Source of the DNA: Leisingera sp. ANG1
GTDB lineage: Bacteria > Pseudomonadota > Alphaproteobacteria > Rhodobacterales > Rhodobacteraceae
DNA length: 64,000 nucleotides
Direction: 5' to 3'
Assembly: GCF_000203975.2 (NCBI RefSeq)
Contig: NZ_AFCF02000007.1
Span: 1 to 64,000 of the forward strand
The position numbers were made by a program, and so were the translations under genes. This document shows, in pieces, positions 1-64,000 of this stretch (its first letter is position 1; each line of letters begins with the position of its first letter). The notes under the pieces were generated by a model. That model was not told where the DNA came from, made no database searches, and worked only from the letters and a program-made list of their open reading frames with translations.

Positions 1-548
1 GCCAATCCCTCAGCGCGCCCGCCTGCAAAATCTCCAAAATGACCCAGTCTCTCCTGAGCGTCCAACCGTCTCTCCGGTCCGTCTCCCGTCCAACTCAGCG
101 TCGCCGCCGCCCCGTCCGGTGTGTCTCAGCTGCGCCTCAGCGCCGCCGGTGAGGGGGCTTTTACGGATACCCCCGAACACCCGCAACCCAAAAAACGCAA
201 AAAACAGAACTTTCCAAAAAGAAAAATCACAAATCAAACAATATCAACAACTTACACAACAACAAAGTCAGCAACACTGACCAAAAACCCAAAGCCCGCT
301 CAAACCCAGGACCAACCAAATCACACCAAAACCCCGCCAGAAACCACTTACCCACAGACTCAACAAACATATCCACAAAACCAAAACCAGGAACCAATGA
401 AAACAAACAGAATCCCCCCAACGGATTCTCACAGGAGCCTACTTCCTGTCAGAACAACCCGAACAGTGAGGCAAAGCCCCGGGCGAAGCATCAAGCTCAG
501 ACCGGCGCCGCACAACTGCGGGGCACTCAGAACTTTCGAACAGGGAGG
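1..548. other. Non-coding, A/C-rich stretch
   Basis: No recognisable gene. From about 180 to 420 the plus strand is almost free of G and poor in T, being made of A and C runs. Long open frames here are best explained by the lack of T (stop codons need T), not by coding. It lies downstream of the P5C-reductase-like gene. Two 9-mers resembling DnaA boxes in the same orientation sit 21 bp apart (348-356 TTACCCACA; 369-377 ATATCCACA). None of the usual origin neighbours is present, so no origin is called. Confidence 0.5.
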
Positions 549-1274
549 TTAGCTTTTGAGCTCACCCAGCCCCTCCGCAAGAGAAGTGCGCATGCCCGCT
601 TCTTCCATGTGCAACCGCAGCCGCTGATTATACCCGCCCGGCGTATTCAGCGCTTCGATCAGATCCGCGCATCCTGACGCCTGCAGGCTGGTGGACACCA
701 GCATCCGCAAAAAAGCCTCCCCTTGCGCGGGGTCCGATACCCGCTGCCCAAGCCAGTCCGCAGCATCCCCCACCAGGCGCGCAGCCGGCGAGAGCACTGC
801 CTGGGCCGCCAGATAGGACTTCAGCTCCGCTCCGTCTTGAAGCGCAAAGACCCGGTTGTCCGGCTCGAAAATCCGGCCAAGCAGGGCGGTATCCCCGAGG
901 GCCATGATTGGAGAGCCGCCCTGTGCGATGCCGGGAAACGGCATCATGACCGCTGCCGCCGTTGCCGGTGCAGCCCAGTCCGCAACCTGCTCCAGCTCCG
1001 CGCCCGCCATGAACGAGACCACTTGCTGATCCGCCCGGAAGGTCAGGCCGCCCAGAACGGCCTCCGCAATCTCCGCCATCAGGCCCAGGAAGACCACGTC
1101 GCTTGCATCGATCACGGCCTGATTTCCGCCCACGGCCACATCCTCAAAGGCCTCGGCAAGCGCCAAAGAGTGGCTTGCGCTGCGTTCCGAGACGGTGATC
1201 TGGTGGCCCTTGCCCGCCAGCCCCCGAACCACAGCGGAGGCGATGGTGCCACACCCCAGGACTCCCAGACGCAT
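549..1274 (-). CDS. Pyrroline-5-carboxylate reductase-like NAD(P)-binding protein (ProC family)
   Basis: A 241-residue protein of the ProC/P5C reductase family, slightly shorter than the usual ~270. The N-terminus has a Rossmann nucleotide-binding start (MRLGVLGCGTIASAVVRGL), and the C-terminal half contains the helical dimerisation part. Canonical ProC reduces pyrroline-5-carboxylate to proline with NAD(P)H in the cytoplasm. Here the gene begins 1 nt after the stop of the N-methylproline demethylase-like gene, so the two are almost certainly co-transcribed. That suggests a role in proline or proline-betaine catabolism rather than housekeeping proline synthesis. It could act on a related cyclic imine such as pyrroline-2-carboxylate. 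The family is clear; the substrate is inference. Confidence 0.75.
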   Translation of the reverse strand: MRLGVLGCGTIASAVVRGLAGKGHQITVSERSASHSLALAEAFEDVAVGGNQAVIDASDVVFLGLMAEIAEAVLGGLTFRADQQVVSFMAGAELEQVADWAAPATAAAVMMPFPGIAQGGSPIMALGDTALLGRIFEPDNRVFALQDGAELKSYLAAQAVLSPAARLVGDAADWLGQRVSDPAQGEAFLRMLVSTSLQASGCADLIEALNTPGGYNQRLRLHMEEAGMRTSLAEGLGELKS

Positions 1275-1275
1275 A

Positions 1276-3321
1276 TCAGATCTCCTTCATCAGCCGCAGC
1301 GCATCATAGATCGCCGCGTGAGTGTTGCGTGCAGAAACTGCATCGCCGATGCGGAACAGCTGGAGCCGGCCTGCAGAATTAGTGCGAATTGATTGGGGGA
1401 GGCCGCTGATCAGGGCACTTTGGTCCACCTCGCCCCGGTTGGCCGATGCGTCCTTGAGCGCAAAGTAGAGATCATCGAGCGGAAGCGTGCCATAGTTCAA
1501 GACCACCTGATCATACTCCGCCTGATAGGTATGGCCGCTGTAGTCCGTGCCGATGGACGCCGTCAGCCTGTTGCCGCTGCGCGCCAGCCCCTGCAGGCGG
1601 CGGGCAACTGTGAAGGTCACATCCTTGTCCTGCAGCGCCCGCATGTATGGCACCAGGTTCATGCCCATGATGTCAGGGGCAAAGGTCCGGTCGGGGGTCA
1701 TCACCTCCACTTTGGCGCCCGCATTTGCCGCAGATTCAGCTGCCATCAGGCCCGGATGGTCGCCGCTTTCGTCATAGATCAGCACGTGCCCGGCAGGCTT
1801 CACATCGCCGGAGATGACGTCCCAGCTGGACACCGCATGGGGCAGATCGCCGCCGGTTTCATGCAGCATCATGCAGGGCATTCCGCCGGTCGCCACGATC
1901 ACAACATCCGGATCCAGCGCCTGCACATCCTCTGCTTCGGCCCAAGTGTTGAAGCGGAACGCCACGCCCCGGGCTGCGCATTGCGCCATGCGCCAGTCGA
2001 TTATGCCGATCATCTCCGCCCGGCGCGGGTTCTGCACGGTCAGCCGGACCTGGCCGCCCGGCTCTGCCGCGGCTTCGAATACGGTGACGTCATGGCCGCG
2101 TTCGGCCGCCACACGCGCGGCTTCCAGGCCGCCCGGCCCGGCACCCACAATCACCACTTTCTTGCGGGTCTCAGCCGGGGTGATCTGGTGCGGCATCGTG
2201 AGTTCGCGCCCGGTGGCCGCATTGTGGATGCACAGCGCCTCCCCCGCCTGATAGATCCGGTCCAGGCAATAGGTGGCGCCGACGCAGGGGCGGATATCGT
2301 CTTCCCGCCCTTCCATGATCTTCTTCACGATATGCGGGTCGGCCATATGGGCGCGGGTCATGCCCACCATATCCAGCAGACCGCTGGCAACCGCATGGCG
2401 AGCCGTTGCCACATCGGGGATGCGTGCGGCGTGAAAGGTCGGCATGCCTGTTGCCTTCTTCACCTCTCCGGCAAAATCAAGGTGCGGCGCCGACTTCATG
2501 CCCTGCACCGGGATCACATCCGTCATCGCCGGGTCGGTATGGATGCGCCCACGGATCACGTTGAGGAAGTCCACCATGCCGCTGGCGGCAAGACGCTTAG
2601 AGATTTCCAGCCCCTCCTCCGGGGTGATCCCGCCCATTTCCGCCTCGTCCGCGGTGTAGCGAAGGCCGACGATGAACTCAGCCCCCACCCGGTCCCGCAC
2701 TGCCTGCAGCACGTCCATCGGAAACTTCATCCGGCTGTCCAGCGTCTGCCCGCCGTAAGGCCCGTCCAGGTCATTGGTCAGCGGCGACCAGAATTGATCC
2801 AGCAAATGACCATAGACCTGCAGTTCGATCCCGTCCATGCCACCCTCCTTCATCCGCTCCGCTGCGTCGGCGAAGTCGGAGATGATGCGGGTGATGTCCC
2901 AGTCCTCAGCCAGTTTCGGGAAAGACCGGTGCGCTGGCTCCCGGTGGCGCGAGGAGCTGACGGACGGCAGCCAGTCGCCCTTGTTCCAGCCGGTGCGGCG
3001 GCCTAGGTGGGTAAGCTGGATCATAACCGCCGCGCCGTGTTCGTGCAATTGATCCGTGAGGTTGCGGATCCAGGGAACCACCTCATCCTTGTAGGCGAGG
3101 ATATTGTTGAACACCGGCGGGCTGTCGCGGCTGACCGCGGCCGATCCTGCGGTCATGGTCAGCGCCACGCCCGCCTTGGCCCGCTCCGCGTGATAGGCGG
3201 CATAACGTTCCTTGGGCATGCCGTCCTCCGGATAGGCGGGCTCGTGGCTGGTGGTCATGATCCGGTTGCGAAGCGTCAGATGCTTCAGCTGATAGGGCTG
3301 CAGCAGCGGATCCTTGGACAT
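1276..3321 (-). CDS. N-methylproline (stachydrine-pathway) demethylase-like Fe-S flavoenzyme
   Basis: A 681-residue protein of the old-yellow-enzyme/2,4-dienoyl-CoA reductase/trimethylamine dehydrogenase family. It has an N-terminal FMN TIM barrel (~1-340), a short iron-sulfur linker, and a C-terminal FAD/NAD(P)-binding part with a GAGPGG dinucleotide motif (~390-680). The overall sequence and the ProC-like partner fit N-methylproline demethylase, which oxidatively releases the methyl group as formaldehyde or a C1 unit. The start at 3321 is chosen because AGGAGA lies about 6 nt upstream and the mature-looking MSKDPLLQPY follows; a longer in-frame extension to 3381 has no ribosome site. The linker retains Cys346, Cys352 and Cys364, but the position of the expected second cluster Cys is Ala349. 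Divergent TetR gene upstream. Other OYE-type dealkylases remain possible. Confidence 0.72.
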   Translation of the reverse strand: MSKDPLLQPYQLKHLTLRNRIMTTSHEPAYPEDGMPKERYAAYHAERAKAGVALTMTAGSAAVSRDSPPVFNNILAYKDEVVPWIRNLTDQLHEHGAAVMIQLTHLGRRTGWNKGDWLPSVSSSRHREPAHRSFPKLAEDWDITRIISDFADAAERMKEGGMDGIELQVYGHLLDQFWSPLTNDLDGPYGGQTLDSRMKFPMDVLQAVRDRVGAEFIVGLRYTADEAEMGGITPEEGLEISKRLAASGMVDFLNVIRGRIHTDPAMTDVIPVQGMKSAPHLDFAGEVKKATGMPTFHAARIPDVATARHAVASGLLDMVGMTRAHMADPHIVKKIMEGREDDIRPCVGATYCLDRIYQAGEALCIHNAATGRELTMPHQITPAETRKKVVIVGAGPGGLEAARVAAERGHDVTVFEAAAEPGGQVRLTVQNPRRAEMIGIIDWRMAQCAARGVAFRFNTWAEAEDVQALDPDVVIVATGGMPCMMLHETGGDLPHAVSSWDVISGDVKPAGHVLIYDESGDHPGLMAAESAANAGAKVEVMTPDRTFAPDIMGMNLVPYMRALQDKDVTFTVARRLQGLARSGNRLTASIGTDYSGHTYQAEYDQVVLNYGTLPLDDLYFALKDASANRGEVDQSALISGLPQSIRTNSAGRLQLFRIGDAVSARNTHAAIYDALRLMKEI

Positions 3322-3371
3322 GGGCGTCTCCTGGCATGATGTCTTGGCTTGGCGGCGGTTTTTTCGTCCAT

Positions 3372-3410
3372 CTTGACACATATGTCGATAAAACTTTCAC
3401 ACCTGTCAAG
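3372..3410. promoter_or_regulatory. Divergent promoter/operator between the demethylase and tetR
   Basis: The 129-bp divergent spacer contains an inverted repeat CTTGACA (3372-3378) and TGTCAAG (3404-3410). Each arm contains a TTGACA -35-like hexamer, one reading on each strand. A GACA-CATA-TGTC dyad lies within 3375-3386. This is a plausible overlapping divergent promoter and TetR operator; the -10 elements are weak matches, so transcription starts are not called. Confidence 0.4.
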
Positions 3411-3450
3411 AAAAGTTGCGCCTGCCCCGGCCCGCTGCTATGGCTGGCGC

Positions 3451-4065
3451 ATGGACACACAGGACATTTCCCGCCCGCGGCTGAGCGAAGAAGACTGGCT
3501 GGCAGCCGCCTATGAAGTTCTGACGGAAAGCGGTGTGGAAGCGGTGAAGGTGATGCCGCTGGCCAAGCGGCTTGGCGTATCGCGCACCAGTTTCTACTGG
3601 CACTTCAAGGACCGCGAGGAACTGCTGGAAGCGATGGTGCAGCGCTGGGAGGAAAGGAACACAGGCAATCTGGTGGCCCGCACCGAAGCCTATGCCGAGA
3701 GCATCGCCGAGGCGATGTTCAACCTGTTCGACTGCTGGATCGACCCGGAGCTGTTTGATTCCAGGCTGGATCTGGCCATCCGCAACTGGGCACGAAATGA
3801 CAGCCGCCTGCAGGAAAGGCTGGACCTTGCCGACGCCCGCCGCGAACGGGCCATGACAGATATGTTCTTGCGCTTCGGCTATCCGGAGGCGGACGCGCTG
3901 ATCCGCGCGCGGGCGATGATCTACACCCAGATCGGCTATATCTCTATGCAGGTGCACGAAAGCACGGAATACCGGATTTCGCTGATGCCCGGCTGGATCA
4001 AGGTGTTCACCGGCACCCGCCCTGAACAGCGGGAACTTGACCGGTTCCTGGCCCGGCACCGATAG
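3451..4065 (+). CDS. TetR family transcriptional regulator
   Basis: A 204-residue TetR-type repressor with the N-terminal helix-turn-helix at roughly residues 15-60 (VMPLAKRLGVSRTSFYWHF, typical TetR recognition region) and an all-helical ligand-binding C-terminal domain. It is divergent from the N-methylproline demethylase-like operon and probably controls it and itself; the ligand would be a pathway betaine or amino acid (inference). The ATG at 3451 is chosen because it begins just before the conserved N-terminus, while the in-frame upstream ATG at 3349 would read through the divergent promoter. No clear Shine-Dalgarno precedes it, so the mRNA may be leaderless or nearly so. Confidence 0.85.
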   Translation: MDTQDISRPRLSEEDWLAAAYEVLTESGVEAVKVMPLAKRLGVSRTSFYWHFKDREELLEAMVQRWEERNTGNLVARTEAYAESIAEAMFNLFDCWIDPELFDSRLDLAIRNWARNDSRLQERLDLADARRERAMTDMFLRFGYPEADALIRARAMIYTQIGYISMQVHESTEYRISLMPGWIKVFTGTRPEQRELDRFLARHR

Positions 4066-4348
4066 GGGCAGACCGCTGTACTTTCTTTGAAAGGCGCACT
4101 CCCGCCTGCCAGGCTGGCATCACAAATGCCCGCCCGCCAGTTGGACCGGGCGCCGCGCCTGAAAGGCGCGGCGCGGGTCGCTTCGGGCAATGCCCGAAGC
4201 GAAATTTCTCCTCTCCACGTGCCGCCCTTACGGCCTCCGGTAATGATGCACGCTGACGCGCCGGGCGCCCGCCCGGCGCCACCAAATGAAACGGGCGCGG
4301 AACCCTTGGTTCCGCGCCCGCCTTGTTTCATCAGGCATAACTGACGGC
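4066..4348. other. Intergenic structured region between convergent tetR and fdhA
   Basis: This stretch between convergent genes holds several strong inverted repeats: 4152-4172 (GCCGCGCCT/AGGCGCGGC), 4179-4201 (CGCTTCGGGCA/TGCCCGAAGCG) and the terminator hairpin at 4292-4320. The dense hairpin content resembles an interspersed intergenic repeat rather than coding sequence; copy number elsewhere cannot be judged here. Confidence 0.5.
4292..4320 (-). terminator. Hairpin terminator downstream of fdhA
   Basis: A perfect 13-bp stem (4292-4304 with 4308-4320) and a 3-nt loop, with TTTC-rich sequence following on the minus strand. It lies between the convergent tetR and fdhA genes and may act on both strands. 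Confidence 0.6.
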
Positions 4349-7123
4349 CTATTCGGCTGCAATCTGCCCTTCGATCTTCTCGACCTTCACCGCCGAGAAC
4401 TTGAACTCGGGGATCTTGCCGTAGGGGTCCAGCGCCGGGTTGGTCAGGATGTTGGCCGCCGCCTCCACATAGGCAAAGGGTACAAACACCATGTCCTCGG
4501 CAATTGCCCTGTCGGCACGTGCCATGATCTCGATCGAGCCACGGCGGGTCGACAGGCGGATCATCTCGCCCGGCTCGATGCCCATCAGCTTGAGCGTGCG
4601 CGGGTTGAGCGAGCAGTTCGCTTCCGGCTCCACCGCATCCAGAACTTTGGACCGGCGGGTCATTGACCCGGTGTGCCAGTGCTCCAGCTGACGGCCGGTG
4701 GTCATGATCATCGGATACTCCGCATCCGGCGCTTCATCCGGCGGGATCACCGATGCAGGGGTAAAGCGGGCGCGACCCTCGGGGCGCGGGAAGCCGTCAC
4801 CGAACACAATCGCCTGACCGGGGTCGGTCTCATGCAGAGACGGATAGGTGATGGTCTCGGTTTCCAGACGCTCCCAAGTGATGTTGTTCAGCGACTTCAT
4901 GTTCAGCTTCATCTCCGCAAAGACTTCGCTGACATCCTTGTAGTCCCACGGCAGGCCGATGCGCTGCGCCAGTTCGACAGTGACCTGCCAATCCTCACGC
5001 GCTTCACCCGGAGGAGCCACCGCGGGGCGCACCCGCTGCACCTGGCGGTTGGTGTTCGACACGGTACCGTTCTTCTCATAGAGCGCCGAGGCCGGCAGGA
5101 TGATGTCGGCATAGTTCGCCGTCTCGGTCAGGAAGATGTCCTGAACGATCATCAGCTCCAGCTTGGCAAAGGCATCGCGGGCGTGATCGGCATCCGGGTC
5201 GGACATCGCCGGGTTTTCACCCTGGATGTACATGCCCTTGATGTTGCCGGCATAGGCCTGATCGACGATCTCTGTCACGGTGAGGCCCTTCTCGTTCGAG
5301 AAGTCGCCGCCGCCCCAGACATCGGTGAAGCTCTTGCGGACATCATCCGAGGTCACGGTCTGGTAATCCGGCAGGAACATCGGAATGAGGCCCGCGTCAG
5401 ATGCGCCCTGCACGTTGTTCTGGCCGCGCAGCGGGTGCAGGCCGGCGCCCGGCTTGCCCACATTGCCGGTCATCAGCGCCAGCGAGATCAGGCAGCGCGA
5501 GTTGTCGGTGCCGTGAATGTGCTGGGACACACCCATGCCCCAGAAGATCAGGCCGGCCTTGCCGCCCGCAAATGTGCGGGCAACGCTGCGCAGCTGCTCA
5601 GGGGAGACGCCGCAGATTTCCGACATCTTCTCAGGCGTGAATTGCGCAAGATGCTGTTTTTCCGCTTCCCAGTTCTCGGTGTATTTGTCGATGTATTCCT
5701 GGTCGTACAGGCCTTCCTCGACAATCACGCTCATGATTGCGTTCAGCATCGACACGTCCGCGCCGGGGCGGAACTGCACCATTTCGGTGGCAAACCGGCG
5801 CAGGCCGACGCCGCGCGGATCCATCACAATGAGCTTGCCGCCGCGCTTGGTGAACTGCTTGAAGTAGGTCGCCGCCACCGGGTGGTTCTCGATCGGGTTG
5901 GAGCCGATCACGATCGCCACATCCGCGTTTTCGATCTCGTTGAAGGTTGCGGTCACAGCACCGGAGCCGACGTTTTCGATCAGCGCCGCAACAGAGGACG
6001 CGTGGCACAGACGGGTGCAGTGGTCGACGTTGTTGTGCTTGAAGCCCTGGCGGATGAACTTCTGGAAGAGGTAGGCCTCCTCATTAGTGCATTTCGCCGA
6101 GCCGAAGCCAGCCACCGATTTCGGGTTTTCGTCGCGCAGCTTGATCAGGCCCTTGGAAGCCAGATCCATCGCCTCTTCCCAGGTTGCTTCGCGGAAATGG
6201 GTCGACAGGTTGCCCGGATCGACGTTCAGGCCTTTGGCGGGCGCGTCGTCGCGGCGGACCAGCGGCTTGGTCAGGCGGTGCGGATGGTGGATGTAGTCAA
6301 AGCCGAAGCGGCCCTTGACGCACAGGCGGCCTTCGTTTGCCGGGCCGTTGATGCCCTCGACATGCTTGACCTTGCCATCCTTGACCTTGAGCGAGACCTT
6401 GCAGCCGACGCCGCAGAACGGGCAGACACTTTCGGTCTCAGAATCGTAGTCCTTGCTGTCGCCAACCTGGTTTTCATCCAGCACGGTGGCGGGCATCAGC
6501 GCGCCGGTCGGGCAGGCCTGCACACATTCGCCGCAAGCCACACAAGTCGATTGGCCCATCGGGTCAGCAATATCGAAGGTCGGATAAGCGTCGTGGCCCC
6601 GGCCGGCCATGCCGATCACATCGTTCACCTGCACTTCACGGCAGGCGCGCACGCACAGACCGCAGGAGATACAGGCGTCCAGATTCACCTTCATGGCAAC
6701 GTGGCTGTCGTCCAGCAGCGGAATGCGGCCTTCTTCCAGCTTGGGGAAACGGCTCTCGGTGACGCCATTCAGCTCAGCCATGTCCCACATGTGGGAGGAC
6801 TTGTCATGCGCCTCTTCCTTCTTGGGCTGGTCAGCCACCAGCAGTTCCATCACCATCTTGCGGGCGTTTTCGGCGCGCGCATTGTTGGTGGTGACAACCA
6901 TGCCTTCCGCGGGTTCGCGGATACAGGAGGCCGCCAGCGTGCGCTCGCCTTCGATCTCGACCATGCAGGCACGACAGTTGCCGTCCGGACGGTAGCCCGG
7001 CTGCGGCTTGTGGCACAGATGCGGGATCTTCAGCCCGCGGCCGTTGGCGACTTCCCAGATGGTCAGGCCCTTCTCAGCCGTAACCTGTTCGCCATCGAGT
7101 GTGAATGTGACTTTATCGCTCAT
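4349..7123 (-). CDS. fdhA: NAD-dependent formate dehydrogenase, Mo/W-bis-MGD alpha subunit
   Basis: A 924-residue catalytic subunit that oxidises formate to CO2 in the cytoplasm. Domains in order: N-terminal NuoG-like [2Fe-2S] ferredoxin (Cys37, 50, 53, 67), two [4Fe-4S] ferredoxin motifs (Cys151/154/157/161 and Cys194/197/200/204), a further [4Fe-4S] motif starting CPFCGVGC (Cys234/237/241/268), then the molybdopterin oxidoreductase core and a C-terminal dinucleotide-binding domain. The metal ligand/catalytic pair is Cys373-His374 (RLCHASS), so this is a cysteine enzyme, not a selenocysteine one. It lies 3 nt after the fused diaphorase subunit. The two-subunit layout matches Methylobacterium FDH1, but Mo versus W cannot be read from sequence. 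In this locus it is the final energy-yielding step of C1 oxidation after FolD and Fhs. Confidence 0.95.
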   Translation of the reverse strand: MSDKVTFTLDGEQVTAEKGLTIWEVANGRGLKIPHLCHKPQPGYRPDGNCRACMVEIEGERTLAASCIREPAEGMVVTTNNARAENARKMVMELLVADQPKKEEAHDKSSHMWDMAELNGVTESRFPKLEEGRIPLLDDSHVAMKVNLDACISCGLCVRACREVQVNDVIGMAGRGHDAYPTFDIADPMGQSTCVACGECVQACPTGALMPATVLDENQVGDSKDYDSETESVCPFCGVGCKVSLKVKDGKVKHVEGINGPANEGRLCVKGRFGFDYIHHPHRLTKPLVRRDDAPAKGLNVDPGNLSTHFREATWEEAMDLASKGLIKLRDENPKSVAGFGSAKCTNEEAYLFQKFIRQGFKHNNVDHCTRLCHASSVAALIENVGSGAVTATFNEIENADVAIVIGSNPIENHPVAATYFKQFTKRGGKLIVMDPRGVGLRRFATEMVQFRPGADVSMLNAIMSVIVEEGLYDQEYIDKYTENWEAEKQHLAQFTPEKMSEICGVSPEQLRSVARTFAGGKAGLIFWGMGVSQHIHGTDNSRCLISLALMTGNVGKPGAGLHPLRGQNNVQGASDAGLIPMFLPDYQTVTSDDVRKSFTDVWGGGDFSNEKGLTVTEIVDQAYAGNIKGMYIQGENPAMSDPDADHARDAFAKLELMIVQDIFLTETANYADIILPASALYEKNGTVSNTNRQVQRVRPAVAPPGEAREDWQVTVELAQRIGLPWDYKDVSEVFAEMKLNMKSLNNITWERLETETITYPSLHETDPGQAIVFGDGFPRPEGRARFTPASVIPPDEAPDAEYPMIMTTGRQLEHWHTGSMTRRSKVLDAVEPEANCSLNPRTLKLMGIEPGEMIRLSTRRGSIEIMARADRAIAEDMVFVPFAYVEAAANILTNPALDPYGKIPEFKFSAVKVEKIEGQIAAE

Positions 7124-7126
7124 GGC

Positions 7127-8815
7127 TCAGACCTCATCCGGAAAATGTTTCATGGTCAGGCGGATCGGGTTCGGCGCAGCCTGACCCAGGCCGCAGATCG
7201 AGGCATCGACCATCGCGGTGCTCAGCTCTTCCAAGAGGCCCTGATCCCACTTCTTCTCGCTCATCAGCTTGACGGCTTTTTCGCAGCCCACCCGGCAGGG
7301 GGTGCACTGGCCGCAGCTTTCGTCTTCGAAGAAGCGCAGCATGTTCAGCGCCGCGTCGCGGGCCGAGTCCTGGTCGGACAGGACAACCACGGCGGCGGAA
7401 CCGATGAAGGTGCCATGCGGCTGCAGCGTGTCGAAATCCAGCGGCACGTCATGCATCGACGCAGGCAGCAGGCCAGAGGACGGGCCGCCAGGCTGGTAAG
7501 CCTTGAAGGCGTGGCCGTCCAGCATACCGCCGCAGGCTTCGATGATGTCGGTGATGGTGGAACCGGAGGGCAGCAGATGCACGCCCGGGTTTTTCACCCG
7601 GCCGGAGACCGAGTAGCTGCGCAGGCCCTTGCGGCCGTTCTTCTCAACCGAATTCAGGCATTCCGGGCCTTCGCGGTTGATCTTGCAGACCCAGTACAGG
7701 GTTTCGACGTTGTGGACGAGGGTTGGACGCCCGAAGACACCCACCTGCGCCACAAACGGCGGACGGTGGCGCGGCTCGCCGCGCTTGCCTTCGATCGACT
7801 CGATCATCGCGCTTTCTTCACCGCAGATATAGGCTCCTGCCCCGCGGCGCAGGTCGATGTAGCCTTCTTCGACGATGCCGGCCTCTTCCAGCGCCTTGAT
7901 CTCGCGGCGCAGGATCTCCAGCACCGCCGGATATTCGTCACGCATGTAGATGAAGGCTTTCTCGGCCTCGACCGCCCAAGCGGCCATCAGCATGCCTTCC
8001 AGGAAGACATGCGGGGTGCGCTCTAGATAGTAACGGTCCTTGAAGGTGCCGGGTTCGCCTTCGTCACCGTTCACGGCGAGGTAACGCGGGCCTTCGTTGG
8101 CACGGACAAAGCCCCATTTGGTGCCGGACGGGAAGCCAGCGCCGCCAAGTCCGCGCAGGCCCGCTTCTTTGACCTTGGCCTGAACCGCCTCCCAGTCGCC
8201 ATTGGCGCGCAGGTCTTTCAGCGTGGCATAGCCGCCTTCGGCTTCATAGGCGGCGAAGGTTTCATACTCGGGGATATGGGCGTGGGTGTCATCTGCCGCA
8301 ATTGCCGCTTCCACCTTCTCGACGGTGGCGTGGTCGATGTGGTTGTGGCCGATTTCCAGTACCGGCGCTGTATCGCAGCGGCCCATGCAGGGTGCGCGCA
8401 GCACGCGGACCTGGGAGGCGTCCAGACCGTCTTGCAGAGCTTTTTGAAGTTGCTGGGCGCCTGCCAGTTCGCAGGACAGCGAATCGCAGACCCGGATGGT
8501 CAGAGCGGGCGGTGGGGTCTCGCCTTCCTTCACCACGTCGAAATGGGCGTAGAAGGTCGCAACCTCATAGATCTCCGCCTGGCCGGTGCGCATCTCCTCG
8601 GCCAGCGCCCGGATATGCGCGGCGCTGAGGCAGCCGTATTTGTCCTGAATCAGGTGCAGGAACTCAATCAGGAGGTCACGGTTGCGCGGGCGGTCCCCCA
8701 GCAGTTCCTGAACCTCGCTCAGCGCGATGTCGTCAACCTGGCGGCCTTTGGGCGTTTTGCGGCCCTTGCCTTTGCCGGACTTCCATACGCCCTTGCTATC
8801 ATCCAATGGTGCCAT
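7127..8815 (-). CDS. fdhB: Formate dehydrogenase fused gamma/beta (NuoE-NuoF type) diaphorase subunit
   Basis: A 562-residue fusion of two complex-I-like modules. The N-terminal ~160 residues are NuoE/FdsG-like, with [2Fe-2S] cysteines in CDSLSCELAG and APCMGRC. The rest is NuoF/FdsB-like, with the FMN/NADH region GLRGLGGAGFPSGTKW, the NGDEGEPGTFKDRYYLE stretch and the [4Fe-4S] motif ESCGQCTPCRVG plus a later Cys (SICGLG). It passes electrons from the alpha subunit to NAD+. Many relatives encode these as separate fdsG and fdsB genes. GGAGG precedes the ATG at 8815. No accessory genes (fdhD/fdsC, fdsD) lie nearby, so they must be elsewhere. Confidence 0.95.
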   Translation of the reverse strand: MAPLDDSKGVWKSGKGKGRKTPKGRQVDDIALSEVQELLGDRPRNRDLLIEFLHLIQDKYGCLSAAHIRALAEEMRTGQAEIYEVATFYAHFDVVKEGETPPPALTIRVCDSLSCELAGAQQLQKALQDGLDASQVRVLRAPCMGRCDTAPVLEIGHNHIDHATVEKVEAAIAADDTHAHIPEYETFAAYEAEGGYATLKDLRANGDWEAVQAKVKEAGLRGLGGAGFPSGTKWGFVRANEGPRYLAVNGDEGEPGTFKDRYYLERTPHVFLEGMLMAAWAVEAEKAFIYMRDEYPAVLEILRREIKALEEAGIVEEGYIDLRRGAGAYICGEESAMIESIEGKRGEPRHRPPFVAQVGVFGRPTLVHNVETLYWVCKINREGPECLNSVEKNGRKGLRSYSVSGRVKNPGVHLLPSGSTITDIIEACGGMLDGHAFKAYQPGGPSSGLLPASMHDVPLDFDTLQPHGTFIGSAAVVVLSDQDSARDAALNMLRFFEDESCGQCTPCRVGCEKAVKLMSEKKWDQGLLEELSTAMVDASICGLGQAAPNPIRLTMKHFPDEV

Positions 8816-8908
8816 GGGATCCTCCAGTCAGCACGTCTTTCATTCAGCCAATGCCATCAAGAATGAATATCGTCAAATCTGGAAATTGGATTGCACGATC
8901 AGAAAATC

Positions 8909-9820
8909 TTATGACGCCATTTGCGGCATCCTATCGTCTACAAACGTCGCAACTACCTCTTTCAAAGCGCGCACAGTTGTGAGTTCCGGGGTCCGGTCCA
9001 GAGTCGCAATGCAAATCGGGCGCGCCTGCTCCGGCTCCACCAGCGCCAGAACCCGGGTGCCACCAAGCTCGCCCAGCGCCTGCATCAGCGCCCGCGGCAG
9101 GATGGTCGCAGCCGAACCTTCCCGCGCCAGCACCATCGACGCCATGAAGCCGTTGGATTCGGACACGATCTCCGGCTTCAGCCCCAGATCGGCAAAGATC
9201 CGGTCCAGAATCCGCCGGTTCTGCATCTGCTGGTCCAAAAGGCTCAGCGGCAGTTCCGCGGCCTCAGCCCAACTGATCGTATCGCCACGCTCCGCCACCA
9301 TGTCTTCCGGCGCCAGCAGCACATAACTTTCCTCGTACAGAGGCTGAACCGTCACCAGTTCGCGCCCAATACCATCAGCATAGGTAATTCCGGCGTCAAT
9401 TGTACCATCATACAGACGCTGCTGAATAGCCAGCGAGGTGGTGACCTCCACCTGTGCCAGAATCCGCGGATAGGCCTGATGCACCTGATCCACCAGCTGC
9501 GCCGCCCAGGCAGTGGCGGTCGGCACCACTCCCAGAACCAGTGTGCCGCTCACCTCGCCGCGGGTAGCAGCGATCTCCTGTTCCAGCGCCTTGGCATCAT
9601 CCAGGATCGACCGCGCCCGGCGCACGATCATCATGCCTTCCTCCGTCAGCCCCTGAAAACGGTTGGCCCGGCGCACAATGGAAAGACCCAGCCGCTCTTC
9701 CAAGTTTCTGATCCGCATCGAAAAGGCCGGCTGCGACATGCCGCAATCAGCGGCTGCCTTGGCGAAATGCTTGTGCCGCGCCAGCGCCGTCAGCAGCATA
9801 AGGTCCTTGAGCTCGATCAT
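8909..9820 (-). CDS. LysR family transcriptional regulator, likely controlling formate dehydrogenase
   Basis: A 303-residue LysR-type protein. The N-terminal winged helix-turn-helix (about residues 1-62, including FAKAAADCGMSQPAFSMRIRNLEERLG) is followed by a periplasmic-binding-protein-like effector domain. It lies 93 bp upstream of fdhB on the same strand, an arrangement seen with FdsR-type regulators of soluble formate dehydrogenases. Formate or a related C1 signal is therefore a reasonable effector (inference). Unusually for LysR, it is not divergent from its presumed target. Confidence 0.88.
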   Translation of the reverse strand: MIELKDLMLLTALARHKHFAKAAADCGMSQPAFSMRIRNLEERLGLSIVRRANRFQGLTEEGMMIVRRARSILDDAKALEQEIAATRGEVSGTLVLGVVPTATAWAAQLVDQVHQAYPRILAQVEVTTSLAIQQRLYDGTIDAGITYADGIGRELVTVQPLYEESYVLLAPEDMVAERGDTISWAEAAELPLSLLDQQMQNRRILDRIFADLGLKPEIVSESNGFMASMVLAREGSAATILPRALMQALGELGGTRVLALVEPEQARPICIATLDRTPELTTVRALKEVVATFVDDRMPQMAS

Positions 9821-9872
9821 GTTGGAACCTTAAGCCGCTGCCGCCGGTCTGTACAATGGAACAGTTGCCGGC

Positions 9873-10397
9873 TCAGTCCTGACTGCCGGATCCTGCAGCT
9901 CCCGGCGCGGATCCGTACAGCCCTGTCAGTTCCTCCAGAACTGCCAGGGCATTTTCCAACTGCACCGCGATCCCCGGGCGGTCCGCAAGCGCCCGCCCCA
10001 GCCTTTCATCCCGGGCCATCCGCATCTCTGCGACTGTCCGGCAGCCCTCTTCCGTAAGGCTGTAGGACACACCGGAACGGCCGGCCCCTTTCTTTTGCGT
10101 AAGCCCGGCAGAGGCCAGCTTGCGCAAGGAATACTGGATGTTGGGAATATCCACGCGATTGGTGATCCGGGCCATTTCCTTGATTGACTTGGCCCGGCCG
10201 CCATCACCAATCAGCAGCAAAAGGGTGATTTCAGCCCCCGACAGCGTCGCGCTGCTCAGCTGTTCAAAGTTCTCTGCCTGCCAGCGGATCAAGCCTTCGT
10301 GTGCCCGCTGCATCGCCAGTTCCAGGCTATGCAGCTTTTCCCTGGCCAGTTCGGCAGACGGATGTGAATATGTGGAAGGGCCGACTGAATGATCCAA
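9873..10397 (-). CDS. MarR-like winged-helix transcriptional regulator
   Basis: About 174 residues. The centre holds a MarR-type winged helix (LSGAEITLLLLIGDGGRAKSI through RKLASAGLTQKKGAG) and the C-terminus is helical. The start is taken as TTG at 10397 because GGAG lies 7 nt upstream, whereas the longer frame to 10583 has a non-conserved Cys/Trp-rich extension. It lies 52 bp upstream of the LysR gene on the same strand. No ligand or target can be inferred with confidence. Confidence 0.7.
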   Translation of the reverse strand: MDHSVGPSTYSHPSAELAREKLHSLELAMQRAHEGLIRWQAENFEQLSSATLSGAEITLLLLIGDGGRAKSIKEMARITNRVDIPNIQYSLRKLASAGLTQKKGAGRSGVSYSLTEEGCRTVAEMRMARDERLGRALADRPGIAVQLENALAVLEELTGLYGSAPGAAGSGSQD

Positions 10398-10735
10398 CGA
10401 ACAACTCCAATAAATGCTGCCGGAAACGGCAAAAATGCTGCGGATTAGAATATCCGGCGCATACCGCGCCTGCCCGGCGAACACTCCGTTGCAATAACTC
10501 CCCCTGCCGGGGGACCGGGCGCAATTCCGAAAATCCAATTCAAATGACCCGCAACATATCCAACCAAATTCTCCAGACTGCAATACCCCGCCGGATATTG
10601 CAGCAGGTCTGGGAAAGGCTGGGCGCGGCCGAGGTGAAGGAGCAGCGTTGAAGTTGCGGAACTCAGTTCTGATGCCGTTTGGCCAGAAGTGCAGGACGCC
10701 ACCACAAGGCAGGGGCTGCCTGCGGGCAAAGAAGC
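10398..10735. other. Intergenic region with no gene seen
   Basis: A 338-bp spacer between the RTX gene end and the MarR gene start. It contains a small hairpin (CCCCC/GGGGG, 10500-10513) but no convincing open frame with a ribosome site and no clear terminator T-tract. Confidence 0.4.
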
Positions 10736-13615
10736 TCAGCCCAAAACGAGGTTCTGCAAATCGCGCCGTTTGATGGCGTAGCGGGCGAGCCCTCCATAGG
10801 CTGCGCGCACCTGAGCCCTGCCCGGTTTGCCGGACAGGTAATTTGCGGCCGTCAATTCGGGAAACAGGTCAAACAGCTCCTGCCTGCCGTCATCGGTCAG
10901 TCCGCGAACAGCTTCGGGGCCGGGCCAGAAGGTCTCGGTTGCAGCGCCTTCAGCGAAAATTACTTCGTGCTGCTCTGTCATGAGATGGACATAGGTGACC
11001 GGGCCGTTCATTTCGCTCAGTTGGGTGCAGTTCGGGTCGATCTCCGCCAGCAGTTTGGCCGTCATGAAGCTCTCTTCGAACTGGCGGTCCCCCGCAAAGG
11101 CCTTGCGCCCAACCAGCAGACGGTGCTGCGGCGACAGCAGCATCGGCCGTTCCGGGGACAGTAAGCCGCCCGGGTGTACTCTGTAAGGGCGCAGTTGCGG
11201 ACGCCGGGCCAGATCTTCAGGGCTCAGAGTACGGCTGCCGGTCCAGATCACCGGCTGATAGCCATTGTCAGCGGTCTGCAATAAATCCCCCACGCGGATC
11301 TGCCCGGCCGGCACCGCCCCGCGCCGGGTGGCCAACATGACTTCCGGTGTAAAACAAGGGATGCCGGCGGAATACATCTGCGGCGCAGTGGACATCTGCG
11401 CCGGAGTGACCCCCTGAAGGACCAGCTTTTCACCGCTCGGGAAGGTGAGCAGGGCATTGCCGAATCCGTCATCGCTGACAGAAATATCCCAGGCGCGCAC
11501 CGCACCGGCAGGCCCGGTGCCGCCTGTCAGGTCCGAGACGTCCAGTTGGTCATTGTAGAAGCCGTCGCTGTCGTCATCGGCGATGCTGAAATCGGTGATC
11601 GTATCGGTGCCGCCGCCGCCGCTCAGGATCAGTTCGTCATAGCCGGTGCCGCTGATGATCGAGTCATCACCGGCACCGAATGTCACTGTGTCGTCACCGG
11701 CACCTGCGTCAATCACGGTGCCGGCGCTGTCGGCAGAAGCGTCCACGACATCCGCCTGATCCGTCAGGTTGAGCGCCTCGACCTCGGAGAAGGTGATCGT
11801 GTCGGTGCCGTCGGTAATGGTGCCGGCTTCGTCCCCGGTATAGGTGACCGTGACGCCTGTCGTGACGCCTGAAACGTCGACGGTATCATAGTCGTTCCCG
11901 GCCTCGCCGCCGGTCAGGGTGTCATTGCCGAACCCGTCCGACATCTCAAAAGTATCGGCATCGGCCTCGCCATGCATCACGTCGGCGCCGCTGCCGCCAA
12001 TCAGCAGGTCGTCATCGTTACCGCCGTACATGGTATCGGCGCCGTCGCCGCCTTCCAGCGTGTCGTTGCCGTCAGTCGCTACGATACTGTCGTCGCCGGT
12101 GCCGCCAACAAGGCTGTCATCCCCGGCCGAGTTTCTGAGCGTATCGTTGCCTGCACCGCCAATCAGCGTGTCGTTGCCCAAGCCAGTGGTGAGGCTGTCA
12201 TCGCCGTCGCCGCCCTCGATATAGTCGTCACCGTCGCCGCCGGAGATCGTGTCGGCGCCAAGGCCGCCGATCAGGGTATCCGCTCCTGACCCGCCGTCCA
12301 TCACATCGTCGCCGTCGCCACCGTCCATACTGTCGCTGCCGGCCTCGCCGTACATCAGGTCCGCATCGGCGCCGCCTGCCATCACATCGTTATCATTGCC
12401 GCCGTACAACGTGTCGTTGCCATCGCCGCCTTCCAGCGTGTCGTTGCCATCGGTTGCAACAATGCTGTCGTTGCCGGTGCCGCCAACAAGGCTGTCATCG
12501 CCAGCCGAGTTCTGCAGGGTATCGTCGCCTTCGCCACCGATCAGGGTGTCATTGCCCAGCCCGGTGCTCAGGAAGTCATTGCCTTCGCCGCCTTCGATAT
12601 AGTCGTTGCCGTCGCCGCCGGACAGCGTATCGCCCCCGGCCCCGCCGATCAGCGTATCCGCCCCCTCTCCGCCTTCCAGAACATCGTCGCCGTCACCGCC
12701 GTCCAGGCTGTCGTCACCCTCCTCCCCCAGCAGCGAGTCATTGCCGCCTTGCCCAAAAACGATGTCATTGCCGGCGCCGCCCAGCACGGTGTCGGCACCC
12801 TGCTCGATAGGAGTGACAACGGCATCGTCGATGACGTCCCCGGACAGGGTGAAACCCGCCAGACCGTCACGGGTTTGAAGAGTGAACTCAATTGACGACT
12901 GATCCTCGAACCCGGCAGAAAACCAGGCACTCTGATCCGTATATGCGTTCAGCTGCGTCCCGGCGGCCGTTATTAAACTACCGTCAGTCGAAACATTGAG
13001 GTTGGACTCCGATGAGACCCCAAAAGAGGTGAAGCTGTTGCCATCGATGATGACCGCCTCGGCATCACCGTAGCCGCTGTTGTCGTCGATATCGTTGAAA
13101 GTGGCTGTGGAATTCAGGTAAACCGGCTCACCCGTTGCCGGATCGAAGAATTCCAGCCGGAACGTCGCCTGATCGCCTGCCTGATCGCCTTCCAACAAGA
13201 TTTCGGCGCCGTCGGTGTAGCCGAACTGCACCGACATATTCGCGTTCGATTTCTCAACCAGGACCAGCTTGCCCCAGACCTTGGTGCCATCCTCCAGCGT
13301 TGCGACATCGCTGAAGACAGCATAATCACCTGCAGACCCCGTCCAGCCGTCATGCGATATAGTCTGGATGTTGTTGATCTTCAGTTCGAGCGGGCTGGCA
13401 TCCGCACCCTGGTCGAAACCGTCCCCCATGTCGCCATAGATAACGTCGTCGCCTTCACCACCATCAATGACGTCGCTGCCTTCCTCACCCGCAACAGTGT
13501 CGTTGCCCAGGCCCGCTTCGATGATGTCATCACCGGTAGAACCGGCAAGCTTATCGTGGCCCCCAGTGCCTTTCAAAGTCGCAAGAAGGCCGGAGAGCCA
13601 ATCAGGTATAGGCAT
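10736..13615 (-). CDS. RTX-type calcium-binding secreted protein with C-terminal Hint domain
   Basis: A 959-residue acidic protein. A short RTX block opens it (~15-65, GGxGxDxix nonapeptides), followed by a ~200-residue non-repeat domain with little similarity I recognise. A long RTX array covers ~275-560 with repeats such as GGDGDDVL and GGAGNDTL. A transition region and a C-terminal Hint-type domain (~750-930) follow, starting at Cys754 ([11 protein letters not shown]) and containing [10 protein letters not shown] and [17 protein letters not shown] proteins of this type leave by type I secretion without an N-terminal signal peptide and bind Ca2+ outside the cell. The secretion signal and exporter are not evident here. 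The Hint fold suggests autocatalytic processing, which is unproven. Confidence 0.88.
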
Positions 13616-14069
13616 GTTTCAATCTCGTTTCTTGGCCAGGGGCCGACGCTCCCAAACGGGCAAAACAATTCAGGAAAAGGCAGCGCAGCTGCGGTCTTTA
13701 GTACACGTATCCCGGTAATGAATGGTAAACCCGCCGGGCATCATGACTCTTTATTTTCGGACCTGCGGAGAGGGAGCGGAATGACCTGCAGCAACGTTCA
13801 ACTGCTGACCCAAAGCCCTCCGGGCATCATTTCCCTGACCAGCTGCACATGATTCGCTCCGCCCGGACAGCATTCCGGTAAAAGTGAGTCAAAAAAATTG
13901 TGGCTCCACACTGCCTTTTCGCCCCCAAAACAGGAGGCAGCGCGCATTTTAACGGCCCTGAAATGAATCCCTCGGAGTGTTCTCCTGCCCAGCACCTCAC
14001 TGCTGGCACCGCCAATGGCCGCTTTCAGGCAGTCCGGCAGACTGAAATGTTGATGGGAACTTCGCCGTA
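13616..14069. other. Divergent intergenic region between the RTX gene and the chemoreceptor
   Basis: A 454-bp spacer that must contain both divergent promoters. I see no strong -35/-10 pair, no sigma-54 site and no supported small gene. Confidence 0.4.
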
Positions 14070-16418
14070 ATGACTCGACTGTTTAAATTCTGGAACAACA
14101 TGCGGCTGGGCCGCAAGCTGCCGCTTTCAATTGCCGCGCCGACAATCTTTCTGACGCTTGCTTCAGGCTTTTTCTTTGCCTGGGAGGCCGGGCAGGCGCT
14201 GAAATCCAACCGCGAGGCGGCCTATGCCACGCTTCTGGAAGAGCGCAAGGAAGCGCTGGAGAATTGGGTTGCGGGGTTGCGGTCCCAGACCCGGACGCTG
14301 GTCGCCAGCAAGGCAGTTGAAACCGCTTTGCGCGACTTCTCCAACGGTTTCTACTCGCTTGGCGACGATCCCAGCAGCTATCTGCGCGCATCCTATGCCG
14401 ATGGTAACCCAAACCCGGCAGGCGAACGCTACAAACTGCTGGACGCCAAAGACAAATCCGCATGGTCCATCCGCCATAAGATGAACCACGCCGGTTTTGT
14501 GACCTTCCTTGAAGAGCAGGGTTTTCTGGATGCCTATCTTTTGGATGTGCAGGGCAACATGGTCTACTCGGTCCACAAGAATGAAGACTTCGCGCTGAAC
14601 TATCTGGACGGACCGTATAAGGACAGCGGACTGGGCCAGGCCTTCCGCACCGCCCTGGAAATGGAACAAGGCAATGTCTTCCTGTCAGAAATGGCTGCCT
14701 ATGAGCCGGATGGCGGGGCGGCGGCAATGTTTATCTCTTCGCCCGTCTTCAAGAAAGGCGCGATCATGGGGGCGCTGGTTCTGCGGGTGCCGGTAAACGG
14801 TATCTCCGGCATCCTGTCCCATTCAGCGCTGCTCGGAGAAACCGGGCAGGCTTACCTAGTGCGCGGCGACGGCATCGCCCTTACCGCGTCGGACCGTGAA
14901 GACGGCCATCAAGTCCTGACAAAGCTGCCCGAGCTGCAGCAGATCACCGCAGCGCTCAGCGGCGGGGAAAGCAGCTTCTCCGGAACCCCCGGGCTTGCCG
15001 GCCAGGCGGTTGAGGCAATGGCTGCCAGCGTCGGGCTGGACGACCGCACCTGGGGAATTGTGCTGGAAGTCGACAGCGCTGAGGCCCTAGCCGCCGAGAA
15101 AAGCCTGGTCAATGCCTCCATGCTGCAGGCCGTTGGCGTTGCCCTCGCAGTGGCGCTGCTCTCTTGGATTGCGGCCCGCGGCATTGCACGCAAGGTATCC
15201 GGCCTGTCGGACAGCGTCGAACACATTGCTGCCAAGGACTATGATCATCCTGTTGCCGGGCTGGGAACCGGCGACGAATTTGGCAATATCGCCGGTATTC
15301 TGGAAGGCTTCAAATCCGATCTGCAAAATGCCCAGCTTGCCGAAGAGGAACGGGCGGAAGCGCAGCGCGAGCAGGACCTTGTGGTGAACGAATTGCGCAC
15401 TGGCCTGACCCATCTGGCCCAGGGCAATTTTTCAACCACGATCGACACCCCTTTCCCCGAGGCCTACAAAGGCCTGCGGCTGGACTTCAACCAGACGGTC
15501 AACACCCTGAATGCAACCGTCCGCGAGGTGGTGGAGGCCACCACCAGCATCCGCAACGGCACCTCGGAAATCAGCCAGGCATCCGACGACCTGTCGCAGC
15601 GCACCGAAAGCCAGGCTGCAACTTTGGAACAGACAGCCGCAGCTCTCGATCAGATGACCGCCAGCGTCAAGGCAGCCGCCAATGGCGCGCGCGAAGTGGA
15701 AGCCGCAATGAACGAGGCCCGGGACGAAGCGAAAACCAGCGGCGAAGTCGTACAGAACGCGGTATCCGCTATGAACGGCATTGAGGAATCCGCGCGCCAT
15801 ATTTCGCAGATCATCGGGGTGATTGACGACATTGCCTTCCAGACCAACCTCCTGGCCTTGAATGCGGGTGTCGAGGCCGCCCGCGCAGGTGACGCGGGGC
15901 GCGGATTTGCCGTCGTCGCCTCCGAAGTGAGGGCGCTGGCGCAGCGCTCCTCGGATGCGGCGATGGAAATCAAGGCGCTGATCTCCAATTCAGGCGAGCA
16001 GGTCGAAAAGGGCGTGGACCTTGTTGGAAAAGCAGGCGAAGCACTGCACAGCATCGTGTCGCAGGTGTCGCATATTTCGGGGCTGGTGTCGGACATTGCC
16101 GAAGGTGCGGCCGAACAGTCCACCGGCATTGGCGAGATCAATACCGGGGTGATGCAGCTGGATCAGGTCACCCAGCAAAACGCCGCCATGGTCGAGCAGA
16201 TGACAGCGGCGGGCCAGCTGCTGAACGGCGATGCCTCAAATCTGGCCGGACTGGTGGCGCAATTCAACGTCGGGCTGGACATGCCCGCACCCCGTCAGGC
16301 CCCAGAGCCAGAACTTCCCACGGCGCATGGAACCGGCTGGGATGAAGTGCCGCAGGCGCCGGCTGCCATGCCGGTCTCGGACGGATCAGCCGCCTTGGCG
16401 AAATGGCAGGATTTCTGA
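14070..16418 (+). CDS. Methyl-accepting chemotaxis protein
   Basis: A 782-residue transmembrane chemoreceptor. TM1 is at about residues 10-32, a large periplasmic sensory (cache-like) region at ~35-345, TM2 at ~350-370, HAMP at ~372-425 with a further HAMP-like linker, and the cytoplasmic signalling coiled coil at ~480-735. The hairpin tip region (IAFQTNLLALNAGVEAARAG) is intact, so it should couple to CheA/CheW. The protein ends KWQDF, which resembles the C-terminal WxxF pentapeptide that tethers CheR/CheB. No che genes are nearby. The ligand is unknown; the location in a methylated-amine locus does not by itself make it an amine sensor. Confidence 0.92.
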   Translation: MTRLFKFWNNMRLGRKLPLSIAAPTIFLTLASGFFFAWEAGQALKSNREAAYATLLEERKEALENWVAGLRSQTRTLVASKAVETALRDFSNGFYSLGDDPSSYLRASYADGNPNPAGERYKLLDAKDKSAWSIRHKMNHAGFVTFLEEQGFLDAYLLDVQGNMVYSVHKNEDFALNYLDGPYKDSGLGQAFRTALEMEQGNVFLSEMAAYEPDGGAAAMFISSPVFKKGAIMGALVLRVPVNGISGILSHSALLGETGQAYLVRGDGIALTASDREDGHQVLTKLPELQQITAALSGGESSFSGTPGLAGQAVEAMAASVGLDDRTWGIVLEVDSAEALAAEKSLVNASMLQAVGVALAVALLSWIAARGIARKVSGLSDSVEHIAAKDYDHPVAGLGTGDEFGNIAGILEGFKSDLQNAQLAEEERAEAQREQDLVVNELRTGLTHLAQGNFSTTIDTPFPEAYKGLRLDFNQTVNTLNATVREVVEATTSIRNGTSEISQASDDLSQRTESQAATLEQTAAALDQMTASVKAAANGAREVEAAMNEARDEAKTSGEVVQNAVSAMNGIEESARHISQIIGVIDDIAFQTNLLALNAGVEAARAGDAGRGFAVVASEVRALAQRSSDAAMEIKALISNSGEQVEKGVDLVGKAGEALHSIVSQVSHISGLVSDIAEGAAEQSTGIGEINTGVMQLDQVTQQNAAMVEQMTAAGQLLNGDASNLAGLVAQFNVGLDMPAPRQAPEPELPTAHGTGWDEVPQAPAAMPVSDGSAALAKWQDF

Positions 16419-16602
16419 TCCTGCCGGGCGGCCGATGCAATTCGGCTGCCGCATGTGCCACACCTGCGCGGCCGCCAGCCGCAATGATGTTGTGAAAACC
16501 GGATTTTCAGACTTTAAAAGGAAAATGGGACAGAACCGAACACTTGGCTCAATCAAAGGCCGCAATTGCCAACAGTGTTTCTGAAAAAGCAAAGGTGGCT
16601 GG

Positions 16603-19554
16603 ATGGCCGTGTCAAACTTCCCCGCAAGCTGGCTGCGCGCCCTTAGCAACAGGACTTACCTGCCTGCGCTGCTTGCTTTGGCCGTGGTCTGCGCTGCGGG
16701 GCTTTATGCCGAAAGACAGAACGCCACGATCCATTACCAGTCCCAGCGCGCTGATACCCAGCAGGCGGCAGGGATGGTCAAGTCCCGCCTCGAAGGGCAG
16801 CTGAACGGCGACTACCAGCGGCTGCGCGGCCTATCGGCCATGCTGGCCACCGAACCGGACATGGGACAGGAGCGGTTCAGCCGGATTGCTGCTCAGGTTC
16901 TGGAGGGAAAGACCGCCATCCGGCATATCGCGGCGGCTCCAGGGCTAGTGGTTTCTCTGGTTCATCCAATGCGGGGCAACGAAGCGGCCCTTGGATTAGA
17001 CTACAACAGGAACGATGCCCAGCGCGCCGCCGCACACCGGGTGCGTGACAGCGGCGAGATGGTGCTGGCAGGACCGGTTGACCTTGTTCAGGGCGGCACC
17101 GGATTCATCTACCGCCTGCCGATTTTCACCGGCACCGGGACGAAGCGGACATTCTGGGGTATCCTGTCAGCAGTCGTTGAAACAGAGACTCTTTATGCAG
17201 CAACGGAGTTAAACAGCGGCGGCGGCTTGGACATTGCGTTGACCGGGCGCGACGGCACCGGGGCGGCTGGCCGGCAATTCTTTGGTTCAACTGGCATTCT
17301 TTCAGACCACCCGGTGGTTATGGACATCAGCCTCCCCGCTGGTTCCTGGCAGCTGGCGGCCCGTCCGCGAGGCGGGTGGCAAGAAAACCCTGACAACCTG
17401 TGGCAGCTGCGGCTTGCCCTGCTGGCGGCCGGCACTCTGATCGTGTTCCCAACCTTTCTGGCCGGCAGGCTGTCCGCAGCACGGCAAGCTGTGATCGGCA
17501 AACTGCGCTACAGAGAGGCTGAACTGGAGGCCGTCTCACGGCGGTTGGAAATTGCGGTCAAAACATCCAAGGTCGGGATCTGGGAGTACGACGGCACGAC
17601 CCGCCAGGCCAGCTGGGACAGCCGGATGCATGAGCTGTACGATGTGCCCGAAGAACAGGGCCCGCCGAGCGCGGCGGCCTGGGCCGAAAAACTGCATCCT
17701 GACGACCGCGGCAGGGTTCTCGACGCCCTCGAAACGGCTGAACAGAATAACACGAGCTTTGCGTCTGATTTCCGAATCGTCCTGGACAACGGCACGCTCA
17801 AGCACATCCGGGCACTGGCCAGCCCGTTCACCGACGCGCGCGGCCGGAACTGGATGATCGGTGTAAATTGGAATGTGTCCGAGGATGTCCGCCTGCGCGA
17901 GGAACTGATCTGCGCCAACCAGACCCTGTCCGAAAGGAACAGCGAGCTGAAACAAGGCAAACAGGCCTTGGAACAGGCGCATGCTGAACTGCAAAAACAG
18001 CAGGCGGAACTGCACCGCCTGTCGCTGGTGGCCAAACACGCGTCCGACAGCATTATCCTTACAGACGCAGAAAGGCGGATTCTCTGGGTTAACGATGCAT
18101 TTACGCGGGCAACCGGCTATTTGGCCGATGACGCTATCGGCCGCACGCCTTCGGAACTTCTGGACGGACCGAACACCGACGCCAAGGTGATTCAGGAAAT
18201 GAACCGGCACAAGGACCTTGGCATCCGCTACCACAACGAGGTTCTCAATTACACGAAGGCTGGTGACGAGGTCTGGTTTGACACCAACATCGTGCCGGTC
18301 ACGAACGCGGACGGATCCGTGGATCTGATCATTGGTATCGAACGGGACATCACAGGCAGCAAACAACGTGAACGCGAGCTGGCCGAAGCCAAACTAGCCG
18401 CGGAACAAGCCGACCGCGCCAAATCTGAGTTTCTGGCCAACATGAGCCATGAGATCCGCACACCGATGAATGGCATCATTGGTATGGCTGACCTCCTGGC
18501 AGAGGCGGAACTGCCGCCAGACGAACAGCAAAACGTGGAGACCATCCGCAGCTCGGCCCAGGCGCTGCTGAAGATCATCAACGACATCCTCGACCTGTCG
18601 CGGCTGGAAGCGGGCAAATTTTCTATCACCAGTGAAGACTTCAATCTGCGCGATTGCGTCAGCAGTGCTGCAAATCTGTTCCGTCCGAAAGCGCAGGAAA
18701 AAGGCCTGCCGCTGGAAATCAGCTACGCAGACGGGTTGCCGGAACGAATGCACGGGGATGACGGGCGGATGCGCCAGATCCTGGTCAACCTGATTGGCAA
18801 CGCCGTGAAATTCACTGCAGAGGGCAAAATCGCCGTCCGGATCTCACACGCGCCAGGTGATCTGTACCGTCTGGTTATTGAAGTGGAGGACAGCGGCATC
18901 GGGATCTCCGAGAACCAGGCGCGCCACATCTTTGACCGGTTCACTCAAGCTGATGCGGCAACAACTAAGGCATTTGGCGGCACCGGACTGGGTTTGACCA
19001 TTTCCAGTATGCTTGCAAAGCGGATGGGCGGCGGCATCTCAGTATTGTCTGAACTTGGCCAGGGTTCTTGCTTCCGCCTGGAGCTGCAATTGGCCCCGTC
19101 AGGCGAAGCATCAGGCCAAACGGACGCTTTCCCCCTGGAAAGCGCCCCGCAGCTTGCCCCCTGCAAGGTACTCTTGGCCGAAGACAATCAGACTAACAGG
19201 CTGCTAATCCGCAAATACCTGCGCGGCCAGCCGGTGGAGCTGGCCGAAGCCGCGAACGGCCGCACAGCGGTGGACCTGTGCAAACAGCTGCAACCGGATA
19301 TCATCCTGATGGACATGTCCATGCCGGTGCTGGACGGAATCGGCGCAACCCGGGAAATCCGCAGCTTAGCCATCCCTCAGCCTGCCATCGTGGCCCTGAC
19401 AGCCAACGCGTTTGCAAGCGATCAGCAAGCTTGCCTGGATGCGGGGATGGACAAATTTCTGGCCAAACCCGTGAAAAAGGCCGTGCTGCTGCAAACACTG
19501 GCGGCGTTTCTGACGGAGCGGCCAGCTCAGCAAGAGCCTCGTGCCAGTGCCTGA
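16603..19554 (+). CDS. Hybrid sensor histidine kinase (CHASE-PAS-PAS-HisKA-HATPase-REC)
   Basis: A 983-residue membrane hybrid kinase. TM1 lies at ~18-36, a periplasmic CHASE domain at ~70-225, TM2 at ~275-295, two PAS domains at ~310-430 and ~475-595 joined by a Gln/Glu-rich coiled coil, then the HisKA box with His616 (FLANMSHEIRTPMNG). The HATPase follows (N-box LVNLIGNAVKFT, G-box GGTGLGL), and a receiver domain ends the protein, with phosphoacceptor Asp904 (IILMDMSMPVLDG). It signals through His to Asp and then presumably to an Hpt protein and response regulator elsewhere. The gene follows the chemoreceptor after 184 bp on the same strand but may have its own promoter. AAGGTGG precedes the ATG. 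Confidence 0.93.
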   Translation: MAVSNFPASWLRALSNRTYLPALLALAVVCAAGLYAERQNATIHYQSQRADTQQAAGMVKSRLEGQLNGDYQRLRGLSAMLATEPDMGQERFSRIAAQVLEGKTAIRHIAAAPGLVVSLVHPMRGNEAALGLDYNRNDAQRAAAHRVRDSGEMVLAGPVDLVQGGTGFIYRLPIFTGTGTKRTFWGILSAVVETETLYAATELNSGGGLDIALTGRDGTGAAGRQFFGSTGILSDHPVVMDISLPAGSWQLAARPRGGWQENPDNLWQLRLALLAAGTLIVFPTFLAGRLSAARQAVIGKLRYREAELEAVSRRLEIAVKTSKVGIWEYDGTTRQASWDSRMHELYDVPEEQGPPSAAAWAEKLHPDDRGRVLDALETAEQNNTSFASDFRIVLDNGTLKHIRALASPFTDARGRNWMIGVNWNVSEDVRLREELICANQTLSERNSELKQGKQALEQAHAELQKQQAELHRLSLVAKHASDSIILTDAERRILWVNDAFTRATGYLADDAIGRTPSELLDGPNTDAKVIQEMNRHKDLGIRYHNEVLNYTKAGDEVWFDTNIVPVTNADGSVDLIIGIERDITGSKQRERELAEAKLAAEQADRAKSEFLANMSHEIRTPMNGIIGMADLLAEAELPPDEQQNVETIRSSAQALLKIINDILDLSRLEAGKFSITSEDFNLRDCVSSAANLFRPKAQEKGLPLEISYADGLPERMHGDDGRMRQILVNLIGNAVKFTAEGKIAVRISHAPGDLYRLVIEVEDSGIGISENQARHIFDRFTQADAATTKAFGGTGLGLTISSMLAKRMGGGISVLSELGQGSCFRLELQLAPSGEASGQTDAFPLESAPQLAPCKVLLAEDNQTNRLLIRKYLRGQPVELAEAANGRTAVDLCKQLQPDIILMDMSMPVLDGIGATREIRSLAIPQPAIVALTANAFASDQQACLDAGMDKFLAKPVKKAVLLQTLAAFLTERPAQQEPRASA

Positions 19555-19586
19555 ACACAACTGCTGACGGCCCTTCTGCCTCTCTT

Positions 19587-20426
19587 TTATACAGCTGCTC
19601 CGATCAGCCCTACACCAGCTGCCATCAGCACCGCCGCGCCCAGCCGCCGCATCCAGTAGCCTTCCTTGAGAAACACAAAGCCGATCAAAGCCGCAAAAAT
19701 CACCGAAGTTTCCCGCAGTGCGGATACCGCCCCCAGCGGTGCAAAGTTCTTGGCGTAAAGCACCAGCCCGTAGGCCGTCATCGACACCAGCCCGCCCGCA
19801 ATGCCCAAAACCCAGACTTTCCCTGGCAGCGCAGCAAGGCTGCGCCGCCTGCGGAATGCGACAAAACCGGCAATAAAGATGTGCAGGAAAGCACCCCAGG
19901 CCCAATAGCTGAGCGTATTGCCTGAAAGGCGCACGCCCAACCCGTCGACGACAGAATAGATCGAAATGCAAAAGCCAGTGCCCGCCGCAAAGCCAAAAGC
20001 CGCACGCCCAACCCCCGAACGCAGTGCCTTCCAACTGCTGAGCTGGATACCGAAGGCAATCACTGCAATTCCTGCCCAGGCCTGCAACGGCAGCATTTCC
20101 CCCGCGAAGGCCATCGCCCATAGGCCCACAAGGGCTGGCACGATACCCCGGGCAATCGGGTACACCACGCTGAGGTCACCGTGCTGATAGGCGCGGCCCA
20201 GCATGTAGTAGTAGCCGAAATGCACGACGGTCGACGCCAGAATATAAGGAAAACTCTCTGCCGAAGGCAGCGGCAGAACTGCAATCATCACTGCACTTGG
20301 AATCACCTGGCCGAACGCCACGAGACCAAGGGTGGTAGTGCGGTCGGCGGCCGTCTTTACGATAGCATTCCACAGCGCATGCAGCAGGGCAGCAGATAGA
20401 ATGATGGCAATTACGGGAAGCGTCAT
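19587..20426 (-). CDS. EamA/DMT family permease
   Basis: A 279-residue inner-membrane protein with about ten hydrophobic helices arranged as two EamA repeats. It belongs to the drug/metabolite transporter superfamily. The start lies 7 bp after the Na/Pi transporter stop, so the two are probably one transcript. It converges with the hybrid kinase gene with a 32-bp gap. The substrate cannot be inferred. Confidence 0.85.
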   Translation of the reverse strand: MTLPVIAIILSAALLHALWNAIVKTAADRTTTLGLVAFGQVIPSAVMIAVLPLPSAESFPYILASTVVHFGYYYMLGRAYQHGDLSVVYPIARGIVPALVGLWAMAFAGEMLPLQAWAGIAVIAFGIQLSSWKALRSGVGRAAFGFAAGTGFCISIYSVVDGLGVRLSGNTLSYWAWGAFLHIFIAGFVAFRRRRSLAALPGKVWVLGIAGGLVSMTAYGLVLYAKNFAPLGAVSALRETSVIFAALIGFVFLKEGYWMRRLGAAVLMAAGVGLIGAAV

Positions 20427-20433
20427 ATCCTGT

Positions 20434-22143
20434 TCAGTCTTTCGGCAAGAACCCGTCGGCGGAATTTTCCTCTCCTGCGCCTTCAGGCATTTCCTCGATC
20501 AGGCGTGTCTCCAGCAGCTGTCCGTTGCGGTAGAGCACGGGGGTGGCGACGGCGGCGATGTGGCTGTTGAACTCGCGCAGGGCCCGCAGCGTCTCCAGGT
20601 GGATGTCGGAGGTCTCGAAACTCTCCCGCCCGCCGTTTTGCAATCGGCTCAGGTGGCGCTTGCGGCTGTCATGCTCCATCCGTTTCAGCTCGGTCTTCTC
20701 CAGGCTCAAGAGCCGGGCGCTCTCCAGATCGTCGGAGATCAGCACATTGGAGGCCAGCTGCAGATTGGCCTGGATCGCCTCATGCATGCGGGTGATTTCC
20801 AGCCAGCCGTCCTTTGAAAAGCTGAGGCCCTTCTTGTTCATTTCGCCTGCCAGCACCGTCAGGCGCCGCGCCACCACGTCGCCCGCGGTCTCCAGCCGGA
20901 TGGCGTATTCCATCAGGCTGCGGGCGGTCTTCAGCTCCGCCTTGCTGAACGCCTCTTCCGGGATTGCGGCCACATAGCGGCGGATGCCGGAGAGGCAGGC
21001 GTTGACCTCATCATCCATCCGCTGCACCGCCCTGATCTGCTCCTTGCTGCCGCCCTGATACAGCTCCAGCACCGGGCGGAACATGGCGCCGACTTGGTCG
21101 GCCATCCGCAGCAATTCGCGCTTGAGGTTGGCCACCGCCTGGGCCGGAGAGCCGTAGCTGCCCTGCTCCAGCGCGCTGGCCGCCCGCCCCGGCGCTGCGG
21201 TTCCGGCCTGTGCGGGCTCGGGAAAACTGCGCATAAACAGCCCCTCCAGCGGGGTGCAGACCGGCAGCGCCAGCAGCAAGAGCGATGCGTTGAAGGCGAG
21301 ATGCGCATTGACCAGCATCTGGCCGCCCTGCGGGTCACCCAGCCAGCCCTGGCGCAGCGCCAGATTGGCGCCGAACAGGCAAATCACTGCCCAGGTGCCG
21401 CGCAAGGCCAGGTTGGCATAGGGAATGCGCCGCGCCTTCAACGCCATGCCGCGGCTGAGCCAGACCGGAATGAAGGCAGAGCCGAAATTGGCCCCCAGCA
21501 CCAGCGACAGCCCGGCGGCAAAGGGGATGGCCCCGATCTGCACCAAGGTGACGCACATCAGGATCGCCGCGACGGAGGAATGCATCACAAAGGCCAGCGC
21601 GCCGCCGACCAGGAAGGCGGTGATATAGTCGCGCGCCAGGTAGCCCGCCACCGCAGGCAGAAAGGCGCTGTCGCGGATCGGGTCCATTGCCTCGCGCAGA
21701 AAGCGCAGCGAAATCAGGATGAAGGCGACACCCATCAGGATCCGCCCCAGCTGGCGCGCCTTCTTGGCCTCGGTCTTGACGAACAGGTAGCCGCCGACCG
21801 CCAAAAGCACCGGCACCAGCCAGTCGAGCTTGAACGACAGGATCTGGATGATCAGCGCCGAGCCGAGATCGCCGCCCAGCACAATCGCCAGCCCGGCGGG
21901 GAAGGCGAGATAGCCGCTGGCGGCAAAGCCGGAGGTCAAGAGCGCCACCGCCGCCGAGCTTTGCAGCACAATCGCCAGGATCAGCCCCATCAGCCCCGCC
22001 TGCAAATGGCTTTGGCGCCCAGTCAGCAGCCGCTGGAACGAGGCACCGTAGCTGCGCTCAATCCCGGTCCGCACCATCCGAACCGCATAAAGCAGCAGCA
22101 TCGTCGCACCCGCAAGGCTGATCAGAAAAGTCAGTATTGCCAT
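20434..22143 (-). CDS. Na+/phosphate cotransporter family protein with PhoU-like tail
   Basis: A 569-residue protein of the Na/Pi-cotransporter II-related (NptA/YjbB-like) family. The N-terminal ~300 residues hold eight or so membrane helices, including the two conserved Gln-Ser-Ser-containing repeats (VLQSSAAVALLTSG; MHSSVAAILM). The C-terminal ~220 residues form a soluble helical PhoU-like domain. It probably moves phosphate (import or export) coupled to Na+. First gene of a two-gene unit with the EamA permease. Confidence 0.88.
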   Translation of the reverse strand: MAILTFLISLAGATMLLLYAVRMVRTGIERSYGASFQRLLTGRQSHLQAGLMGLILAIVLQSSAAVALLTSGFAASGYLAFPAGLAIVLGGDLGSALIIQILSFKLDWLVPVLLAVGGYLFVKTEAKKARQLGRILMGVAFILISLRFLREAMDPIRDSAFLPAVAGYLARDYITAFLVGGALAFVMHSSVAAILMCVTLVQIGAIPFAAGLSLVLGANFGSAFIPVWLSRGMALKARRIPYANLALRGTWAVICLFGANLALRQGWLGDPQGGQMLVNAHLAFNASLLLLALPVCTPLEGLFMRSFPEPAQAGTAAPGRAASALEQGSYGSPAQAVANLKRELLRMADQVGAMFRPVLELYQGGSKEQIRAVQRMDDEVNACLSGIRRYVAAIPEEAFSKAELKTARSLMEYAIRLETAGDVVARRLTVLAGEMNKKGLSFSKDGWLEITRMHEAIQANLQLASNVLISDDLESARLLSLEKTELKRMEHDSRKRHLSRLQNGGRESFETSDIHLETLRALREFNSHIAAVATPVLYRNGQLLETRLIEEMPEGAGEENSADGFLPKD

Positions 22144-22286
22144 GTATATGTCCGCTCAAGGCCTCCTGCAGACGCGATTCCGCTGCTGACACGGCCTTAG
22201 TGCCGCCCAGCCTAGACAGCAACTGATATTCCCGCCGCTCCGGCCCCTGAATTTTTCTTCTGAGTTCCCAGAGCGGCGTTCCAGGA

Positions 22287-23078
22287 TCAGTTCCCCTTGG
22301 CGGATTGGGCGACCTCCGTCTTCACCCCCCAGTCCGCCAGGGCAGCAGACAGCTTCTTGCCTGGGTCCTGATCGGTGAACAAGACCGTGAGCCTGCGCGG
22401 TTCCGGCCCGCAGTGGGGAGCCGTTTCAGCAAACTTCGGATGCGCCATGGCAACCGCAACCTTCTGGGCGCAGTCAGCAGCCACGCACGCCAGCTGGGCC
22501 TCTTCAGCGCTGTGATAAAGCACGCCTTGTTTGGCCGAGAGCGCGTCCGCAGACAGGATCGCTAGGTCAAGCACGAACCGCCGCAGCTGCTGTTCGGCAA
22601 CGAAACCGAAAGTGCCGCGCTCGTTGCTCTGCATTTCGCCACCCAGAAAATGCACCCGGTTGCCATTGTGGTTTGCCAGGGTCTGTGCAGCGCCAATTGA
22701 GTTTGTAACCACGGTCAAACCCGACTTCTGCCGCAATTCCTCCGCCACAAAAGCTGTGGTGGAGCCTACATCAAGGAACAAAGCCATCCCGTCGCGCACA
22801 TATCCGGCAGCCAGCGCAGCAATCCGCGCTTTTTCCCTCTGGTTCTCGGAAATCCGCCGCGCAAAGCTTGTTGCGCTTTGCGGACCGGCCAGAAAAGCGC
22901 CGCCGTGCACACGCTGTACGGCCCCCGCTTTGTTCAGCGCCTTTATCGTGCGGCGAACGGTCTCTTCGGACACATCCAGCATCTTGGCCAGTTCGGCACT
23001 GCGCGCAGAGCCGCCCAGGCGGCGCAATGCGTCCACCAGCTCCATTTCACGATGGGACAGAGAGAGAGAGTCCGACAA
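22287..23078 (-). CDS. DeoR/GlpR family transcriptional regulator
   Basis: A 263-residue DeoR-type repressor with an N-terminal winged helix-turn-helix (~8-62, SARSAELAKMLDVSEETVRRTI) and a C-terminal sugar-isomerase-like sensor domain (~80-235; FLDVGSTTAFVAEEL is the typical phosphosugar-binding region). It probably responds to a phosphorylated sugar or sugar alcohol. It lies 143 bp upstream of the Na/Pi gene on the same strand. No sugar catabolic genes are beside it, so its target is unknown. Confidence 0.88.
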   Translation of the reverse strand: MSDSLSLSHREMELVDALRRLGGSARSAELAKMLDVSEETVRRTIKALNKAGAVQRVHGGAFLAGPQSATSFARRISENQREKARIAALAAGYVRDGMALFLDVGSTTAFVAEELRQKSGLTVVTNSIGAAQTLANHNGNRVHFLGGEMQSNERGTFGFVAEQQLRRFVLDLAILSADALSAKQGVLYHSAEEAQLACVAADCAQKVAVAMAHPKFAETAPHCGPEPRRLTVLFTDQDPGKKLSAALADWGVKTEVAQSAKGN

Positions 23079-23282
23079 GAGATTGTTCCATTTACTTCAG
23101 CCGTTTCTGCGCAATTAGGCACGGGCCTGCGGCGCAATTCAAGGCCTTACGGCAACACCCTGCTGCGGTCCGGGCTTTGCACAGGCCTGCAAGAGCCCCA
23201 CCACTGGAACAGATAGACTTCTCTTTCCGGCAGGTGCTGGCGCACGTTTCCGGGACCGCTGCTTTCTGCGTCCCGCCAAAAG

Positions 23283-23318
23283 AAAACCGCCGCGGCCTTG
23301 GGGCCGCGGCGGTTTTTT
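23283..23318 (-). terminator. Rho-independent terminator of the serine-cycle operon
   Basis: A perfect 11-bp GC stem (23287-23297 with 23302-23312) and TTGG loop, flanked by AAAA on one side and TTTTTT on the other, so it works on both strands. It lies just past the glyA stop and ends the minus-strand serine-cycle operon. Confidence 0.9.
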
Positions 23319-23338
23319 GTTGTCTGGCAGGCCGGAGC

Positions 23339-24622
23339 TTACAGGTTCGGGTAGAGCGGGAACTTGGCGCAGAGGTCCGCGACCTTGGCGCGCACCGCCG
23401 CTTCCACATCCGCGTTGCCCTCTTCACCGTTGGCCGCCAGCCCGTCGATCACTTCGATGATCAGGTCGGCGATCTGGCGGAACTCCGCCTCGCCGAAGCC
23501 GCGGGTGGTGCCGGCAGGCGTGCCGAGGCGCAGGCCGGAGGTCACGGTGGGCTTTTCCGGGTCGAACGGGATGCCGTTCTTGTTGGTGGTGATATGGGCA
23601 CGGCCCAGCGCCTTGTCGGCGATGTTGCCGGTGACGCCCTTGGGCCGCAGGTCGACCAGCATCACATGGGTGTCGGTGCCGCCGGTGACGATGTCCAGGC
23701 CGCCCTGGATCAGCTGGTCCGCCAGCGCTGCCGCGTTCGCCTTGACCTGCTTTTGGTAGGCCTTGAACTCCGGCTTCAGCGCCTCGCCGAAGGCCGCCGC
23801 CTTGCCTGCGATCACATGCATCAGCGGGCCGCCCTGGATGCCCGGGAAGATCGCCGAGTTCACCTTCTTGGCGATGGCTTCGTCGTTGGTCACGATCATG
23901 CCGCCGCGGGGGCCGCGCAGGGTCTTGTGGGTGGTGGTGGTGGCGACATGCGCGTGCGGGAACGGCGAGGGGTGCTCACCGGCCGCGATCAGGCCTGCGA
24001 TATGGGCCATGTCGACCATGAAATAGGCGCCAACGCTGTCGGCGATTTCACGGAACTTGGCAAAGTCGATCTGGCGCGGGATGGCGGAGCCGCCGGCGAT
24101 GATCAGTTTCGGCTGGTGCTCGTTGGCCAGCGCCTGGATCTGGTCGTAGTCGATCAGGTTGTCGCTTTCGCGCACGCCGTAATGCACCGCGTTGAACCAC
24201 TTGCCCGACTGGTTCGGCGCGGCGCCATGGGTCAGGTGGCCGCCGGAGGCCAGGTCCATGCCGAGGATGGTGTCGCCGGGCTGGATCAGCGCCTGGAACA
24301 CGCCCTGGTTGGCCTGGGAGCCGGAGTTCGGCTGCACGTTGGCGAACTCGCAGCCGAACAGCGCCTTGGCGCGGTCGATCGCGAGGTTTTCGGCAACGTC
24401 CACATACTGGCAGCCGCCATAGTAGCGGCGCCCCGGGTAGCCTTCGGCGTACTTGTTGGTCAGCACCGAGCCTTGCGCTTCCATCACCGCGGCGGAGACG
24501 ATGTTCTCAGACGCAATCAGCTCGATCTCGTCGCGCTGGCGGCCCAGCTCAGCGGTGATCGCGCCAAACAGTTCAGGATCGCGCTCAGACAGCGTTTGGG
24601 TGAAAAACAGATCTTTGGACAT
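23339..24622 (-). CDS. glyA: Serine hydroxymethyltransferase
   Basis: A 427-residue fold-type I PLP enzyme that interconverts glycine plus 5,10-methylene-THF with serine plus THF. The PLP-lysine motif [14 protein letters not shown] and full family length are present. The start at 24622 has AGGAG upstream; the longer frame to 24664 is rejected for lack of a ribosome site and conservation. It is the last gene of sgaA-mtkA-mtkB-hprA-ppc-glyA, 13 nt after ppc. In the serine cycle this is the step where the C1 unit enters, so this copy is probably dedicated to methylated-amine carbon assimilation; a housekeeping glyA may exist elsewhere. Confidence 0.97.
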
Positions 24623-24635
24623 TCGGGGCTCCTGT

Positions 24636-27295
<2,660 letters not shown>

Positions 27296-27296
<1 letters not shown>

Positions 27297-28267
27297 TACA
27301 TCACCCGGTCGCGCGGCTCGCGTCCTGCAAAGAAGTCGGTCAGATTATCAAGTACGCGGAAGCCCATCGCCTCGCGCGCCTCCCGGGTCGCACTGCCCAG
27401 ATGCGGCAGCATTACCAGGTTGTCGCAGTCCAGCAGGTCCGGGTTGATGCGCGGCTCGCCATCGAACACGTCCAGCCCGGCACCGCCGATGGTTTCGAAC
27501 CACAGGGCACGGGATAGGGCCAGCTCGTCAATCACCTCGCCGCGGGCCGTATTAATAAGGAATGCATCCGGTTTCATCAGGTTCAGCATCCGGGTGTTGA
27601 TCAGATGCCGGTTGGCAGGCCCACCCGGGCAGTGCAGCGAGACGAAATCGCATTTCGGCATTAGATCTTCAAGACCGTCGACTTGAGTGGCGTTAAAACG
27701 GGCCAGTACGTCCGGCGACACACGGGAGCGGTTCTGCACCACGATCTTCATGCCAAACCCGTGGTGGGCGCGGCGGGCCATCTCCTGGCCGATGCGGCCA
27801 AAGCCGACGATACCCAGCGTCTTGCCGGAGACTTTGGTGCCAACCAGATGGGTCGGGCGCCAGCCGGTCCATTCGCCAGCCCGCAGCTCGCGCTCGCCCT
27901 CGCCAGCACGGCGGGCCACCATCAAGAGCAGCGTCATGGCGATGTCGGCGGTGCATTCGCTCAGCACATCCGGCGTGTTGGTCACCGTCATGCCGTGACC
28001 GGCTGCGCCATGCATATCAATGTGGGAGTAGCCGACCCCGTAGTTGGCCAGGATCCGGGCCTGCGGCTTGGCGATATCGAACGCCTTGGCCGAAATCTTG
28101 TCGGTAACGGTCGGCAACACAGCGTCATAAGACGTCATTGCGGCGCGCAGCTCGTCCTCGGTCAGCGGCTTGTCACCGGTGTTCAGCACAGCATCAAACG
28201 CCTCAGCCAGCTGCGCCTCAACGGCGGCGGGCCAGCGGCGGGTCACCAGAACCTTGGGCTTTGCCAT
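27296..28267 (-). CDS. hprA: Hydroxypyruvate/glyoxylate reductase (D-2-hydroxyacid dehydrogenase)
   Basis: A 323-residue D-isomer-specific 2-hydroxyacid dehydrogenase. It has the NAD(P) Rossmann motif GFGRIGQEMARRA and the catalytic Arg (NTARGEVID), Glu and His (PHLGSATREAR) regions. Within a serine-cycle operon the expected reaction is hydroxypyruvate to D-glycerate, taking the product of SgaA and feeding glycerate kinase. Glyoxylate or formate-type activities are possible in this family but the context argues against them. It lies 100 bp after mtkB and overlaps ppc by 1 bp. Confidence 0.88.
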
Positions 28268-28367
28268 GATGTCATCTCCCTGACGTGCTTGTGCTTTTAT
28301 TAATGCGCTCCACCCCCGCCATTGCCCCGGGCCAAGGGTGGAGCGTTGCGCCTGTTCCGTTGCCGGA

Positions 28368-29261
28368 TCAGGCGGCGTTCTTTTTCATCACGCTTGCGAT
28401 GGTTTCGCCGATCACGGCGGGGTTCTCGGCAACGGTCACGCCCGCGGCCGACAGGATCTCCACCTTCTCGGAAGCGGATTCCCCGAAGGCCGAGATGATT
28501 GCGCCCGCGTGGCCCATAGTGCGCCCCTTGGGTGCGGTCAGACCCGCGACATAGGCCACCACCGGTTTGGTCACGTGGTTCTTGATGTAATCCGCCGCTT
28601 CCGCTTCCTGCGGGCCACCGATTTCACCGATCATCGCGATGACCTCGGTTTCCGGATCTTTCTCAAACCACTCAAGGATGTCCTTGAAGGAGGAGCCGTT
28701 GATCGGGTCGCCGCCGATGCCGACCGAGGTGGAAACCCCTAGGCCCAGCTCTTTCAGCTGTGCTGCGGCCTCGTACCCCAGAGTGCCCGAGCGGCCGATG
28801 ATGCCCACGGTGCCCGGCAGGTAGATGTGGCCCGGCATGATGCCCAGCAGTGCCTTGCCCGGCGAGATGGTGCCCGCGCAGTTGGGGCCGGTCAGGATCA
28901 TCCGCTTGTCCTTGGGATAGCGGTACATGTAGCGCTTCACGCGGATCATGTCCTGAGCCGGGATGCCGTCGGTGATGCAGACACAGTAGTTGATGCCCGC
29001 ATCCGCCGCTTCCATGATGGAGTCGGCTGCAAACGGCGGCGGCACAAACACTAGCGAGGCATTGGCGCCAGTAGCTTCGACCGCTTCTTTCACGGTGTTG
29101 AAGACCGGCACACCCTCGACGGTCTCGCCGCCCTTGCCCGGCACCACGCCGCCAACAACGTTGGTTCCGTATTCGATCATGTCCTTGGTGTGGAACCGGG
29201 CGATCTTGCCGGTGATGCCCTGGACGATGACACGGCTTTCGCGATCAAGAAGGATGCTCAT
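28368..29261 (-). CDS. mtkB: Malate-CoA ligase alpha subunit (malate thiokinase)
   Basis: A 297-residue homologue of succinyl-CoA synthetase alpha, with an N-terminal CoA-binding Rossmann domain and the phosphohistidine loop near [12 protein letters not shown]. It overlaps mtkA by 4 bp. The succinate enzyme cannot be excluded from motifs alone. The position between sgaA and hprA/ppc identifies it as malate thiokinase, which with ATP converts malate to malyl-CoA for cleavage by Mcl. Confidence 0.9.
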
Positions 29262-30457
29262 TTCACGGCCCTCACACGAGTGTTTTGATCAAGGTCGTTT
29301 TTCCAAGCGCCGACGGCCCGCTCAGCAGCTTCCATCAGCGAGGTTGCGCGGATCAGCGGCAGGCCGGATTGCGCCAGGATTTTCTGGCCTTCCTCCACGT
29401 TGGTGCCTGCAAGGCGGACCACAACGGGCACGTCGACCTGCACTTCCTTCAGCGCCTGCACGACGCCTTCGGCGACCCAGTCGCAGCGGTTGATGCCGGC
29501 AAAGATGTTGACCAGAACCGCCTGCACATTGCTGTCGGACATCACCAGGCGGAAAGCCTTGGCCACCCGTTCCGGAGTTGCGCCGCCGCCGATGTCCAGG
29601 AAGTTGGCAGGCTCGCCGCCGGCCAGCTTGATGGTGTCCATGGTCGCCATCGCCAGGCCCGCACCGTTCACGATGCAGCCGATGTTGCCTTCGAGGCCGA
29701 CATAAGACAGGCCGCGGTCGGCCGCGCGGCTTTCGCGCGGGTCTTCCTGGGACTTGTCGCGCAGCTCCGCGATCTGCGGGTGGCGGAACAGGGCGTTGTC
29801 GTCAAAGGTCATCTTGGCGTCAAGCGCAATGACCCTGTTGTCCGAAGTGACGACCAGCGGGTTGATCTCAACCATGGTGGCATCCAGTTCGGAAAACGCC
29901 TGGTAGCAGCCCTTGAGCGTGCGCACCATTTGCTGCGTCATCGCCGGCTCGATGCCCAGGGCAAATGCGATCTCCCGCGCCTGGAAGTCCTGCAGGCCAA
30001 CGGCCGGCTCAACGGTCGAGCGCACGATGGACTCGGGCCGCTCGGCAGAGATCTCCTCAATCTCCATGCCGCCTTCGGACGAGGCAACGATCATCACCCG
30101 CTGGCTGGAACGGTCCAGCACAAAGCCCAGGTAGATCTCGCGGGCGATCGGCACCGCACCTTCTACATAGACACGGTAGATGCCTTTGCCTTCGGGGCCG
30201 GTCTGGTGGGTCACCAGTTTCTTGCCGAACAGGTTCTCGGTTGCCTCATAGATCTCGGCTTCCGAGTTGCACAGTTTGACGCCGCCCGCCTTTCCGCGGC
30301 CGCCGGCGTGAACCTGGGCCTTGACGATCCAGCGGTCGCCGCCCAGTTCCCGCGCGCGGTAGGCCGCCTGCTCGGGGCTGTAGGCCAGCGCACCCGGCGG
30401 TACGGTCACGCCGAAGTTGCTCAGAACTTCCTTGGCCTGATACTCGTGGATATCCAT
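29258..30457 (-). CDS. mtkA: Malate-CoA ligase beta subunit (malate thiokinase)
   Basis: A 399-residue ATP-grasp/CoA-ligase protein like SucC (starts [12 protein letters not shown]; contains [16 protein letters not shown] and [16 protein letters not shown]). With MtkB it forms a heteromeric ligase for malyl-CoA formation. The start lies 33 bp after the sgaA stop with a GGAGAGGA-type ribosome site. SucC and MtkA are paralogues; operon context is the deciding evidence. Confidence 0.9.
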
Positions 30458-30490
30458 GGTCCTCTCCTCCTCATGGATGTCGGAATTCTA

Positions 30491-31741
30491 TTACTCTGCC
30501 GGTTCCAATTCCGGCGCGTAATGCTTGTCGAGCAGGGCGTTGATCGCCTCCATGTCAACCTTGGCGCCCATGTCGTTCATCGCCTTGCCAAAGCGGTTGA
30601 CGATGTCGGTGATGGCCGCCGGGGTGATCTGGTTCAGGATGCCGATGCGGACCTGGACCGGCTCCGACAGGGTCGGCCAGATGCCGAAACCCACGGCGCG
30701 GCAGTTGCCCACCAGTTCCTTTTCGCGGCCTGCCAGATCGCCGGGCAGGTTCAGAACCACCAGGCTGGTCATGTTCGAGGTCACGTCGCAGCCCATCGCG
30801 GTCACGGCATCGCGCAGCGCTTTCTCGTGGAAGGCATAGTCGCGGGCTTTCTGGGCGCGGCCGTGCTGCAAGGTGATGCGCAGCGCCTCGTGGAAGGCGG
30901 CAACCGCATAACCGGAATGAGTGCGGTGGTAGGTGCCGGCAGCAACGTCCTGGCCGTCCACGATGCCCCAGTGGCGGGCTTCCAGGATCGGGTTGTGAAC
31001 ATACGAATGGCAGCCGTTCTCGCGCACGGTCTGAATGTATTGGTCGGTGAAGGAGACTGGCGCATAGGTCAGCGGCAGGCACAGCACGCCTTTCTGCGGG
31101 CAGGACGCCCAGCCGGCAACGCCCGGGTAGTCGTCGATCGAGAAATCCTCGATGCCCAGCGAGGACACCGCGTCGATCAGGCCCATCACGCCGTGCTTCA
31201 CACAGGCATCCGAGAAACCCTTGAGGTCGTTGATGCGGCCCGAGCCGGTTTCCCAATGCGCCATGAAGGCCCACTTGGGCTTCTTCTCAGCCAGCACCTG
31301 CTCCACTAGTTTGCCCGACACCGACTCGCCGTGCGGCACATCCACCACGGTGACGGAGGCCGGCTGCGGGTTCATCGCGTCAGCGGCCAGCTCCTCGCGG
31401 GTGGCGGCCTTCATGCGGATGGTCATCGCGTCGATGCCCGAGAAGGTGCCGTTCTGGAAGGCAACCACGGTATCGCCCGGCAGGATTGCATTCAGCATGC
31501 AGTCCAGGCCGGAGAAGCCGGTGCCGCCGACGCCGTAGGTGTAGGTGTTGGCGGTGCCCCACAGGTCGCGCAGCATCTGCTTGCACTCGATCATGCCGCG
31601 CAGCACGTCCGCCTGCATGTGGTCGGCCAGGCCGGTGTTGGCAAAAGCCTGCAGCACGCGGGGATCGGTATTGCCCGGGCCAGGGCCGGCGGCCAGGGTT
31701 TCCGGGATTTCCAGGCTGGGGAAGATCGTGGGTTCAGTCAT
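30491..31741 (-). CDS. sgaA: Serine-glyoxylate aminotransferase
   Basis: A 416-residue class V PLP aminotransferase (SgaA/AGT-like) that converts serine plus glyoxylate to hydroxypyruvate plus glycine. The PLP-lysine region is SCPQKGVLCLPL, and the N-terminal GPGNTDPRVLQAF is typical. The start at 31741 is chosen at MTEPTIFPS; the upstream frame is arginine-rich and non-conserved. It is the first gene of the six-gene serine-cycle operon and is divergent from the LuxR-type regulator across 271 bp. Confidence 0.93.
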   Translation of the reverse strand: MTEPTIFPSLEIPETLAAGPGPGNTDPRVLQAFANTGLADHMQADVLRGMIECKQMLRDLWGTANTYTYGVGGTGFSGLDCMLNAILPGDTVVAFQNGTFSGIDAMTIRMKAATREELAADAMNPQPASVTVVDVPHGESVSGKLVEQVLAEKKPKWAFMAHWETGSGRINDLKGFSDACVKHGVMGLIDAVSSLGIEDFSIDDYPGVAGWASCPQKGVLCLPLTYAPVSFTDQYIQTVRENGCHSYVHNPILEARHWGIVDGQDVAAGTYHRTHSGYAVAAFHEALRITLQHGRAQKARDYAFHEKALRDAVTAMGCDVTSNMTSLVVLNLPGDLAGREKELVGNCRAVGFGIWPTLSEPVQVRIGILNQITPAAITDIVNRFGKAMNDMGAKVDMEAINALLDKHYAPELEPAE

Positions 31742-31905
31742 CGGGGTCAGGCCTCGCTGTTGTCGTTTCGGCGATGTGCCGGAGGTCCCAGGCCTTCTGC
31801 GCCGCGATCTTCGCTGCGGGAAGGTTTGTTTCCTGTCGTGCAACATCTGTTAACCTAAGGAAAACCCAGGTCGACAAAACCCGCAACATTCCTATATCCT
31901 GCTTT

Positions 31906-31991
31906 TGGGTATCTAAATGGGCGGCTAAAAACCTACCCGAACTGGTAAAAATACCGTTGCATACCGAAATGCACCCTACCCATTTGGGTAG
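31906..31991. promoter_or_regulatory. TACCC/GGGTA operator-like repeats in the sgaA/LuxR divergent region
   Basis: A perfect dyad CTACCC-ATTT-GGGTAG occupies 31976-31991, with further single arms GGGTA at 31907-31911 and CTACCC at 31933-31938. They lie in the 271-bp spacer between sgaA and the LuxR-type gene. The dyad lies 21 bp before the regulator start codon, a good place for autoregulation. Binding protein not shown; the adjacent LuxR-type protein is the natural candidate. Confidence 0.45.
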
Positions 31992-32012
31992 TTTGAAACG
32001 AAAAGGCACCAA

Positions 32013-32666
32013 ATGGCTCCTATAAGCGACAAAGTTTCCCCGATATCGGTCATGCTTGCTGACGCAAATCCCCTGGTGCTGTCGGCCATGTCCGAGATCT
32101 TCGACAAAGACCCGCGATTCTCGCTGGTCGCCACCTCCGCAACCGCCGAAGGCTTCCTCGGAACGGTGATGCGGGTGCCGGTTCAGGTTGGGATCATCGA
32201 CTGGAACCTGCCCGCGCTCGGCGGCGCCAAGCTGATCGAAGTGCTGCGCGACCAGGCCAACGCGCCACGGCTGGTGGTCTATGCCGACGACAGCGGCGAC
32301 GTTCCGCGCAAGGCGATGAGCGCAGGCGCCGCCGGCTTCGCGCCGCGCTCCAGCGCTGTCGACGGACTCTTGGACACCTGCCTGGCCGTGGCCGCGGGCA
32401 AGATGGTTTTCCCCTTCCTCGACGTCCGGGGCCTCCAGACCGATCCGATCGAGCAGCTGTCCCGCCGCGAGCGCACGATGCTTGAGGCGCTATCCAAGGG
32501 GCTCACCAACAAGGAGCTCAGCAAGGAGCTGGGGATTTCGACCAACACGGTGAAGTTCCATCTGTCGAACCTCTACGAAAAACTCTCGGTCAAGAACCGC
32601 GCCCAGGCGATTGCGTTCTACTACGCCAACCGCGCCGCCAAGGGCGATTTCAGCCTGGAAGAATGA
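32013..32666 (+). CDS. LuxR/NarL-type response regulator with degenerate receiver
   Basis: A 217-residue protein with an N-terminal receiver-like domain (~10-125) and a C-terminal LuxR helix-turn-helix (~148-205; LSRRERTMLEALSKGLTNKELSKELGISTNTVKFHLSNLYEKL). The receiver keeps an Asp at the phosphoacceptor position (Asp63, GIIDWNLPALGG). However, the usual acidic pair near the N-terminus reads LADANP, and the conserved switch Lys is replaced by Arg (GFAPRSS). It is divergent from the serine-cycle operon and upstream of mcl-gck, so it is the best candidate for their regulator. No sensor kinase is adjacent. Confidence 0.88.
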   Translation: MAPISDKVSPISVMLADANPLVLSAMSEIFDKDPRFSLVATSATAEGFLGTVMRVPVQVGIIDWNLPALGGAKLIEVLRDQANAPRLVVYADDSGDVPRKAMSAGAAGFAPRSSAVDGLLDTCLAVAAGKMVFPFLDVRGLQTDPIEQLSRRERTMLEALSKGLTNKELSKELGISTNTVKFHLSNLYEKLSVKNRAQAIAFYYANRAAKGDFSLEE

Positions 32667-32690
32667 TCCTGGCGCATCGTGCCGCGGCTC

Positions 32691-32752
32691 GCACGCGTGT
32701 GCGCATACGCGTGCGCACGCGAGGGCGCGACGCGCGGGCGCGCTCCCGCGCG
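32691..32752. repeat. Hairpins of alternating CG/CA after the LuxR-type gene
   Basis: Two strong inverted repeats: GTGCGCA/TGCGCAC (32699-32705, 32712-32718) and CGCGCGGG/CCCGCGCG (32731-32738, 32745-32752). The stretch is largely alternating purine-pyrimidine. It sits between the LuxR-type gene and mcl and may end or attenuate transcription, although the following sequence (AATGTATTTAAATG) lacks a clean T run. Confidence 0.45.
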
Positions 32753-32774
32753 AATGTATTTAAATGAAAACTTT

Positions 32775-32789
32775 TTTCTTGACAGGAAA
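32775..32789 (+). promoter_or_regulatory. TTCTT/AGGAA dyad overlapping a TTGACA hexamer upstream of mcl
   Basis: TTTCTTGACAGGAAA is a near-palindrome (one mismatch) with an embedded TTGACA at 32779-32784. It lies ~65 bp upstream of the mcl start, and CCCTGATAGGG follows at 32792-32802. It resembles the TTCCT-GAT-AGGAA dyad upstream of dmmD. No good -10 is visible at normal spacing. Confidence 0.4.
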
Positions 32790-32853
32790 CACCCTGATAG
32801 GGAATGCCTAGGGAGGAGAGTACGAAACCCCATTGCGAATGAGGAGCGCACCC

Positions 32854-33831
32854 ATGTCGTTTCATACCGTCGAACAGGCCCCTGGCCGCCTGAACCGCAG
32901 CGAGCTGGCAATCCCCGGCTCTCAACCCCAAATGTTTGAAAAAGCAGCAAAATCCGATGTCGACGTGATCTTTCTGGATCTCGAAGACGCGGTTGCGCCG
33001 GACGAGAAAGACCAGGCCCGCAAGAACATCATCAAGGCCCTGAACGAGATCGATTGGGGCAACAAATCCATGTCGGTGCGAATCAACGGCCTCGACACCC
33101 ACTACATGTACCGCGATGTCGTCGATGTGGTTGAACAGGCAGGCGAACGCCTTGACCTGATCATGGTCCCCAAGGTCGGCACCGCAGCCGATGTTTATGC
33201 CGTCGACATGCTGGTCACCCAGATCGAAGACGCCAAGGGCTACAAGAAGCGGATCGGCTTCGAGCACATCATCGAGACCGCGCTCGGCATGCAGAACGTG
33301 AGTGAAATTGCCGCAGCCTCCAAGCGCAATGAATCGCTGCATTTCGGCGTTGCCGACTATGCCGCCTCGACCCGTGCCCGCACCACCATCATCGGCGGCG
33401 TGAACCCGGATTACTCGGTGCTGACCGACCCGGCCGCAGATGGCTCACGCGACGTGCATTGGGGCGACATGTGGCACTATGCGCTGGCCCGCATGGTGGT
33501 GGCCGCCCGCGCCAACGGCTTGCGTCCGATCGACGGCCCGTTCGGCGATTTCCAGGACAAGGAAGGCTACAAGGCCGCCGCCAAACGCGCCGCGGTTCTG
33601 GGCTGCGAGGGCAAATGGGCCATCCACCCCAGCCAGATCGAACTGGCCAACGAGGTGATGTCGCCGTCGGACGCGGAAATCACCAAGGCGCACCGCATTC
33701 TGGAAGCGATGGCCGAAGCTGAAGCGGCCGGTAAGGGCGCAGTGTCGCTGGACGGCCGCCTGATTGACTACGCCTCGATCCGTCAGGCAGAAGTGCTGGT
33801 GGAAAAAGCCAAGCAGATCGCCGGCACCTAA
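32854..33831 (+). CDS. mcl: Malyl-CoA/beta-methylmalyl-CoA lyase
   Basis: A 325-residue HpcH/HpaI-CitE family lyase. The Mg-binding/catalytic surroundings LDLEDAVAPDEKDQAR and the stretch GVADYAASTRARTT are typical of L-malyl-CoA lyases. It cleaves malyl-CoA to acetyl-CoA and glyoxylate, closing the serine cycle. Relatives in Rhodobacterales also act on beta-methylmalyl-CoA in the ethylmalonyl-CoA pathway. GAGGAG lies 8 nt before the ATG at 32854, which fixes the start; the upstream in-frame ATGs at 32833 and 32839 are rejected. Followed by glycerate kinase. Confidence 0.93.
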   Translation: MSFHTVEQAPGRLNRSELAIPGSQPQMFEKAAKSDVDVIFLDLEDAVAPDEKDQARKNIIKALNEIDWGNKSMSVRINGLDTHYMYRDVVDVVEQAGERLDLIMVPKVGTAADVYAVDMLVTQIEDAKGYKKRIGFEHIIETALGMQNVSEIAAASKRNESLHFGVADYAASTRARTTIIGGVNPDYSVLTDPAADGSRDVHWGDMWHYALARMVVAARANGLRPIDGPFGDFQDKEGYKAAAKRAAVLGCEGKWAIHPSQIELANEVMSPSDAEITKAHRILEAMAEAEAAGKGAVSLDGRLIDYASIRQAEVLVEKAKQIAGT

Positions 33832-33911
33832 GCCGCCGTTCTGTTTCAAGACCTTACGCCGCCCCGGCTTTGGCTGGGGCGGCTAAGCGGCGCTATGCCA
33901 GGGAGACGCAG

Positions 33912-35174
33912 ATGACCGGATTGCTGACCACCGCCAAGGCCCTGTTTCAGGCCGCCGTCGACCGGGCAGACCCGGCGCAAGCCCTGCGTGCCCAGCTAGC
34001 GACCTCGCCGCTCTCCCCCTTGCCCGAAGGCGGCAGGAATGTGCTGCTGGCTGTCGGCAAGGCTGCCATCCCGATGATGCGCGAAGCGCTGGCGCTGATC
34101 CCGGATGCAGACCAGGCTTTGGCGATCACAAACCCTGAAAACTACACGGAAATTCCCGGCGCCACGGTGATCTGCGGCGCCCATCCGGTGCCGGATGAAA
34201 CCAGCGCTGCTGCAGGTCAGGCCGCCATTGAGCTGGCCCGTTCCCTTAGCCCCAATGACCGGCTGATTACGCTGATTTCCGGCGGCGGCTCCGCCTTGAT
34301 GGTGGCCCCTGCCCCCGGCCTGACACTGGCGGACAAGGCGGCGGTGAACAAGCTGCTGCTCGCCTCCGGCCTTGAAATCAACGAGATGAATCTGATCCGC
34401 CAGCAGCTGTCGGACACCAAGGGCGGCGGACTGCTGCGCCATGCAGCACCTGCCCAGGTGCAGGCCTATATCCTCTCAGACGTGATCGGCGACGACCTGC
34501 GCGCCATCGCCTCAGGCCCTACCGTTGCACCGATCGGCACCCGCGCTGATGCGCGCGGGATTATGCAGCGCGCGGGCATCTGGGACAGCGCGCCTGAGGC
34601 CGTCAAGACCCGCCTCAGCGCCGCCGAGAATGCCCAGGAAACCCCGCCCCAGGCCACCAACACATTGATCGGTTCCAACCGCCACAGCCTCAAGGCAATG
34701 ATGGCCGTTGCCGCTGAAGACTGGACCCCCAAGCTGGTCTCGCACCGGCTGGTGGGCGATGTGGCAGAGGCCGCTGAAACGGTTGTAAAAGCGGCAGAAA
34801 CCGCCCCCAAGGACAAACCTGTTGCGCTGATCTTCGGAGGTGAAACCACGGTGCAGCTCCGCGGCAGCGGCCTTGGCGGGCGCAACCAGGAACTGGCCCT
34901 CCGCGTCGCCAAACTGGGCGCGGAACGGCTCAGCGGCGACTGGCTGTTCCTCTCCGGCGGCACTGACGGGCGCGATGGCCCCACGGATGCAGCAGGCGGC
35001 ATCGCCACTCCCGACACCTGGGAGGCCATCAGGGCAGCAGGTCAGGACCCGGACGCACTGCAGGCCAACAACGACAGCTACGCGGCGCTCAAATCCGCGG
35101 GCGCGCTGCTGATCACCGGCGGCACCGGCACCAACGTGGCCGATGTGCAAGTTTTCCTGAGGCTGCCCGGCTGA
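33912..35174 (+). CDS. gck: Glycerate 2-kinase (MOFRL family)
   Basis: A 420-residue type II glycerate kinase of the DUF4147/MOFRL family. The N-terminal part contains the GGGSALMVAPAPGLTL nucleotide-associated loop. The C-terminal MOFRL-type domain includes GLGGRNQELALRVAKLG and SGGTDGRDGPTDAAG. It phosphorylates D-glycerate to 2-phosphoglycerate, linking HprA to enolase and Ppc. GGGAG precedes the ATG at 33912. An 8-bp stem hairpin (33858-33865 with 33876-33883) without T-tract lies between mcl and this gene and may stabilise or attenuate the message. Confidence 0.9.
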   Translation: MTGLLTTAKALFQAAVDRADPAQALRAQLATSPLSPLPEGGRNVLLAVGKAAIPMMREALALIPDADQALAITNPENYTEIPGATVICGAHPVPDETSAAAGQAAIELARSLSPNDRLITLISGGGSALMVAPAPGLTLADKAAVNKLLLASGLEINEMNLIRQQLSDTKGGGLLRHAAPAQVQAYILSDVIGDDLRAIASGPTVAPIGTRADARGIMQRAGIWDSAPEAVKTRLSAAENAQETPPQATNTLIGSNRHSLKAMMAVAAEDWTPKLVSHRLVGDVAEAAETVVKAAETAPKDKPVALIFGGETTVQLRGSGLGGRNQELALRVAKLGAERLSGDWLFLSGGTDGRDGPTDAAGGIATPDTWEAIRAAGQDPDALQANNDSYAALKSAGALLITGGTGTNVADVQVFLRLPG

Positions 35175-35252
35175 TCACCAGGCCACTCCCGCTTTTCATC
35201 TTTCCTGAAATACTTCCGCCGGAGGCTCCCGCGGCGGCAACAGGCGGCGCGC

Positions 35253-35669
35253 TCAAGCCAAAGCGCGCTTCTCGCCCCACTCAGCCAGATCGTTCACCAG
35301 CATCAAGGCCACCCGACGGAACACCTGGCGCAACCGCTCCACATGGGGGCCTTCCAGTTTGAGCTCCGCCAGCGCCTGGTCCATACATTTCAGCCAGTTT
35401 TCGGCGTCTTCTCCAGTGATTGGCACATGGGCGTGCATCAGTTTCACGTCCATATGCCCGTGTTTTTCCTCGTAATACCGGCGTCCGCCCATAAAACCGG
35501 ACAGGAAGTTGAACTGCTCGATCCGGGCATGGTCCATGCCATGCCCCCGCTTGTGCAGTTTGACGATCTGCGCACCGGTCTCGGTTTCCTCGACAATATC
35601 GTAGAACCGTTCCACCAGCGTCCGCAGAACCGCCTCGCCGCCGATCTGTTCTATCAGCTTCTGAACCAT
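35253..35669 (-). CDS. Group II (bacterial-like) truncated hemoglobin
   Basis: A 138-residue single-domain globin. The N-terminal IEQIGGEAVLRTLVERFYDIV, the GHMDVKLMHAHVP segment carrying the likely proximal His79, and the G-helix Trp92 match the trHb2 family. Such proteins bind O2 and NO. The gene lies 29 bp after tdm on the same strand and is almost certainly co-transcribed with TMAO demethylase. A role in O2/NO handling or heme redox near the formaldehyde-producing and heme-dependent demethylases is possible but is inference. Confidence 0.88.
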   Translation of the reverse strand: MVQKLIEQIGGEAVLRTLVERFYDIVEETETGAQIVKLHKRGHGMDHARIEQFNFLSGFMGGRRYYEEKHGHMDVKLMHAHVPITGEDAENWLKCMDQALAELKLEGPHVERLRQVFRRVALMLVNDLAEWGEKRALA

Positions 35670-35698
35670 TTAACCTCCCTGCCCCGCAGCGGCCGGCC

Positions 35699-38068
35699 TC
35701 AGGATTGAGGCCGGGTCTTTTTGGGGTCGTAATGGGCAAAAGGTACAATCTTGGCGGGCAGACGTTTTTGATGCCCGTCAAGTTTACCGATTTCCACCTC
35801 GGTTCCGGCCTCCGAACAGGACACATCCACCCGTGCCAGCGCGATGTTCTTGCCCAGAAGCGGCGAACGCATGGAGGAGGTCACCTCGCCGATCTGCGCC
35901 CGGCCGATGTGGACGCAATCGCCATGACCCACGTCGATTGCCGAGTCAATGTCCAGCCCGACCAGCTTGCGGGCAGGCGTGGTCTTGCGCCGGATCAGCG
36001 CATCGCGGCCGATGAAATCATCCTCTTTCGATTTCAGCGGCACCGTGAAACCGATGCCCGCCTCAAACGGGTCGGTCTGATCGCTGAAGTCGTAACCGGC
36101 AAAGATCAAACCGGCCTCGATCCTCACCATATCCAGCGCCTCCAGCCCCATCGGGCGGATGCCGTGGTCCTGCCCGGCCTCCCAGACCGCGTCAAACACC
36201 TCACTGGCGTGTTTCGGGTGGCAGAAGATCTCATATCCCAGCTCGCCGGTGTAGCCGGTCCGCGAGACCACCACCGGCACGCCCTGGTCATCCCCGATGC
36301 GTGCGGGCGTGAAGCGGAACCAGCCCAGTTCCTCCAGCGTCGGATTATGGGGCATGGTCCAGATGATCTTCTTCAGCAGATCGCGGCTTTCAGGGCCTTG
36401 CACGGCGATATTGTGCTGCATGTCGGTCGAGGACCGGATCAGCACGTTCAGGCCCAGCTTCTCCGCCTGCTCGCGGATCCACTCCCCGCCATAGTCCGAG
36501 CCGCCGATCCAGCGGAAATTGTCCTTGCCCAGGCGGAACACGGTGCCGTCATCGATCATGCCGCCATGCGGGTAGCACATCGCGGTATAGACCACCTGCC
36601 CCACCGCCAGCTTCTTGATGTTGCGGGTAAAGATGTACTGGCACAGCGCCTCGGCATCCGGTCCGGTGATCTCGAACTTGCGCAGGGCCGAGAGGTCCAG
36701 CACCACCGATTTCTCGCGGCAGGCCCAGTATTCCTCCAGCGGGCCGGACTCGGCATAGCAATTGGCCAGCCAGAACCCGTTATACTCGATGAAATTGCGG
36801 GTCAGCTTGCTGAGGCGGTCGTGGAAACCGGTTTCCTTGGTCATCTTGGGCTCCGATTCAGGGGTCGCGCGGAACGCAATCGCCCGCTTGAAAGTCTCTG
36901 TTCCGCTATAGGTGCGGATGTGAATGTCGGTGGGGTTCCAGCCATTGGCGGCGCTGGTGTCATCCGGGCAGGCAGAGCTGACACAGACCAGATCGGTCAG
37001 CGCCCGCAGCAGCACGTAGTCACCGGGCCGGGTCCAGGGCTCATCAGCATACATCACGCCGTGATCGTCCAGCCCGGTGTTGAAGAAGAAGTTGATCGCC
37101 ATCCAGCCAGCCCGCGGCGTTACCCCGTGGCCCGCCAGCACGCCGTTGAAGTTATCCGAGCAGTTCACATGGCCGGGATAGCCGATGTCGTCATAATACT
37201 TCGCGGCACAGGCGAGGGCAAAAGCATCGTGGCGCCCCACGGTGTCCTGCACCACCTCGACCAGCGGCAGCATGTCCTGGTCATAGTATTTCGCATGCAG
37301 CCCCGGCATCGGATAGGCATGGCCCATCAGCGTGCGGGTGGTGGTCACATCCAGCGCATGCTCAATCCCCTTGTCCAGTTTGCGGGCGGCGAAGCACTGG
37401 AAGTCGGTGCACTGGCGGCCATCCACATCAATGATCTGGATATAGTCGCCGGCCTTCACGAAATAGCTTTCGGCAGTGGCGCTATGCACCCGAACCTCAT
37501 TGACCGGCTCCGCCAGCGGGTCGGGCAACTCAAACCGGGCCACCTGCTTAATCACGGCACGTTTGACCAACACGGTCAATGAGGTCGCAGTGTCCTGCTT
37601 TTCGAAGTCCATGATGCCGCCGGGGGCCGCGATGATCACCACGCCGTCGCGCTGCACGGCGAAGCTCTCTTCGGTCTTGGCCGGTGTCGCACTGTCGAAG
37701 ACCCGCACCGCACCGCCCTGCGCCAAATCAATGCCGCGCGCCTCCATACCCATGCGCAGGCCGCGCAGGGACTGATCCGAGGTCGTCAGCAGCGCCTTCA
37801 AGCCGCCGGCATCGCAGTTCGCTGCTGCACCGATGATCCTGGCATCGATGCGCCCCTTATCCTCGGCGGCGATGATCTCGCAGGGCTGGCCGCCCTCGTC
37901 ATTGGTCACCGTCACCCGGTCGCCGGTCTCCACCCGGATCAGGATCGCGCCGCAGCCTTCGACCGCATAACGTTCGGTTCCCTTGGGCAATGAGAACACC
38001 GACGGCTGATACAATCCGGAGGGCTTCGGCGGCCCTTTGACAACCTCAGGGAAGCTCATGTCATTCAT
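35699..38068 (-). CDS. tdm: Trimethylamine N-oxide demethylase (TMAO aldolase)
   Basis: A 789-residue two-domain protein. The N-terminal ~1-380 is a DUF1989-like metal-binding domain with conserved Cys residues (RQCTDFQCFA, GHVNCSDNFN, VCVSSACPDDTS). The C-terminal ~400-785 is a GcvT/aminomethyltransferase fold that binds tetrahydrofolate. This DUF1989-GcvT fusion is the hallmark of Tdm, which converts TMAO to dimethylamine and formaldehyde and can hand the C1 unit to THF. The size is close to the Methylocella and Ruegeria enzymes. It heads a two-gene unit with a truncated globin and is divergent from an EamA permease. Product feeds DmmABC and, via formaldehyde/THF, FolD and Fhs. Confidence 0.93.
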   Translation of the reverse strand: MNDMSFPEVVKGPPKPSGLYQPSVFSLPKGTERYAVEGCGAILIRVETGDRVTVTNDEGGQPCEIIAAEDKGRIDARIIGAAANCDAGGLKALLTTSDQSLRGLRMGMEARGIDLAQGGAVRVFDSATPAKTEESFAVQRDGVVIIAAPGGIMDFEKQDTATSLTVLVKRAVIKQVARFELPDPLAEPVNEVRVHSATAESYFVKAGDYIQIIDVDGRQCTDFQCFAARKLDKGIEHALDVTTTRTLMGHAYPMPGLHAKYYDQDMLPLVEVVQDTVGRHDAFALACAAKYYDDIGYPGHVNCSDNFNGVLAGHGVTPRAGWMAINFFFNTGLDDHGVMYADEPWTRPGDYVLLRALTDLVCVSSACPDDTSAANGWNPTDIHIRTYSGTETFKRAIAFRATPESEPKMTKETGFHDRLSKLTRNFIEYNGFWLANCYAESGPLEEYWACREKSVVLDLSALRKFEITGPDAEALCQYIFTRNIKKLAVGQVVYTAMCYPHGGMIDDGTVFRLGKDNFRWIGGSDYGGEWIREQAEKLGLNVLIRSSTDMQHNIAVQGPESRDLLKKIIWTMPHNPTLEELGWFRFTPARIGDDQGVPVVVSRTGYTGELGYEIFCHPKHASEVFDAVWEAGQDHGIRPMGLEALDMVRIEAGLIFAGYDFSDQTDPFEAGIGFTVPLKSKEDDFIGRDALIRRKTTPARKLVGLDIDSAIDVGHGDCVHIGRAQIGEVTSSMRSPLLGKNIALARVDVSCSEAGTEVEIGKLDGHQKRLPAKIVPFAHYDPKKTRPQS

Positions 38069-38107
38069 CGCGCATCTCCTGTTGGACTCCGGCCAATTCT
38101 TGCACGG

Positions 38108-38141
38108 TCGGAATATTTATTTATTGAAAAGAATATTCCGA
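38108..38141. promoter_or_regulatory. Perfect 10-bp dyad overlapping the tdm -10 region
   Basis: TCGGAATATT (38108-38117) and AATATTCCGA (38132-38141) are perfect complements separated by 14 bp. The right arm overlaps the proposed tdm -10 (TATTCT on the minus strand, 38130-38135). This is a strong operator candidate. Confidence 0.5.
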
Positions 38142-38158
38142 TACGGCACTCTAATCAA
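38130..38158 (-). promoter_or_regulatory. Putative tdm sigma-70 promoter
   Basis: On the minus strand TTGATT (38158-38153) and TATTCT (38135-38130) are separated by 17 bp, about 60-90 bp upstream of the tdm start. The match is moderate, but both hexamers coincide with inverted repeats. Confidence 0.5.
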
Positions 38159-38171
38159 CAAACATGTTGAT
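38154..38171. promoter_or_regulatory. ATCAACA/TGTTGAT dyad at the tdm -35
   Basis: A perfect 7-bp inverted repeat (38154-38160 with 38165-38171) and a 4-bp spacer, overlapping the proposed tdm -35. It lies between tdm and the divergent permease gene, so it could regulate both. Confidence 0.45.
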
Positions 38172-38249
38172 TTTCTGCGGAAAAATGGCGATTGCCCGGG
38201 ATGCGGCATTTTCCTGGGGGTGAATGCCGCAAACAAAAGGATAACCGCC

Positions 38250-39092
38250 ATGCACTCGCTGGTACTGGGACTGATTGCAGCGCTTGCCTGGGGCATACAT
38301 GACCTCTGCGTGCGGGTTGTCTCCAAGAAAACCGGTATTCTGCCAGCCATGCTGACGGTGTTTGCCACGGGTGCGATTCTGATGGCTGCGGCTGGTCTCG
38401 CCCTGGCGGACTGGCCGGCAATGACCCCGCCCGCAGCCAAGCTCGCCGGGCTCTCAGGCGCCATCTACACTCTTGCGTCCTACGCGCTGTACCGCGCCTT
38501 TGCGCTAGGGCCGGTTCGGCTGGCGGCACCGCTGATCGGCGCCTATCCGGTGCTGTCGCTTGGCATGGCAATGCTGCAGGGGCAGCCGGTCGGACTAGGC
38601 CATTGGCTGGCAGTTGCCGCGGTGGTTGGCGGCGTGGGCTGCATCGCGGTGTTTTCAGCCGAGGACGACGGCGGCGCGATAAACCCGCGGACCGCAGGAT
38701 GGGGACTGATGGCGGCAACCGGCTTTGCGCTGACCTTTGCAACCGGCCAGGCCGCAACCCAGGCCGGGGCTGAGCTGCCGGTGCTGATCCTGACCCGCGC
38801 GGCTGCAATCCTGCTGGCGGCGGCCCTCGCAATCCTGTTGCGCGCGCTGCAGCTCCCGCCCCGCCAGGTCCTGCCGCTTCTCTGCGTGATGGGCGCGCTG
38901 GATGCCGCAGCACTTGGCCTGGTGATCTACTCAGGCTCCCTTCCCCGGCCCGAGTTCGCCTCCGTCAGCGCCTCGCTTTTCGGGCTTGTCACCGTGGTCC
39001 TGGCCTGGCTGGTTCTGCGCGAAAGCATGACCCGCGCCCAATGGATCAGCGTTGCCGTCACCTTCGGCGGCATCGCCTACCTAGGCTTCTGA
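38250..39092 (+). CDS. EamA/DMT family permease
   Basis: A 280-residue inner-membrane protein with about ten transmembrane helices in two EamA-type halves. The start at 38250 has AAAGGAT upstream; the longer frame to 38037 overlaps tdm and is rejected. It is divergent from tdm across 181 bp that carry two dyads, so it may be co-regulated. Transport of a methylated amine or related solute is conceivable but not supported by sequence. Distinct in sequence from the EamA protein at 19.6 kb. Confidence 0.83.
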   Translation: MHSLVLGLIAALAWGIHDLCVRVVSKKTGILPAMLTVFATGAILMAAAGLALADWPAMTPPAAKLAGLSGAIYTLASYALYRAFALGPVRLAAPLIGAYPVLSLGMAMLQGQPVGLGHWLAVAAVVGGVGCIAVFSAEDDGGAINPRTAGWGLMAATGFALTFATGQAATQAGAELPVLILTRAAAILLAAALAILLRALQLPPRQVLPLLCVMGALDAAALGLVIYSGSLPRPEFASVSASLFGLVTVVLAWLVLRESMTRAQWISVAVTFGGIAYLGF

Positions 39093-39120
39093 CGCCCCCC
39101 ACCCTCTTCATTGAACAAGA

Positions 39121-39149
39121 ACTCCCGCCGGAGGCGATCCGGCGGGAGT
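39121..39149. terminator. Bidirectional terminator hairpin between the permease and folD
   Basis: A perfect 12-bp stem ACTCCCGCCGGA/TCCGGCGGGAGT with a 5-nt loop lies between the convergent permease and folD genes. GTCATTTTC follows on the plus strand. Confidence 0.7.
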
Positions 39150-39182
39150 GTCATTTTCAGCCGTTGCTGTTCTGCGAACGTC

Positions 39183-40073
39183 TTACGCCGTCAGGCCTTC
39201 GGGCTCGGCGAGGTTATTGGCGCGGCAGCAGGCGGTGACGGTGTTGGCCAGCAGGCAGGCGATGGTCATCGGGCCGACGCCGCCGGGGACCGGGGTGATG
39301 GCGCCGGCGCGCTCGGCGGCGGAGGCGAAGTCGACGTCGCCCACCAGCACGTTCTTGCCGTCGCGCTCGATCCGGTTGATGCCCACGTCGATCACGGTGG
39401 CGCCTTCCTTGATCCAGTCGCCCGGAACCATTTCCGGGCGGCCCACGGCAGCAACCACGATGTCGGCGCGGCGCACCACGTCCGGCAGGTCCTTGGTGCG
39501 CGAATGCGCGATGGTCACGGTGCAGCTGTCACCCAGCAGCAGCTGCGCCATCGGCTTGCCGACGATGTTGGAGCGGCCAATGACAACCGCGTCCATGCCC
39601 GAGAGGCTGCCGTGGTGGTCGCGCAGCATCATCAGGCAACCCAAGGGCGTGCAGGGCACCATCGATTTCTGGCCGGTGCCCAGCAGGCCGACGTTGGAGA
39701 TGTGGAAGCCGTCCACGTCCTTCTCCGGCGCGATCGAGTTGATCACCAGATCCTCGTCCAGGTGCTTGGGCAGCGGCAGCTGCACCAGGATGCCATGCAC
39801 CGACGGGTCGTTGTTCAGTTGGTCGATCAGCGCCAGCAGATCGGCCTCGGAGGTGTCCGCCTCCAGCTTGTGCTCATAGGAGTTCATGCCGACCTCGACG
39901 GTCTGCTTGCCCTTGGAGCGCACATAGACCTGGGAGGCCGGATCCTCGCCCACCAGCACCACCGCCAGGCCCGGGGTGATGCCGTTTTGCTCCTTCAGCC
40001 GCGCCACATGTTCGGCCACCTGGCCGCGCACCTTGGCCGCAAAGGCCTTGCCGTCAATCAGAGTTGCTGCCAT
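39183..40073 (-). CDS. folD: Bifunctional methylene-THF dehydrogenase/methenyl-THF cyclohydrolase
   Basis: A 296-residue FolD. The motifs [14 protein letters not shown] (Tyr/Lys active-site region), [10 protein letters not shown], and [14 protein letters not shown] with the following [15 protein letters not shown] (NADP site) are typical. It oxidises 5,10-methylene-THF to 10-formyl-THF. The gene is downstream of fhs and a chorismate mutase-like gene on the same strand, forming a THF-linked C1 oxidation unit next to Tdm. Confidence 0.97.
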
Positions 40074-40109
40074 TGCTCTCTTCCTTTTTGTGCAGGCATT
40101 CGGCCCGCC

Positions 40110-40415
40110 TTACTCTTCCCGGATCACCCGCGCCTCGCGGGCAATCGACCAGTCCACCAGCTGCCGCCACAGATGCTCGATCAGATCGGCGTCCAGCCCC
40201 TGAGCCTCCGCCGCGGCGCGGGCATTCATGACCACTTCCTCAACCCGGTCCGGGATCCGCGCGGGCCAGCCGTTGGCTTGCTTCAGCTGAATCGCCCGGT
40301 CGATATAGGCGGCACGCCGCGCCAGCATCCGCACCAATTCCCGGTCCATCCGGTCGATCTCAGCCCGCAGCTCTGCCATCGACTGGCAGTCCTGCGGCGG
40401 TGTCTCTGTGCTCAT
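40110..40415 (-). CDS. Chorismate mutase type II (AroQ) family protein
   Basis: A 101-residue all-helical AroQ-type domain with the N-terminal MAELRAEIDRMDRELVRMLARRAAYI arrangement, where Arg and acidic residues normally bind chorismate. It is a free-standing, non-fused form. It sits 36 bp upstream of folD and 58 bp downstream of fhs on the same strand, so it is embedded in a C1-folate operon. It may be a true chorismate mutase or a related isochorismate-pyruvate lyase-like enzyme; its link to folate metabolism is not explained by sequence. Confidence 0.82.
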   Translation of the reverse strand: MSTETPPQDCQSMAELRAEIDRMDRELVRMLARRAAYIDRAIQLKQANGWPARIPDRVEEVVMNARAAAEAQGLDADLIEHLWRQLVDWSIAREARVIREE

Positions 40416-40473
40416 GTCTCAAAACTCCAGCGGCCCGGGATGTCCCGGGCCGCTGAATGTCGCATATCTTGTC

Positions 40474-42150
40474 TTAGAACAAGCCTTCGATCTGGCCGTC
40501 CTCGTTCAGGCGGATGGTTTCCGCCGCCGGTTTGCGCGGCAGGCCCGGCATGGTCATGATCTCGCCGCAGACCGCAACGATGAAGCCCGCACCGGCCGAC
40601 AGGCGCACTTCGCGCACCGGCACCGAGTGGCCCACCGGCGCACCGCGCAAGCTCGGGTCGGTCGAGAAGGAGTACTGGGTCTTGGCCATGCAGACCGGCA
40701 GGTTGCCGTAGCCCGCGTCTTCCCATTCCTTCAGCTGGTTGCGGATCTTGTTGTCCGCCAGCACCTCGTCGGCGCGGTAGATGCGCTTGGCGATGGTCTC
40801 GATCTTCTCGAACAGCGGCATGTCGTCCGGGTAGATCGGCGAGAAGTTGGCGGAACCGGCGTCGACGATCTCGACAACCTTCTCGGCCAGCGGCGCGGAG
40901 CCCTCGGAGCCCAGCTCCCAGTGGCGCGACAGCACTGCTTCGACGCCGTGGCTGGCGCAGTAGGCTTTGACCGCGTCAACTTCGGCATCGGTGTCGGTGA
41001 CGAAGTGGTTGATCGCAACCACAACCGGCACGCCGAAGGATTTGACGTTCTCGATGTGGCGGCCGAGGTTGGCGCAGCCGGAGTTCACCGCATCGACGTT
41101 CTCGGCACCGAGGTCTGCCTTGGCAACGCCGCCGTTCATCTTCATCGCGCGCACGGTGGCCACCAGCACCACCGCCGACGGCGCGATGCCTGCCTTGCGG
41201 CACTTGATGTTCATGAACTTCTCGGCGCCCAGGTCAGCGCCAAAGCCTGCTTCGGTGACGACATAGTCGGCGACTTTCAAGGCGGTCTTGGTGGCGATCA
41301 CCGAGTTGCAGCCGTGTGCGATGTTGGCGAACGGGCCGCCGTGCACGAAGGCCGGGTTGTTTTCCAGGGTCTGCACCAAGTTCGGCTGCATCGCGTCTTT
41401 CAGCAGCACGGTCATCGCGCCCTCTGCCTTGATGTCGCGGCAGTAGACCGGGGTCTTGTCGCGGCGGTAGGCCACGATGATGTCGCCCAGGCGCTTTTCC
41501 AGGTCCTTGAGGTCGTTGGCGAGGCACAGGATCGCCATCACTTCCGACGCCACGGTGATGTCAAAGCCGGCTTCGCGCGGGAAGCCGTTGGACACACCGC
41601 CCAGAGACGCGGTGATGGTGCGCAGGGCGCGGTCGTTCATGTCGACCACACGGCGCCATGCGACGCGGCGGGTGTCGATGTCGCACTCGTTGCCCCAGTA
41701 GATGTGGTTGTCGATCATCGCGCTGAGCAGCGAGTGCGCCGAGGTGATGGCGTGGAAGTCGCCGGTGAAGTGGAGGTTCATTTCCTCCATCGGCACGACC
41801 TGTGCATAGCCGCCGCCTGCAGCGCCGCCCTTCATGCCGAAGTTCGGGCCCAGCGAAGCCTCGCGGATACAGATCATCGCGTTCTTGCCGATCCGGTTCA
41901 GGCCGTCGCCCAGGCCCACGGTGGTGGTGGTCTTGCCTTCGCCCGCCGGCGTCGGGTTGATCGCGGTCACCAGGATCAGCTTGCCGTCTTCCTTGGACTG
42001 CACAGAGTCGATGAACGCCTGGCTCACCTTCGCCTTGTCATGGCCGTAGGGCAGCAGGTCATCGCTGGAAATCCCGATCTTCGCGCCAATCTCCTGGATC
42101 GGCTTCTTCTGCGCCTCACGCGCAATCTCGATGTCACTCTTGTAGCTCAT
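40474..42150 (-). CDS. fhs: Formate-tetrahydrofolate ligase
   Basis: A 558-residue formyltetrahydrofolate synthetase with the ATP-binding P-loop [18 protein letters not shown] and full family length. It interconverts formate plus THF plus ATP with 10-formyl-THF. In methylated-amine oxidation the reverse direction would release formate and make ATP, passing formate to the formate dehydrogenase at 4.3-8.8 kb. Two ATGs lie 6 nt apart. GGGAG directly abuts the first and lies 7 nt from the second, so 42150 is chosen. Confidence 0.97.
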
Positions 42151-42225
42151 GGCCATCTCCCTGCTGCCATCCGTTCCGGTTCACTCCCCGCGGCACTTGT
42201 TGAGTGCGAGGTAAGATATATTCCT

Positions 42226-42254
42226 ATTACTCAATTTATTTTCCTGACCGTCAA
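42226..42254 (-). promoter_or_regulatory. Putative fhs promoter
   Basis: On the minus strand TTGACG (42254-42249) and AGTAAT (42231-42226) are spaced by 17 bp, about 75-100 bp upstream of fhs. AGGAAAA lies in the spacer and AGGAATA just after the -10, reminiscent of the TTCC/GGAA motifs at other genes here. Confidence 0.5.
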
Positions 42255-42373
42255 CACCCTCCTGCCAGGTTTTCAGTGCAAAAGCGGGCATTTTCCGCAT
42301 TTCCGCCGCCGATAGGAAACAGGCGGTTTTTCACCCGGGGTGAAAACGGCGCATATGCGGCAGGCGCTGCCGC

Positions 42374-42404
42374 AAACAAAAAGGGCCCGGGCAGAACCCG
42401 GGCC
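42374..42404 (-). terminator. Terminator after gmaS
   Basis: A GGCCCGGG/CCCGGGCC stem (42384-42391 with 42397-42404) is followed on the minus strand by CTTTTTGTTTG. It separates the mgsABC-gmaS unit from the fhs promoter. A second hairpin (GTCCGGC/GCCGGAC, 42412-42431) lies just before it. Confidence 0.8.
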
Positions 42405-42445
42405 GTGCAAAGTCCGGCCCGAAAGCCGGACAGGGGAATCAGTGC

Positions 42446-43777
42446 CTAGATGTCCAGCGTGTTGTCCTTCTCCCAGTGGGAGAAGTGATTGACGAAGGAG
42501 TTCCACTCCTGCTGCTTCATCTTCAGGTAGGCCGCAGAGAACTCCTCACCCATCATCGCCTTCAAACCGTCGTCCTTGTCGTAGAAGCGCAGAGCATCCA
42601 GCATGTTCAGCGGCAGTTTCGGCGCATCGGTGATCTTGTGGCCCTCGGCATACATGTCGATGTCGTGGCGCGGGCCGGGATCGGCCTTGGAGCGGACGCC
42701 GGAAAGGCCCGCCGCAATGATCACCGCCTGCAGCAGGTAGGGGTTCACCGCCCCGTCCGGCAGGCGCAGCTCAAACCGGCCGGGGCCGGGGACGCGCACC
42801 ATGTGGGTGCGGTTGTTGCCGGTCCAGGTCACGGTGTTCGGCGCCCAGGTGGCCCCGGACATCGTGCGCGGCGCGTTGATGCGCTTGTAGGAGTTCACCG
42901 TCGGGTTGGTGATCGCCGCCAGGGCTGATGCGTGCTTCATGATGCCGCCCAGGAACCAGCCGCCCTGCTCCGACAGGCCCAGCTCGGCAATCTGGCCCGT
43001 GCCTTTTTCACCGGCAAAGACGTTGACCCGGGAATCCTTGCCCGGCGCGTCCCAGACCGAGATATGGGCGTGGCAGCCGTTGCCGGTGAGACCCTCGACC
43101 GGTTTCGGCATGAAGGTTGCCCGGTAACCGTGCTTTTCCGCCACCGACTTGGTCATGAACTTGAAGAAGCTGTGCTTGTCGGCGGTCGACAGCGCGTCGT
43201 CGAACTCCCAGTTCATCTCGAACTGGCCGTTGGCGTCCTCATGGTCGTTCTGGTACGGGCCCCAGCCCAGCTCCAGCATGTAGTCGCAGATCTCGCGCAC
43301 CACATCATAGCGGCGCATCACCGCCTGCTGGTCGTAGCAGGGTTTTTCAGCCGTATCGAACGGGTCGGAAATCTGCTCCCCGTCCGGCGACAGCAGGAAG
43401 AACTCGGCCTCGATGCCGGTCTTCACATGCAGCCCTTCGTCCGCAGCTTCCTTGATCAGGCGGCGCAGCACGTTGCGCGGCGCCTGGGCCACGTCTTCGC
43501 CCTCCATGACGCAGTCCGCCGCCACCCAGGCGACCTCCGGCTTCCACGGCAGCTGGATAACCGAGGCCGGATCCGGCACCGCCAGCATGTCCGGGTGCGC
43601 CGGAGTGAGGTCAAGCCAGGTGGCAAAACCGGCAAAGCCGGCCCCGTCTTCCTGCATATCCGCAATCGCCTGCGCCGGCACCAGTTTGGCGCGCTGGCCA
43701 CCGAACAAGTCGGTGAAGGAGATCATGAAGTATTTGACGCCTTTTTCTTTTGCGAAAGCAGCCAGATCTGTGGTCAT
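42446..43777 (-). CDS. gmaS: Gamma-glutamylmethylamide synthetase (glutamine synthetase-like)
   Basis: A 443-residue glutamine-synthetase-fold protein (GlnT/GS III-like). It has the N-terminal beta-grasp and a catalytic domain with IEAEFFL, NDHEDANGQFEMNWEF, MPKP and NGCHAHISVWD, and a GNNRTHMVRVPGPGRFELRLPDG segment. GmaS joins methylamine to glutamate with ATP. The assignment over a true glutamine synthetase rests on its position directly after mgsABC and within a methylated-amine locus. 76 bp downstream of mgsC, with a terminator behind it. Confidence 0.92.
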   Translation of the reverse strand: MTTDLAAFAKEKGVKYFMISFTDLFGGQRAKLVPAQAIADMQEDGAGFAGFATWLDLTPAHPDMLAVPDPASVIQLPWKPEVAWVAADCVMEGEDVAQAPRNVLRRLIKEAADEGLHVKTGIEAEFFLLSPDGEQISDPFDTAEKPCYDQQAVMRRYDVVREICDYMLELGWGPYQNDHEDANGQFEMNWEFDDALSTADKHSFFKFMTKSVAEKHGYRATFMPKPVEGLTGNGCHAHISVWDAPGKDSRVNVFAGEKGTGQIAELGLSEQGGWFLGGIMKHASALAAITNPTVNSYKRINAPRTMSGATWAPNTVTWTGNNRTHMVRVPGPGRFELRLPDGAVNPYLLQAVIIAAGLSGVRSKADPGPRHDIDMYAEGHKITDAPKLPLNMLDALRFYDKDDGLKAMMGEEFSAAYLKMKQQEWNSFVNHFSHWEKDNTLDI

Positions 43778-43853
43778 GGTCCTACTTCCTTTCCCTGTTG
43801 AACGTATTTCGGAAATGGGGCGCGAACCGTTGCCCGCCGCGCCCCGCCAATCG

Positions 43854-45185
43854 TCAGAACCCTGCTTTGCCCGGGTACCAGTCGGTGCCGGCCAGCGGAA
43901 CCCGCGCCATCGCGGCGGCCTCCATGGTCAGGGCGCACAGATCCTCGGGCTCGAGGTTATGCAGGTGGTTGTGGCCGCAGGCGCGGGCAATGGTCTGGGC
44001 CTCCAGCGTCATCACCTTGAGGTAGTTGCGCAGGCGGCGGCCCGCATCAACCGGGTCCAGGCGCTTCATCAGTTCCGCGTCCTGGGTGGTGATGCCGGCC
44101 GGGTCCTTGCCCTCGTGCCAGTCGTCATAGGCGCCAGTGGTGGTGCCCAGCTTCTGGTACTCGCTTTCCCATTTCGGATCGTTGTCACCCAGCGCGATCA
44201 GTGCGGCGGTGCCGATGGCGACCGCGTCGGCGCCCAACGCCATCGCCTTGGCCACATCAGCGCCGGTGCGAATGCCGCCGGAGACCACCAGCTGAACCTC
44301 GCGGTGCACGCCCAGATCCTGCAGCGCCTGCACGGCAGGGCGGATACAGGCGAGCGTCGGCAGGCCGACATGTTCGATGAACACGTCCTGGGTGGCAGCG
44401 GTGCCGCCCTGCATGCCGTCCAGCACCACAACGTCAGCACCGGCCTTCACCGCCAGCGCAGTGTCGTAATAGGGGCGTGTGCCACCGACCTTGATGTAGA
44501 TCGGCACCTGCCAGTCGGTGATCTCGCGCAGCTCCAGGATCTTGATCTCCAGATCGTCCGGGCCGGTCCAGTCCGGGTGGCGGCAGGCGGAACGCTGGTC
44601 GATGCCTTTCGGCAGAGTGCGCATTTCCGCAACCCGGTCAGAGATCTTCTGCCCCAGCAGCATACCGCCGCCGCCCGGCTTGGCGCCTTGGCCGACCACA
44701 ACTTCAATCGCGTCGGCCTTGCGCAGGTCGTCCGGGTTCATGCCGTAGCGGGACGGCAGATACTGGTAGACCAGCTTGGTCGAATGACCGCGCTCTTCCG
44801 GGGTCATGCCGCCGTCGCCTGTGGTGGTCGAGGTGCCCGCAGCCGATGCTCCGCGGCCCAGGGCCTCCTTCGCCGGACCCGACAGCGCGCCAAAGCTCAT
44901 GCCGGCGATGGTGATCGGGATATCCAGCTCAATCGGCTTCTTGGCGAAGCGGGTGCCCAGCGTCACCTTGGTCTCGCATTTCTCGCGGTAGCCCTCCAGC
45001 GGGTAGCGCGAGATCGAGGCGCCAAGGAACAGCAGGTCGTCGAAATGCGGCACCTTCCGCTTGGCGCCGCCGCCGCGGATGTCATAGATCCCGGTGGCCG
45101 AGGCGCGGCGTATTTCCGCGTTGATGGGGTTGGAGAAGGTCGCCGACTGGATCGGGACCGTACGGGGGATGTTATTGCTATCCAT
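43854..45185 (-). CDS. mgsC: N-methylglutamate synthase subunit C (glutamate synthase FMN-domain protein)
   Basis: A 443-residue protein matching the FMN-binding domain of glutamate synthase large subunits. It has a GMSFGALSGPAKEALGRGA start of the barrel and the VVLDGMQGGTAATQDVF and GGIRTGADVAKAMALGADAVAIG phosphate-binding regions. It forms the synthase core that makes N-methylglutamate from gamma-glutamylmethylamide-derived methylamine chemistry. Encoded 18 bp after mgsB; mgsABC correspond to the three domains of one GltB split into separate genes. Confidence 0.92.
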   Translation of the reverse strand: MDSNNIPRTVPIQSATFSNPINAEIRRASATGIYDIRGGGAKRKVPHFDDLLFLGASISRYPLEGYREKCETKVTLGTRFAKKPIELDIPITIAGMSFGALSGPAKEALGRGASAAGTSTTTGDGGMTPEERGHSTKLVYQYLPSRYGMNPDDLRKADAIEVVVGQGAKPGGGGMLLGQKISDRVAEMRTLPKGIDQRSACRHPDWTGPDDLEIKILELREITDWQVPIYIKVGGTRPYYDTALAVKAGADVVVLDGMQGGTAATQDVFIEHVGLPTLACIRPAVQALQDLGVHREVQLVVSGGIRTGADVAKAMALGADAVAIGTAALIALGDNDPKWESEYQKLGTTTGAYDDWHEGKDPAGITTQDAELMKRLDPVDAGRRLRNYLKVMTLEAQTIARACGHNHLHNLEPEDLCALTMEAAAMARVPLAGTDWYPGKAGF

Positions 45186-45203
45186 GTCTTTTGATCCCTG
45201 TCC

Positions 45204-45887
45204 TTAGTACGCTTGCGCGTTGTCGACGTCGAAGTTGTAGAGCTTGCGGGCGGAGCCGTAGCGCTTGAACTCTTCCGGCTTGGCGTCGGCGCCTGCACGG
45301 GCCAGCAGATCCTTCAGGATCTCGATGTGCTCGGGGCGCATTTCCTTTTCGATGCAGTCCGCACCCAGGCTCTTGACCGAGCCGCGCACAAAGAAACGCG
45401 CCTCGTAGCAGCTGTCGCCCAGCGCATCGCCGGCATCGCCCAGCACCACCAAGTTGCCGGCCTGCCCCATGAAGGCGCACATATGACCGATGTTGCCGTG
45501 CACAACGATGTCGATGCCCTTCATTGAGATACCGCAGCGTGACGAGGCATTACCCTTGATCACCAGGAGGCCGCCGTGGCCGGTGGCCCCGGCATACTGG
45601 CTGGCGTCACCCTCGACGATCACGGTGCCGGACATCATGTTTTCCGCCACACCGGGCCCGACCGAGCCCTCGACCCGGACCGTCGCCTGCTGGTTCATGC
45701 CGGCGCAGTAGTACCCGGTGGAGCCCTTGACGGTCACCTCGACAGGCGAGTTCAGACCAACGGCAATCGCATGGCTGCCCTTGGGGTTGACGATTTCCCA
45801 GGCAGTCTTGTTGGAGCTGCCGTTCAGTTCCTGCAGGGCCGAGTTCAGACCGCGCAGGCCATTTGCTTCAAGATCATATGTCTGCAT
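45204..45887 (-). CDS. mgsB: N-methylglutamate synthase subunit B (GXGXG domain)
   Basis: A 227-residue protein corresponding to the C-terminal beta-helix (GXGXG) domain of glutamate synthase. It shows regular repeats such as GSTGYYCAGMNQQATVRVEGSVG and GATGHGGLLVIKGNASSRCG. Structural subunit of the MgsABC complex. It begins 1 nt after the mgsA stop and is tightly coupled. Confidence 0.92.
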   Translation of the reverse strand: MQTYDLEANGLRGLNSALQELNGSSNKTAWEIVNPKGSHAIAVGLNSPVEVTVKGSTGYYCAGMNQQATVRVEGSVGPGVAENMMSGTVIVEGDASQYAGATGHGGLLVIKGNASSRCGISMKGIDIVVHGNIGHMCAFMGQAGNLVVLGDAGDALGDSCYEARFFVRGSVKSLGADCIEKEMRPEHIEILKDLLARAGADAKPEEFKRYGSARKLYNFDVDNAQAY

Positions 45888-45888
45888 C

Positions 45889-46785
45889 TTAGTGGTTCCA
45901 GAAGTAAACGGTTGCGGGTTCAGGCTCCCAGACGCGGGCGTCTTCGATGCCCGGCAGGTTCACCAGCGCGCGGTATTCGGAACCGAAGGCCACATACTGG
46001 TCGGTCTCTGCCATCACGGCCGGCTTGCAGGCGATCGGGTCGCGGACCACGCCAAAACCGTCCTTGGTGCCGACGACAAAGTTGAAGAAACCGTCCAGGT
46101 CCTCCAGCGTGCCCTCCAGCGCTTCGCCAAGGGTGGCGCCGTGCTGCATCTTCCAGGTCAGGTAAGCCGCACCCACTTCGGTGTCGTTCTGGCTTTCGAT
46201 CCGCACACCGTCGCGCTGCAGCTTGCGGCGCAGGGAGTTGTGGTTCGACAGTGAGCCGTTGTGCACCAGGCACTGGTCCGAGCCGGTGGAGAACGGGTGT
46301 GCGCCCTCAGTGGTCACGGCGGATTCGGTGGCCATACGAGTGTGGCCGATACCGTGGGTACCGCTCATGCCGCGCACGTTGAAACGCTCGGCAACCTTCT
46401 CGGGCAGACCCACTTCCTTGTAGATCTCGATGGTGTCGCCCGCGCTCATGACACGCATGCCGGGGCGCAGCTCAGCCAGCGCAGCGCGGGCCTCCTCGCT
46501 CTTGCCCGCGGGCACATCCAGCACCGCGTGGGTATCGATGACCCGGATCGACACATCGGTGCTCAGCGCCTCGGCCAGCGCCCCGTCCAGCCCGTCAAAG
46601 GCCTCGTCAGGTGCGTCCGACTGAACGGTCAGCTTGGTACGCCCGCCCGCCTCGGATCCGTAGATTGCAATGCCCGCACTGTCGGGACCGCGGTCCGTCA
46701 TGGTGATGAGCATATCGGTGAGCATATCGCCCAGTTTTGGCTCTAGTGATTTGTCTTTCAGAAAAAGACCGACAATCCCGCACAT
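45889..46785 (-). CDS. mgsA: N-methylglutamate synthase subunit A (class II glutamine amidotransferase domain)
   Basis: A 298-residue Ntn-type glutamine amidotransferase. The second residue is the catalytic Cys2 (MCGIVGLFL), exposed after Met removal, and GHTRMATES and DRGPDSAGIAI are typical. It should hydrolyse gamma-glutamylmethylamide (or glutamine) and channel the amine to MgsC. First gene of the mgsABC-gmaS unit; GGAGG precedes the ATG. A putative promoter and a TTCCTT dyad lie upstream. Confidence 0.93.
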   Translation of the reverse strand: MCGIVGLFLKDKSLEPKLGDMLTDMLITMTDRGPDSAGIAIYGSEAGGRTKLTVQSDAPDEAFDGLDGALAEALSTDVSIRVIDTHAVLDVPAGKSEEARAALAELRPGMRVMSAGDTIEIYKEVGLPEKVAERFNVRGMSGTHGIGHTRMATESAVTTEGAHPFSTGSDQCLVHNGSLSNHNSLRRKLQRDGVRIESQNDTEVGAAYLTWKMQHGATLGEALEGTLEDLDGFFNFVVGTKDGFGVVRDPIACKPAVMAETDQYVAFGSEYRALVNLPGIEDARVWEPEPATVYFWNH

Positions 46786-46816
46786 GGGTGCGCCTCCTGC
46801 TTTTCATCTCGAATCA

Positions 46817-46845
46817 ACGCTAGCAGTTTGCGTTCACTCATTCAA
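46817..46845 (-). promoter_or_regulatory. Putative mgsA promoter
   Basis: On the minus strand TTGAAT (46845-46840) and TAGCGT (46822-46817) are spaced by 17 bp. This lies ~32-60 bp upstream of the mgsA start. Confidence 0.45.
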
Positions 46846-46862
46846 CTCTTATGAAACTTATT

Positions 46863-46876
46863 TTCCTTAGAAGGAA
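46863..46876. promoter_or_regulatory. TTCCTT-AG-AAGGAA dyad upstream of mgsA
   Basis: A perfect 6-bp inverted repeat with a 2-bp spacer, ending ~18 bp upstream of the proposed mgsA -35. It also overlaps the T-tract of the amt-operon terminator. Similar TTCC/GGAA dyads lie at amt, dmmD and mcl. Confidence 0.45.
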
Positions 46877-46900
46877 GAAAAGCGCGCCGTCCTGGCGCGC
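46877..46900 (-). terminator. Terminator of the amt operon
   Basis: A GCGCGCC/GGCGCGC stem (46882-46888 with 46894-46900) and 5-nt loop, followed on the minus strand by TTTTCTTCC. It lies just past the small membrane protein gene. Confidence 0.75.
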
Positions 46901-46917
46901 CTTTGCAGGTCTCCACA

Positions 46918-47133
46918 TCAGTATTTTTCGAGCAGAGCGCTTATTTTCTCCTTGTCTCCCATCTCTTTAGCCTTATCGAGATGGGCGCCTTCGCGGACAA
47001 ACTGGATCCTGTGCCAGCCGATCCAGAAGATTACCCCCAGAACAACCATCAGGCCTTCTGATCCCTGGAACGGATAGACCGCTCCAACCTCTGCCAGGTC
47101 CACCGCCCAGCTGTCATAACCGATCGTAGACAT
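46918..47133 (-). CDS. Small membrane protein co-encoded with Amt
   Basis: A 71-residue protein with one clear transmembrane segment (~27-45, EGLMVVLGVIFWIGWHRI) and a charged, Lys/Glu-rich C-terminal tail. It begins 11 bp after the amt stop on the same strand and ends before a terminator, so it is transcribed with amt. I do not recognise a named family. A role as an accessory subunit or regulator of the ammonium channel is inference from position. Confidence 0.72.
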   Translation of the reverse strand: MSTIGYDSWAVDLAEVGAVYPFQGSEGLMVVLGVIFWIGWHRIQFVREGAHLDKAKEMGDKEKISALLEKY

Positions 47134-47144
47134 TCCAGTTCTCC

Positions 47145-48518
47145 TTATTCAGCTGGGACAGTGCCGCCATTCAGCGCAGCCTTGTCAGCAGCGATGATTT
47201 CGGCTTTGGCATCTTCGTAGGCATGGTGTTCAGCGTAATCGAGACCTTGCAGTTCGACCTCCAGCGGGATCCGCAGCACGCCGGCCGCGGCCTGCATCTT
47301 GGAGATCACAAAGGCAGGCAGGAAACCGAGCACGAAGAACATGATCACCGCGCCGATGGTCTGACCAACCGGGTTGACGGTGGCATAGCCTTCATACGGC
47401 GAGCTCGGCGCGCCCCACAGCAGGAAGCCTGCGATGATCAGGCCCACGATGCCGGAATAACCGTGCACCGCAACCGCACCGACCGCATCGTCGATTTTGA
47501 AAGTACGCTCGACCCAGTAGTGCAGCTTGTAAACAATGACGACACCAACCGCGCCGACCAGCATCGCCTGGATCGGGTGGTACAGGTCGTTGCCCGCAGA
47601 GGCGGTGATGATGCCCGCCAGACCGCCAGAGAAGGTCCAGAATGCATCGCCCTTGGACACCACATAGGCTGCCATCAGGCCGCCGGACAGCGACATCAGG
47701 AAGTTGAAGGTGATTGCGGACAGCGAGGTCGGCGCCAGGTAGATATTGGTGGCTGTCCAGGTCTCGCCAGTCAGCAGGCCGCCAATGCCCTCAGGCGAGA
47801 TCGCCGGGATGTTGCAGGCTGCGTAAAAACCCCAGAAACCCGAATAGATCAGGAAGATCCCGATGGTCAGCATCCAGGGGTTATGCGGCGGGATGTCCCG
47901 CGGAGTGCCATCGGCGGCAAACTTGCCCAGACGCGGGCCAAGCACCATAATGACACCCAGCGCATAACCGCCGGCAATCGCGTGGATCACGCCGGAGGCA
48001 TAGGCATCATGGTAGCCCAGGTACTTCACCATCCAGCCCTCGGCGTGCCAGCCCCAGGCCGCGTCGATGATCCAGAACACCGAACCGATCATGACGGCAT
48101 GCACCCACAGAGCGGAAGAGCGGATCCGCTCAATGACCGCACCGGACACGATCGAGGCCGCGGTCCAGGAGAACAGCAGGAACGCTGCCCAGAACACACC
48201 GGTGATCCGGTCCGACAGGTTGGTGCCCATGTTTTCCGACCACGGCAGGTTCGCAGCCCCCGCATCATGATTCAGCCCGCCGAAGAACGGGAAGTTCGGG
48301 AAGGACCAGTAGATCCACCAGCCGAAGAAAAAGAAGGTCACCGTGACCAGCGGAATGATCATGATGTTCTTCATCAGTGTATGCATGTGGTTGCGGTGAC
48401 GGCTGGCGCCGACCTCATACATGCAGAACCCCACGTGAATGAGGAACATGAAGACAACGGTCACCCAGTAATAGAACTCGGTGAACACCGTCGTTAACGC
48501 GTTCAGATTTCCATCCAA
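47145..48518 (-). CDS. amt: Ammonium transporter (Amt/MEP/Rh family)
   Basis: A 457-residue inner-membrane ammonium channel with eleven or so membrane helices. It shows the family features, for example the DAAWGWHAEGWMVK region and the twin-His positions in the permeation pathway (VIHAIAGGYA; VHGYSGIVG). The start is TTG at 48518, preceded by AGGAGGG with 7-nt spacing; the nearby ATG is out of frame. Usually amt is paired with glnK, which is absent here; the partner is a small membrane protein instead. It likely recaptures ammonium released from methylated amines. Methylammonium, a known Amt substrate analogue, could also be carried. Confidence 0.95.
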   Translation of the reverse strand: MDGNLNALTTVFTEFYYWVTVVFMFLIHVGFCMYEVGASRHRNHMHTLMKNIMIIPLVTVTFFFFGWWIYWSFPNFPFFGGLNHDAGAANLPWSENMGTNLSDRITGVFWAAFLLFSWTAASIVSGAVIERIRSSALWVHAVMIGSVFWIIDAAWGWHAEGWMVKYLGYHDAYASGVIHAIAGGYALGVIMVLGPRLGKFAADGTPRDIPPHNPWMLTIGIFLIYSGFWGFYAACNIPAISPEGIGGLLTGETWTATNIYLAPTSLSAITFNFLMSLSGGLMAAYVVSKGDAFWTFSGGLAGIITASAGNDLYHPIQAMLVGAVGVVIVYKLHYWVERTFKIDDAVGAVAVHGYSGIVGLIIAGFLLWGAPSSPYEGYATVNPVGQTIGAVIMFFVLGFLPAFVISKMQAAAGVLRIPLEVELQGLDYAEHHAYEDAKAEIIAADKAALNGGTVPAE

Positions 48519-48564
48519 TGTTTTGCCCTCCTGTTGGCAGTATCCCGGACATTTTTGCCTCTTG

Positions 48565-48579
48565 GGAAAATTATTTTCC
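48565..48579. promoter_or_regulatory. GGAAAA-TTA-TTTTCC dyad at amt
   Basis: A perfect 6-bp inverted repeat just downstream of the amt -10, i.e. around the transcription start. That is a position suited to repression. Confidence 0.5.
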
Positions 48580-48582
48580 TAA

Positions 48583-48612
48583 ATACTGTGTCCCAGAAGG
48601 GCGGACTGTCAA
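48583..48612 (-). promoter_or_regulatory. Putative amt sigma-70 promoter
   Basis: On the minus strand a perfect TTGACA (48612-48607) is separated by 18 bp from CAGTAT (48588-48583). It lies ~65-95 bp upstream of the TTG start. No NtrC/sigma-54 signature was seen. Confidence 0.6.
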
Positions 48613-48957
48613 TAATCATGTGAAAAATTGTTACCTTTGGGGAAATAATCACAACCCAGAAACGGCACTTACCACTCCCGATGCGACCCCTAAGCCTTGG
48701 ACTTTCAAGGGCTAAACATCTGCCGCGGCGCAACAGTTTCAGGCAGGAGACCACGGAAGGAAGGGCCATCCAATCCAAGGGAACATCGCCAATTTGCGAC
48801 GGAATCACGCGAATCTCCGGCGCAGCCGCACAGCGATTCTCACTCTCAGCGGGCTGCCAGAGGCCCGCCGCAACCCCAAGCCGAAGACCAAAATGACCAC
48901 TTCAGGCCAATTCATGCCGCAAACACGTTCAAAAACCGCCTTTTAAGAGAAATCTTT

Positions 48958-48970
48958 TTCCTGATAGGAA
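48958..48970 (+). promoter_or_regulatory. TTCCT-GAT-AGGAA dyad upstream of the dmmD promoter
   Basis: A perfect 5-bp inverted repeat ending 6 bp before the dmmD -35, a typical activator-type position. The core CCTGATAGG also occurs upstream of mcl (32793-32801). Confidence 0.45.
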
Positions 48971-48976
48971 TAATCG

Positions 48977-49005
48977 TTGACATGAACCCTCCTCCCTTGG
49001 CTAAC
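48977..49005 (+). promoter_or_regulatory. dmmD promoter
   Basis: TTGACA (48977-48982) and GCTAAC (49000-49005) with a 17-bp spacer, closely matching the tmm promoter in arrangement. The first operator begins at the very next base. Confidence 0.6.
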
Positions 49006-49051
49006 TGGACCGGACCAAAGGAACCAAATCAAGAGTTTTGGTCCGCACCAA
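49006..49051 (+). promoter_or_regulatory. Double operator at dmmD (GntR-type candidate)
   Basis: Site 1 TGGACCGGACCAAA (49006-49019) and site 2 TTGGTCCGCACCAA (49038-49051), start to start 32 bp, lie between the -10 and the start codon. Near-identical sites with the same phasing occur at tmm. The TTGGT-N4-ACCAA form resembles TGGT-n-ACCA operators of FadR-family GntR repressors; such a protein is encoded at 54.4 kb. Confidence 0.6.
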
Positions 49052-49067
49052 TAGGGAGACGCAAACA

Positions 49068-50213
49068 ATGGCCATCATCTGGCGGACTTCAGCACTGGCG
49101 CAGCGCCACAAGGAAATCGGCGGCGAGCTGGAAGATTGGAACGGCATGGGAACCGCCTGGTTCTATGACCAGACACCTGAACGCGCCAAGGCCGACTATG
49201 AGGCGGTCCGCACCAAGGCGGGCCTCATGGACGTGTCCGGCCTCAAGAAAGTCCACGTCGTGGGCGAGCACGCCGCCCAGGTCATCGACCGGGTCACCAC
49301 CCGCAACGTCGAAAAGATCATGCCGGGCCGCTCTACTTATGCCTCGATCCTGAATGAACAGGGCAAGTTCGTGGATGACTGCATCATCTACCGCCTGTCA
49401 GTGAACAGCTGGATGGTGGTCCACGGCACCGGCACCGGAATGGAACAGCTCAGCAGCGTTGCCGCCGGCAAGAATTGCTCGGTTGTGTTCGACGACAACC
49501 TGCACGACATGTCGCTGCAAGGCCCCGTCGCCGTGGACTTCCTAGCCGAATATGTGCCCGGCATCCGCGATCTGGCCTATTTCGGCATCATCCAGACCAA
49601 GCTGTTCGGCTGCCCGGTGATGATCTCGCGTACCGGCTACACCGGCGAGCGCGGTTATGAAATCTTCTGCCAGGCCAAGGACGCGGTGCATCTCTGGGAC
49701 AGCATCCTGGACAAGGGCAAGGGGATGGGCATCGTTCCCGTGCAATTCTCCACCCTCGACCTGCTGCGCACCGAAAGCTACCTTCTGTTCTATCCGGGCG
49801 ACAACTCCGAGACCTACCCGTTCGACGATGAGCCCTGCGGCGATACGCTGTGGGAACTGGGCCTCGAGTTTACCGTCTCCCCGGGCAAGACCGGCTTCAT
49901 CGGCGCCGAGAACCATTATGCCGCCGAAGGCAAGGAACGCTTCAAGATCTATGGCGTCATGCTGGAGGGCAAGACCCCCGCGGACGAAGGCGCGGATCTC
50001 TTGCAGAACGGCGAGAAGGTCGGCGTGGTCACCTACGGCATGTACTCCGAGGTGAACAACCACAACGTGGGCATCGCCCGGATGCCGGTCGCCTGCGCCA
50101 AGCCGGGCACCAAGCTGACTGTCCGCAACGGCGACGGCACAGAGATTGCCGCCACCGCCGAAGAGATGCCCTTCTACGACAAGGACAAATCGATCCGCAC
50201 CGCAAAGGGCTGA
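49068..50213 (+). CDS. dmmD: GcvT-like THF-dependent protein of dimethylamine monooxygenase locus (DmmD)
   Basis: A 381-residue aminomethyltransferase (GcvT) fold protein, related to the C-terminal half of Tdm (compare [18 protein letters not shown] here with [18 protein letters not shown] in Tdm). It is the first gene of dmmDABC. DmmD is part of dimethylamine monooxygenase and probably captures the formaldehyde-level carbon on tetrahydrofolate. GGGAGACGCAAACA precedes the ATG at 49068. Expression is expected from the promoter/operator unit immediately upstream. Confidence 0.92.
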
Positions 50214-50284
50214 TCCGGATCCCGGGCGTCCCCGTTCGGGGGCGCCCGCTTTCGTTCACCCGGACTGCAGGAAAAGCGACCCAC

Positions 50285-50896
50285 ATGTCTAAGACCGAAT
50301 TCCCCCCTTCCATCACCAGCCGCCCGGTTTACGGCGAGCTTGAGGCCCGCTCCGGCAGCGGCCACCTGATGATCGCCGACGCCGAAGGCGCCGAGGCGAT
50401 CCTGGATCTGGCCAATTCCGCAGACGCGGACTTCTGGGCCAAGGCCCATATCATCTACATCCCCAAGAAGACCGGCACCAAATACAGCAGCCAGCTGGAG
50501 GCACTGGGGGCCGGCAAATATTACGCAGGCCCGTCTTACGAAGCCGCACAGAGCCGCATCCGCCGCGCCTTGCAGGACTGCCACATGGGCACGCAGGTCT
50601 ACCTCTCAGGCACCGAAAGCCTGATGGGCCAGGCCATGGCCGAGGCCACAGCCGCTGGCATTCCGCACACCGCCATCCAGACTGAACACCGCGGCTCCAC
50701 CGCGCGGCGCATGCAATGCGTGCACTGCAAGGGCATCACCGAGGACGTCACCACCGACCCGTTCGAATGCAGTCACTGCGGCCTCAGCCTGTTCGTGCGC
50801 GATCACTATTCGCGCCGCCTCGCCGCCTTTCAGGGTGTGCGGGTGGATGCCGAGGATCCGGGCAACATCCCCGAGAAAGTGGAGCTGTTCAAATGA
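50285..50896 (+). CDS. dmmA: Dimethylamine monooxygenase subunit DmmA
   Basis: A 203-residue protein whose C-terminal region holds a two-CxxC metal-binding motif (CVHCKG, then FECSHCG ~15 residues later), probably zinc. The N-terminal two thirds resemble a mixed alpha/beta domain without a catalytic motif I recognise. Second gene of dmmDABC. The ATG at 50285 fits the conserved length; the frame is open much further upstream but only as a shadow of dmmD. It overlaps dmmB by 4 bp (ATGA). Confidence 0.88.
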   Translation: MSKTEFPPSITSRPVYGELEARSGSGHLMIADAEGAEAILDLANSADADFWAKAHIIYIPKKTGTKYSSQLEALGAGKYYAGPSYEAAQSRIRRALQDCHMGTQVYLSGTESLMGQAMAEATAAGIPHTAIQTEHRGSTARRMQCVHCKGITEDVTTDPFECSHCGLSLFVRDHYSRRLAAFQGVRVDAEDPGNIPEKVELFK

Positions 50897-51858
50897 GTGC
50901 TGGCACCGCAAAACTGAATGTCACCGTGGCCGAGGTCAAACCGATCAACGACCTGGTCACCCGTTTCAAATTCGTCCGCACCGGCGGCGGCGACCTGCCC
51001 ACCTTCTCGGGCGGCGCGCATACCGTGGTCGAGATGCAGGACGGCGATATCACCCGCCTGAACGCCTATTCGCTGATGTCCAACCCGGCCGACCGCGGCG
51101 CCTACACCATCTCGGTGCGGCGCGACGATCAGGGCCGCGGCGGCTCAAAATTTATGCACAGCAAGGTGAAAGAGGGTTTGGAGATGGTGATCTCCAACCC
51201 GGTGAACCTGTTCTCGCTGGATTTGCGCGCCAAAAAGCACCTGATGCTGGCCGGCGGCATCGGCATCACCCCTTTCATGGCCCAGATGCACCAGCTGTCG
51301 ATGATGGGCGGCAACTTCGAACTGCATTACTCGGTCCGCACCGCCTCGCTCGGCACCTACGCCAAGGAGCTGTCGGAGCGCTACCCAGGCAAGGTGCACA
51401 TCTACCACGACGACCAGAAAGAGGCGATCGACCTCAAGACCCTGCTCGCCAACCAGCCCTTGGGCACGCACGTCTATGTCTGCGGCCCCAAGGGCATGAT
51501 CAATTGGGTGCACTCCACCGCCGAGGACATGGGCTGGCCGCGCGAGGCCGTGCATTCCGAGGAATTCCTGGCGCCTGCCTCAGGCAAGCCCTTCGAGGTC
51601 AAATGCGCGGTCTCCAACAAGATCGTTCAGGTCGGCGAGCATCAATCGCTGCTGGAAGCATTGGAAGCGGCGGGCATCGACGCCCCCTACCTCTGCCGCG
51701 GCGGCGCCTGCGGCCAGTGCGAGACCAATGTCATCGGCTATGACGGCAAGTTCCTGCACTACGACCACTGGCTGACCGACGAGCAAAAGGCCGGCGGCAA
51801 GCACATCATGCCCTGCGTGTCGCGCTTTGAAGGCAAGACACTGGTTCTGGACCGCTGA
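50893..51858 (+). CDS. dmmB: Dimethylamine monooxygenase reductase subunit DmmB
   Basis: A 321-residue flavin reductase of the phthalate dioxygenase reductase type. The flavin-binding barrel is at ~1-105 (LNAYSLMSNP), the NAD-binding domain at ~110-225 (LAGGIGITPFMAQM; YVCGPKGMI), and a C-terminal plant-type [2Fe-2S] ferredoxin at ~235-321 with CRGGACGQC and a final Cys. It passes electrons from NAD(P)H to the heme subunit DmmC. The ATG at 50893 overlaps the dmmA stop, indicating coupling. Confidence 0.94.
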   Translation: MSAGTAKLNVTVAEVKPINDLVTRFKFVRTGGGDLPTFSGGAHTVVEMQDGDITRLNAYSLMSNPADRGAYTISVRRDDQGRGGSKFMHSKVKEGLEMVISNPVNLFSLDLRAKKHLMLAGGIGITPFMAQMHQLSMMGGNFELHYSVRTASLGTYAKELSERYPGKVHIYHDDQKEAIDLKTLLANQPLGTHVYVCGPKGMINWVHSTAEDMGWPREAVHSEEFLAPASGKPFEVKCAVSNKIVQVGEHQSLLEALEAAGIDAPYLCRGGACGQCETNVIGYDGKFLHYDHWLTDEQKAGGKHIMPCVSRFEGKTLVLDR

Positions 51859-51869
51859 GGAAGAGAAAG

Positions 51870-52916
51870 ATGACCATTCAATTCAACGACGAAACCTTCT
51901 ACGGCGATTTCACCTTCAAGAACTCGGACTGGGCAATCAAACGGTTCCCCTTCCCGTTCCACGAAGACAGCTACATGTATTCGGTGAACATGGAGCCGCA
52001 TAAATCCTACCGGCCCGGCTCGGTGTTCGAACGCACCTTCGACGTGGACGAGCACTATGTCTCGGAAATGAAGGACCGCGCCCGGGTTCTGGCAAACGAC
52101 CCGCTGCGCTGCCAGTCGCTGCCGCATATGACCCTCGCGGGCTGGGACTTGGTCGAACTGATTATGGAGGCCAAGGCGGCTGAATATCCGGACCTGTTCG
52201 AACTGCACAAGGACGGCAACCGCTGGCGCTGGGTGAACAAGCCGCTGGGCATCGACGACACCTTCACCTTCCTCGATGAAAGCACCCTGCCCTACGGGCC
52301 GATGGAATACATCACCCGCCAGACCCAGGGCGACTTTGCGGTGCTCGACCAGCGCGACGACAACCTGTGGATGGATGCCGGCATGGTCACCACCCAGGCC
52401 GACTGGTCGCTGGATTTCGATATCGGCATGAACTTCTTTGAATGGCACGCGCCGGTGCCGAAGGCGCATGAGATGGGCATCTTCGTGCGGGCGCTGAAGT
52501 TCCTGCTGAACATCCAGCAGGGCCAGCCCGCCCGCCGCCTGAACTGGACCATGACCGTCAACCCGTTGCTCGACACCAGCCCCGAGAACTACCACAAATG
52601 GGGCGTGATGAAGCAGGGGCTGACGATGGAGAACATCGGCGAGAAACAGCACCTGCGGGTCGAGCTGCAGACCTTCTTCCGCCTGCCGCGCTCCAACGCG
52701 CTGGTGTTCCCGATCCGCTGTTACCTGATCAGCTTCAATGATCTGGTAACAGTGCCGAAATGGGCGCGCCGCCTGCACCGGGTGATCCGCGACCTGCCGG
52801 AGGAGCTGGCAACCTACAAGGGCTTCATCGACAACCGCCCGCTGATGGTGGAATGGCTCTCGCAGTTTGATGACGGCACCCCAACCTCGGACGGCATCTG
52901 GCCCGACGACGACTGA
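51870..52916 (+). CDS. dmmC: Dimethylamine monooxygenase heme subunit DmmC (DUF3445)
   Basis: A 348-residue member of the heme-dependent oxidative N-demethylase family (DUF3445). It carries the family-typical RPGSVFERTFDVDEHYVSEM and a Cys in LRCQSLPHMT followed by conserved His/Asp-rich segments. It is the oxygen-activating subunit that converts dimethylamine to methylamine and formaldehyde. Last gene of dmmDABC, 11 bp after dmmB, with a terminator at 52972-53007. GAGGAAGAGAAAG precedes the ATG. Confidence 0.92.
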   Translation: MTIQFNDETFYGDFTFKNSDWAIKRFPFPFHEDSYMYSVNMEPHKSYRPGSVFERTFDVDEHYVSEMKDRARVLANDPLRCQSLPHMTLAGWDLVELIMEAKAAEYPDLFELHKDGNRWRWVNKPLGIDDTFTFLDESTLPYGPMEYITRQTQGDFAVLDQRDDNLWMDAGMVTTQADWSLDFDIGMNFFEWHAPVPKAHEMGIFVRALKFLLNIQQGQPARRLNWTMTVNPLLDTSPENYHKWGVMKQGLTMENIGEKQHLRVELQTFFRLPRSNALVFPIRCYLISFNDLVTVPKWARRLHRVIRDLPEELATYKGFIDNRPLMVEWLSQFDDGTPTSDGIWPDDD

Positions 52917-53231
52917 TCCCGAGCGGACTTGCGGGCCGTCCCTACCCCTGTCACTTAGGCCCGCTTCACTGACTGCCGCTGCCTCTGGCTCCGGCAGTTT
53001 CTTTTTACGTGCAGACGGGCGCGAAGCTCTCCCGCCCCCGCATCAGGCCGCAGGCTCCGCCTGCCGCCCGCGCGGCGTTGGGCCGGGCAGCGCGCCTTGC
53101 GCGCTGCGGGCGGCAACCGGCAAGGCAGCAGCAGAACGCAACCGCGCCACGCATCGCGCGGCGCCATGCCCAACGGTACAGGGGCATCTTCTGATGCCGC
53201 GGAACCGGCGGGAGACCCCCGCCGCCGCGCG
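52917..53231. other. Intergenic region with hairpins between dmmC and the XRE gene
   Basis: This 315-bp stretch between convergent genes holds the dmm terminator and then nested hairpins: GCCGCCCG/CGGGCGGC enclosing GCAGCGCGC/GCGCGCTGC (53087-53107). The style resembles an interspersed intergenic repeat, like the 4.1-4.3 kb region. No gene is supported. Confidence 0.5.
52972..53007 (+). terminator. Terminator of the dmmDABC operon
   Basis: ACTGCCG (52972-52978) pairs with CGGCAGT (52992-52998), followed by TTCTTTTT. Confidence 0.75.
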
Positions 53232-53888
53232 TCAGCTCGATTGCGGGTAGGAAATGATCGACAGGTAACGGGCCGGCAGCTTGACCAACTGCTCCGGCCC
53301 GTGCGGCGCATCCGCATCAAAGAACAGCGTGTCGCCCGGCTTCAGCGGGAACACCTTGTCGCCATGGCGGTAGTCGACCTCGCCTTCCAGCATATAGAGC
53401 ATCTCCACCCCGTCGTGCTGGAAGGTCGGGAACACATCCGACTCCTCGGTCAGAGTGATCATGTAAGGCTCCACCATCACACCGGATGCATTGGCACCCA
53501 GATGCCCCAGCAGCTGGTACTGATGCCCGGCCCGTGTGCCCGCGCGCTCGGTCTCCGCGCCTTCACCGGACTTGGTGTGCACCGCCTCGCGGCTTTCCTC
53601 AAACCGCCGGAAAAACGACGTGATCGGCACGCTTAGCGCATTGGCCAGAAGCTGCAAAGTGGTAAGCGACGGCGAGGTGTTGCCGTTCTCGATCTTCGAC
53701 AGCATCCCGATTGACAGCCCGGTCAGATTGGCCAGATCCGCCACTGTGATCCCTTGCTGCCGCCGGAACGACCGCACCTCGCGGCCAATCGCCACTTCCA
53801 GAACTTTTTCTGCACCATCACGGACCCGGTGCGGGTCTTGGGAAAGGTTATTTGCCACTGCGTCACTATCATCTTTGAGTTTAGCCAC
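53232..53888 (-). CDS. XRE family transcriptional regulator with cupin sensor domain
   Basis: About 218 residues: helix-turn-helix of the XRE/Cro type in the first third (FRRQQGITVADLANLTGLSIGMLSKIENG) and a C-terminal cupin barrel (GVEMLYMLEGEVDYRHGDK; GDTLFFDADAPHG). Members often sense small nitrogenous metabolites. The start is taken as GTG at 53888 because AAGGAAG lies just upstream; a TTG at 53921 has no ribosome site. It converges on dmmC, has its own promoter at 53979-54007 and is divergent from gntR. A regulator of the dmm/mgs genes is plausible but unproven. Confidence 0.85.
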   Translation of the reverse strand: MAKLKDDSDAVANNLSQDPHRVRDGAEKVLEVAIGREVRSFRRQQGITVADLANLTGLSIGMLSKIENGNTSPSLTTLQLLANALSVPITSFFRRFEESREAVHTKSGEGAETERAGTRAGHQYQLLGHLGANASGVMVEPYMITLTEESDVFPTFQHDGVEMLYMLEGEVDYRHGDKVFPLKPGDTLFFDADAPHGPEQLVKLPARYLSIISYPQSS

Positions 53889-54447
53889 TGTGTTATCTTC
53901 CTTATGGATGGCCTCTGACAAGCGCGCAGCAGCCGATATGTAAAAACTTTCCCAAACGCAAGGAATGCTGCGAAAATTATTTTACTGCCATTACTCATTT
54001 TTCCCAACCCCTTACCGCCACAGGAAAGAAATTTGTTGCCGCGGCGCTGCGCCCGCCTACCGAAGGGCGGCATCCGGCGTGACCTGAAAATCAGGCCGGC
54101 AGGGACACAGGGCCACCGCCGCCAGAAGACAGGCCCGGTTCGCGCTTGCGGCCTCCAGACCAAAAAGGCACCAATTTTGCGGCCCTCCAGACAGTGACTT
54201 CGCTCTGCGACCTAAAAATGGCAGAAAAACAGAGAGATAGCGCCGTCCGTCTAAACCTGTGAAAACACCACAACACAGAACCAATTCGCAGAGCTGTCCT
54301 TGCTGACTAGCAGCGGAACCGCTAATCTGAGACCCAATCACCGCTGTGAAAACACCTGCAACACCGCCACCCACACTGGCATAAGCAGCGAGCGCACAGC
54401 ACTCAGGAGCAGGGTTTCCCGCTCACACGGCCCGGAAAAGACAGACC
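53889..54447. other. Divergent control region between the XRE and GntR genes
   Basis: A 559-bp stretch without a supported gene. It holds the XRE promoter (53979-54007), a direct repeat CTGTGAAAACACC (54257-54269 and 54344-54356), and a small AGCGG-AA-CCGCT dyad at 54311-54322. No gntR promoter with good hexamers was found. Confidence 0.5.
53979..54007 (-). promoter_or_regulatory. Putative promoter of the XRE-cupin gene
   Basis: On the minus strand TTGGGA (54007-54002) and TAAAAT (53984-53979) are 17 bp apart, ~95 bp upstream of the GTG start. The spacer contains TGAGTAAT, which also overlaps the fhs -10 region (TGAGTAAT). Confidence 0.5.
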
Positions 54448-55176
54448 ATGAGCTCAGCGGAAGAAACCACTTCGCAAATTCTGACCACCCATTCCGTCGG
54501 CGCCACGGTGCAGGTGGTGATCGACACGCTGTTTGCCCGGATCAAATCCGGCACCTACCCGGTGGACACCCGGCTGCCCTCGGAACGCACACTGGCGTCC
54601 GAACTGGGCGTCGCCCGCAACACCGTGCGGGAGGCGCTGGATGTTCTGGCCACCCAGAACGTGATCCACCGCCGGGCCGGCTCCGGCAGCTTTGTGAAAT
54701 ACCGCTCCGACCCCAAGCCGGAAGCCACCTCCTATAGCTCGCTGGCCAACGAGGTTTCACCGCTCGACCATCTTGTGGTGCGCGGCATTCTGGAGCCGGA
54801 ACTGGTGCGGCTGGCAGTGATCAACATGACCCCGCGCCAGATCGAGGAGCTGGATCAGATCCTGTCCCGTGTCGAAGCCGTGCGCACTGACCCAGGTGAA
54901 TTCATCGATGCGGAGGAGGATCTCTACCGCAAAATCGCCGAGGGCACCGGCAACCCGCTGCTGCACTCCTGCTACGAGCTGACGATCGAGGCCTGCCGCC
55001 TGTCCTACCGCACTGCGCTGCGCCGCCGCCACCTGACGCCGCAGCGGATTCAGGACTACCAAAAGCGCTACAACACGCTGTTCAACGCCATCGCCTCGCG
55101 CGATGTGGAATCGGCGGTGGAATTCATCAAGCTGCACCTTATCGACGAGCAGAAGCTGCTGCTGCAGGAGGTCTGA
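54448..55176 (+). CDS. GntR family regulator (FadR/FCD subfamily)
   Basis: A 242-residue protein with an N-terminal winged helix (~20-85; YPVDTRLPSERTLASELGVARNTVREAL) and a C-terminal all-helical FCD ligand domain whose Asp/His residues usually bind a metal and a carboxylate effector. It lies between dmmDABC and tmm, both of which carry TTGGTCCGnACCAA-type operators. This makes it the prime candidate for their repressor (inference). It converges with the substrate-binding-protein gene (6-bp gap). Confidence 0.9.
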   Translation: MSSAEETTSQILTTHSVGATVQVVIDTLFARIKSGTYPVDTRLPSERTLASELGVARNTVREALDVLATQNVIHRRAGSGSFVKYRSDPKPEATSYSSLANEVSPLDHLVVRGILEPELVRLAVINMTPRQIEELDQILSRVEAVRTDPGEFIDAEEDLYRKIAEGTGNPLLHSCYELTIEACRLSYRTALRRRHLTPQRIQDYQKRYNTLFNAIASRDVESAVEFIKLHLIDEQKLLLQEV

Positions 55177-55182
55177 TCCCGC

Positions 55183-56484
55183 TCAGCCCTCCACCGCACG
55201 CGAGCTGACCTCGCTGCCCGGCGCATCGCTTTCCAGCCGCTGGTGCCATAGCTGCCCCAGCGCTTCCATCTCTGATTTCAGCAGACCTGAATGCTGCGCC
55301 AGCCAGGCGGGGATCGACTTGAAATCCGCAATCCGCGCCTTGCCGTCCTGGATCGTCACCACCGGCCAATCGCCCACCAAGGCATTGGAAATACCGAATA
55401 TTTCTTCACCCCACCATTCCGCGTGGCCAAAGGCGTGGGTGACATGGCCCAGCTGTTTCATTGCTGCCAGCACCGAGGGCGGCGCGACCGATCCCGCCTT
55501 CTCCACCGCGCTGTGCCAGATATCCAGGATCGCCACATATTCCCAGCTCACCGCAGACCAGCTGCCCGGGAAACGCCGGTTGTACTCCTCATAGAACACA
55601 TGCGGCCGGTTGAAGAAAAACGCCTTTTCCCGAAGCATCGGATCATCAAAATCCGGAAACTGGAACACCACCCCCTCCATGAAGTCCGGCGAGGTCCGCT
55701 CCACCAGCCGGTCATAACCGTCCATGGTGCAACTGATGATCTGCCCTTTGAAGCCTTTGGAATGGGCATATTCGGTCATTGCGTGCACCATCGGCGCATA
55801 AGACGAGCACCAGCACAGGATATCGGCGCCGCTTTCCAGCATCGGATCCACCACCGGCGCCGGATCACTGGAACCGGCATCATACTGCACCTCGTGCAGG
55901 ATCTCCTTGTCCGCCGCCTTGAACGCCGCCCGGTATACAGCTTGCGAAGGCAGCCCCAGAAGATCGAACTGGCTGCACAGGGCCACCGTTTTCAGCTCCG
56001 GCCGGTTTTCCGCCAGCCAGGACACCCCGGTCACATTCTGAATCGGGTGCGCCTCGCTTGGCGCAATCAAATAGGGCGTGTCCGGCGACAGGTCGCTGGG
56101 CAGCAGCGTGGACGTCAGCACCTTGTTGCGCATCAGGAAGTCGCGCACCGGCGCGAAGGTATCACCGCCCAGCATCAGCATCAGCTTCACGTTGTGCTGC
56201 TGAACCAGTTCAACCGCACCTTCCAGCGCGCGTTCAGGGTCGTAGCCGCAATCGTATGAGTGGATCCGGATCGGATAGCGGCGGCCGCCGATCAGCACCC
56301 CGCCGGCCTTGTTCAGCCCGTCCTCCCAGATCCGGCAGCCGTTCAATCCGGGCAGCCCCCAGCTCTCCACAGGACCCGAAAGCGGGCCAAGGAACCCGAT
56401 ATTCACTGATTCTGCCATCCCCACGGACAGCCGCGGCAACGCCGCGCGGGCGGTCAACTGGTGCACAAAACTGGTCGTCTTCAT
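55183..56484 (-). CDS. Substrate-binding protein family member without signal peptide (UrtA/AmiC-like)
   Basis: A 433-residue type I periplasmic-binding-protein fold (branched-chain amide/urea class), with VNIGFLGPLSGPVESWG at the N-terminus and the two-lobed pattern throughout. The start at 56484 has TAGGA upstream. The first 22 residues (MKTTSFVHQLTARAALPRL...) lack the hydrophobic core of a signal peptide, and an alternative ATG at 56418 would begin right at the fold. No ABC permease or ATPase genes lie nearby. It may therefore be a cytoplasmic ligand sensor of the AmiC type rather than a transporter component. Divergent from tmm, convergent with gntR. Confidence 0.78.
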   Translation of the reverse strand: MKTTSFVHQLTARAALPRLSVGMAESVNIGFLGPLSGPVESWGLPGLNGCRIWEDGLNKAGGVLIGGRRYPIRIHSYDCGYDPERALEGAVELVQQHNVKLMLMLGGDTFAPVRDFLMRNKVLTSTLLPSDLSPDTPYLIAPSEAHPIQNVTGVSWLAENRPELKTVALCSQFDLLGLPSQAVYRAAFKAADKEILHEVQYDAGSSDPAPVVDPMLESGADILCWCSSYAPMVHAMTEYAHSKGFKGQIISCTMDGYDRLVERTSPDFMEGVVFQFPDFDDPMLREKAFFFNRPHVFYEEYNRRFPGSWSAVSWEYVAILDIWHSAVEKAGSVAPPSVLAAMKQLGHVTHAFGHAEWWGEEIFGISNALVGDWPVVTIQDGKARIADFKSIPAWLAQHSGLLKSEMEALGQLWHQRLESDAPGSEVSSRAVEG

Positions 56485-56559
56485 ATTTGAAATCCTACCA
56501 AGAAAACAACGCGTTTCCAGTCCAATTGCCCCCAAAAACATTCCGCATGTGAAAAAATG

Positions 56560-56589
56560 TTGACTTATTGGTGCAAGTTTGGACCTAAT
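56560..56589 (+). promoter_or_regulatory. tmm promoter
   Basis: TTGACT (56560-56565) and CCTAAT (56584-56589) with an 18-bp spacer (17 if read ACCTAA). Layout matches the dmmD promoter, including CTAA followed 1 nt later by the first operator. Confidence 0.6.
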
Positions 56590-56634
56590 TGGACCAGACC
56601 AAATGAGCCAAATTAAGATATTGGTCCGAACCAA
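56590..56634 (+). promoter_or_regulatory. Double operator at tmm (GntR-type candidate)
   Basis: Site 1 TGGACCAGACCAAA (56590-56603) and site 2 TTGGTCCGAACCAA (56621-56634), start to start 31 bp. Each differs from the dmmD sites by one base. An extra TTTGGACCTAATT arm lies just upstream. Even the spacer is alike (CCAAATTAAGA versus CCAAATCAAGA). Confidence 0.65.
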
Positions 56635-56646
56635 CGGGAGAACCAG

Positions 56647-57993
56647 ATGACCAAGAAACGTATTGCCATCATCGGCGCCGGCCCTTCAGGCCTGGCCCAG
56701 CTGCGCGCCTTCCAGTCCGCGGCCAACAAGGGCGAGGAGATCCCGGAAATCGTCTGTTTTGAAAAGCAGGACGACTGGGGCGGCCTGTGGAACTACACTT
56801 GGCGTACCGGCCTGGACGAAAACGGCGAGCCGGTGCACTGCTCTATGTACCGCTACCTGTGGTCCAACGGGCCCAAGGAAGGCCTGGAGTTTGCCGACTA
56901 TTCATTCGAAGAGCATTTCGGCAAACAGATCGCCTCCTACCCGCCGCGCGCCGTGCTGTTCGACTACATCGAAGGCCGGGTGAAAAAGGCGGATGTGCGC
57001 AAGTGGATCCGCTTCAACTCCCCGATCCGCTGGGTCGAATACAACGAGGACAAGGGCAATTTCACCGTCACCGTGCATGACCACGCCAAGGACAGCACCT
57101 ACAAGGAAGACTTCGATCACGTGATCTGCGCCTCGGGCCACTTCTCAACCCCGAATGTGCCGTTCTACCCTGGTTTCGACACCTTCAACGGCCGCGTCCT
57201 GCACGCCCACGACTTCCGTGATGCCCGCGAATTTGCAGGCAAGGACATCCTGCTTTTGGGCTCTTCCTATTCTGCCGAAGACATCGGCTCCCAGTGCTGG
57301 AAATACGGCGCCAAGTCGATCACCACCTCCTACCGCTCAGCACCGATGGGCTTCAAATGGCCGGACAACTGGGACGAGGTTCCGGCGCTGGAATCGGTGT
57401 CCGGCAACACTGCCACCTTCGTTGACGGCACCCAGAAGGAAGTCGATGCGATCATCCTCTGCACCGGCTACAAGCACTTCTTCAACTTCCTGCCGGACGA
57501 CCTGCGCCTGAAAACCGCCAATCGCCTGGCCACCGCCGACCTCTACAAAGGCGTGGTCTTTGCCCATAACCCCAAGATGTTCTATCTGGGCATGCAGGAT
57601 CAGTGGTTCACCTTCAACATGTTCGACGCCCAGGCCTGGTGGGTCCGCGACGCGATCATGGGCAAGATCCAGATTCCGGCGGACAAGGAAACCCTTCTGG
57701 CCGACGTCAAGGAGCGCGAAGAGCGCGAGGAAGCCTCAGACGACGTCAAATACGCGATCAAGTACCAGGGCGACTACGTGCTGGAACTGATCGAGGAGAC
57801 CGACTACCCGACCTTCGACGTGGCGGGCGCCTGCCAGGCCTTCTATGAGTGGAAAGGCCACAAGGCCCAGGACATCATGGCCTTCCGCAACAACTCCTAC
57901 AAATCAGTGATCACCGGCACCATGGCACCCGTGCACCACACCCCGTGGAAGGACGCCCTGGACGACTCGCTGGAAGCATATCTGCAGAACTAG
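56647..57993 (+). CDS. tmm: Trimethylamine monooxygenase (flavin-containing)
   Basis: A 448-residue flavin-containing monooxygenase that oxidises trimethylamine to TMAO with NADPH and O2. The FAD motif [12 protein letters not shown] is at the N-terminus, the FMO signature region [11 protein letters not shown] at ~190, and the NADPH motif [12 protein letters not shown] at ~205. Length and the [11 protein letters not shown] and W-rich motifs match bacterial Tmm. CGGGAGAACC precedes the ATG. Carries the double operator shared with dmmD. Product is the substrate of Tdm at 35.7 kb. Confidence 0.95.
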
Positions 57994-58014
57994 GGACTCG
58001 TCCCCGGCAGATAC

Positions 58015-58050
58015 GCCTGCGCCGTTTTCCCCTTCCTGTACGGCGCAGGC
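58015..58050 (+). terminator. Hairpin downstream of tmm
   Basis: GCCTGCGCCGT (58015-58025) pairs perfectly with ACGGCGCAGGC (58040-58050). No T-tract follows, so it may be a processing or Rho-dependent end rather than a classical terminator. Confidence 0.45.
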
Positions 58051-58099
58051 ATCCCTTCGCCGCTGTGCGAATCTCTCTTCGCAAGCTATTATTCACCTC

Positions 58100-59104
58100 A
58101 TGCAGCGCGATAACACCATGACACTCGGCTTTCTGATTTTTCCCGGCTTTCCAATGGCCTGCCTGACCTCGGCCATCGAACCCCTGCGCGCGGCAAATGA
58201 AATTGCCGGCTCTGAAACCTTCCGATGGAAACTGGTGTCCGAAACCGGCAGCAGCGTGAACGCCTCCGCCAATGTGGCCTTCCAGCCCGACTGCGCCCTG
58301 GATGAGGCCGACGGCGTCGACACCCTGTTCCTCTTGTCCAGCCCGCAAGGCAAATTTGAGGACCCCAAGGCCTCCAACGGCAAGCTGCGCCACCTGGCCC
58401 GGCACGGCACCACCATGGGCGCGGTCTCCGGCGGGGTGTTTCCGCTGGCCCGCTCCGGCCTGCTCGACGGCCACAGCTGCTCGGTCCACTGGTGCTATAA
58501 GGCAGCCTTCACAGCCGAGTTCCCGTCCCTTGCCACCGTCGACGACGTGATCGTGCTGGACCGCCGCCGCTTCACTGCCAGCGGCGCCGCGGCGATGTTC
58601 GACCTGTCGCTGAAACTGATCGAGCGCGCCATGGGCGACGCCGTGATGACAGAGGTCGCCTGCTGGTTCCAGCACCCGATGGTCCGCGCCGAAGGCGTGC
58701 GTCAGAAAATCCCCGCCTTCAAGACCGACAGCACCGCCGACAGCCTGCCGCCGCCGGTTGCCAAGGCGGTTGAGCTGTTTGCCGACAATCTGGAGCACCC
58801 GGTCTCAATCCGTGATGCCGCCAGCGAAATCGGCGTTTCGCCGCGCCAGCTGGAGCGCAGCTTCAAGGCCGCCACCGGCCAGAGCCCGGCCATCTATTAC
58901 CGCACCCTGCGGATGAACGCGGCACGGCAGCTGGTGATGTATTCCCGCGACTCGATCACCTCGATCGCCAATGCGGTGGGCTATGCCACCTCCTCCACCC
59001 TGTCGCAGCACTACCGCGAAAGCTTCGGCGTCACCCCACAGGAGGAACGCCGCAAGGTGAACCTGTTCAGGGTCCAGGACAACCGGCCCATCCCCTCAGC
59101 CTGA
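58100..59104 (+). CDS. GlxA-type AraC family transcriptional regulator
   Basis: A 334-residue protein with an N-terminal DJ-1/PfpI-like domain (~1-190, probably non-catalytic ligand sensing) and a C-terminal AraC double helix-turn-helix (~225-315; ISIRDAASEIGVSPRQLERSFKAATG and SITSIANAVGYATSSTLSQHYRESFG). GlxA-type regulators control catabolism of betaines, dimethylglycine or carnitine in proteobacteria (GbdR/CdhR relatives). The position next to tmm and mgd suggests a methylated-amine or glycine-betaine signal. The ATG at 58100 is retained; an ATG at 58118 is also possible. Confidence 0.87.
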   Translation: MQRDNTMTLGFLIFPGFPMACLTSAIEPLRAANEIAGSETFRWKLVSETGSSVNASANVAFQPDCALDEADGVDTLFLLSSPQGKFEDPKASNGKLRHLARHGTTMGAVSGGVFPLARSGLLDGHSCSVHWCYKAAFTAEFPSLATVDDVIVLDRRRFTASGAAAMFDLSLKLIERAMGDAVMTEVACWFQHPMVRAEGVRQKIPAFKTDSTADSLPPPVAKAVELFADNLEHPVSIRDAASEIGVSPRQLERSFKAATGQSPAIYYRTLRMNAARQLVMYSRDSITSIANAVGYATSSTLSQHYRESFGVTPQEERRKVNLFRVQDNRPIPSA

Positions 59105-59115
59105 CCGGAGACGCC

Positions 59116-59829
59116 ATGCGCATACTCGTTTTCCAACACCTGGACTGTGAACATCCAGGCGCTTTCCGGGAACTGATGCGCACGCATGACATTGACTGGC
59201 ACGTTGCCGAACTCGATCAGGGCGATTCGATCCCGGAGATGGAGCCCTTTGATGCGCTCTGGGTCATGGGCGGTCCCATGGACGTCTGGGATGTTGCAGA
59301 ACACCCTTGGCTTATCGCCGAAAAGCGGGCCATCCGGCAATGGATCAAACATATCGGTAAACCCTATCTGGGCCTGTGCCTGGGCCACCAGCTGCTGGCC
59401 GACGCCCTGAACGGAACCTGCGGCCCGCAACGCCCGGCCGAGGTTGGCATCCGCCGGGTATCCCTGACGGAAGCCGCGCAAAACGATGCCCTGTTTTCAG
59501 GGCTGCCTGCGCAAATGAGTGTCCTGCAATGGCACGGCGTCCAGGTGGCGCAAGCCCCTGAAGGGGCAGAGATTCTAGCTAGCTCAGCCAATTGCCCGAT
59601 TGAGGCGATGCGCGTTGGTACCAATGCCTGGTCCATGCAGTTCCATGTTGAAGCTGAGAAAGACACCGTTGCCAACTGGGCCGCGATCCCCGCCTATCAT
59701 GCGGCGCTGTTGGAAACTCTGGGCGCGGATGGCCTGGGCGCCTTTCAGGCCGAAAGCGATGCCTGCATGGACGAGTTCAGGACCTGCTCCCGCATCATCT
59801 TTGCCAATTTCCTGAAACAGATGCAGTGA
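59116..59829 (+). CDS. Class I glutamine amidotransferase domain protein
   Basis: A 237-residue free-standing GATase1 domain like those found with GMP synthase. The nucleophile elbow GLCLGHQLLADAL gives the catalytic Cys, and MQFHVEAEKD supplies the His/Glu of the triad. It lies 11 bp after the GlxA-type gene and is probably co-transcribed. It could hydrolyse a gamma-glutamyl amide. In this locus gamma-glutamylmethylamide is a tempting substrate, but that is speculation. Confidence 0.85.
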   Translation: MRILVFQHLDCEHPGAFRELMRTHDIDWHVAELDQGDSIPEMEPFDALWVMGGPMDVWDVAEHPWLIAEKRAIRQWIKHIGKPYLGLCLGHQLLADALNGTCGPQRPAEVGIRRVSLTEAAQNDALFSGLPAQMSVLQWHGVQVAQAPEGAEILASSANCPIEAMRVGTNAWSMQFHVEAEKDTVANWAAIPAYHAALLETLGADGLGAFQAESDACMDEFRTCSRIIFANFLKQMQ

Positions 59830-59844
59830 GGCTCCAAACAAGTC

Positions 59845-59877
59845 CGGCTCCGGGGGGGGGCACCCCAGAGCCGTTTT
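59845..59877 (+). terminator. Terminator between the GATase gene and mgdD
   Basis: CGGCTC (59845-59850) pairs with GAGCCG (59867-59872), followed by TTTTT. The loop contains an 8-G run and CCCC that can extend the pairing. Confidence 0.75.
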
Positions 59878-59901
59878 TGCAAGCCGCTTGCGTGCAGCGC
59901 C

Positions 59902-60483
59902 TCAGATCACAGACTTCGCAGCCGCCACCAGCGCATGATGCAGCGATGCTGCCGAGGACCGCGGGCCGATGATCGAATAAACCTGCCCCGGCGCTTGGCA
60001 CAGCAGGAACACACCCAGATGCTCCATCGAGGTGCGGGTGGCGTCGCCCGCCTTGCCCGCACGGACATTGGCGTTGCACAGCCGTTCCAGCACGTCAAAG
60101 CAGCGCGGGCCCTCCATGTCGAAGCGGCACCAGCCGTCGGTTTGCTCCACCACAGAGCCCGCCTCTCCCACGGCCTGCTTCAGATCCGCCGCCATCAGCT
60201 CATGGCTGTCATGCGGAGCAGAGATCATCCACAGGTCCGGCCCCATCCACCAGGCAGAAAACACACCGTGCTCACCCCAGCCGGCAGGTTCAGGAAGGGC
60301 ACCGCCCAGATAAGACGCGGCCGCAGATTTCACCGCATTTTCGCTGCCTTGACGCGCCGCCAAGGAGGCCAGCGCCCGGTCAGTGACTTCCCGGATCTGG
60401 AGACCCGTGAAGACATCCACCCGCGGCTCATACCCGCCCAGCGGAGAGATGGCTTTGAGCCCATGATTATCAAACTTACCCAC
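59902..60483 (-). CDS. mgdD: N-methylglutamate dehydrogenase/sarcosine oxidase gamma subunit
   Basis: A 193-residue SoxG-type subunit with the GVFSAWWMGPDLWMI-like core typical of the gamma chain (compare GEHGVFSAWWMGPDLW). GTG at 60483 is chosen as start: GGGGAG lies 8 nt upstream and it overlaps the alpha-subunit stop, whereas the ATG at 60525 would overlap the alpha gene by 50 bp. Small non-catalytic subunit of the heterotetramer. Named mgdD rather than soxG because of the gmaS-mgsABC context; the two families are close paralogues. Confidence 0.85.
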   Translation of the reverse strand: MGKFDNHGLKAISPLGGYEPRVDVFTGLQIREVTDRALASLAARQGSENAVKSAAASYLGGALPEPAGWGEHGVFSAWWMGPDLWMISAPHDSHELMAADLKQAVGEAGSVVEQTDGWCRFDMEGPRCFDVLERLCNANVRAGKAGDATRTSMEHLGVFLLCQAPGQVYSIIGPRSSAASLHHALVAAAKSVI

Positions 60484-63400
60484 GGAGACGCTCCCCTTCC
60501 GGATCCACAAAATGCGCGCTGACAACTTCGACCTGGATTTCCTTGCCCTCCAGCGGGTTGACCGCTCGGATCACCTCGCCTTTGCGGCTGTCGCCGCGCT
60601 TCAGGAAACCGATCCCGATCGAACAGCCCAGCACCGGCGAATAGGCCGCCGAGGTGATATAGCCCTGATCGGTGGCCGCGCTGACCTCGCCATCGGCATT
60701 CATCAGATGCGCCCCGGCCTGCACCGGATCGGCGGCATTCACCGGCTTGAAACCAACCAGCTTCAGCGCATCCTCCTGGTTCATCCCCTCGCGTTCGCTC
60801 AGGGTATTGCCGATGCAGTCCTTCTTCTTGCTGACCATCTTGCCCATGCCGAGGTTCAGCGCCGAGGTGGTGCCGTTCAGCTCATTGCCGGCGGCATGGC
60901 CCTTCTCGATCCGCATGACGCCCAGCGCCTCGGTGCCGTAAGGCACAGCGCCGAACTCTTCGCCTGCTTCCATCAGCTTGCGGATCATCGCATCGCCATA
61001 GCGGGTCGGTACCGCGATCTCATAGGCCAGCTCGCCCGAGAAGGAGATCCGGAAAAGCCGCGCCCGGCAGCCGCCCGCCACGGTCACTTCCCCGCAGGCC
61101 ATGAAGGGGAACGCCTCGTTCGAGATATCGAACTCGGGGTCCACGACTTTTTGCAGCAGCTTGCGGGCATTCGGACCCGCCACCGCGAACTGCGCCCAGG
61201 CCTCGGTTGTCGAGATCAGCTGCACATCCATGTCAGGGAACAGGCACTGGCGCGCAAATTCCATGTTGCGGTAGACCAGAACTGCGTTGGCGGTGGTGGT
61301 GGTCACCACGAAATGATCCTCGGCAAACCGCGCCGCGGTGCCGTCGTCATAGGCAATGCCGTCCTCGCGCAGCATCAGCCCATAGCGGACCTTGCCCACC
61401 GGCAGTTTGGCAAAGGCATTGGCATACATCTTGTTCAGGAACTCGGCAGCATCCTTGCCCTGCACATCGATCTTGCCCAGCGTAGTCACGTCGCAGATGC
61501 CGACCGAATTGCGGGTCTGCAGCACCTCGCGGTCCACCGACTGGCGCCAATGGGTTTCGCCCGCCTTGGGGAACCACTGCGCGCGCAGCCACTGGCCGAC
61601 CTCGACAAACACCGCACCCTGCTCCTCGGCCCATTTGTGACTGGGGGTCTTGCGGGTCGGGCGGAATTCCTCACCGACGGACCGGCCTGCCATCACACCA
61701 AAGGAGACCGGCGTATACGGCGGGCGGAACATGGTGGTGCCGACCTCGGGGATCTGCTTGCCCGCCAGCTCAGCCATGATCGCCAGGCCGCCCATGTTGG
61801 AGGTCTTGCCCTGATCGGTCGCCATGCCAAGGGTGGTGTAGCGCTTCAGATGCTCGACAGAGCGGAAGTTCTCCTGATGCGCCAGTTTCACGTCCTTGAC
61901 AGTGACGTCGTTCTGCTGGTCCAGCCAGGCGCGGCCCTTGCCTTCCTTCACGTACCAGAAGGGGGTCACGTTGACAGGCGCATCCTCGGCCTCAGGCAGC
62001 TCACCCACTTTGGCCTCAATACCCAGCTTCGACAGCGCGGCCACGGCGCCCTCGGCACCGGCGCGCAGCGCGGCGGCGGTGGAGAAATCGCCATTGGCGG
62101 CACCGGCGACGACCATGTTCTGCGGCAGCTCGCCTGCCGGCACAAAGGCCGCAATATCCTCGCGCCAGGCCGGGCGGCCGCGTTGGTGGCAGGTCAGATG
62201 CACGTTCGGGTTCCAGCCGCCGGAGACCGCCAGCGCGCCGCAAGGCACGTCGCGGGTGATACCGCTAGCCAGACGAAGGCGGACGGATTCCAGGCCCAGC
62301 CGGCCCTTGGTGTCGATCACCTGCGCACCGGCAAAAAGCTCAGCCCCCTCGACCGCGGGCGCATCGGCGCGGGTGTCGATCACCGCGGTCACCTTGACGC
62401 CCTTGGCGATCAGGTCGGCGGCAGTGCGGTGGCCGTCGTCGTTGTTGGTGAAAACCGCAACGGTTTGGTCCGGCGTCACCGCCCAGCGGTTGGCATAGGC
62501 GCGCACGGCACCGGCCAGCATCACGCCGGGACGGTCGTTGTTCTCAAACGCAATGGGGCGTTCAGTGGCGCCCGCCGCCAGCATCGCCCGCTTGGAGTAG
62601 ATCCGCCACAGGATCTGCCGCGGTTTGCCCGCCTCCGGCGCCAGCACGTGGTCGGCAGTCCGCTCCACCGCGCCATAGATACCGTGATCAAAGGCGCCGA
62701 TAATGGTGGTGCGCGGCATCACCCGCACGTTCGGCATAGCCGCCAGCTCCGCCTGCGCCTGCTCGACCCAGGCAGCACCGGTCAGGTCGCCAACACCGAA
62801 GGTTTCCGCATTCAGACGCCCGCCTAGCAGAAAGTCCTCGTCGGCAATAATCACCTGCGCGCCCGCCCGGCCCGCGGTCAACGCCGCCATCAGGCCGGCG
62901 GGGCCGGCCCCGATCACCAAGAGGTCGCAATGCAGGAAACCCTTGTCATAAGCATCCGGATCGGCCTCAAAGCTGATACTGCCCAGACCCGCCGCCTTGC
63001 GGATGATCGGCTCGTACAGTTTTTCCCAGAACGCTGCAGGCCACATGAACGTCTTGTAGTAGAAACCCGCGGTCAGGAAATTCGAGAACCGGTCATTGAT
63101 CGCCATGAAGTCATGCTGCAGCGACGGCCAGCGGTTCTGCGAGTTCGCTTCCAGCCCGTCATACAGCTCCGCCACGGTGGCGCGGGTGTTCGGCTCCTGC
63201 CGCCCGCCGCTGCGCAGCTCGACAAGCGCGTTCGGCTCTTCGGAGCCGGAGGTCAGCACGCCCCGCGGACGGTGGTATTTGAACGACCGGCCCATCAGCC
63301 GCACGCCATTCGCCAAGAGGGCCGAGGCCAATGTGTCGCCCTCAAATCCCTTGAAACGCTTGCCATCGAAGGTGAAGCTCAGCGGCTTGCCGCCCTTGAT

Positions 63401-63502
63401 CAGCCCCCCGTCCAAGCGGTTCACCTGCACCCCCTTGCGGGCACCGGTGCTGCCGTCGGCCTGAAAGGCCACGCGGCCGGCATTCATCACTGCGTCAGTC
63501 AT
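60476..63502 (-). CDS. mgdC: N-methylglutamate dehydrogenase/sarcosine oxidase alpha subunit
   Basis: A 1008-residue SoxA-type subunit. The N-terminal ferredoxin-like segment lacks cluster cysteines, followed by an NAD-binding flavoprotein-type domain (LLVIGAGPAGLMAALTAGRAGAQ, ~180-210) and a C-terminal GcvT/aminomethyltransferase fold (~610-1000) that binds THF. The whole complex oxidises N-methylglutamate (or sarcosine) and delivers the C1 unit to THF as methylene-THF. It overlaps mgdB by 4 bp and mgdD by 8 bp. Confidence 0.92.
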   Translation of the reverse strand: MTDAVMNAGRVAFQADGSTGARKGVQVNRLDGGLIKGGKPLSFTFDGKRFKGFEGDTLASALLANGVRLMGRSFKYHRPRGVLTSGSEEPNALVELRSGGRQEPNTRATVAELYDGLEANSQNRWPSLQHDFMAINDRFSNFLTAGFYYKTFMWPAAFWEKLYEPIIRKAAGLGSISFEADPDAYDKGFLHCDLLVIGAGPAGLMAALTAGRAGAQVIIADEDFLLGGRLNAETFGVGDLTGAAWVEQAQAELAAMPNVRVMPRTTIIGAFDHGIYGAVERTADHVLAPEAGKPRQILWRIYSKRAMLAAGATERPIAFENNDRPGVMLAGAVRAYANRWAVTPDQTVAVFTNNDDGHRTAADLIAKGVKVTAVIDTRADAPAVEGAELFAGAQVIDTKGRLGLESVRLRLASGITRDVPCGALAVSGGWNPNVHLTCHQRGRPAWREDIAAFVPAGELPQNMVVAGAANGDFSTAAALRAGAEGAVAALSKLGIEAKVGELPEAEDAPVNVTPFWYVKEGKGRAWLDQQNDVTVKDVKLAHQENFRSVEHLKRYTTLGMATDQGKTSNMGGLAIMAELAGKQIPEVGTTMFRPPYTPVSFGVMAGRSVGEEFRPTRKTPSHKWAEEQGAVFVEVGQWLRAQWFPKAGETHWRQSVDREVLQTRNSVGICDVTTLGKIDVQGKDAAEFLNKMYANAFAKLPVGKVRYGLMLREDGIAYDDGTAARFAEDHFVVTTTTANAVLVYRNMEFARQCLFPDMDVQLISTTEAWAQFAVAGPNARKLLQKVVDPEFDISNEAFPFMACGEVTVAGGCRARLFRISFSGELAYEIAVPTRYGDAMIRKLMEAGEEFGAVPYGTEALGVMRIEKGHAAGNELNGTTSALNLGMGKMVSKKKDCIGNTLSEREGMNQEDALKLVGFKPVNAADPVQAGAHLMNADGEVSAATDQGYITSAAYSPVLGCSIGIGFLKRGDSRKGEVIRAVNPLEGKEIQVEVVSAHFVDPEGERLRG

Positions 63503-63786
63503 TTGCTGCGCCCCCTTGCCCGGGCCACATCACGGGCCAGTTCGACATTCAGGATTTCGTGGGTCACGGTGTTGCGGGTCACCACCAGCCAGGACCGGTC
63601 GCCCTGCTCATGGAACCACAGTTCACGGTGTTCGCCCGCCGGGTTGTCGCGCAGATACAGGTAGTCGTGGAACTGATCCGCCGCATTGTCAGCCTGCCAG
63701 TCCGGCCGGTCGATCAGGGACGCATCACCCAGGTAAGTGAACTCCTGGAAATCCCGCGGCCCGAGGATCGGATGGTTGATAATCAT
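63499..63786 (-). CDS. mgdB: N-methylglutamate dehydrogenase/sarcosine oxidase delta subunit
   Basis: A 95-residue SoxD-type subunit (MIINHPILGPRDFQEFTYLGD opening typical of the family). In this type of complex it normally binds a zinc through Cys/His residues; here His-containing motifs are present but Cys is absent. It overlaps the alpha gene by 4 bp (ATGA) and lies 16 bp after mgdA. Confidence 0.88.
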   Translation of the reverse strand: MIINHPILGPRDFQEFTYLGDASLIDRPDWQADNAADQFHDYLYLRDNPAGEHRELWFHEQGDRSWLVVTRNTVTHEILNVELARDVARARGRSK

Positions 63787-63802
63787 CGCTGTCTTCCTTT
63801 CC

Positions 63803-64000
63803 TCAGTGCAGGTTCGGCTGGGCGCCCTGGCCCTTTTCGTCGATCATGCAGCCGCGGCGGAACCGGTCGAGCCGGTAGGCCGTTGCCACCTTGTGCGGGG
63901 TATCGGTCGCCAGCAGATGCGCATAGCACCAGCCCGAGGCCGGGGTTGCCTTGAATCCGCCGTAGCACCAGCCGCCGTTGAAATAGAGACCGTCGATATG
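63803..64000 (-). CDS. mgdA: N-methylglutamate dehydrogenase/sarcosine oxidase beta subunit (3' end only)
   Basis: Partial gene running off the right edge; only the last 65 codons are visible. Reading the minus strand gives a C-terminus containing GLYFNGGWCYGGFKATPASG, matching SoxB beta subunits (FAD-binding amine oxidase domain with C-terminal glycine-rich loop). Catalytic beta chain carrying FMN/FAD that dehydrogenates the N-methylamino acid. First gene of mgdABCD; its promoter is outside the window. Confidence 0.88.
   Translation of the reverse strand, partial: HIDGLYFNGGWCYGGFKATPASGWCYAHLLATDTPHKVATAYRLDRFRRGCMIDEKGQGAQPNLH

Follow-up and report, generated by a model that had tools for sequence, protein, structure and literature searches.

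A probable copy of the tmm promoter before dmmD suggests joint control of tmm and dmm by TmoR in one marine bacterial group

Known regulators and the cluster in the window

The TmoR-tmm system of Ruegeria pomeroyi was reportedly first described by Lidbury et al. in 2016. TmoR of this species (SPO1553) binds tmm directly and represses it, DMA being its main effector; deletion of tmoR leaves dmm transcripts unchanged, and no TmoR site is mapped in the text of that study (PMC13390433). The dmm genes depend there on TmaR (SPO1584), a regulator of the AraC type that activates tdm, dmm, gmaS and mgd and is reported to bind the promoters of both tmm and dmm in vitro (PMC13390433). The FadR subfamily of GntR regulators, to which PdhR, LldR and GlcC belong, combines an N-terminal GntR HTH with a C-terminal FCD domain and, in the available part of the source, recognizes palindromic TKGT/ACMA boxes with 3 or 2 nt between GT and AC (PMC4494728). 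A spacing of 4 nt is given as typical of HutC.

The window (the whole stretch of DNA that was analysed, 64,000 nucleotides of Leisingera sp. ANG1) carries the cluster listed in Table 1. Its GntR gene, which an earlier note on this DNA had proposed as the regulator of both promoters, can be named: it is an orthologue of TmoR, which according to published work represses tmm directly (PMC13390433). Across genera, the tmm operator follows tmoR. The protein shares 94-99% identity with 10 named Leisingera loci. It has the GntR HTH and FCD domains of the FadR subfamily, with hits to PF00392 (E 2.2e-17) and PF07729 (E 1.1e-22) that both exceed the curated cut-off, and all 20 close orthologues compared have the same RNTVR in the recognition-helix region. 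It adjoins tmm with one intervening gene of unknown function, and the same intervening gene is found in all 19 genomes with a close tmoR. The locus resembles that of R. pomeroyi in regulator family, in place beside tmm with one gene between and, presumably, in having tmm as target (PMC13390433). It differs from that of strain DSS-3 in that a presumed site can be defined here and a second copy of it stands before dmmD (PMC13390433). A relative of TmaR lies in the same cluster; here it does not track the operator and would presumably work from another part of the promoter.

Assuming that the sites are TmoR's, TTGGT...ACCAA at both promoters conforms to the TKGT/ACMA boxes of the FadR subfamily as described in the part of PMC4494728 available. 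The GT-AC spacing is 4 nt here, unlike the FadR-subfamily values in that part, which are typical rather than defining and concern the site, not the protein domains. A composite of two palindromes with a middle half-site likewise sets these operators apart from those of PdhR, LldR and GlcC, to the extent that this part of PMC4494728 describes them. The likeliest reading is that TmoR repression of tmm is the part already known and that the window holds a lineage-specific variant with an operator before dmmD.

Table 1. Features of the two promoters and the surrounding cluster, in window coordinates
Feature	Position	Strand	Basis or remark
Palindrome TTTCCTGATAGGAA, just 5' of the dmmD -35	48957..48970	+	candidate activator or XRE-cupin site (presumed owner)
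TTGACA, presumed dmmD -35	48977..48982	+	read directly; kept across genus
dmmD operator 1, CTGGACCGGACCAA, 14-bp palindrome	49005..49018	+	direct reading; pattern scan
dmmD middle half-site, ACCAAA	49023..49028	+	direct reading; comparison across promoters
dmmD operator 2, TTGGTCCGCACCAA, 14-bp palindrome	49038..49051	+	direct reading; pattern scan
dmmD, first gene of dmm operon	49068..50213	+	gene calls / domain searches
DmmA-like, reductase-like and HODM-like genes after dmmD	50288..52916	+	gene calls / domain searches
XRE-cupin protein gene	53232-53921		same cluster
tmoR, GntR+FCD repressor	54448..55176	+	domain search; identity to named loci
TTGACT, presumed tmm -35	56560..56565	+	read directly
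tmm operator 1, TTGGACCAGACCAA, 14-bp palindrome	56589..56602	+	direct reading; pattern scan
tmm middle half-site, CCAAA	56608..56612	+	direct reading; comparison across promoters
tmm operator 2, TTGGTCCGAACCAA, 14-bp palindrome	56621..56634	+	direct reading; pattern scan
tmm, trimethylamine monooxygenase	56647..57993	+	gene calls / domain searches
AraC-type regulator, orthologous to TmaR judging by family and position; second control layer	58100..59104	+	PMC13390433

Architecture and similarity of the two promoters

The dmmD and tmm promoters have in common TTGAC, two 14-bp palindromes flanking a conserved half-site that is part of the shared unit, and then a ribosome-binding site. Read directly, the dmmD promoter continues downstream of TTGACA with CTAA (49001-49004) and, after one base, TGGACCGGACCAAA (49006-49019), followed by ACCAAATCAAGA, TTGGTCCGCACCAA, GGGAGA and the ATG; the tmm promoter continues downstream of TTGACT with CTAA (56585-56588) and, after one base, TGGACCAGACCAAA (56590-56603), followed by CCAAATTAAGA, TTGGTCCGAACCAA, GGGAGA and the ATG. 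The gap between TTGAC(A/T) and CTAA, put at about 17 bp in the earlier note, is in fact 18 nt at dmmD and 19 nt at tmm; the start-to-start spacing of 32 and 31 bp given there is right if counted from TGGACC, whereas in register the 14-mers start 33 and 32 bp apart.

That the two promoters are copies of one regulatory unit, as the same note suggested, agrees with their local alignment (score 36, whereas none of 5000 dinucleotide shuffles exceeds 20) and with the resemblance of the dmmD promoter to tmm-type promoters. With up to 2 mismatches, TTGGTCCRNACCAA matches the window 11 times, against 2.68 expected, and none of 100 shuffles reaches 11; the four palindromes, each counted on both strands, account for 8 of these matches. 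The composite ACCAANNGNNCCARN{4,14}TTGGTNC has exactly 2 matches in the 4.59-Mb genome of the strain, before dmmD and before tmm, and the reversed control pattern has none. One 14-mer alone, with 1 mismatch at most, shows no enrichment over the genome (78 matches; control, 86), and the composite is therefore the only informative pattern. Exact matches to TTGGNCCNNACCAA number five in this genome, three of them at the dmmD and tmm promoters and the others at C4:42758 and C14:172943; the former was rejected as a further operator copy, the match sitting within an open reading frame. Two sequences that resemble the dmmD promoter, at 31921 and 32701, were also set aside, with scores of 17 and 16 and no operator. 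Strict sigma-70 scans of the dmmD and tmm regions found no promoter, so we give the -10 elements and start points as presumed positions. Upstream of the dmmD -35, TTNCCTGNNRGGAA has its single exact match in the window at the palindrome listed in Table 1, and a window scan of this pattern at 2 mismatches gave no enrichment; a similar element is found at most dmmD promoters.

Distribution of the operator

Of 295 genomes surveyed, 67 have a tmm match, and 65 promoters were scored, without G246 (match from residue 25) and G102 (contig end); G275 and G064, with distant TmoR relatives only (43 and 40%), were counted as lacking tmoR. Where tmoR is present, 12 of 18 genomes have at least three TTGGT/ACCAA half-sites at tmm, versus 1 of 47 where it is not (Fisher, 5e-8); for looser TGGT/ACCA boxes the counts are 17 of 18 versus 4 of 47, the half-site thresholds having been set after inspection of the data. 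By both counts the operator goes with tmoR, over three independent contrasts only: all three supported on the tmm tree agree, and n = 3 cannot give p < 0.05. One tmm tree held 36 sequences (31 of the 67 from the survey plus 5 named loci) and the contrast tree 30 of the 67. Six of the 18 tmoR genomes miss the strict threshold, and one genome in which tmoR was not detected (G195) passes it, its tmm beginning at base 711 of the contig. The phi coefficient with the tmm operator is 0.72 for TmoR, and an SBP-like gene adjoining tmm likewise tracks the operator (phi 0.55). Among 159 family genomes the strict composite occurs in six, namely the strain's own, G039 (at tmm) and, as single sites, G036, G081, G100 and G145; only 2 of the 12 tmoR genomes in this set match it.

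A dmmD match was found in 43 of the 295 genomes and 37 were scored, leaving out G009 and G064 (distant homologues only), G030 and G166 (partial), G121 and G178. The dmmD operator is conserved in related species. Within the genus, operator 1 and the middle half-site are present in all 20 genomes with dmmD, operator 2 being intact in 15 and damaged in 5, and the composite operator stands at tmm in 19 of 20, the remaining one having lost tmm. In a second genus the dmmD operator is found in 3 of 3 genomes, with operator 2 damaged in all three and operator 1 decayed in one. Beyond these two genera no dmmD operator was seen, the one bearer among 19 tmoR genomes surveyed being the strain's own. Paired sites in related genomes, which the earlier note had expected, are thus found in the genus but not at the dmmD promoters surveyed beyond the two genera; judging from the other genera, R. 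pomeroyi presumably lacks the dmmD operator. The strict composite has 36 matches over 21 genomes of the genus, 20 just 5' of dmmD, 16 at the tmm-promoter place (1.4-1.6 kb past tmoR) and none elsewhere, against 2 in total for the reversed control. The sole genome without it (G238) is also without tmm, dmmD and tmoR. In another (G306), tmm is in fragments, the tmoR frame is intact and the sole remaining strict site is at dmmD; a recent loss of tmm would likewise leave tmoR intact for some time.

Proposed control of both steps and its alternatives

Based on these comparisons it seems likely that the dmmD promoter was copied from that of tmm, that the paired palindromes are TmoR operators and that dmmDABC is under TmoR in this lineage. 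With the tmm switch apparently copied before the dmmD genes, one known repressor would therefore probably control both steps in one marine bacterial group. Without methylamines, TmoR dimers would occupy both operators: operator 1 covers the presumed -10 and start point, and operator 2 lies some three helical turns further downstream, in the leader beside the ribosome-binding site. Perhaps in cooperation with the middle half-site, the dimers would block transcription of tmm and dmmDABC. DMA, the main effector reported in R. pomeroyi, would release TmoR, and the TMA-oxidising and DMA-consuming steps would therefore be derepressed together. The element 5' of the -35 probably retains activator input. 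Joint switching of tmm and dmm is predicted for this lineage, set atop an activator, and is not meant as a general rule. We infer TmoR binding at the predicted dmmD operator, cooperativity, the start points and the direction of copying. As to history, we lean slightly toward promoter capture, whereby in an ancestor of the two genera a copy of the tmm promoter, TmoR operator included, came to overwrite the dmmDABC promoter. The DMA step, until then governed by a late catabolite only, would have shifted to direct derepression by its substrate DMA, and the captured promoter would have persisted while the dmmD coding sequence was replaced and, in one species, tmm was lost.

The proposal supplies a testable candidate operator for TmoR and predicts in which bacteria DMA gates Dmm directly. 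It would show, in a natural case, how promoter duplication can add a member to a regulon, and it warns that the wiring of R. pomeroyi need not apply to other roseobacters.

An origin of the dmmD operator in place through point changes, instead of by copying, is possible but doubtful. The operators are short, the tmm and dmmD spacers differ and the similarity score stems largely from the operator itself; yet the similarity extends from a box 5' of the -35 through the ribosome-binding site, and the dmmD promoter of one genome (G315) retains TTGACATATTGGTATA, as in tmm promoters. Moreover, the five dmmD promoters with the operator that were compared reach scores of 34-46 with the best tmoR-type tmm promoter of each, but no more than 19 with tmm promoters from genomes lacking tmoR and never above 14 with 28 dmmD promoters lacking the operator. 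Even as a copy, the dmmD site might be weakly bound or a relic, with TmoR governing tmm only and an activator running dmm, as the unchanged dmm transcripts of the R. pomeroyi tmoR deletion (PMC13390433) and the damage to operator 2 in both genera would allow. We regard this as unlikely: operator 1 and the middle half-site are kept throughout the genus, also above a different dmmD version, while the DNA 200-400 bp upstream of the two dmmD types is only 58-64% identical, and G306 keeps the dmmD operator despite its loss of tmm.

Ownership of the operators by another cluster regulator, the XRE-cupin protein or TmaR, is less probable still, although both genes lie within the cluster and TmaR of R. 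pomeroyi binds both promoters in vitro (PMC13390433). Neither is associated with the operator (phi 0.12 and 0.06): XRE-cupin occurs in 12 of 13 operator genomes, yet also in 42 of 52 without the operator, and TmaR, counted from an identity of about 51% upward, in 7 of 13 versus 24 of 52, leaving six operator genomes without it. The position of the sites, at and beyond the presumed start, is moreover that of a repressor, and we retain TmoR as their probable owner. It is most improbable that the repeats act instead in RNA, through a leader hairpin between operators 1 and 2 that affects the transcript. The dmmD leader folds into a 10-bp stem joining the two sites (-18.8 kcal/mol, a fold without shuffle control), but the same pairing is expected from a DNA palindrome, the hairpin is weak at tmm (-8.9) and the operator's presence follows a DNA-binding repressor. 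Roseovarius-type promoters, in addition, carry an extra half-site between -35 and -10, presumably untranscribed.

The promoter unit of dmmD and tmm

The regions before dmmD and tmm follow the same order: TTGAC, 18 or 19 nt, CTAA, one base and a 14-bp imperfect palindrome (operator 1), then one more half-site (the middle half-site) and a second 14-bp palindrome (operator 2), which ends 2 bases before GGGAGA at dmmD and 1 base before it at tmm, with the start codon thereafter. The earlier note had claimed that the two genes share a double-operator unit, and this is borne out by a local alignment score of 36, a value that none of 5000 dinucleotide shuffles approaches more closely than 20. The two regions are also mutual best tiles in a scan of the window, and the strict composite pattern has exactly two matches in the 4,587,644-bp genome, which are these two promoters. 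The TTGAC, CTAA and paired sites described in that note stand, but its distances are corrected from about 17 nt to 18 or 19 nt for the gap and from 32 and 31 bp to 33 and 32 bp for the start-to-start spacing of the palindromes in register. A single 14-mer with at most one mismatch is not enriched across the genome (78 matches vs 86 in the control).

Association of the tmm operator with TmoR

In the accessible part of one published study, TmoR of Ruegeria pomeroyi is a GntR repressor that represses tmm and binds its promoter, the DNA-binding domain doing so with a Kd of 5.1 uM; its main effector is DMA and a minor one is TMAO; loss of tmoR leaves tdm and the downstream genes unchanged, and tdm, dmm, gmaS and mgd are activated by TmaR (PMC13390433). 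No mapped TmoR binding site was found in that part of the paper, and the open-licence literature yielded no further work on where TmoR binds or on operators preceding dmmD. According to the portion available of a second study, the GT-AC distance is mostly 3 or 2 nt in FadR-type sites, whereas it is mostly 4 nt in HutC sites, as in the operators here (PMC4494728). The window's GntR protein is 94-99% identical to those of 10 Leisingera-titled loci among the 38 matches listed.

A survey of 295 genomes from 294 genera gave 67 matches to tmm, 43 to dmmD and 21 to TmoR, 19 of the last being close orthologues (57-100% identity). With thresholds chosen once the data had been seen, three or more TTGGT/ACCAA half-sites within 110 bp occur at tmm in 12 of 18 genomes with tmoR vs 1 of 47 without it (65 promoters; Fisher 5e-8), and looser TGGT/ACCA boxes in 17 of 18 vs 4 of 47. 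The sole genome without tmoR that passes the strict threshold (G195) is split into 340 contigs, and its tmm begins at base 711 of the contig that carries it. The tmm tree offers only three independent well-supported contrasts for operator vs tmoR, and all three agree. Among the neighbouring genes, XRE-cupin is present in 12 of 13 genomes with the tmm operator and 42 of 52 others; the corresponding counts are 7 and 24 for TmaR (at least about 51% identity), and 12 and 13 for the periplasmic-binding-protein-like (SBP-like) gene. The last of these is found in all 19 genomes with a close tmoR; no transporter gene adjoins it, no signal peptide was visible by eye, and its product is a possible candidate ligand sensor. 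The RNTVR stretch of the recognition-helix region is identical in 20 of 20 close TmoR orthologues compared and is also kept in one of two distant homologues.

Distribution and origin of the dmmD operator

Within the genus, 20 of 21 genomes carry dmmD and tmoR, and in all 20 dmmD is preceded by operator 1 together with the middle half-site; operator 2 is intact in 15 and lacks its 3' half in 5. These counts do not represent independent events. The paired sites that the earlier note expected in related genomes hold in the genus, with 36 strict composite matches (20 at dmmD, 16 at tmm). Beyond it they are much reduced at dmmD: in a second genus (G200, G314, G315) operator 1 precedes dmmD in 3/3, with substitutions in G200, and operator 2 is damaged in all three, and in the one-per-genus survey the strict half-site threshold at dmmD is passed by 1 of 19 genomes with tmoR (our own genome; G200 has two half-sites) and 0 of 18 without it. 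Two dmmD promoters outside these genera, L075 (G086) and L077 (G053), contain dispersed TTGGTTC and TGGTCCAA pieces, which are either chance occurrences or operator remnants.

Four genus genomes have a strict match at dmmD only. Three of them (G298, G302, G303) have TTGGTCT for TTGGTNC at the tmm operator. In the fourth, G306, tmm is absent, leaving two short remnants at the expected place in the 40 kb searched, the SBP-like gene is truncated and operator 1 is missing on that side; the genome keeps tmoR with an intact frame, tmaR, dmmD and the dmmD operator.

Coordinates of features and loci compared
Feature	Position or loci	Remarks
TTNCCTGNNRGGAAA-like palindrome	48957-48970	upstream of presumed -35 of dmmD; kind seen at most dmmD promoters
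SBP-like gene	55183-56484 (-)	divergent from tmm
G306 loci	L221 13051-14069; L211 2990-3300	tmm remnants, truncated SBP-like gene, kept tmoR, tmaR, dmmD and dmmD operator
Divergent dmmD type vs closest sister	L188-L192 vs L069, L175, L178	

Five operator-bearing dmmD promoters were aligned with three sets of 28 promoters each. Their best scores are 34-46 with the tmm promoters of tmoR loci, whereas scores do not exceed 19 with tmm promoters lacking tmoR or 14 with operator-less dmmD promoters. The dmmD operator may instead have evolved in place, given that the likeness to the tmm promoter consists mostly of the operator itself; the dmmD promoter of G315, for its part, retains TTGACATATTGGTATA, which is common to Roseovarius-type tmm promoters. 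We consider promoter duplication the most likely route, with copying from tmm to dmmD because the operator is widespread at tmm and narrow at dmmD. Judged from sequence, the dmmD operator is real and probably a lineage-specific extension of the regulon of TmoR, a known repressor. Five of the 20 genus genomes carry another version of dmmD, with a protein of 67-68% identity. Compared with its closest sister at the DNA level, this type is 73-74% identical in dmmD, 58-64% at 200-400 bp upstream and 88-92% in the promoter, which was thus retained between two diverged stretches; the flanks are 89-93% (3' of dmmD) and 89-96% (amt side) identical.

We propose that a repressor dimer on each operator would block initiation, operator 1 lying over the presumed -10 and start point and operator 2 about three helical turns downstream within the leader, and that DMA would release the repressor.

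Upstream palindrome and neighbouring genes

The upstream palindrome of dmmD, scored as TTNCCTNNNRGGAAA (a motif picked by eye) at 94-118 nt before the start, matches at 11/11 positions in 10 of 37 dmmD genomes and at 10/11 in 12 more. All 37 carry the XRE-cupin gene and 26 a close TmaR; the palindrome is possibly a site for one of these regulators and may carry activator input. A weaker TTNCCTGNNRGGAAA-like palindrome lies at 46863-46876, before the mgs/gmaS genes.

The cluster comprises dmmD, DmmA-like, reductase-like and HODM-like genes, the XRE-cupin and GntR+FCD regulators, the SBP-like gene, tmm and an AraC regulator that also bears a DJ-1/PfpI domain. Another AraC-type protein, 53% identical to the window's TmaR, is encoded elsewhere in the genome (G000:C14:363872-364831). 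Loose ACCAA-type half-sites before tmoR (54156-54174 and 54278-54284) could mediate weak autoregulation by TmoR. A serine-cycle-like gene set at 24636-35174 adjoins a tdm-like gene at 35699-38068, as named from translations read by eye.
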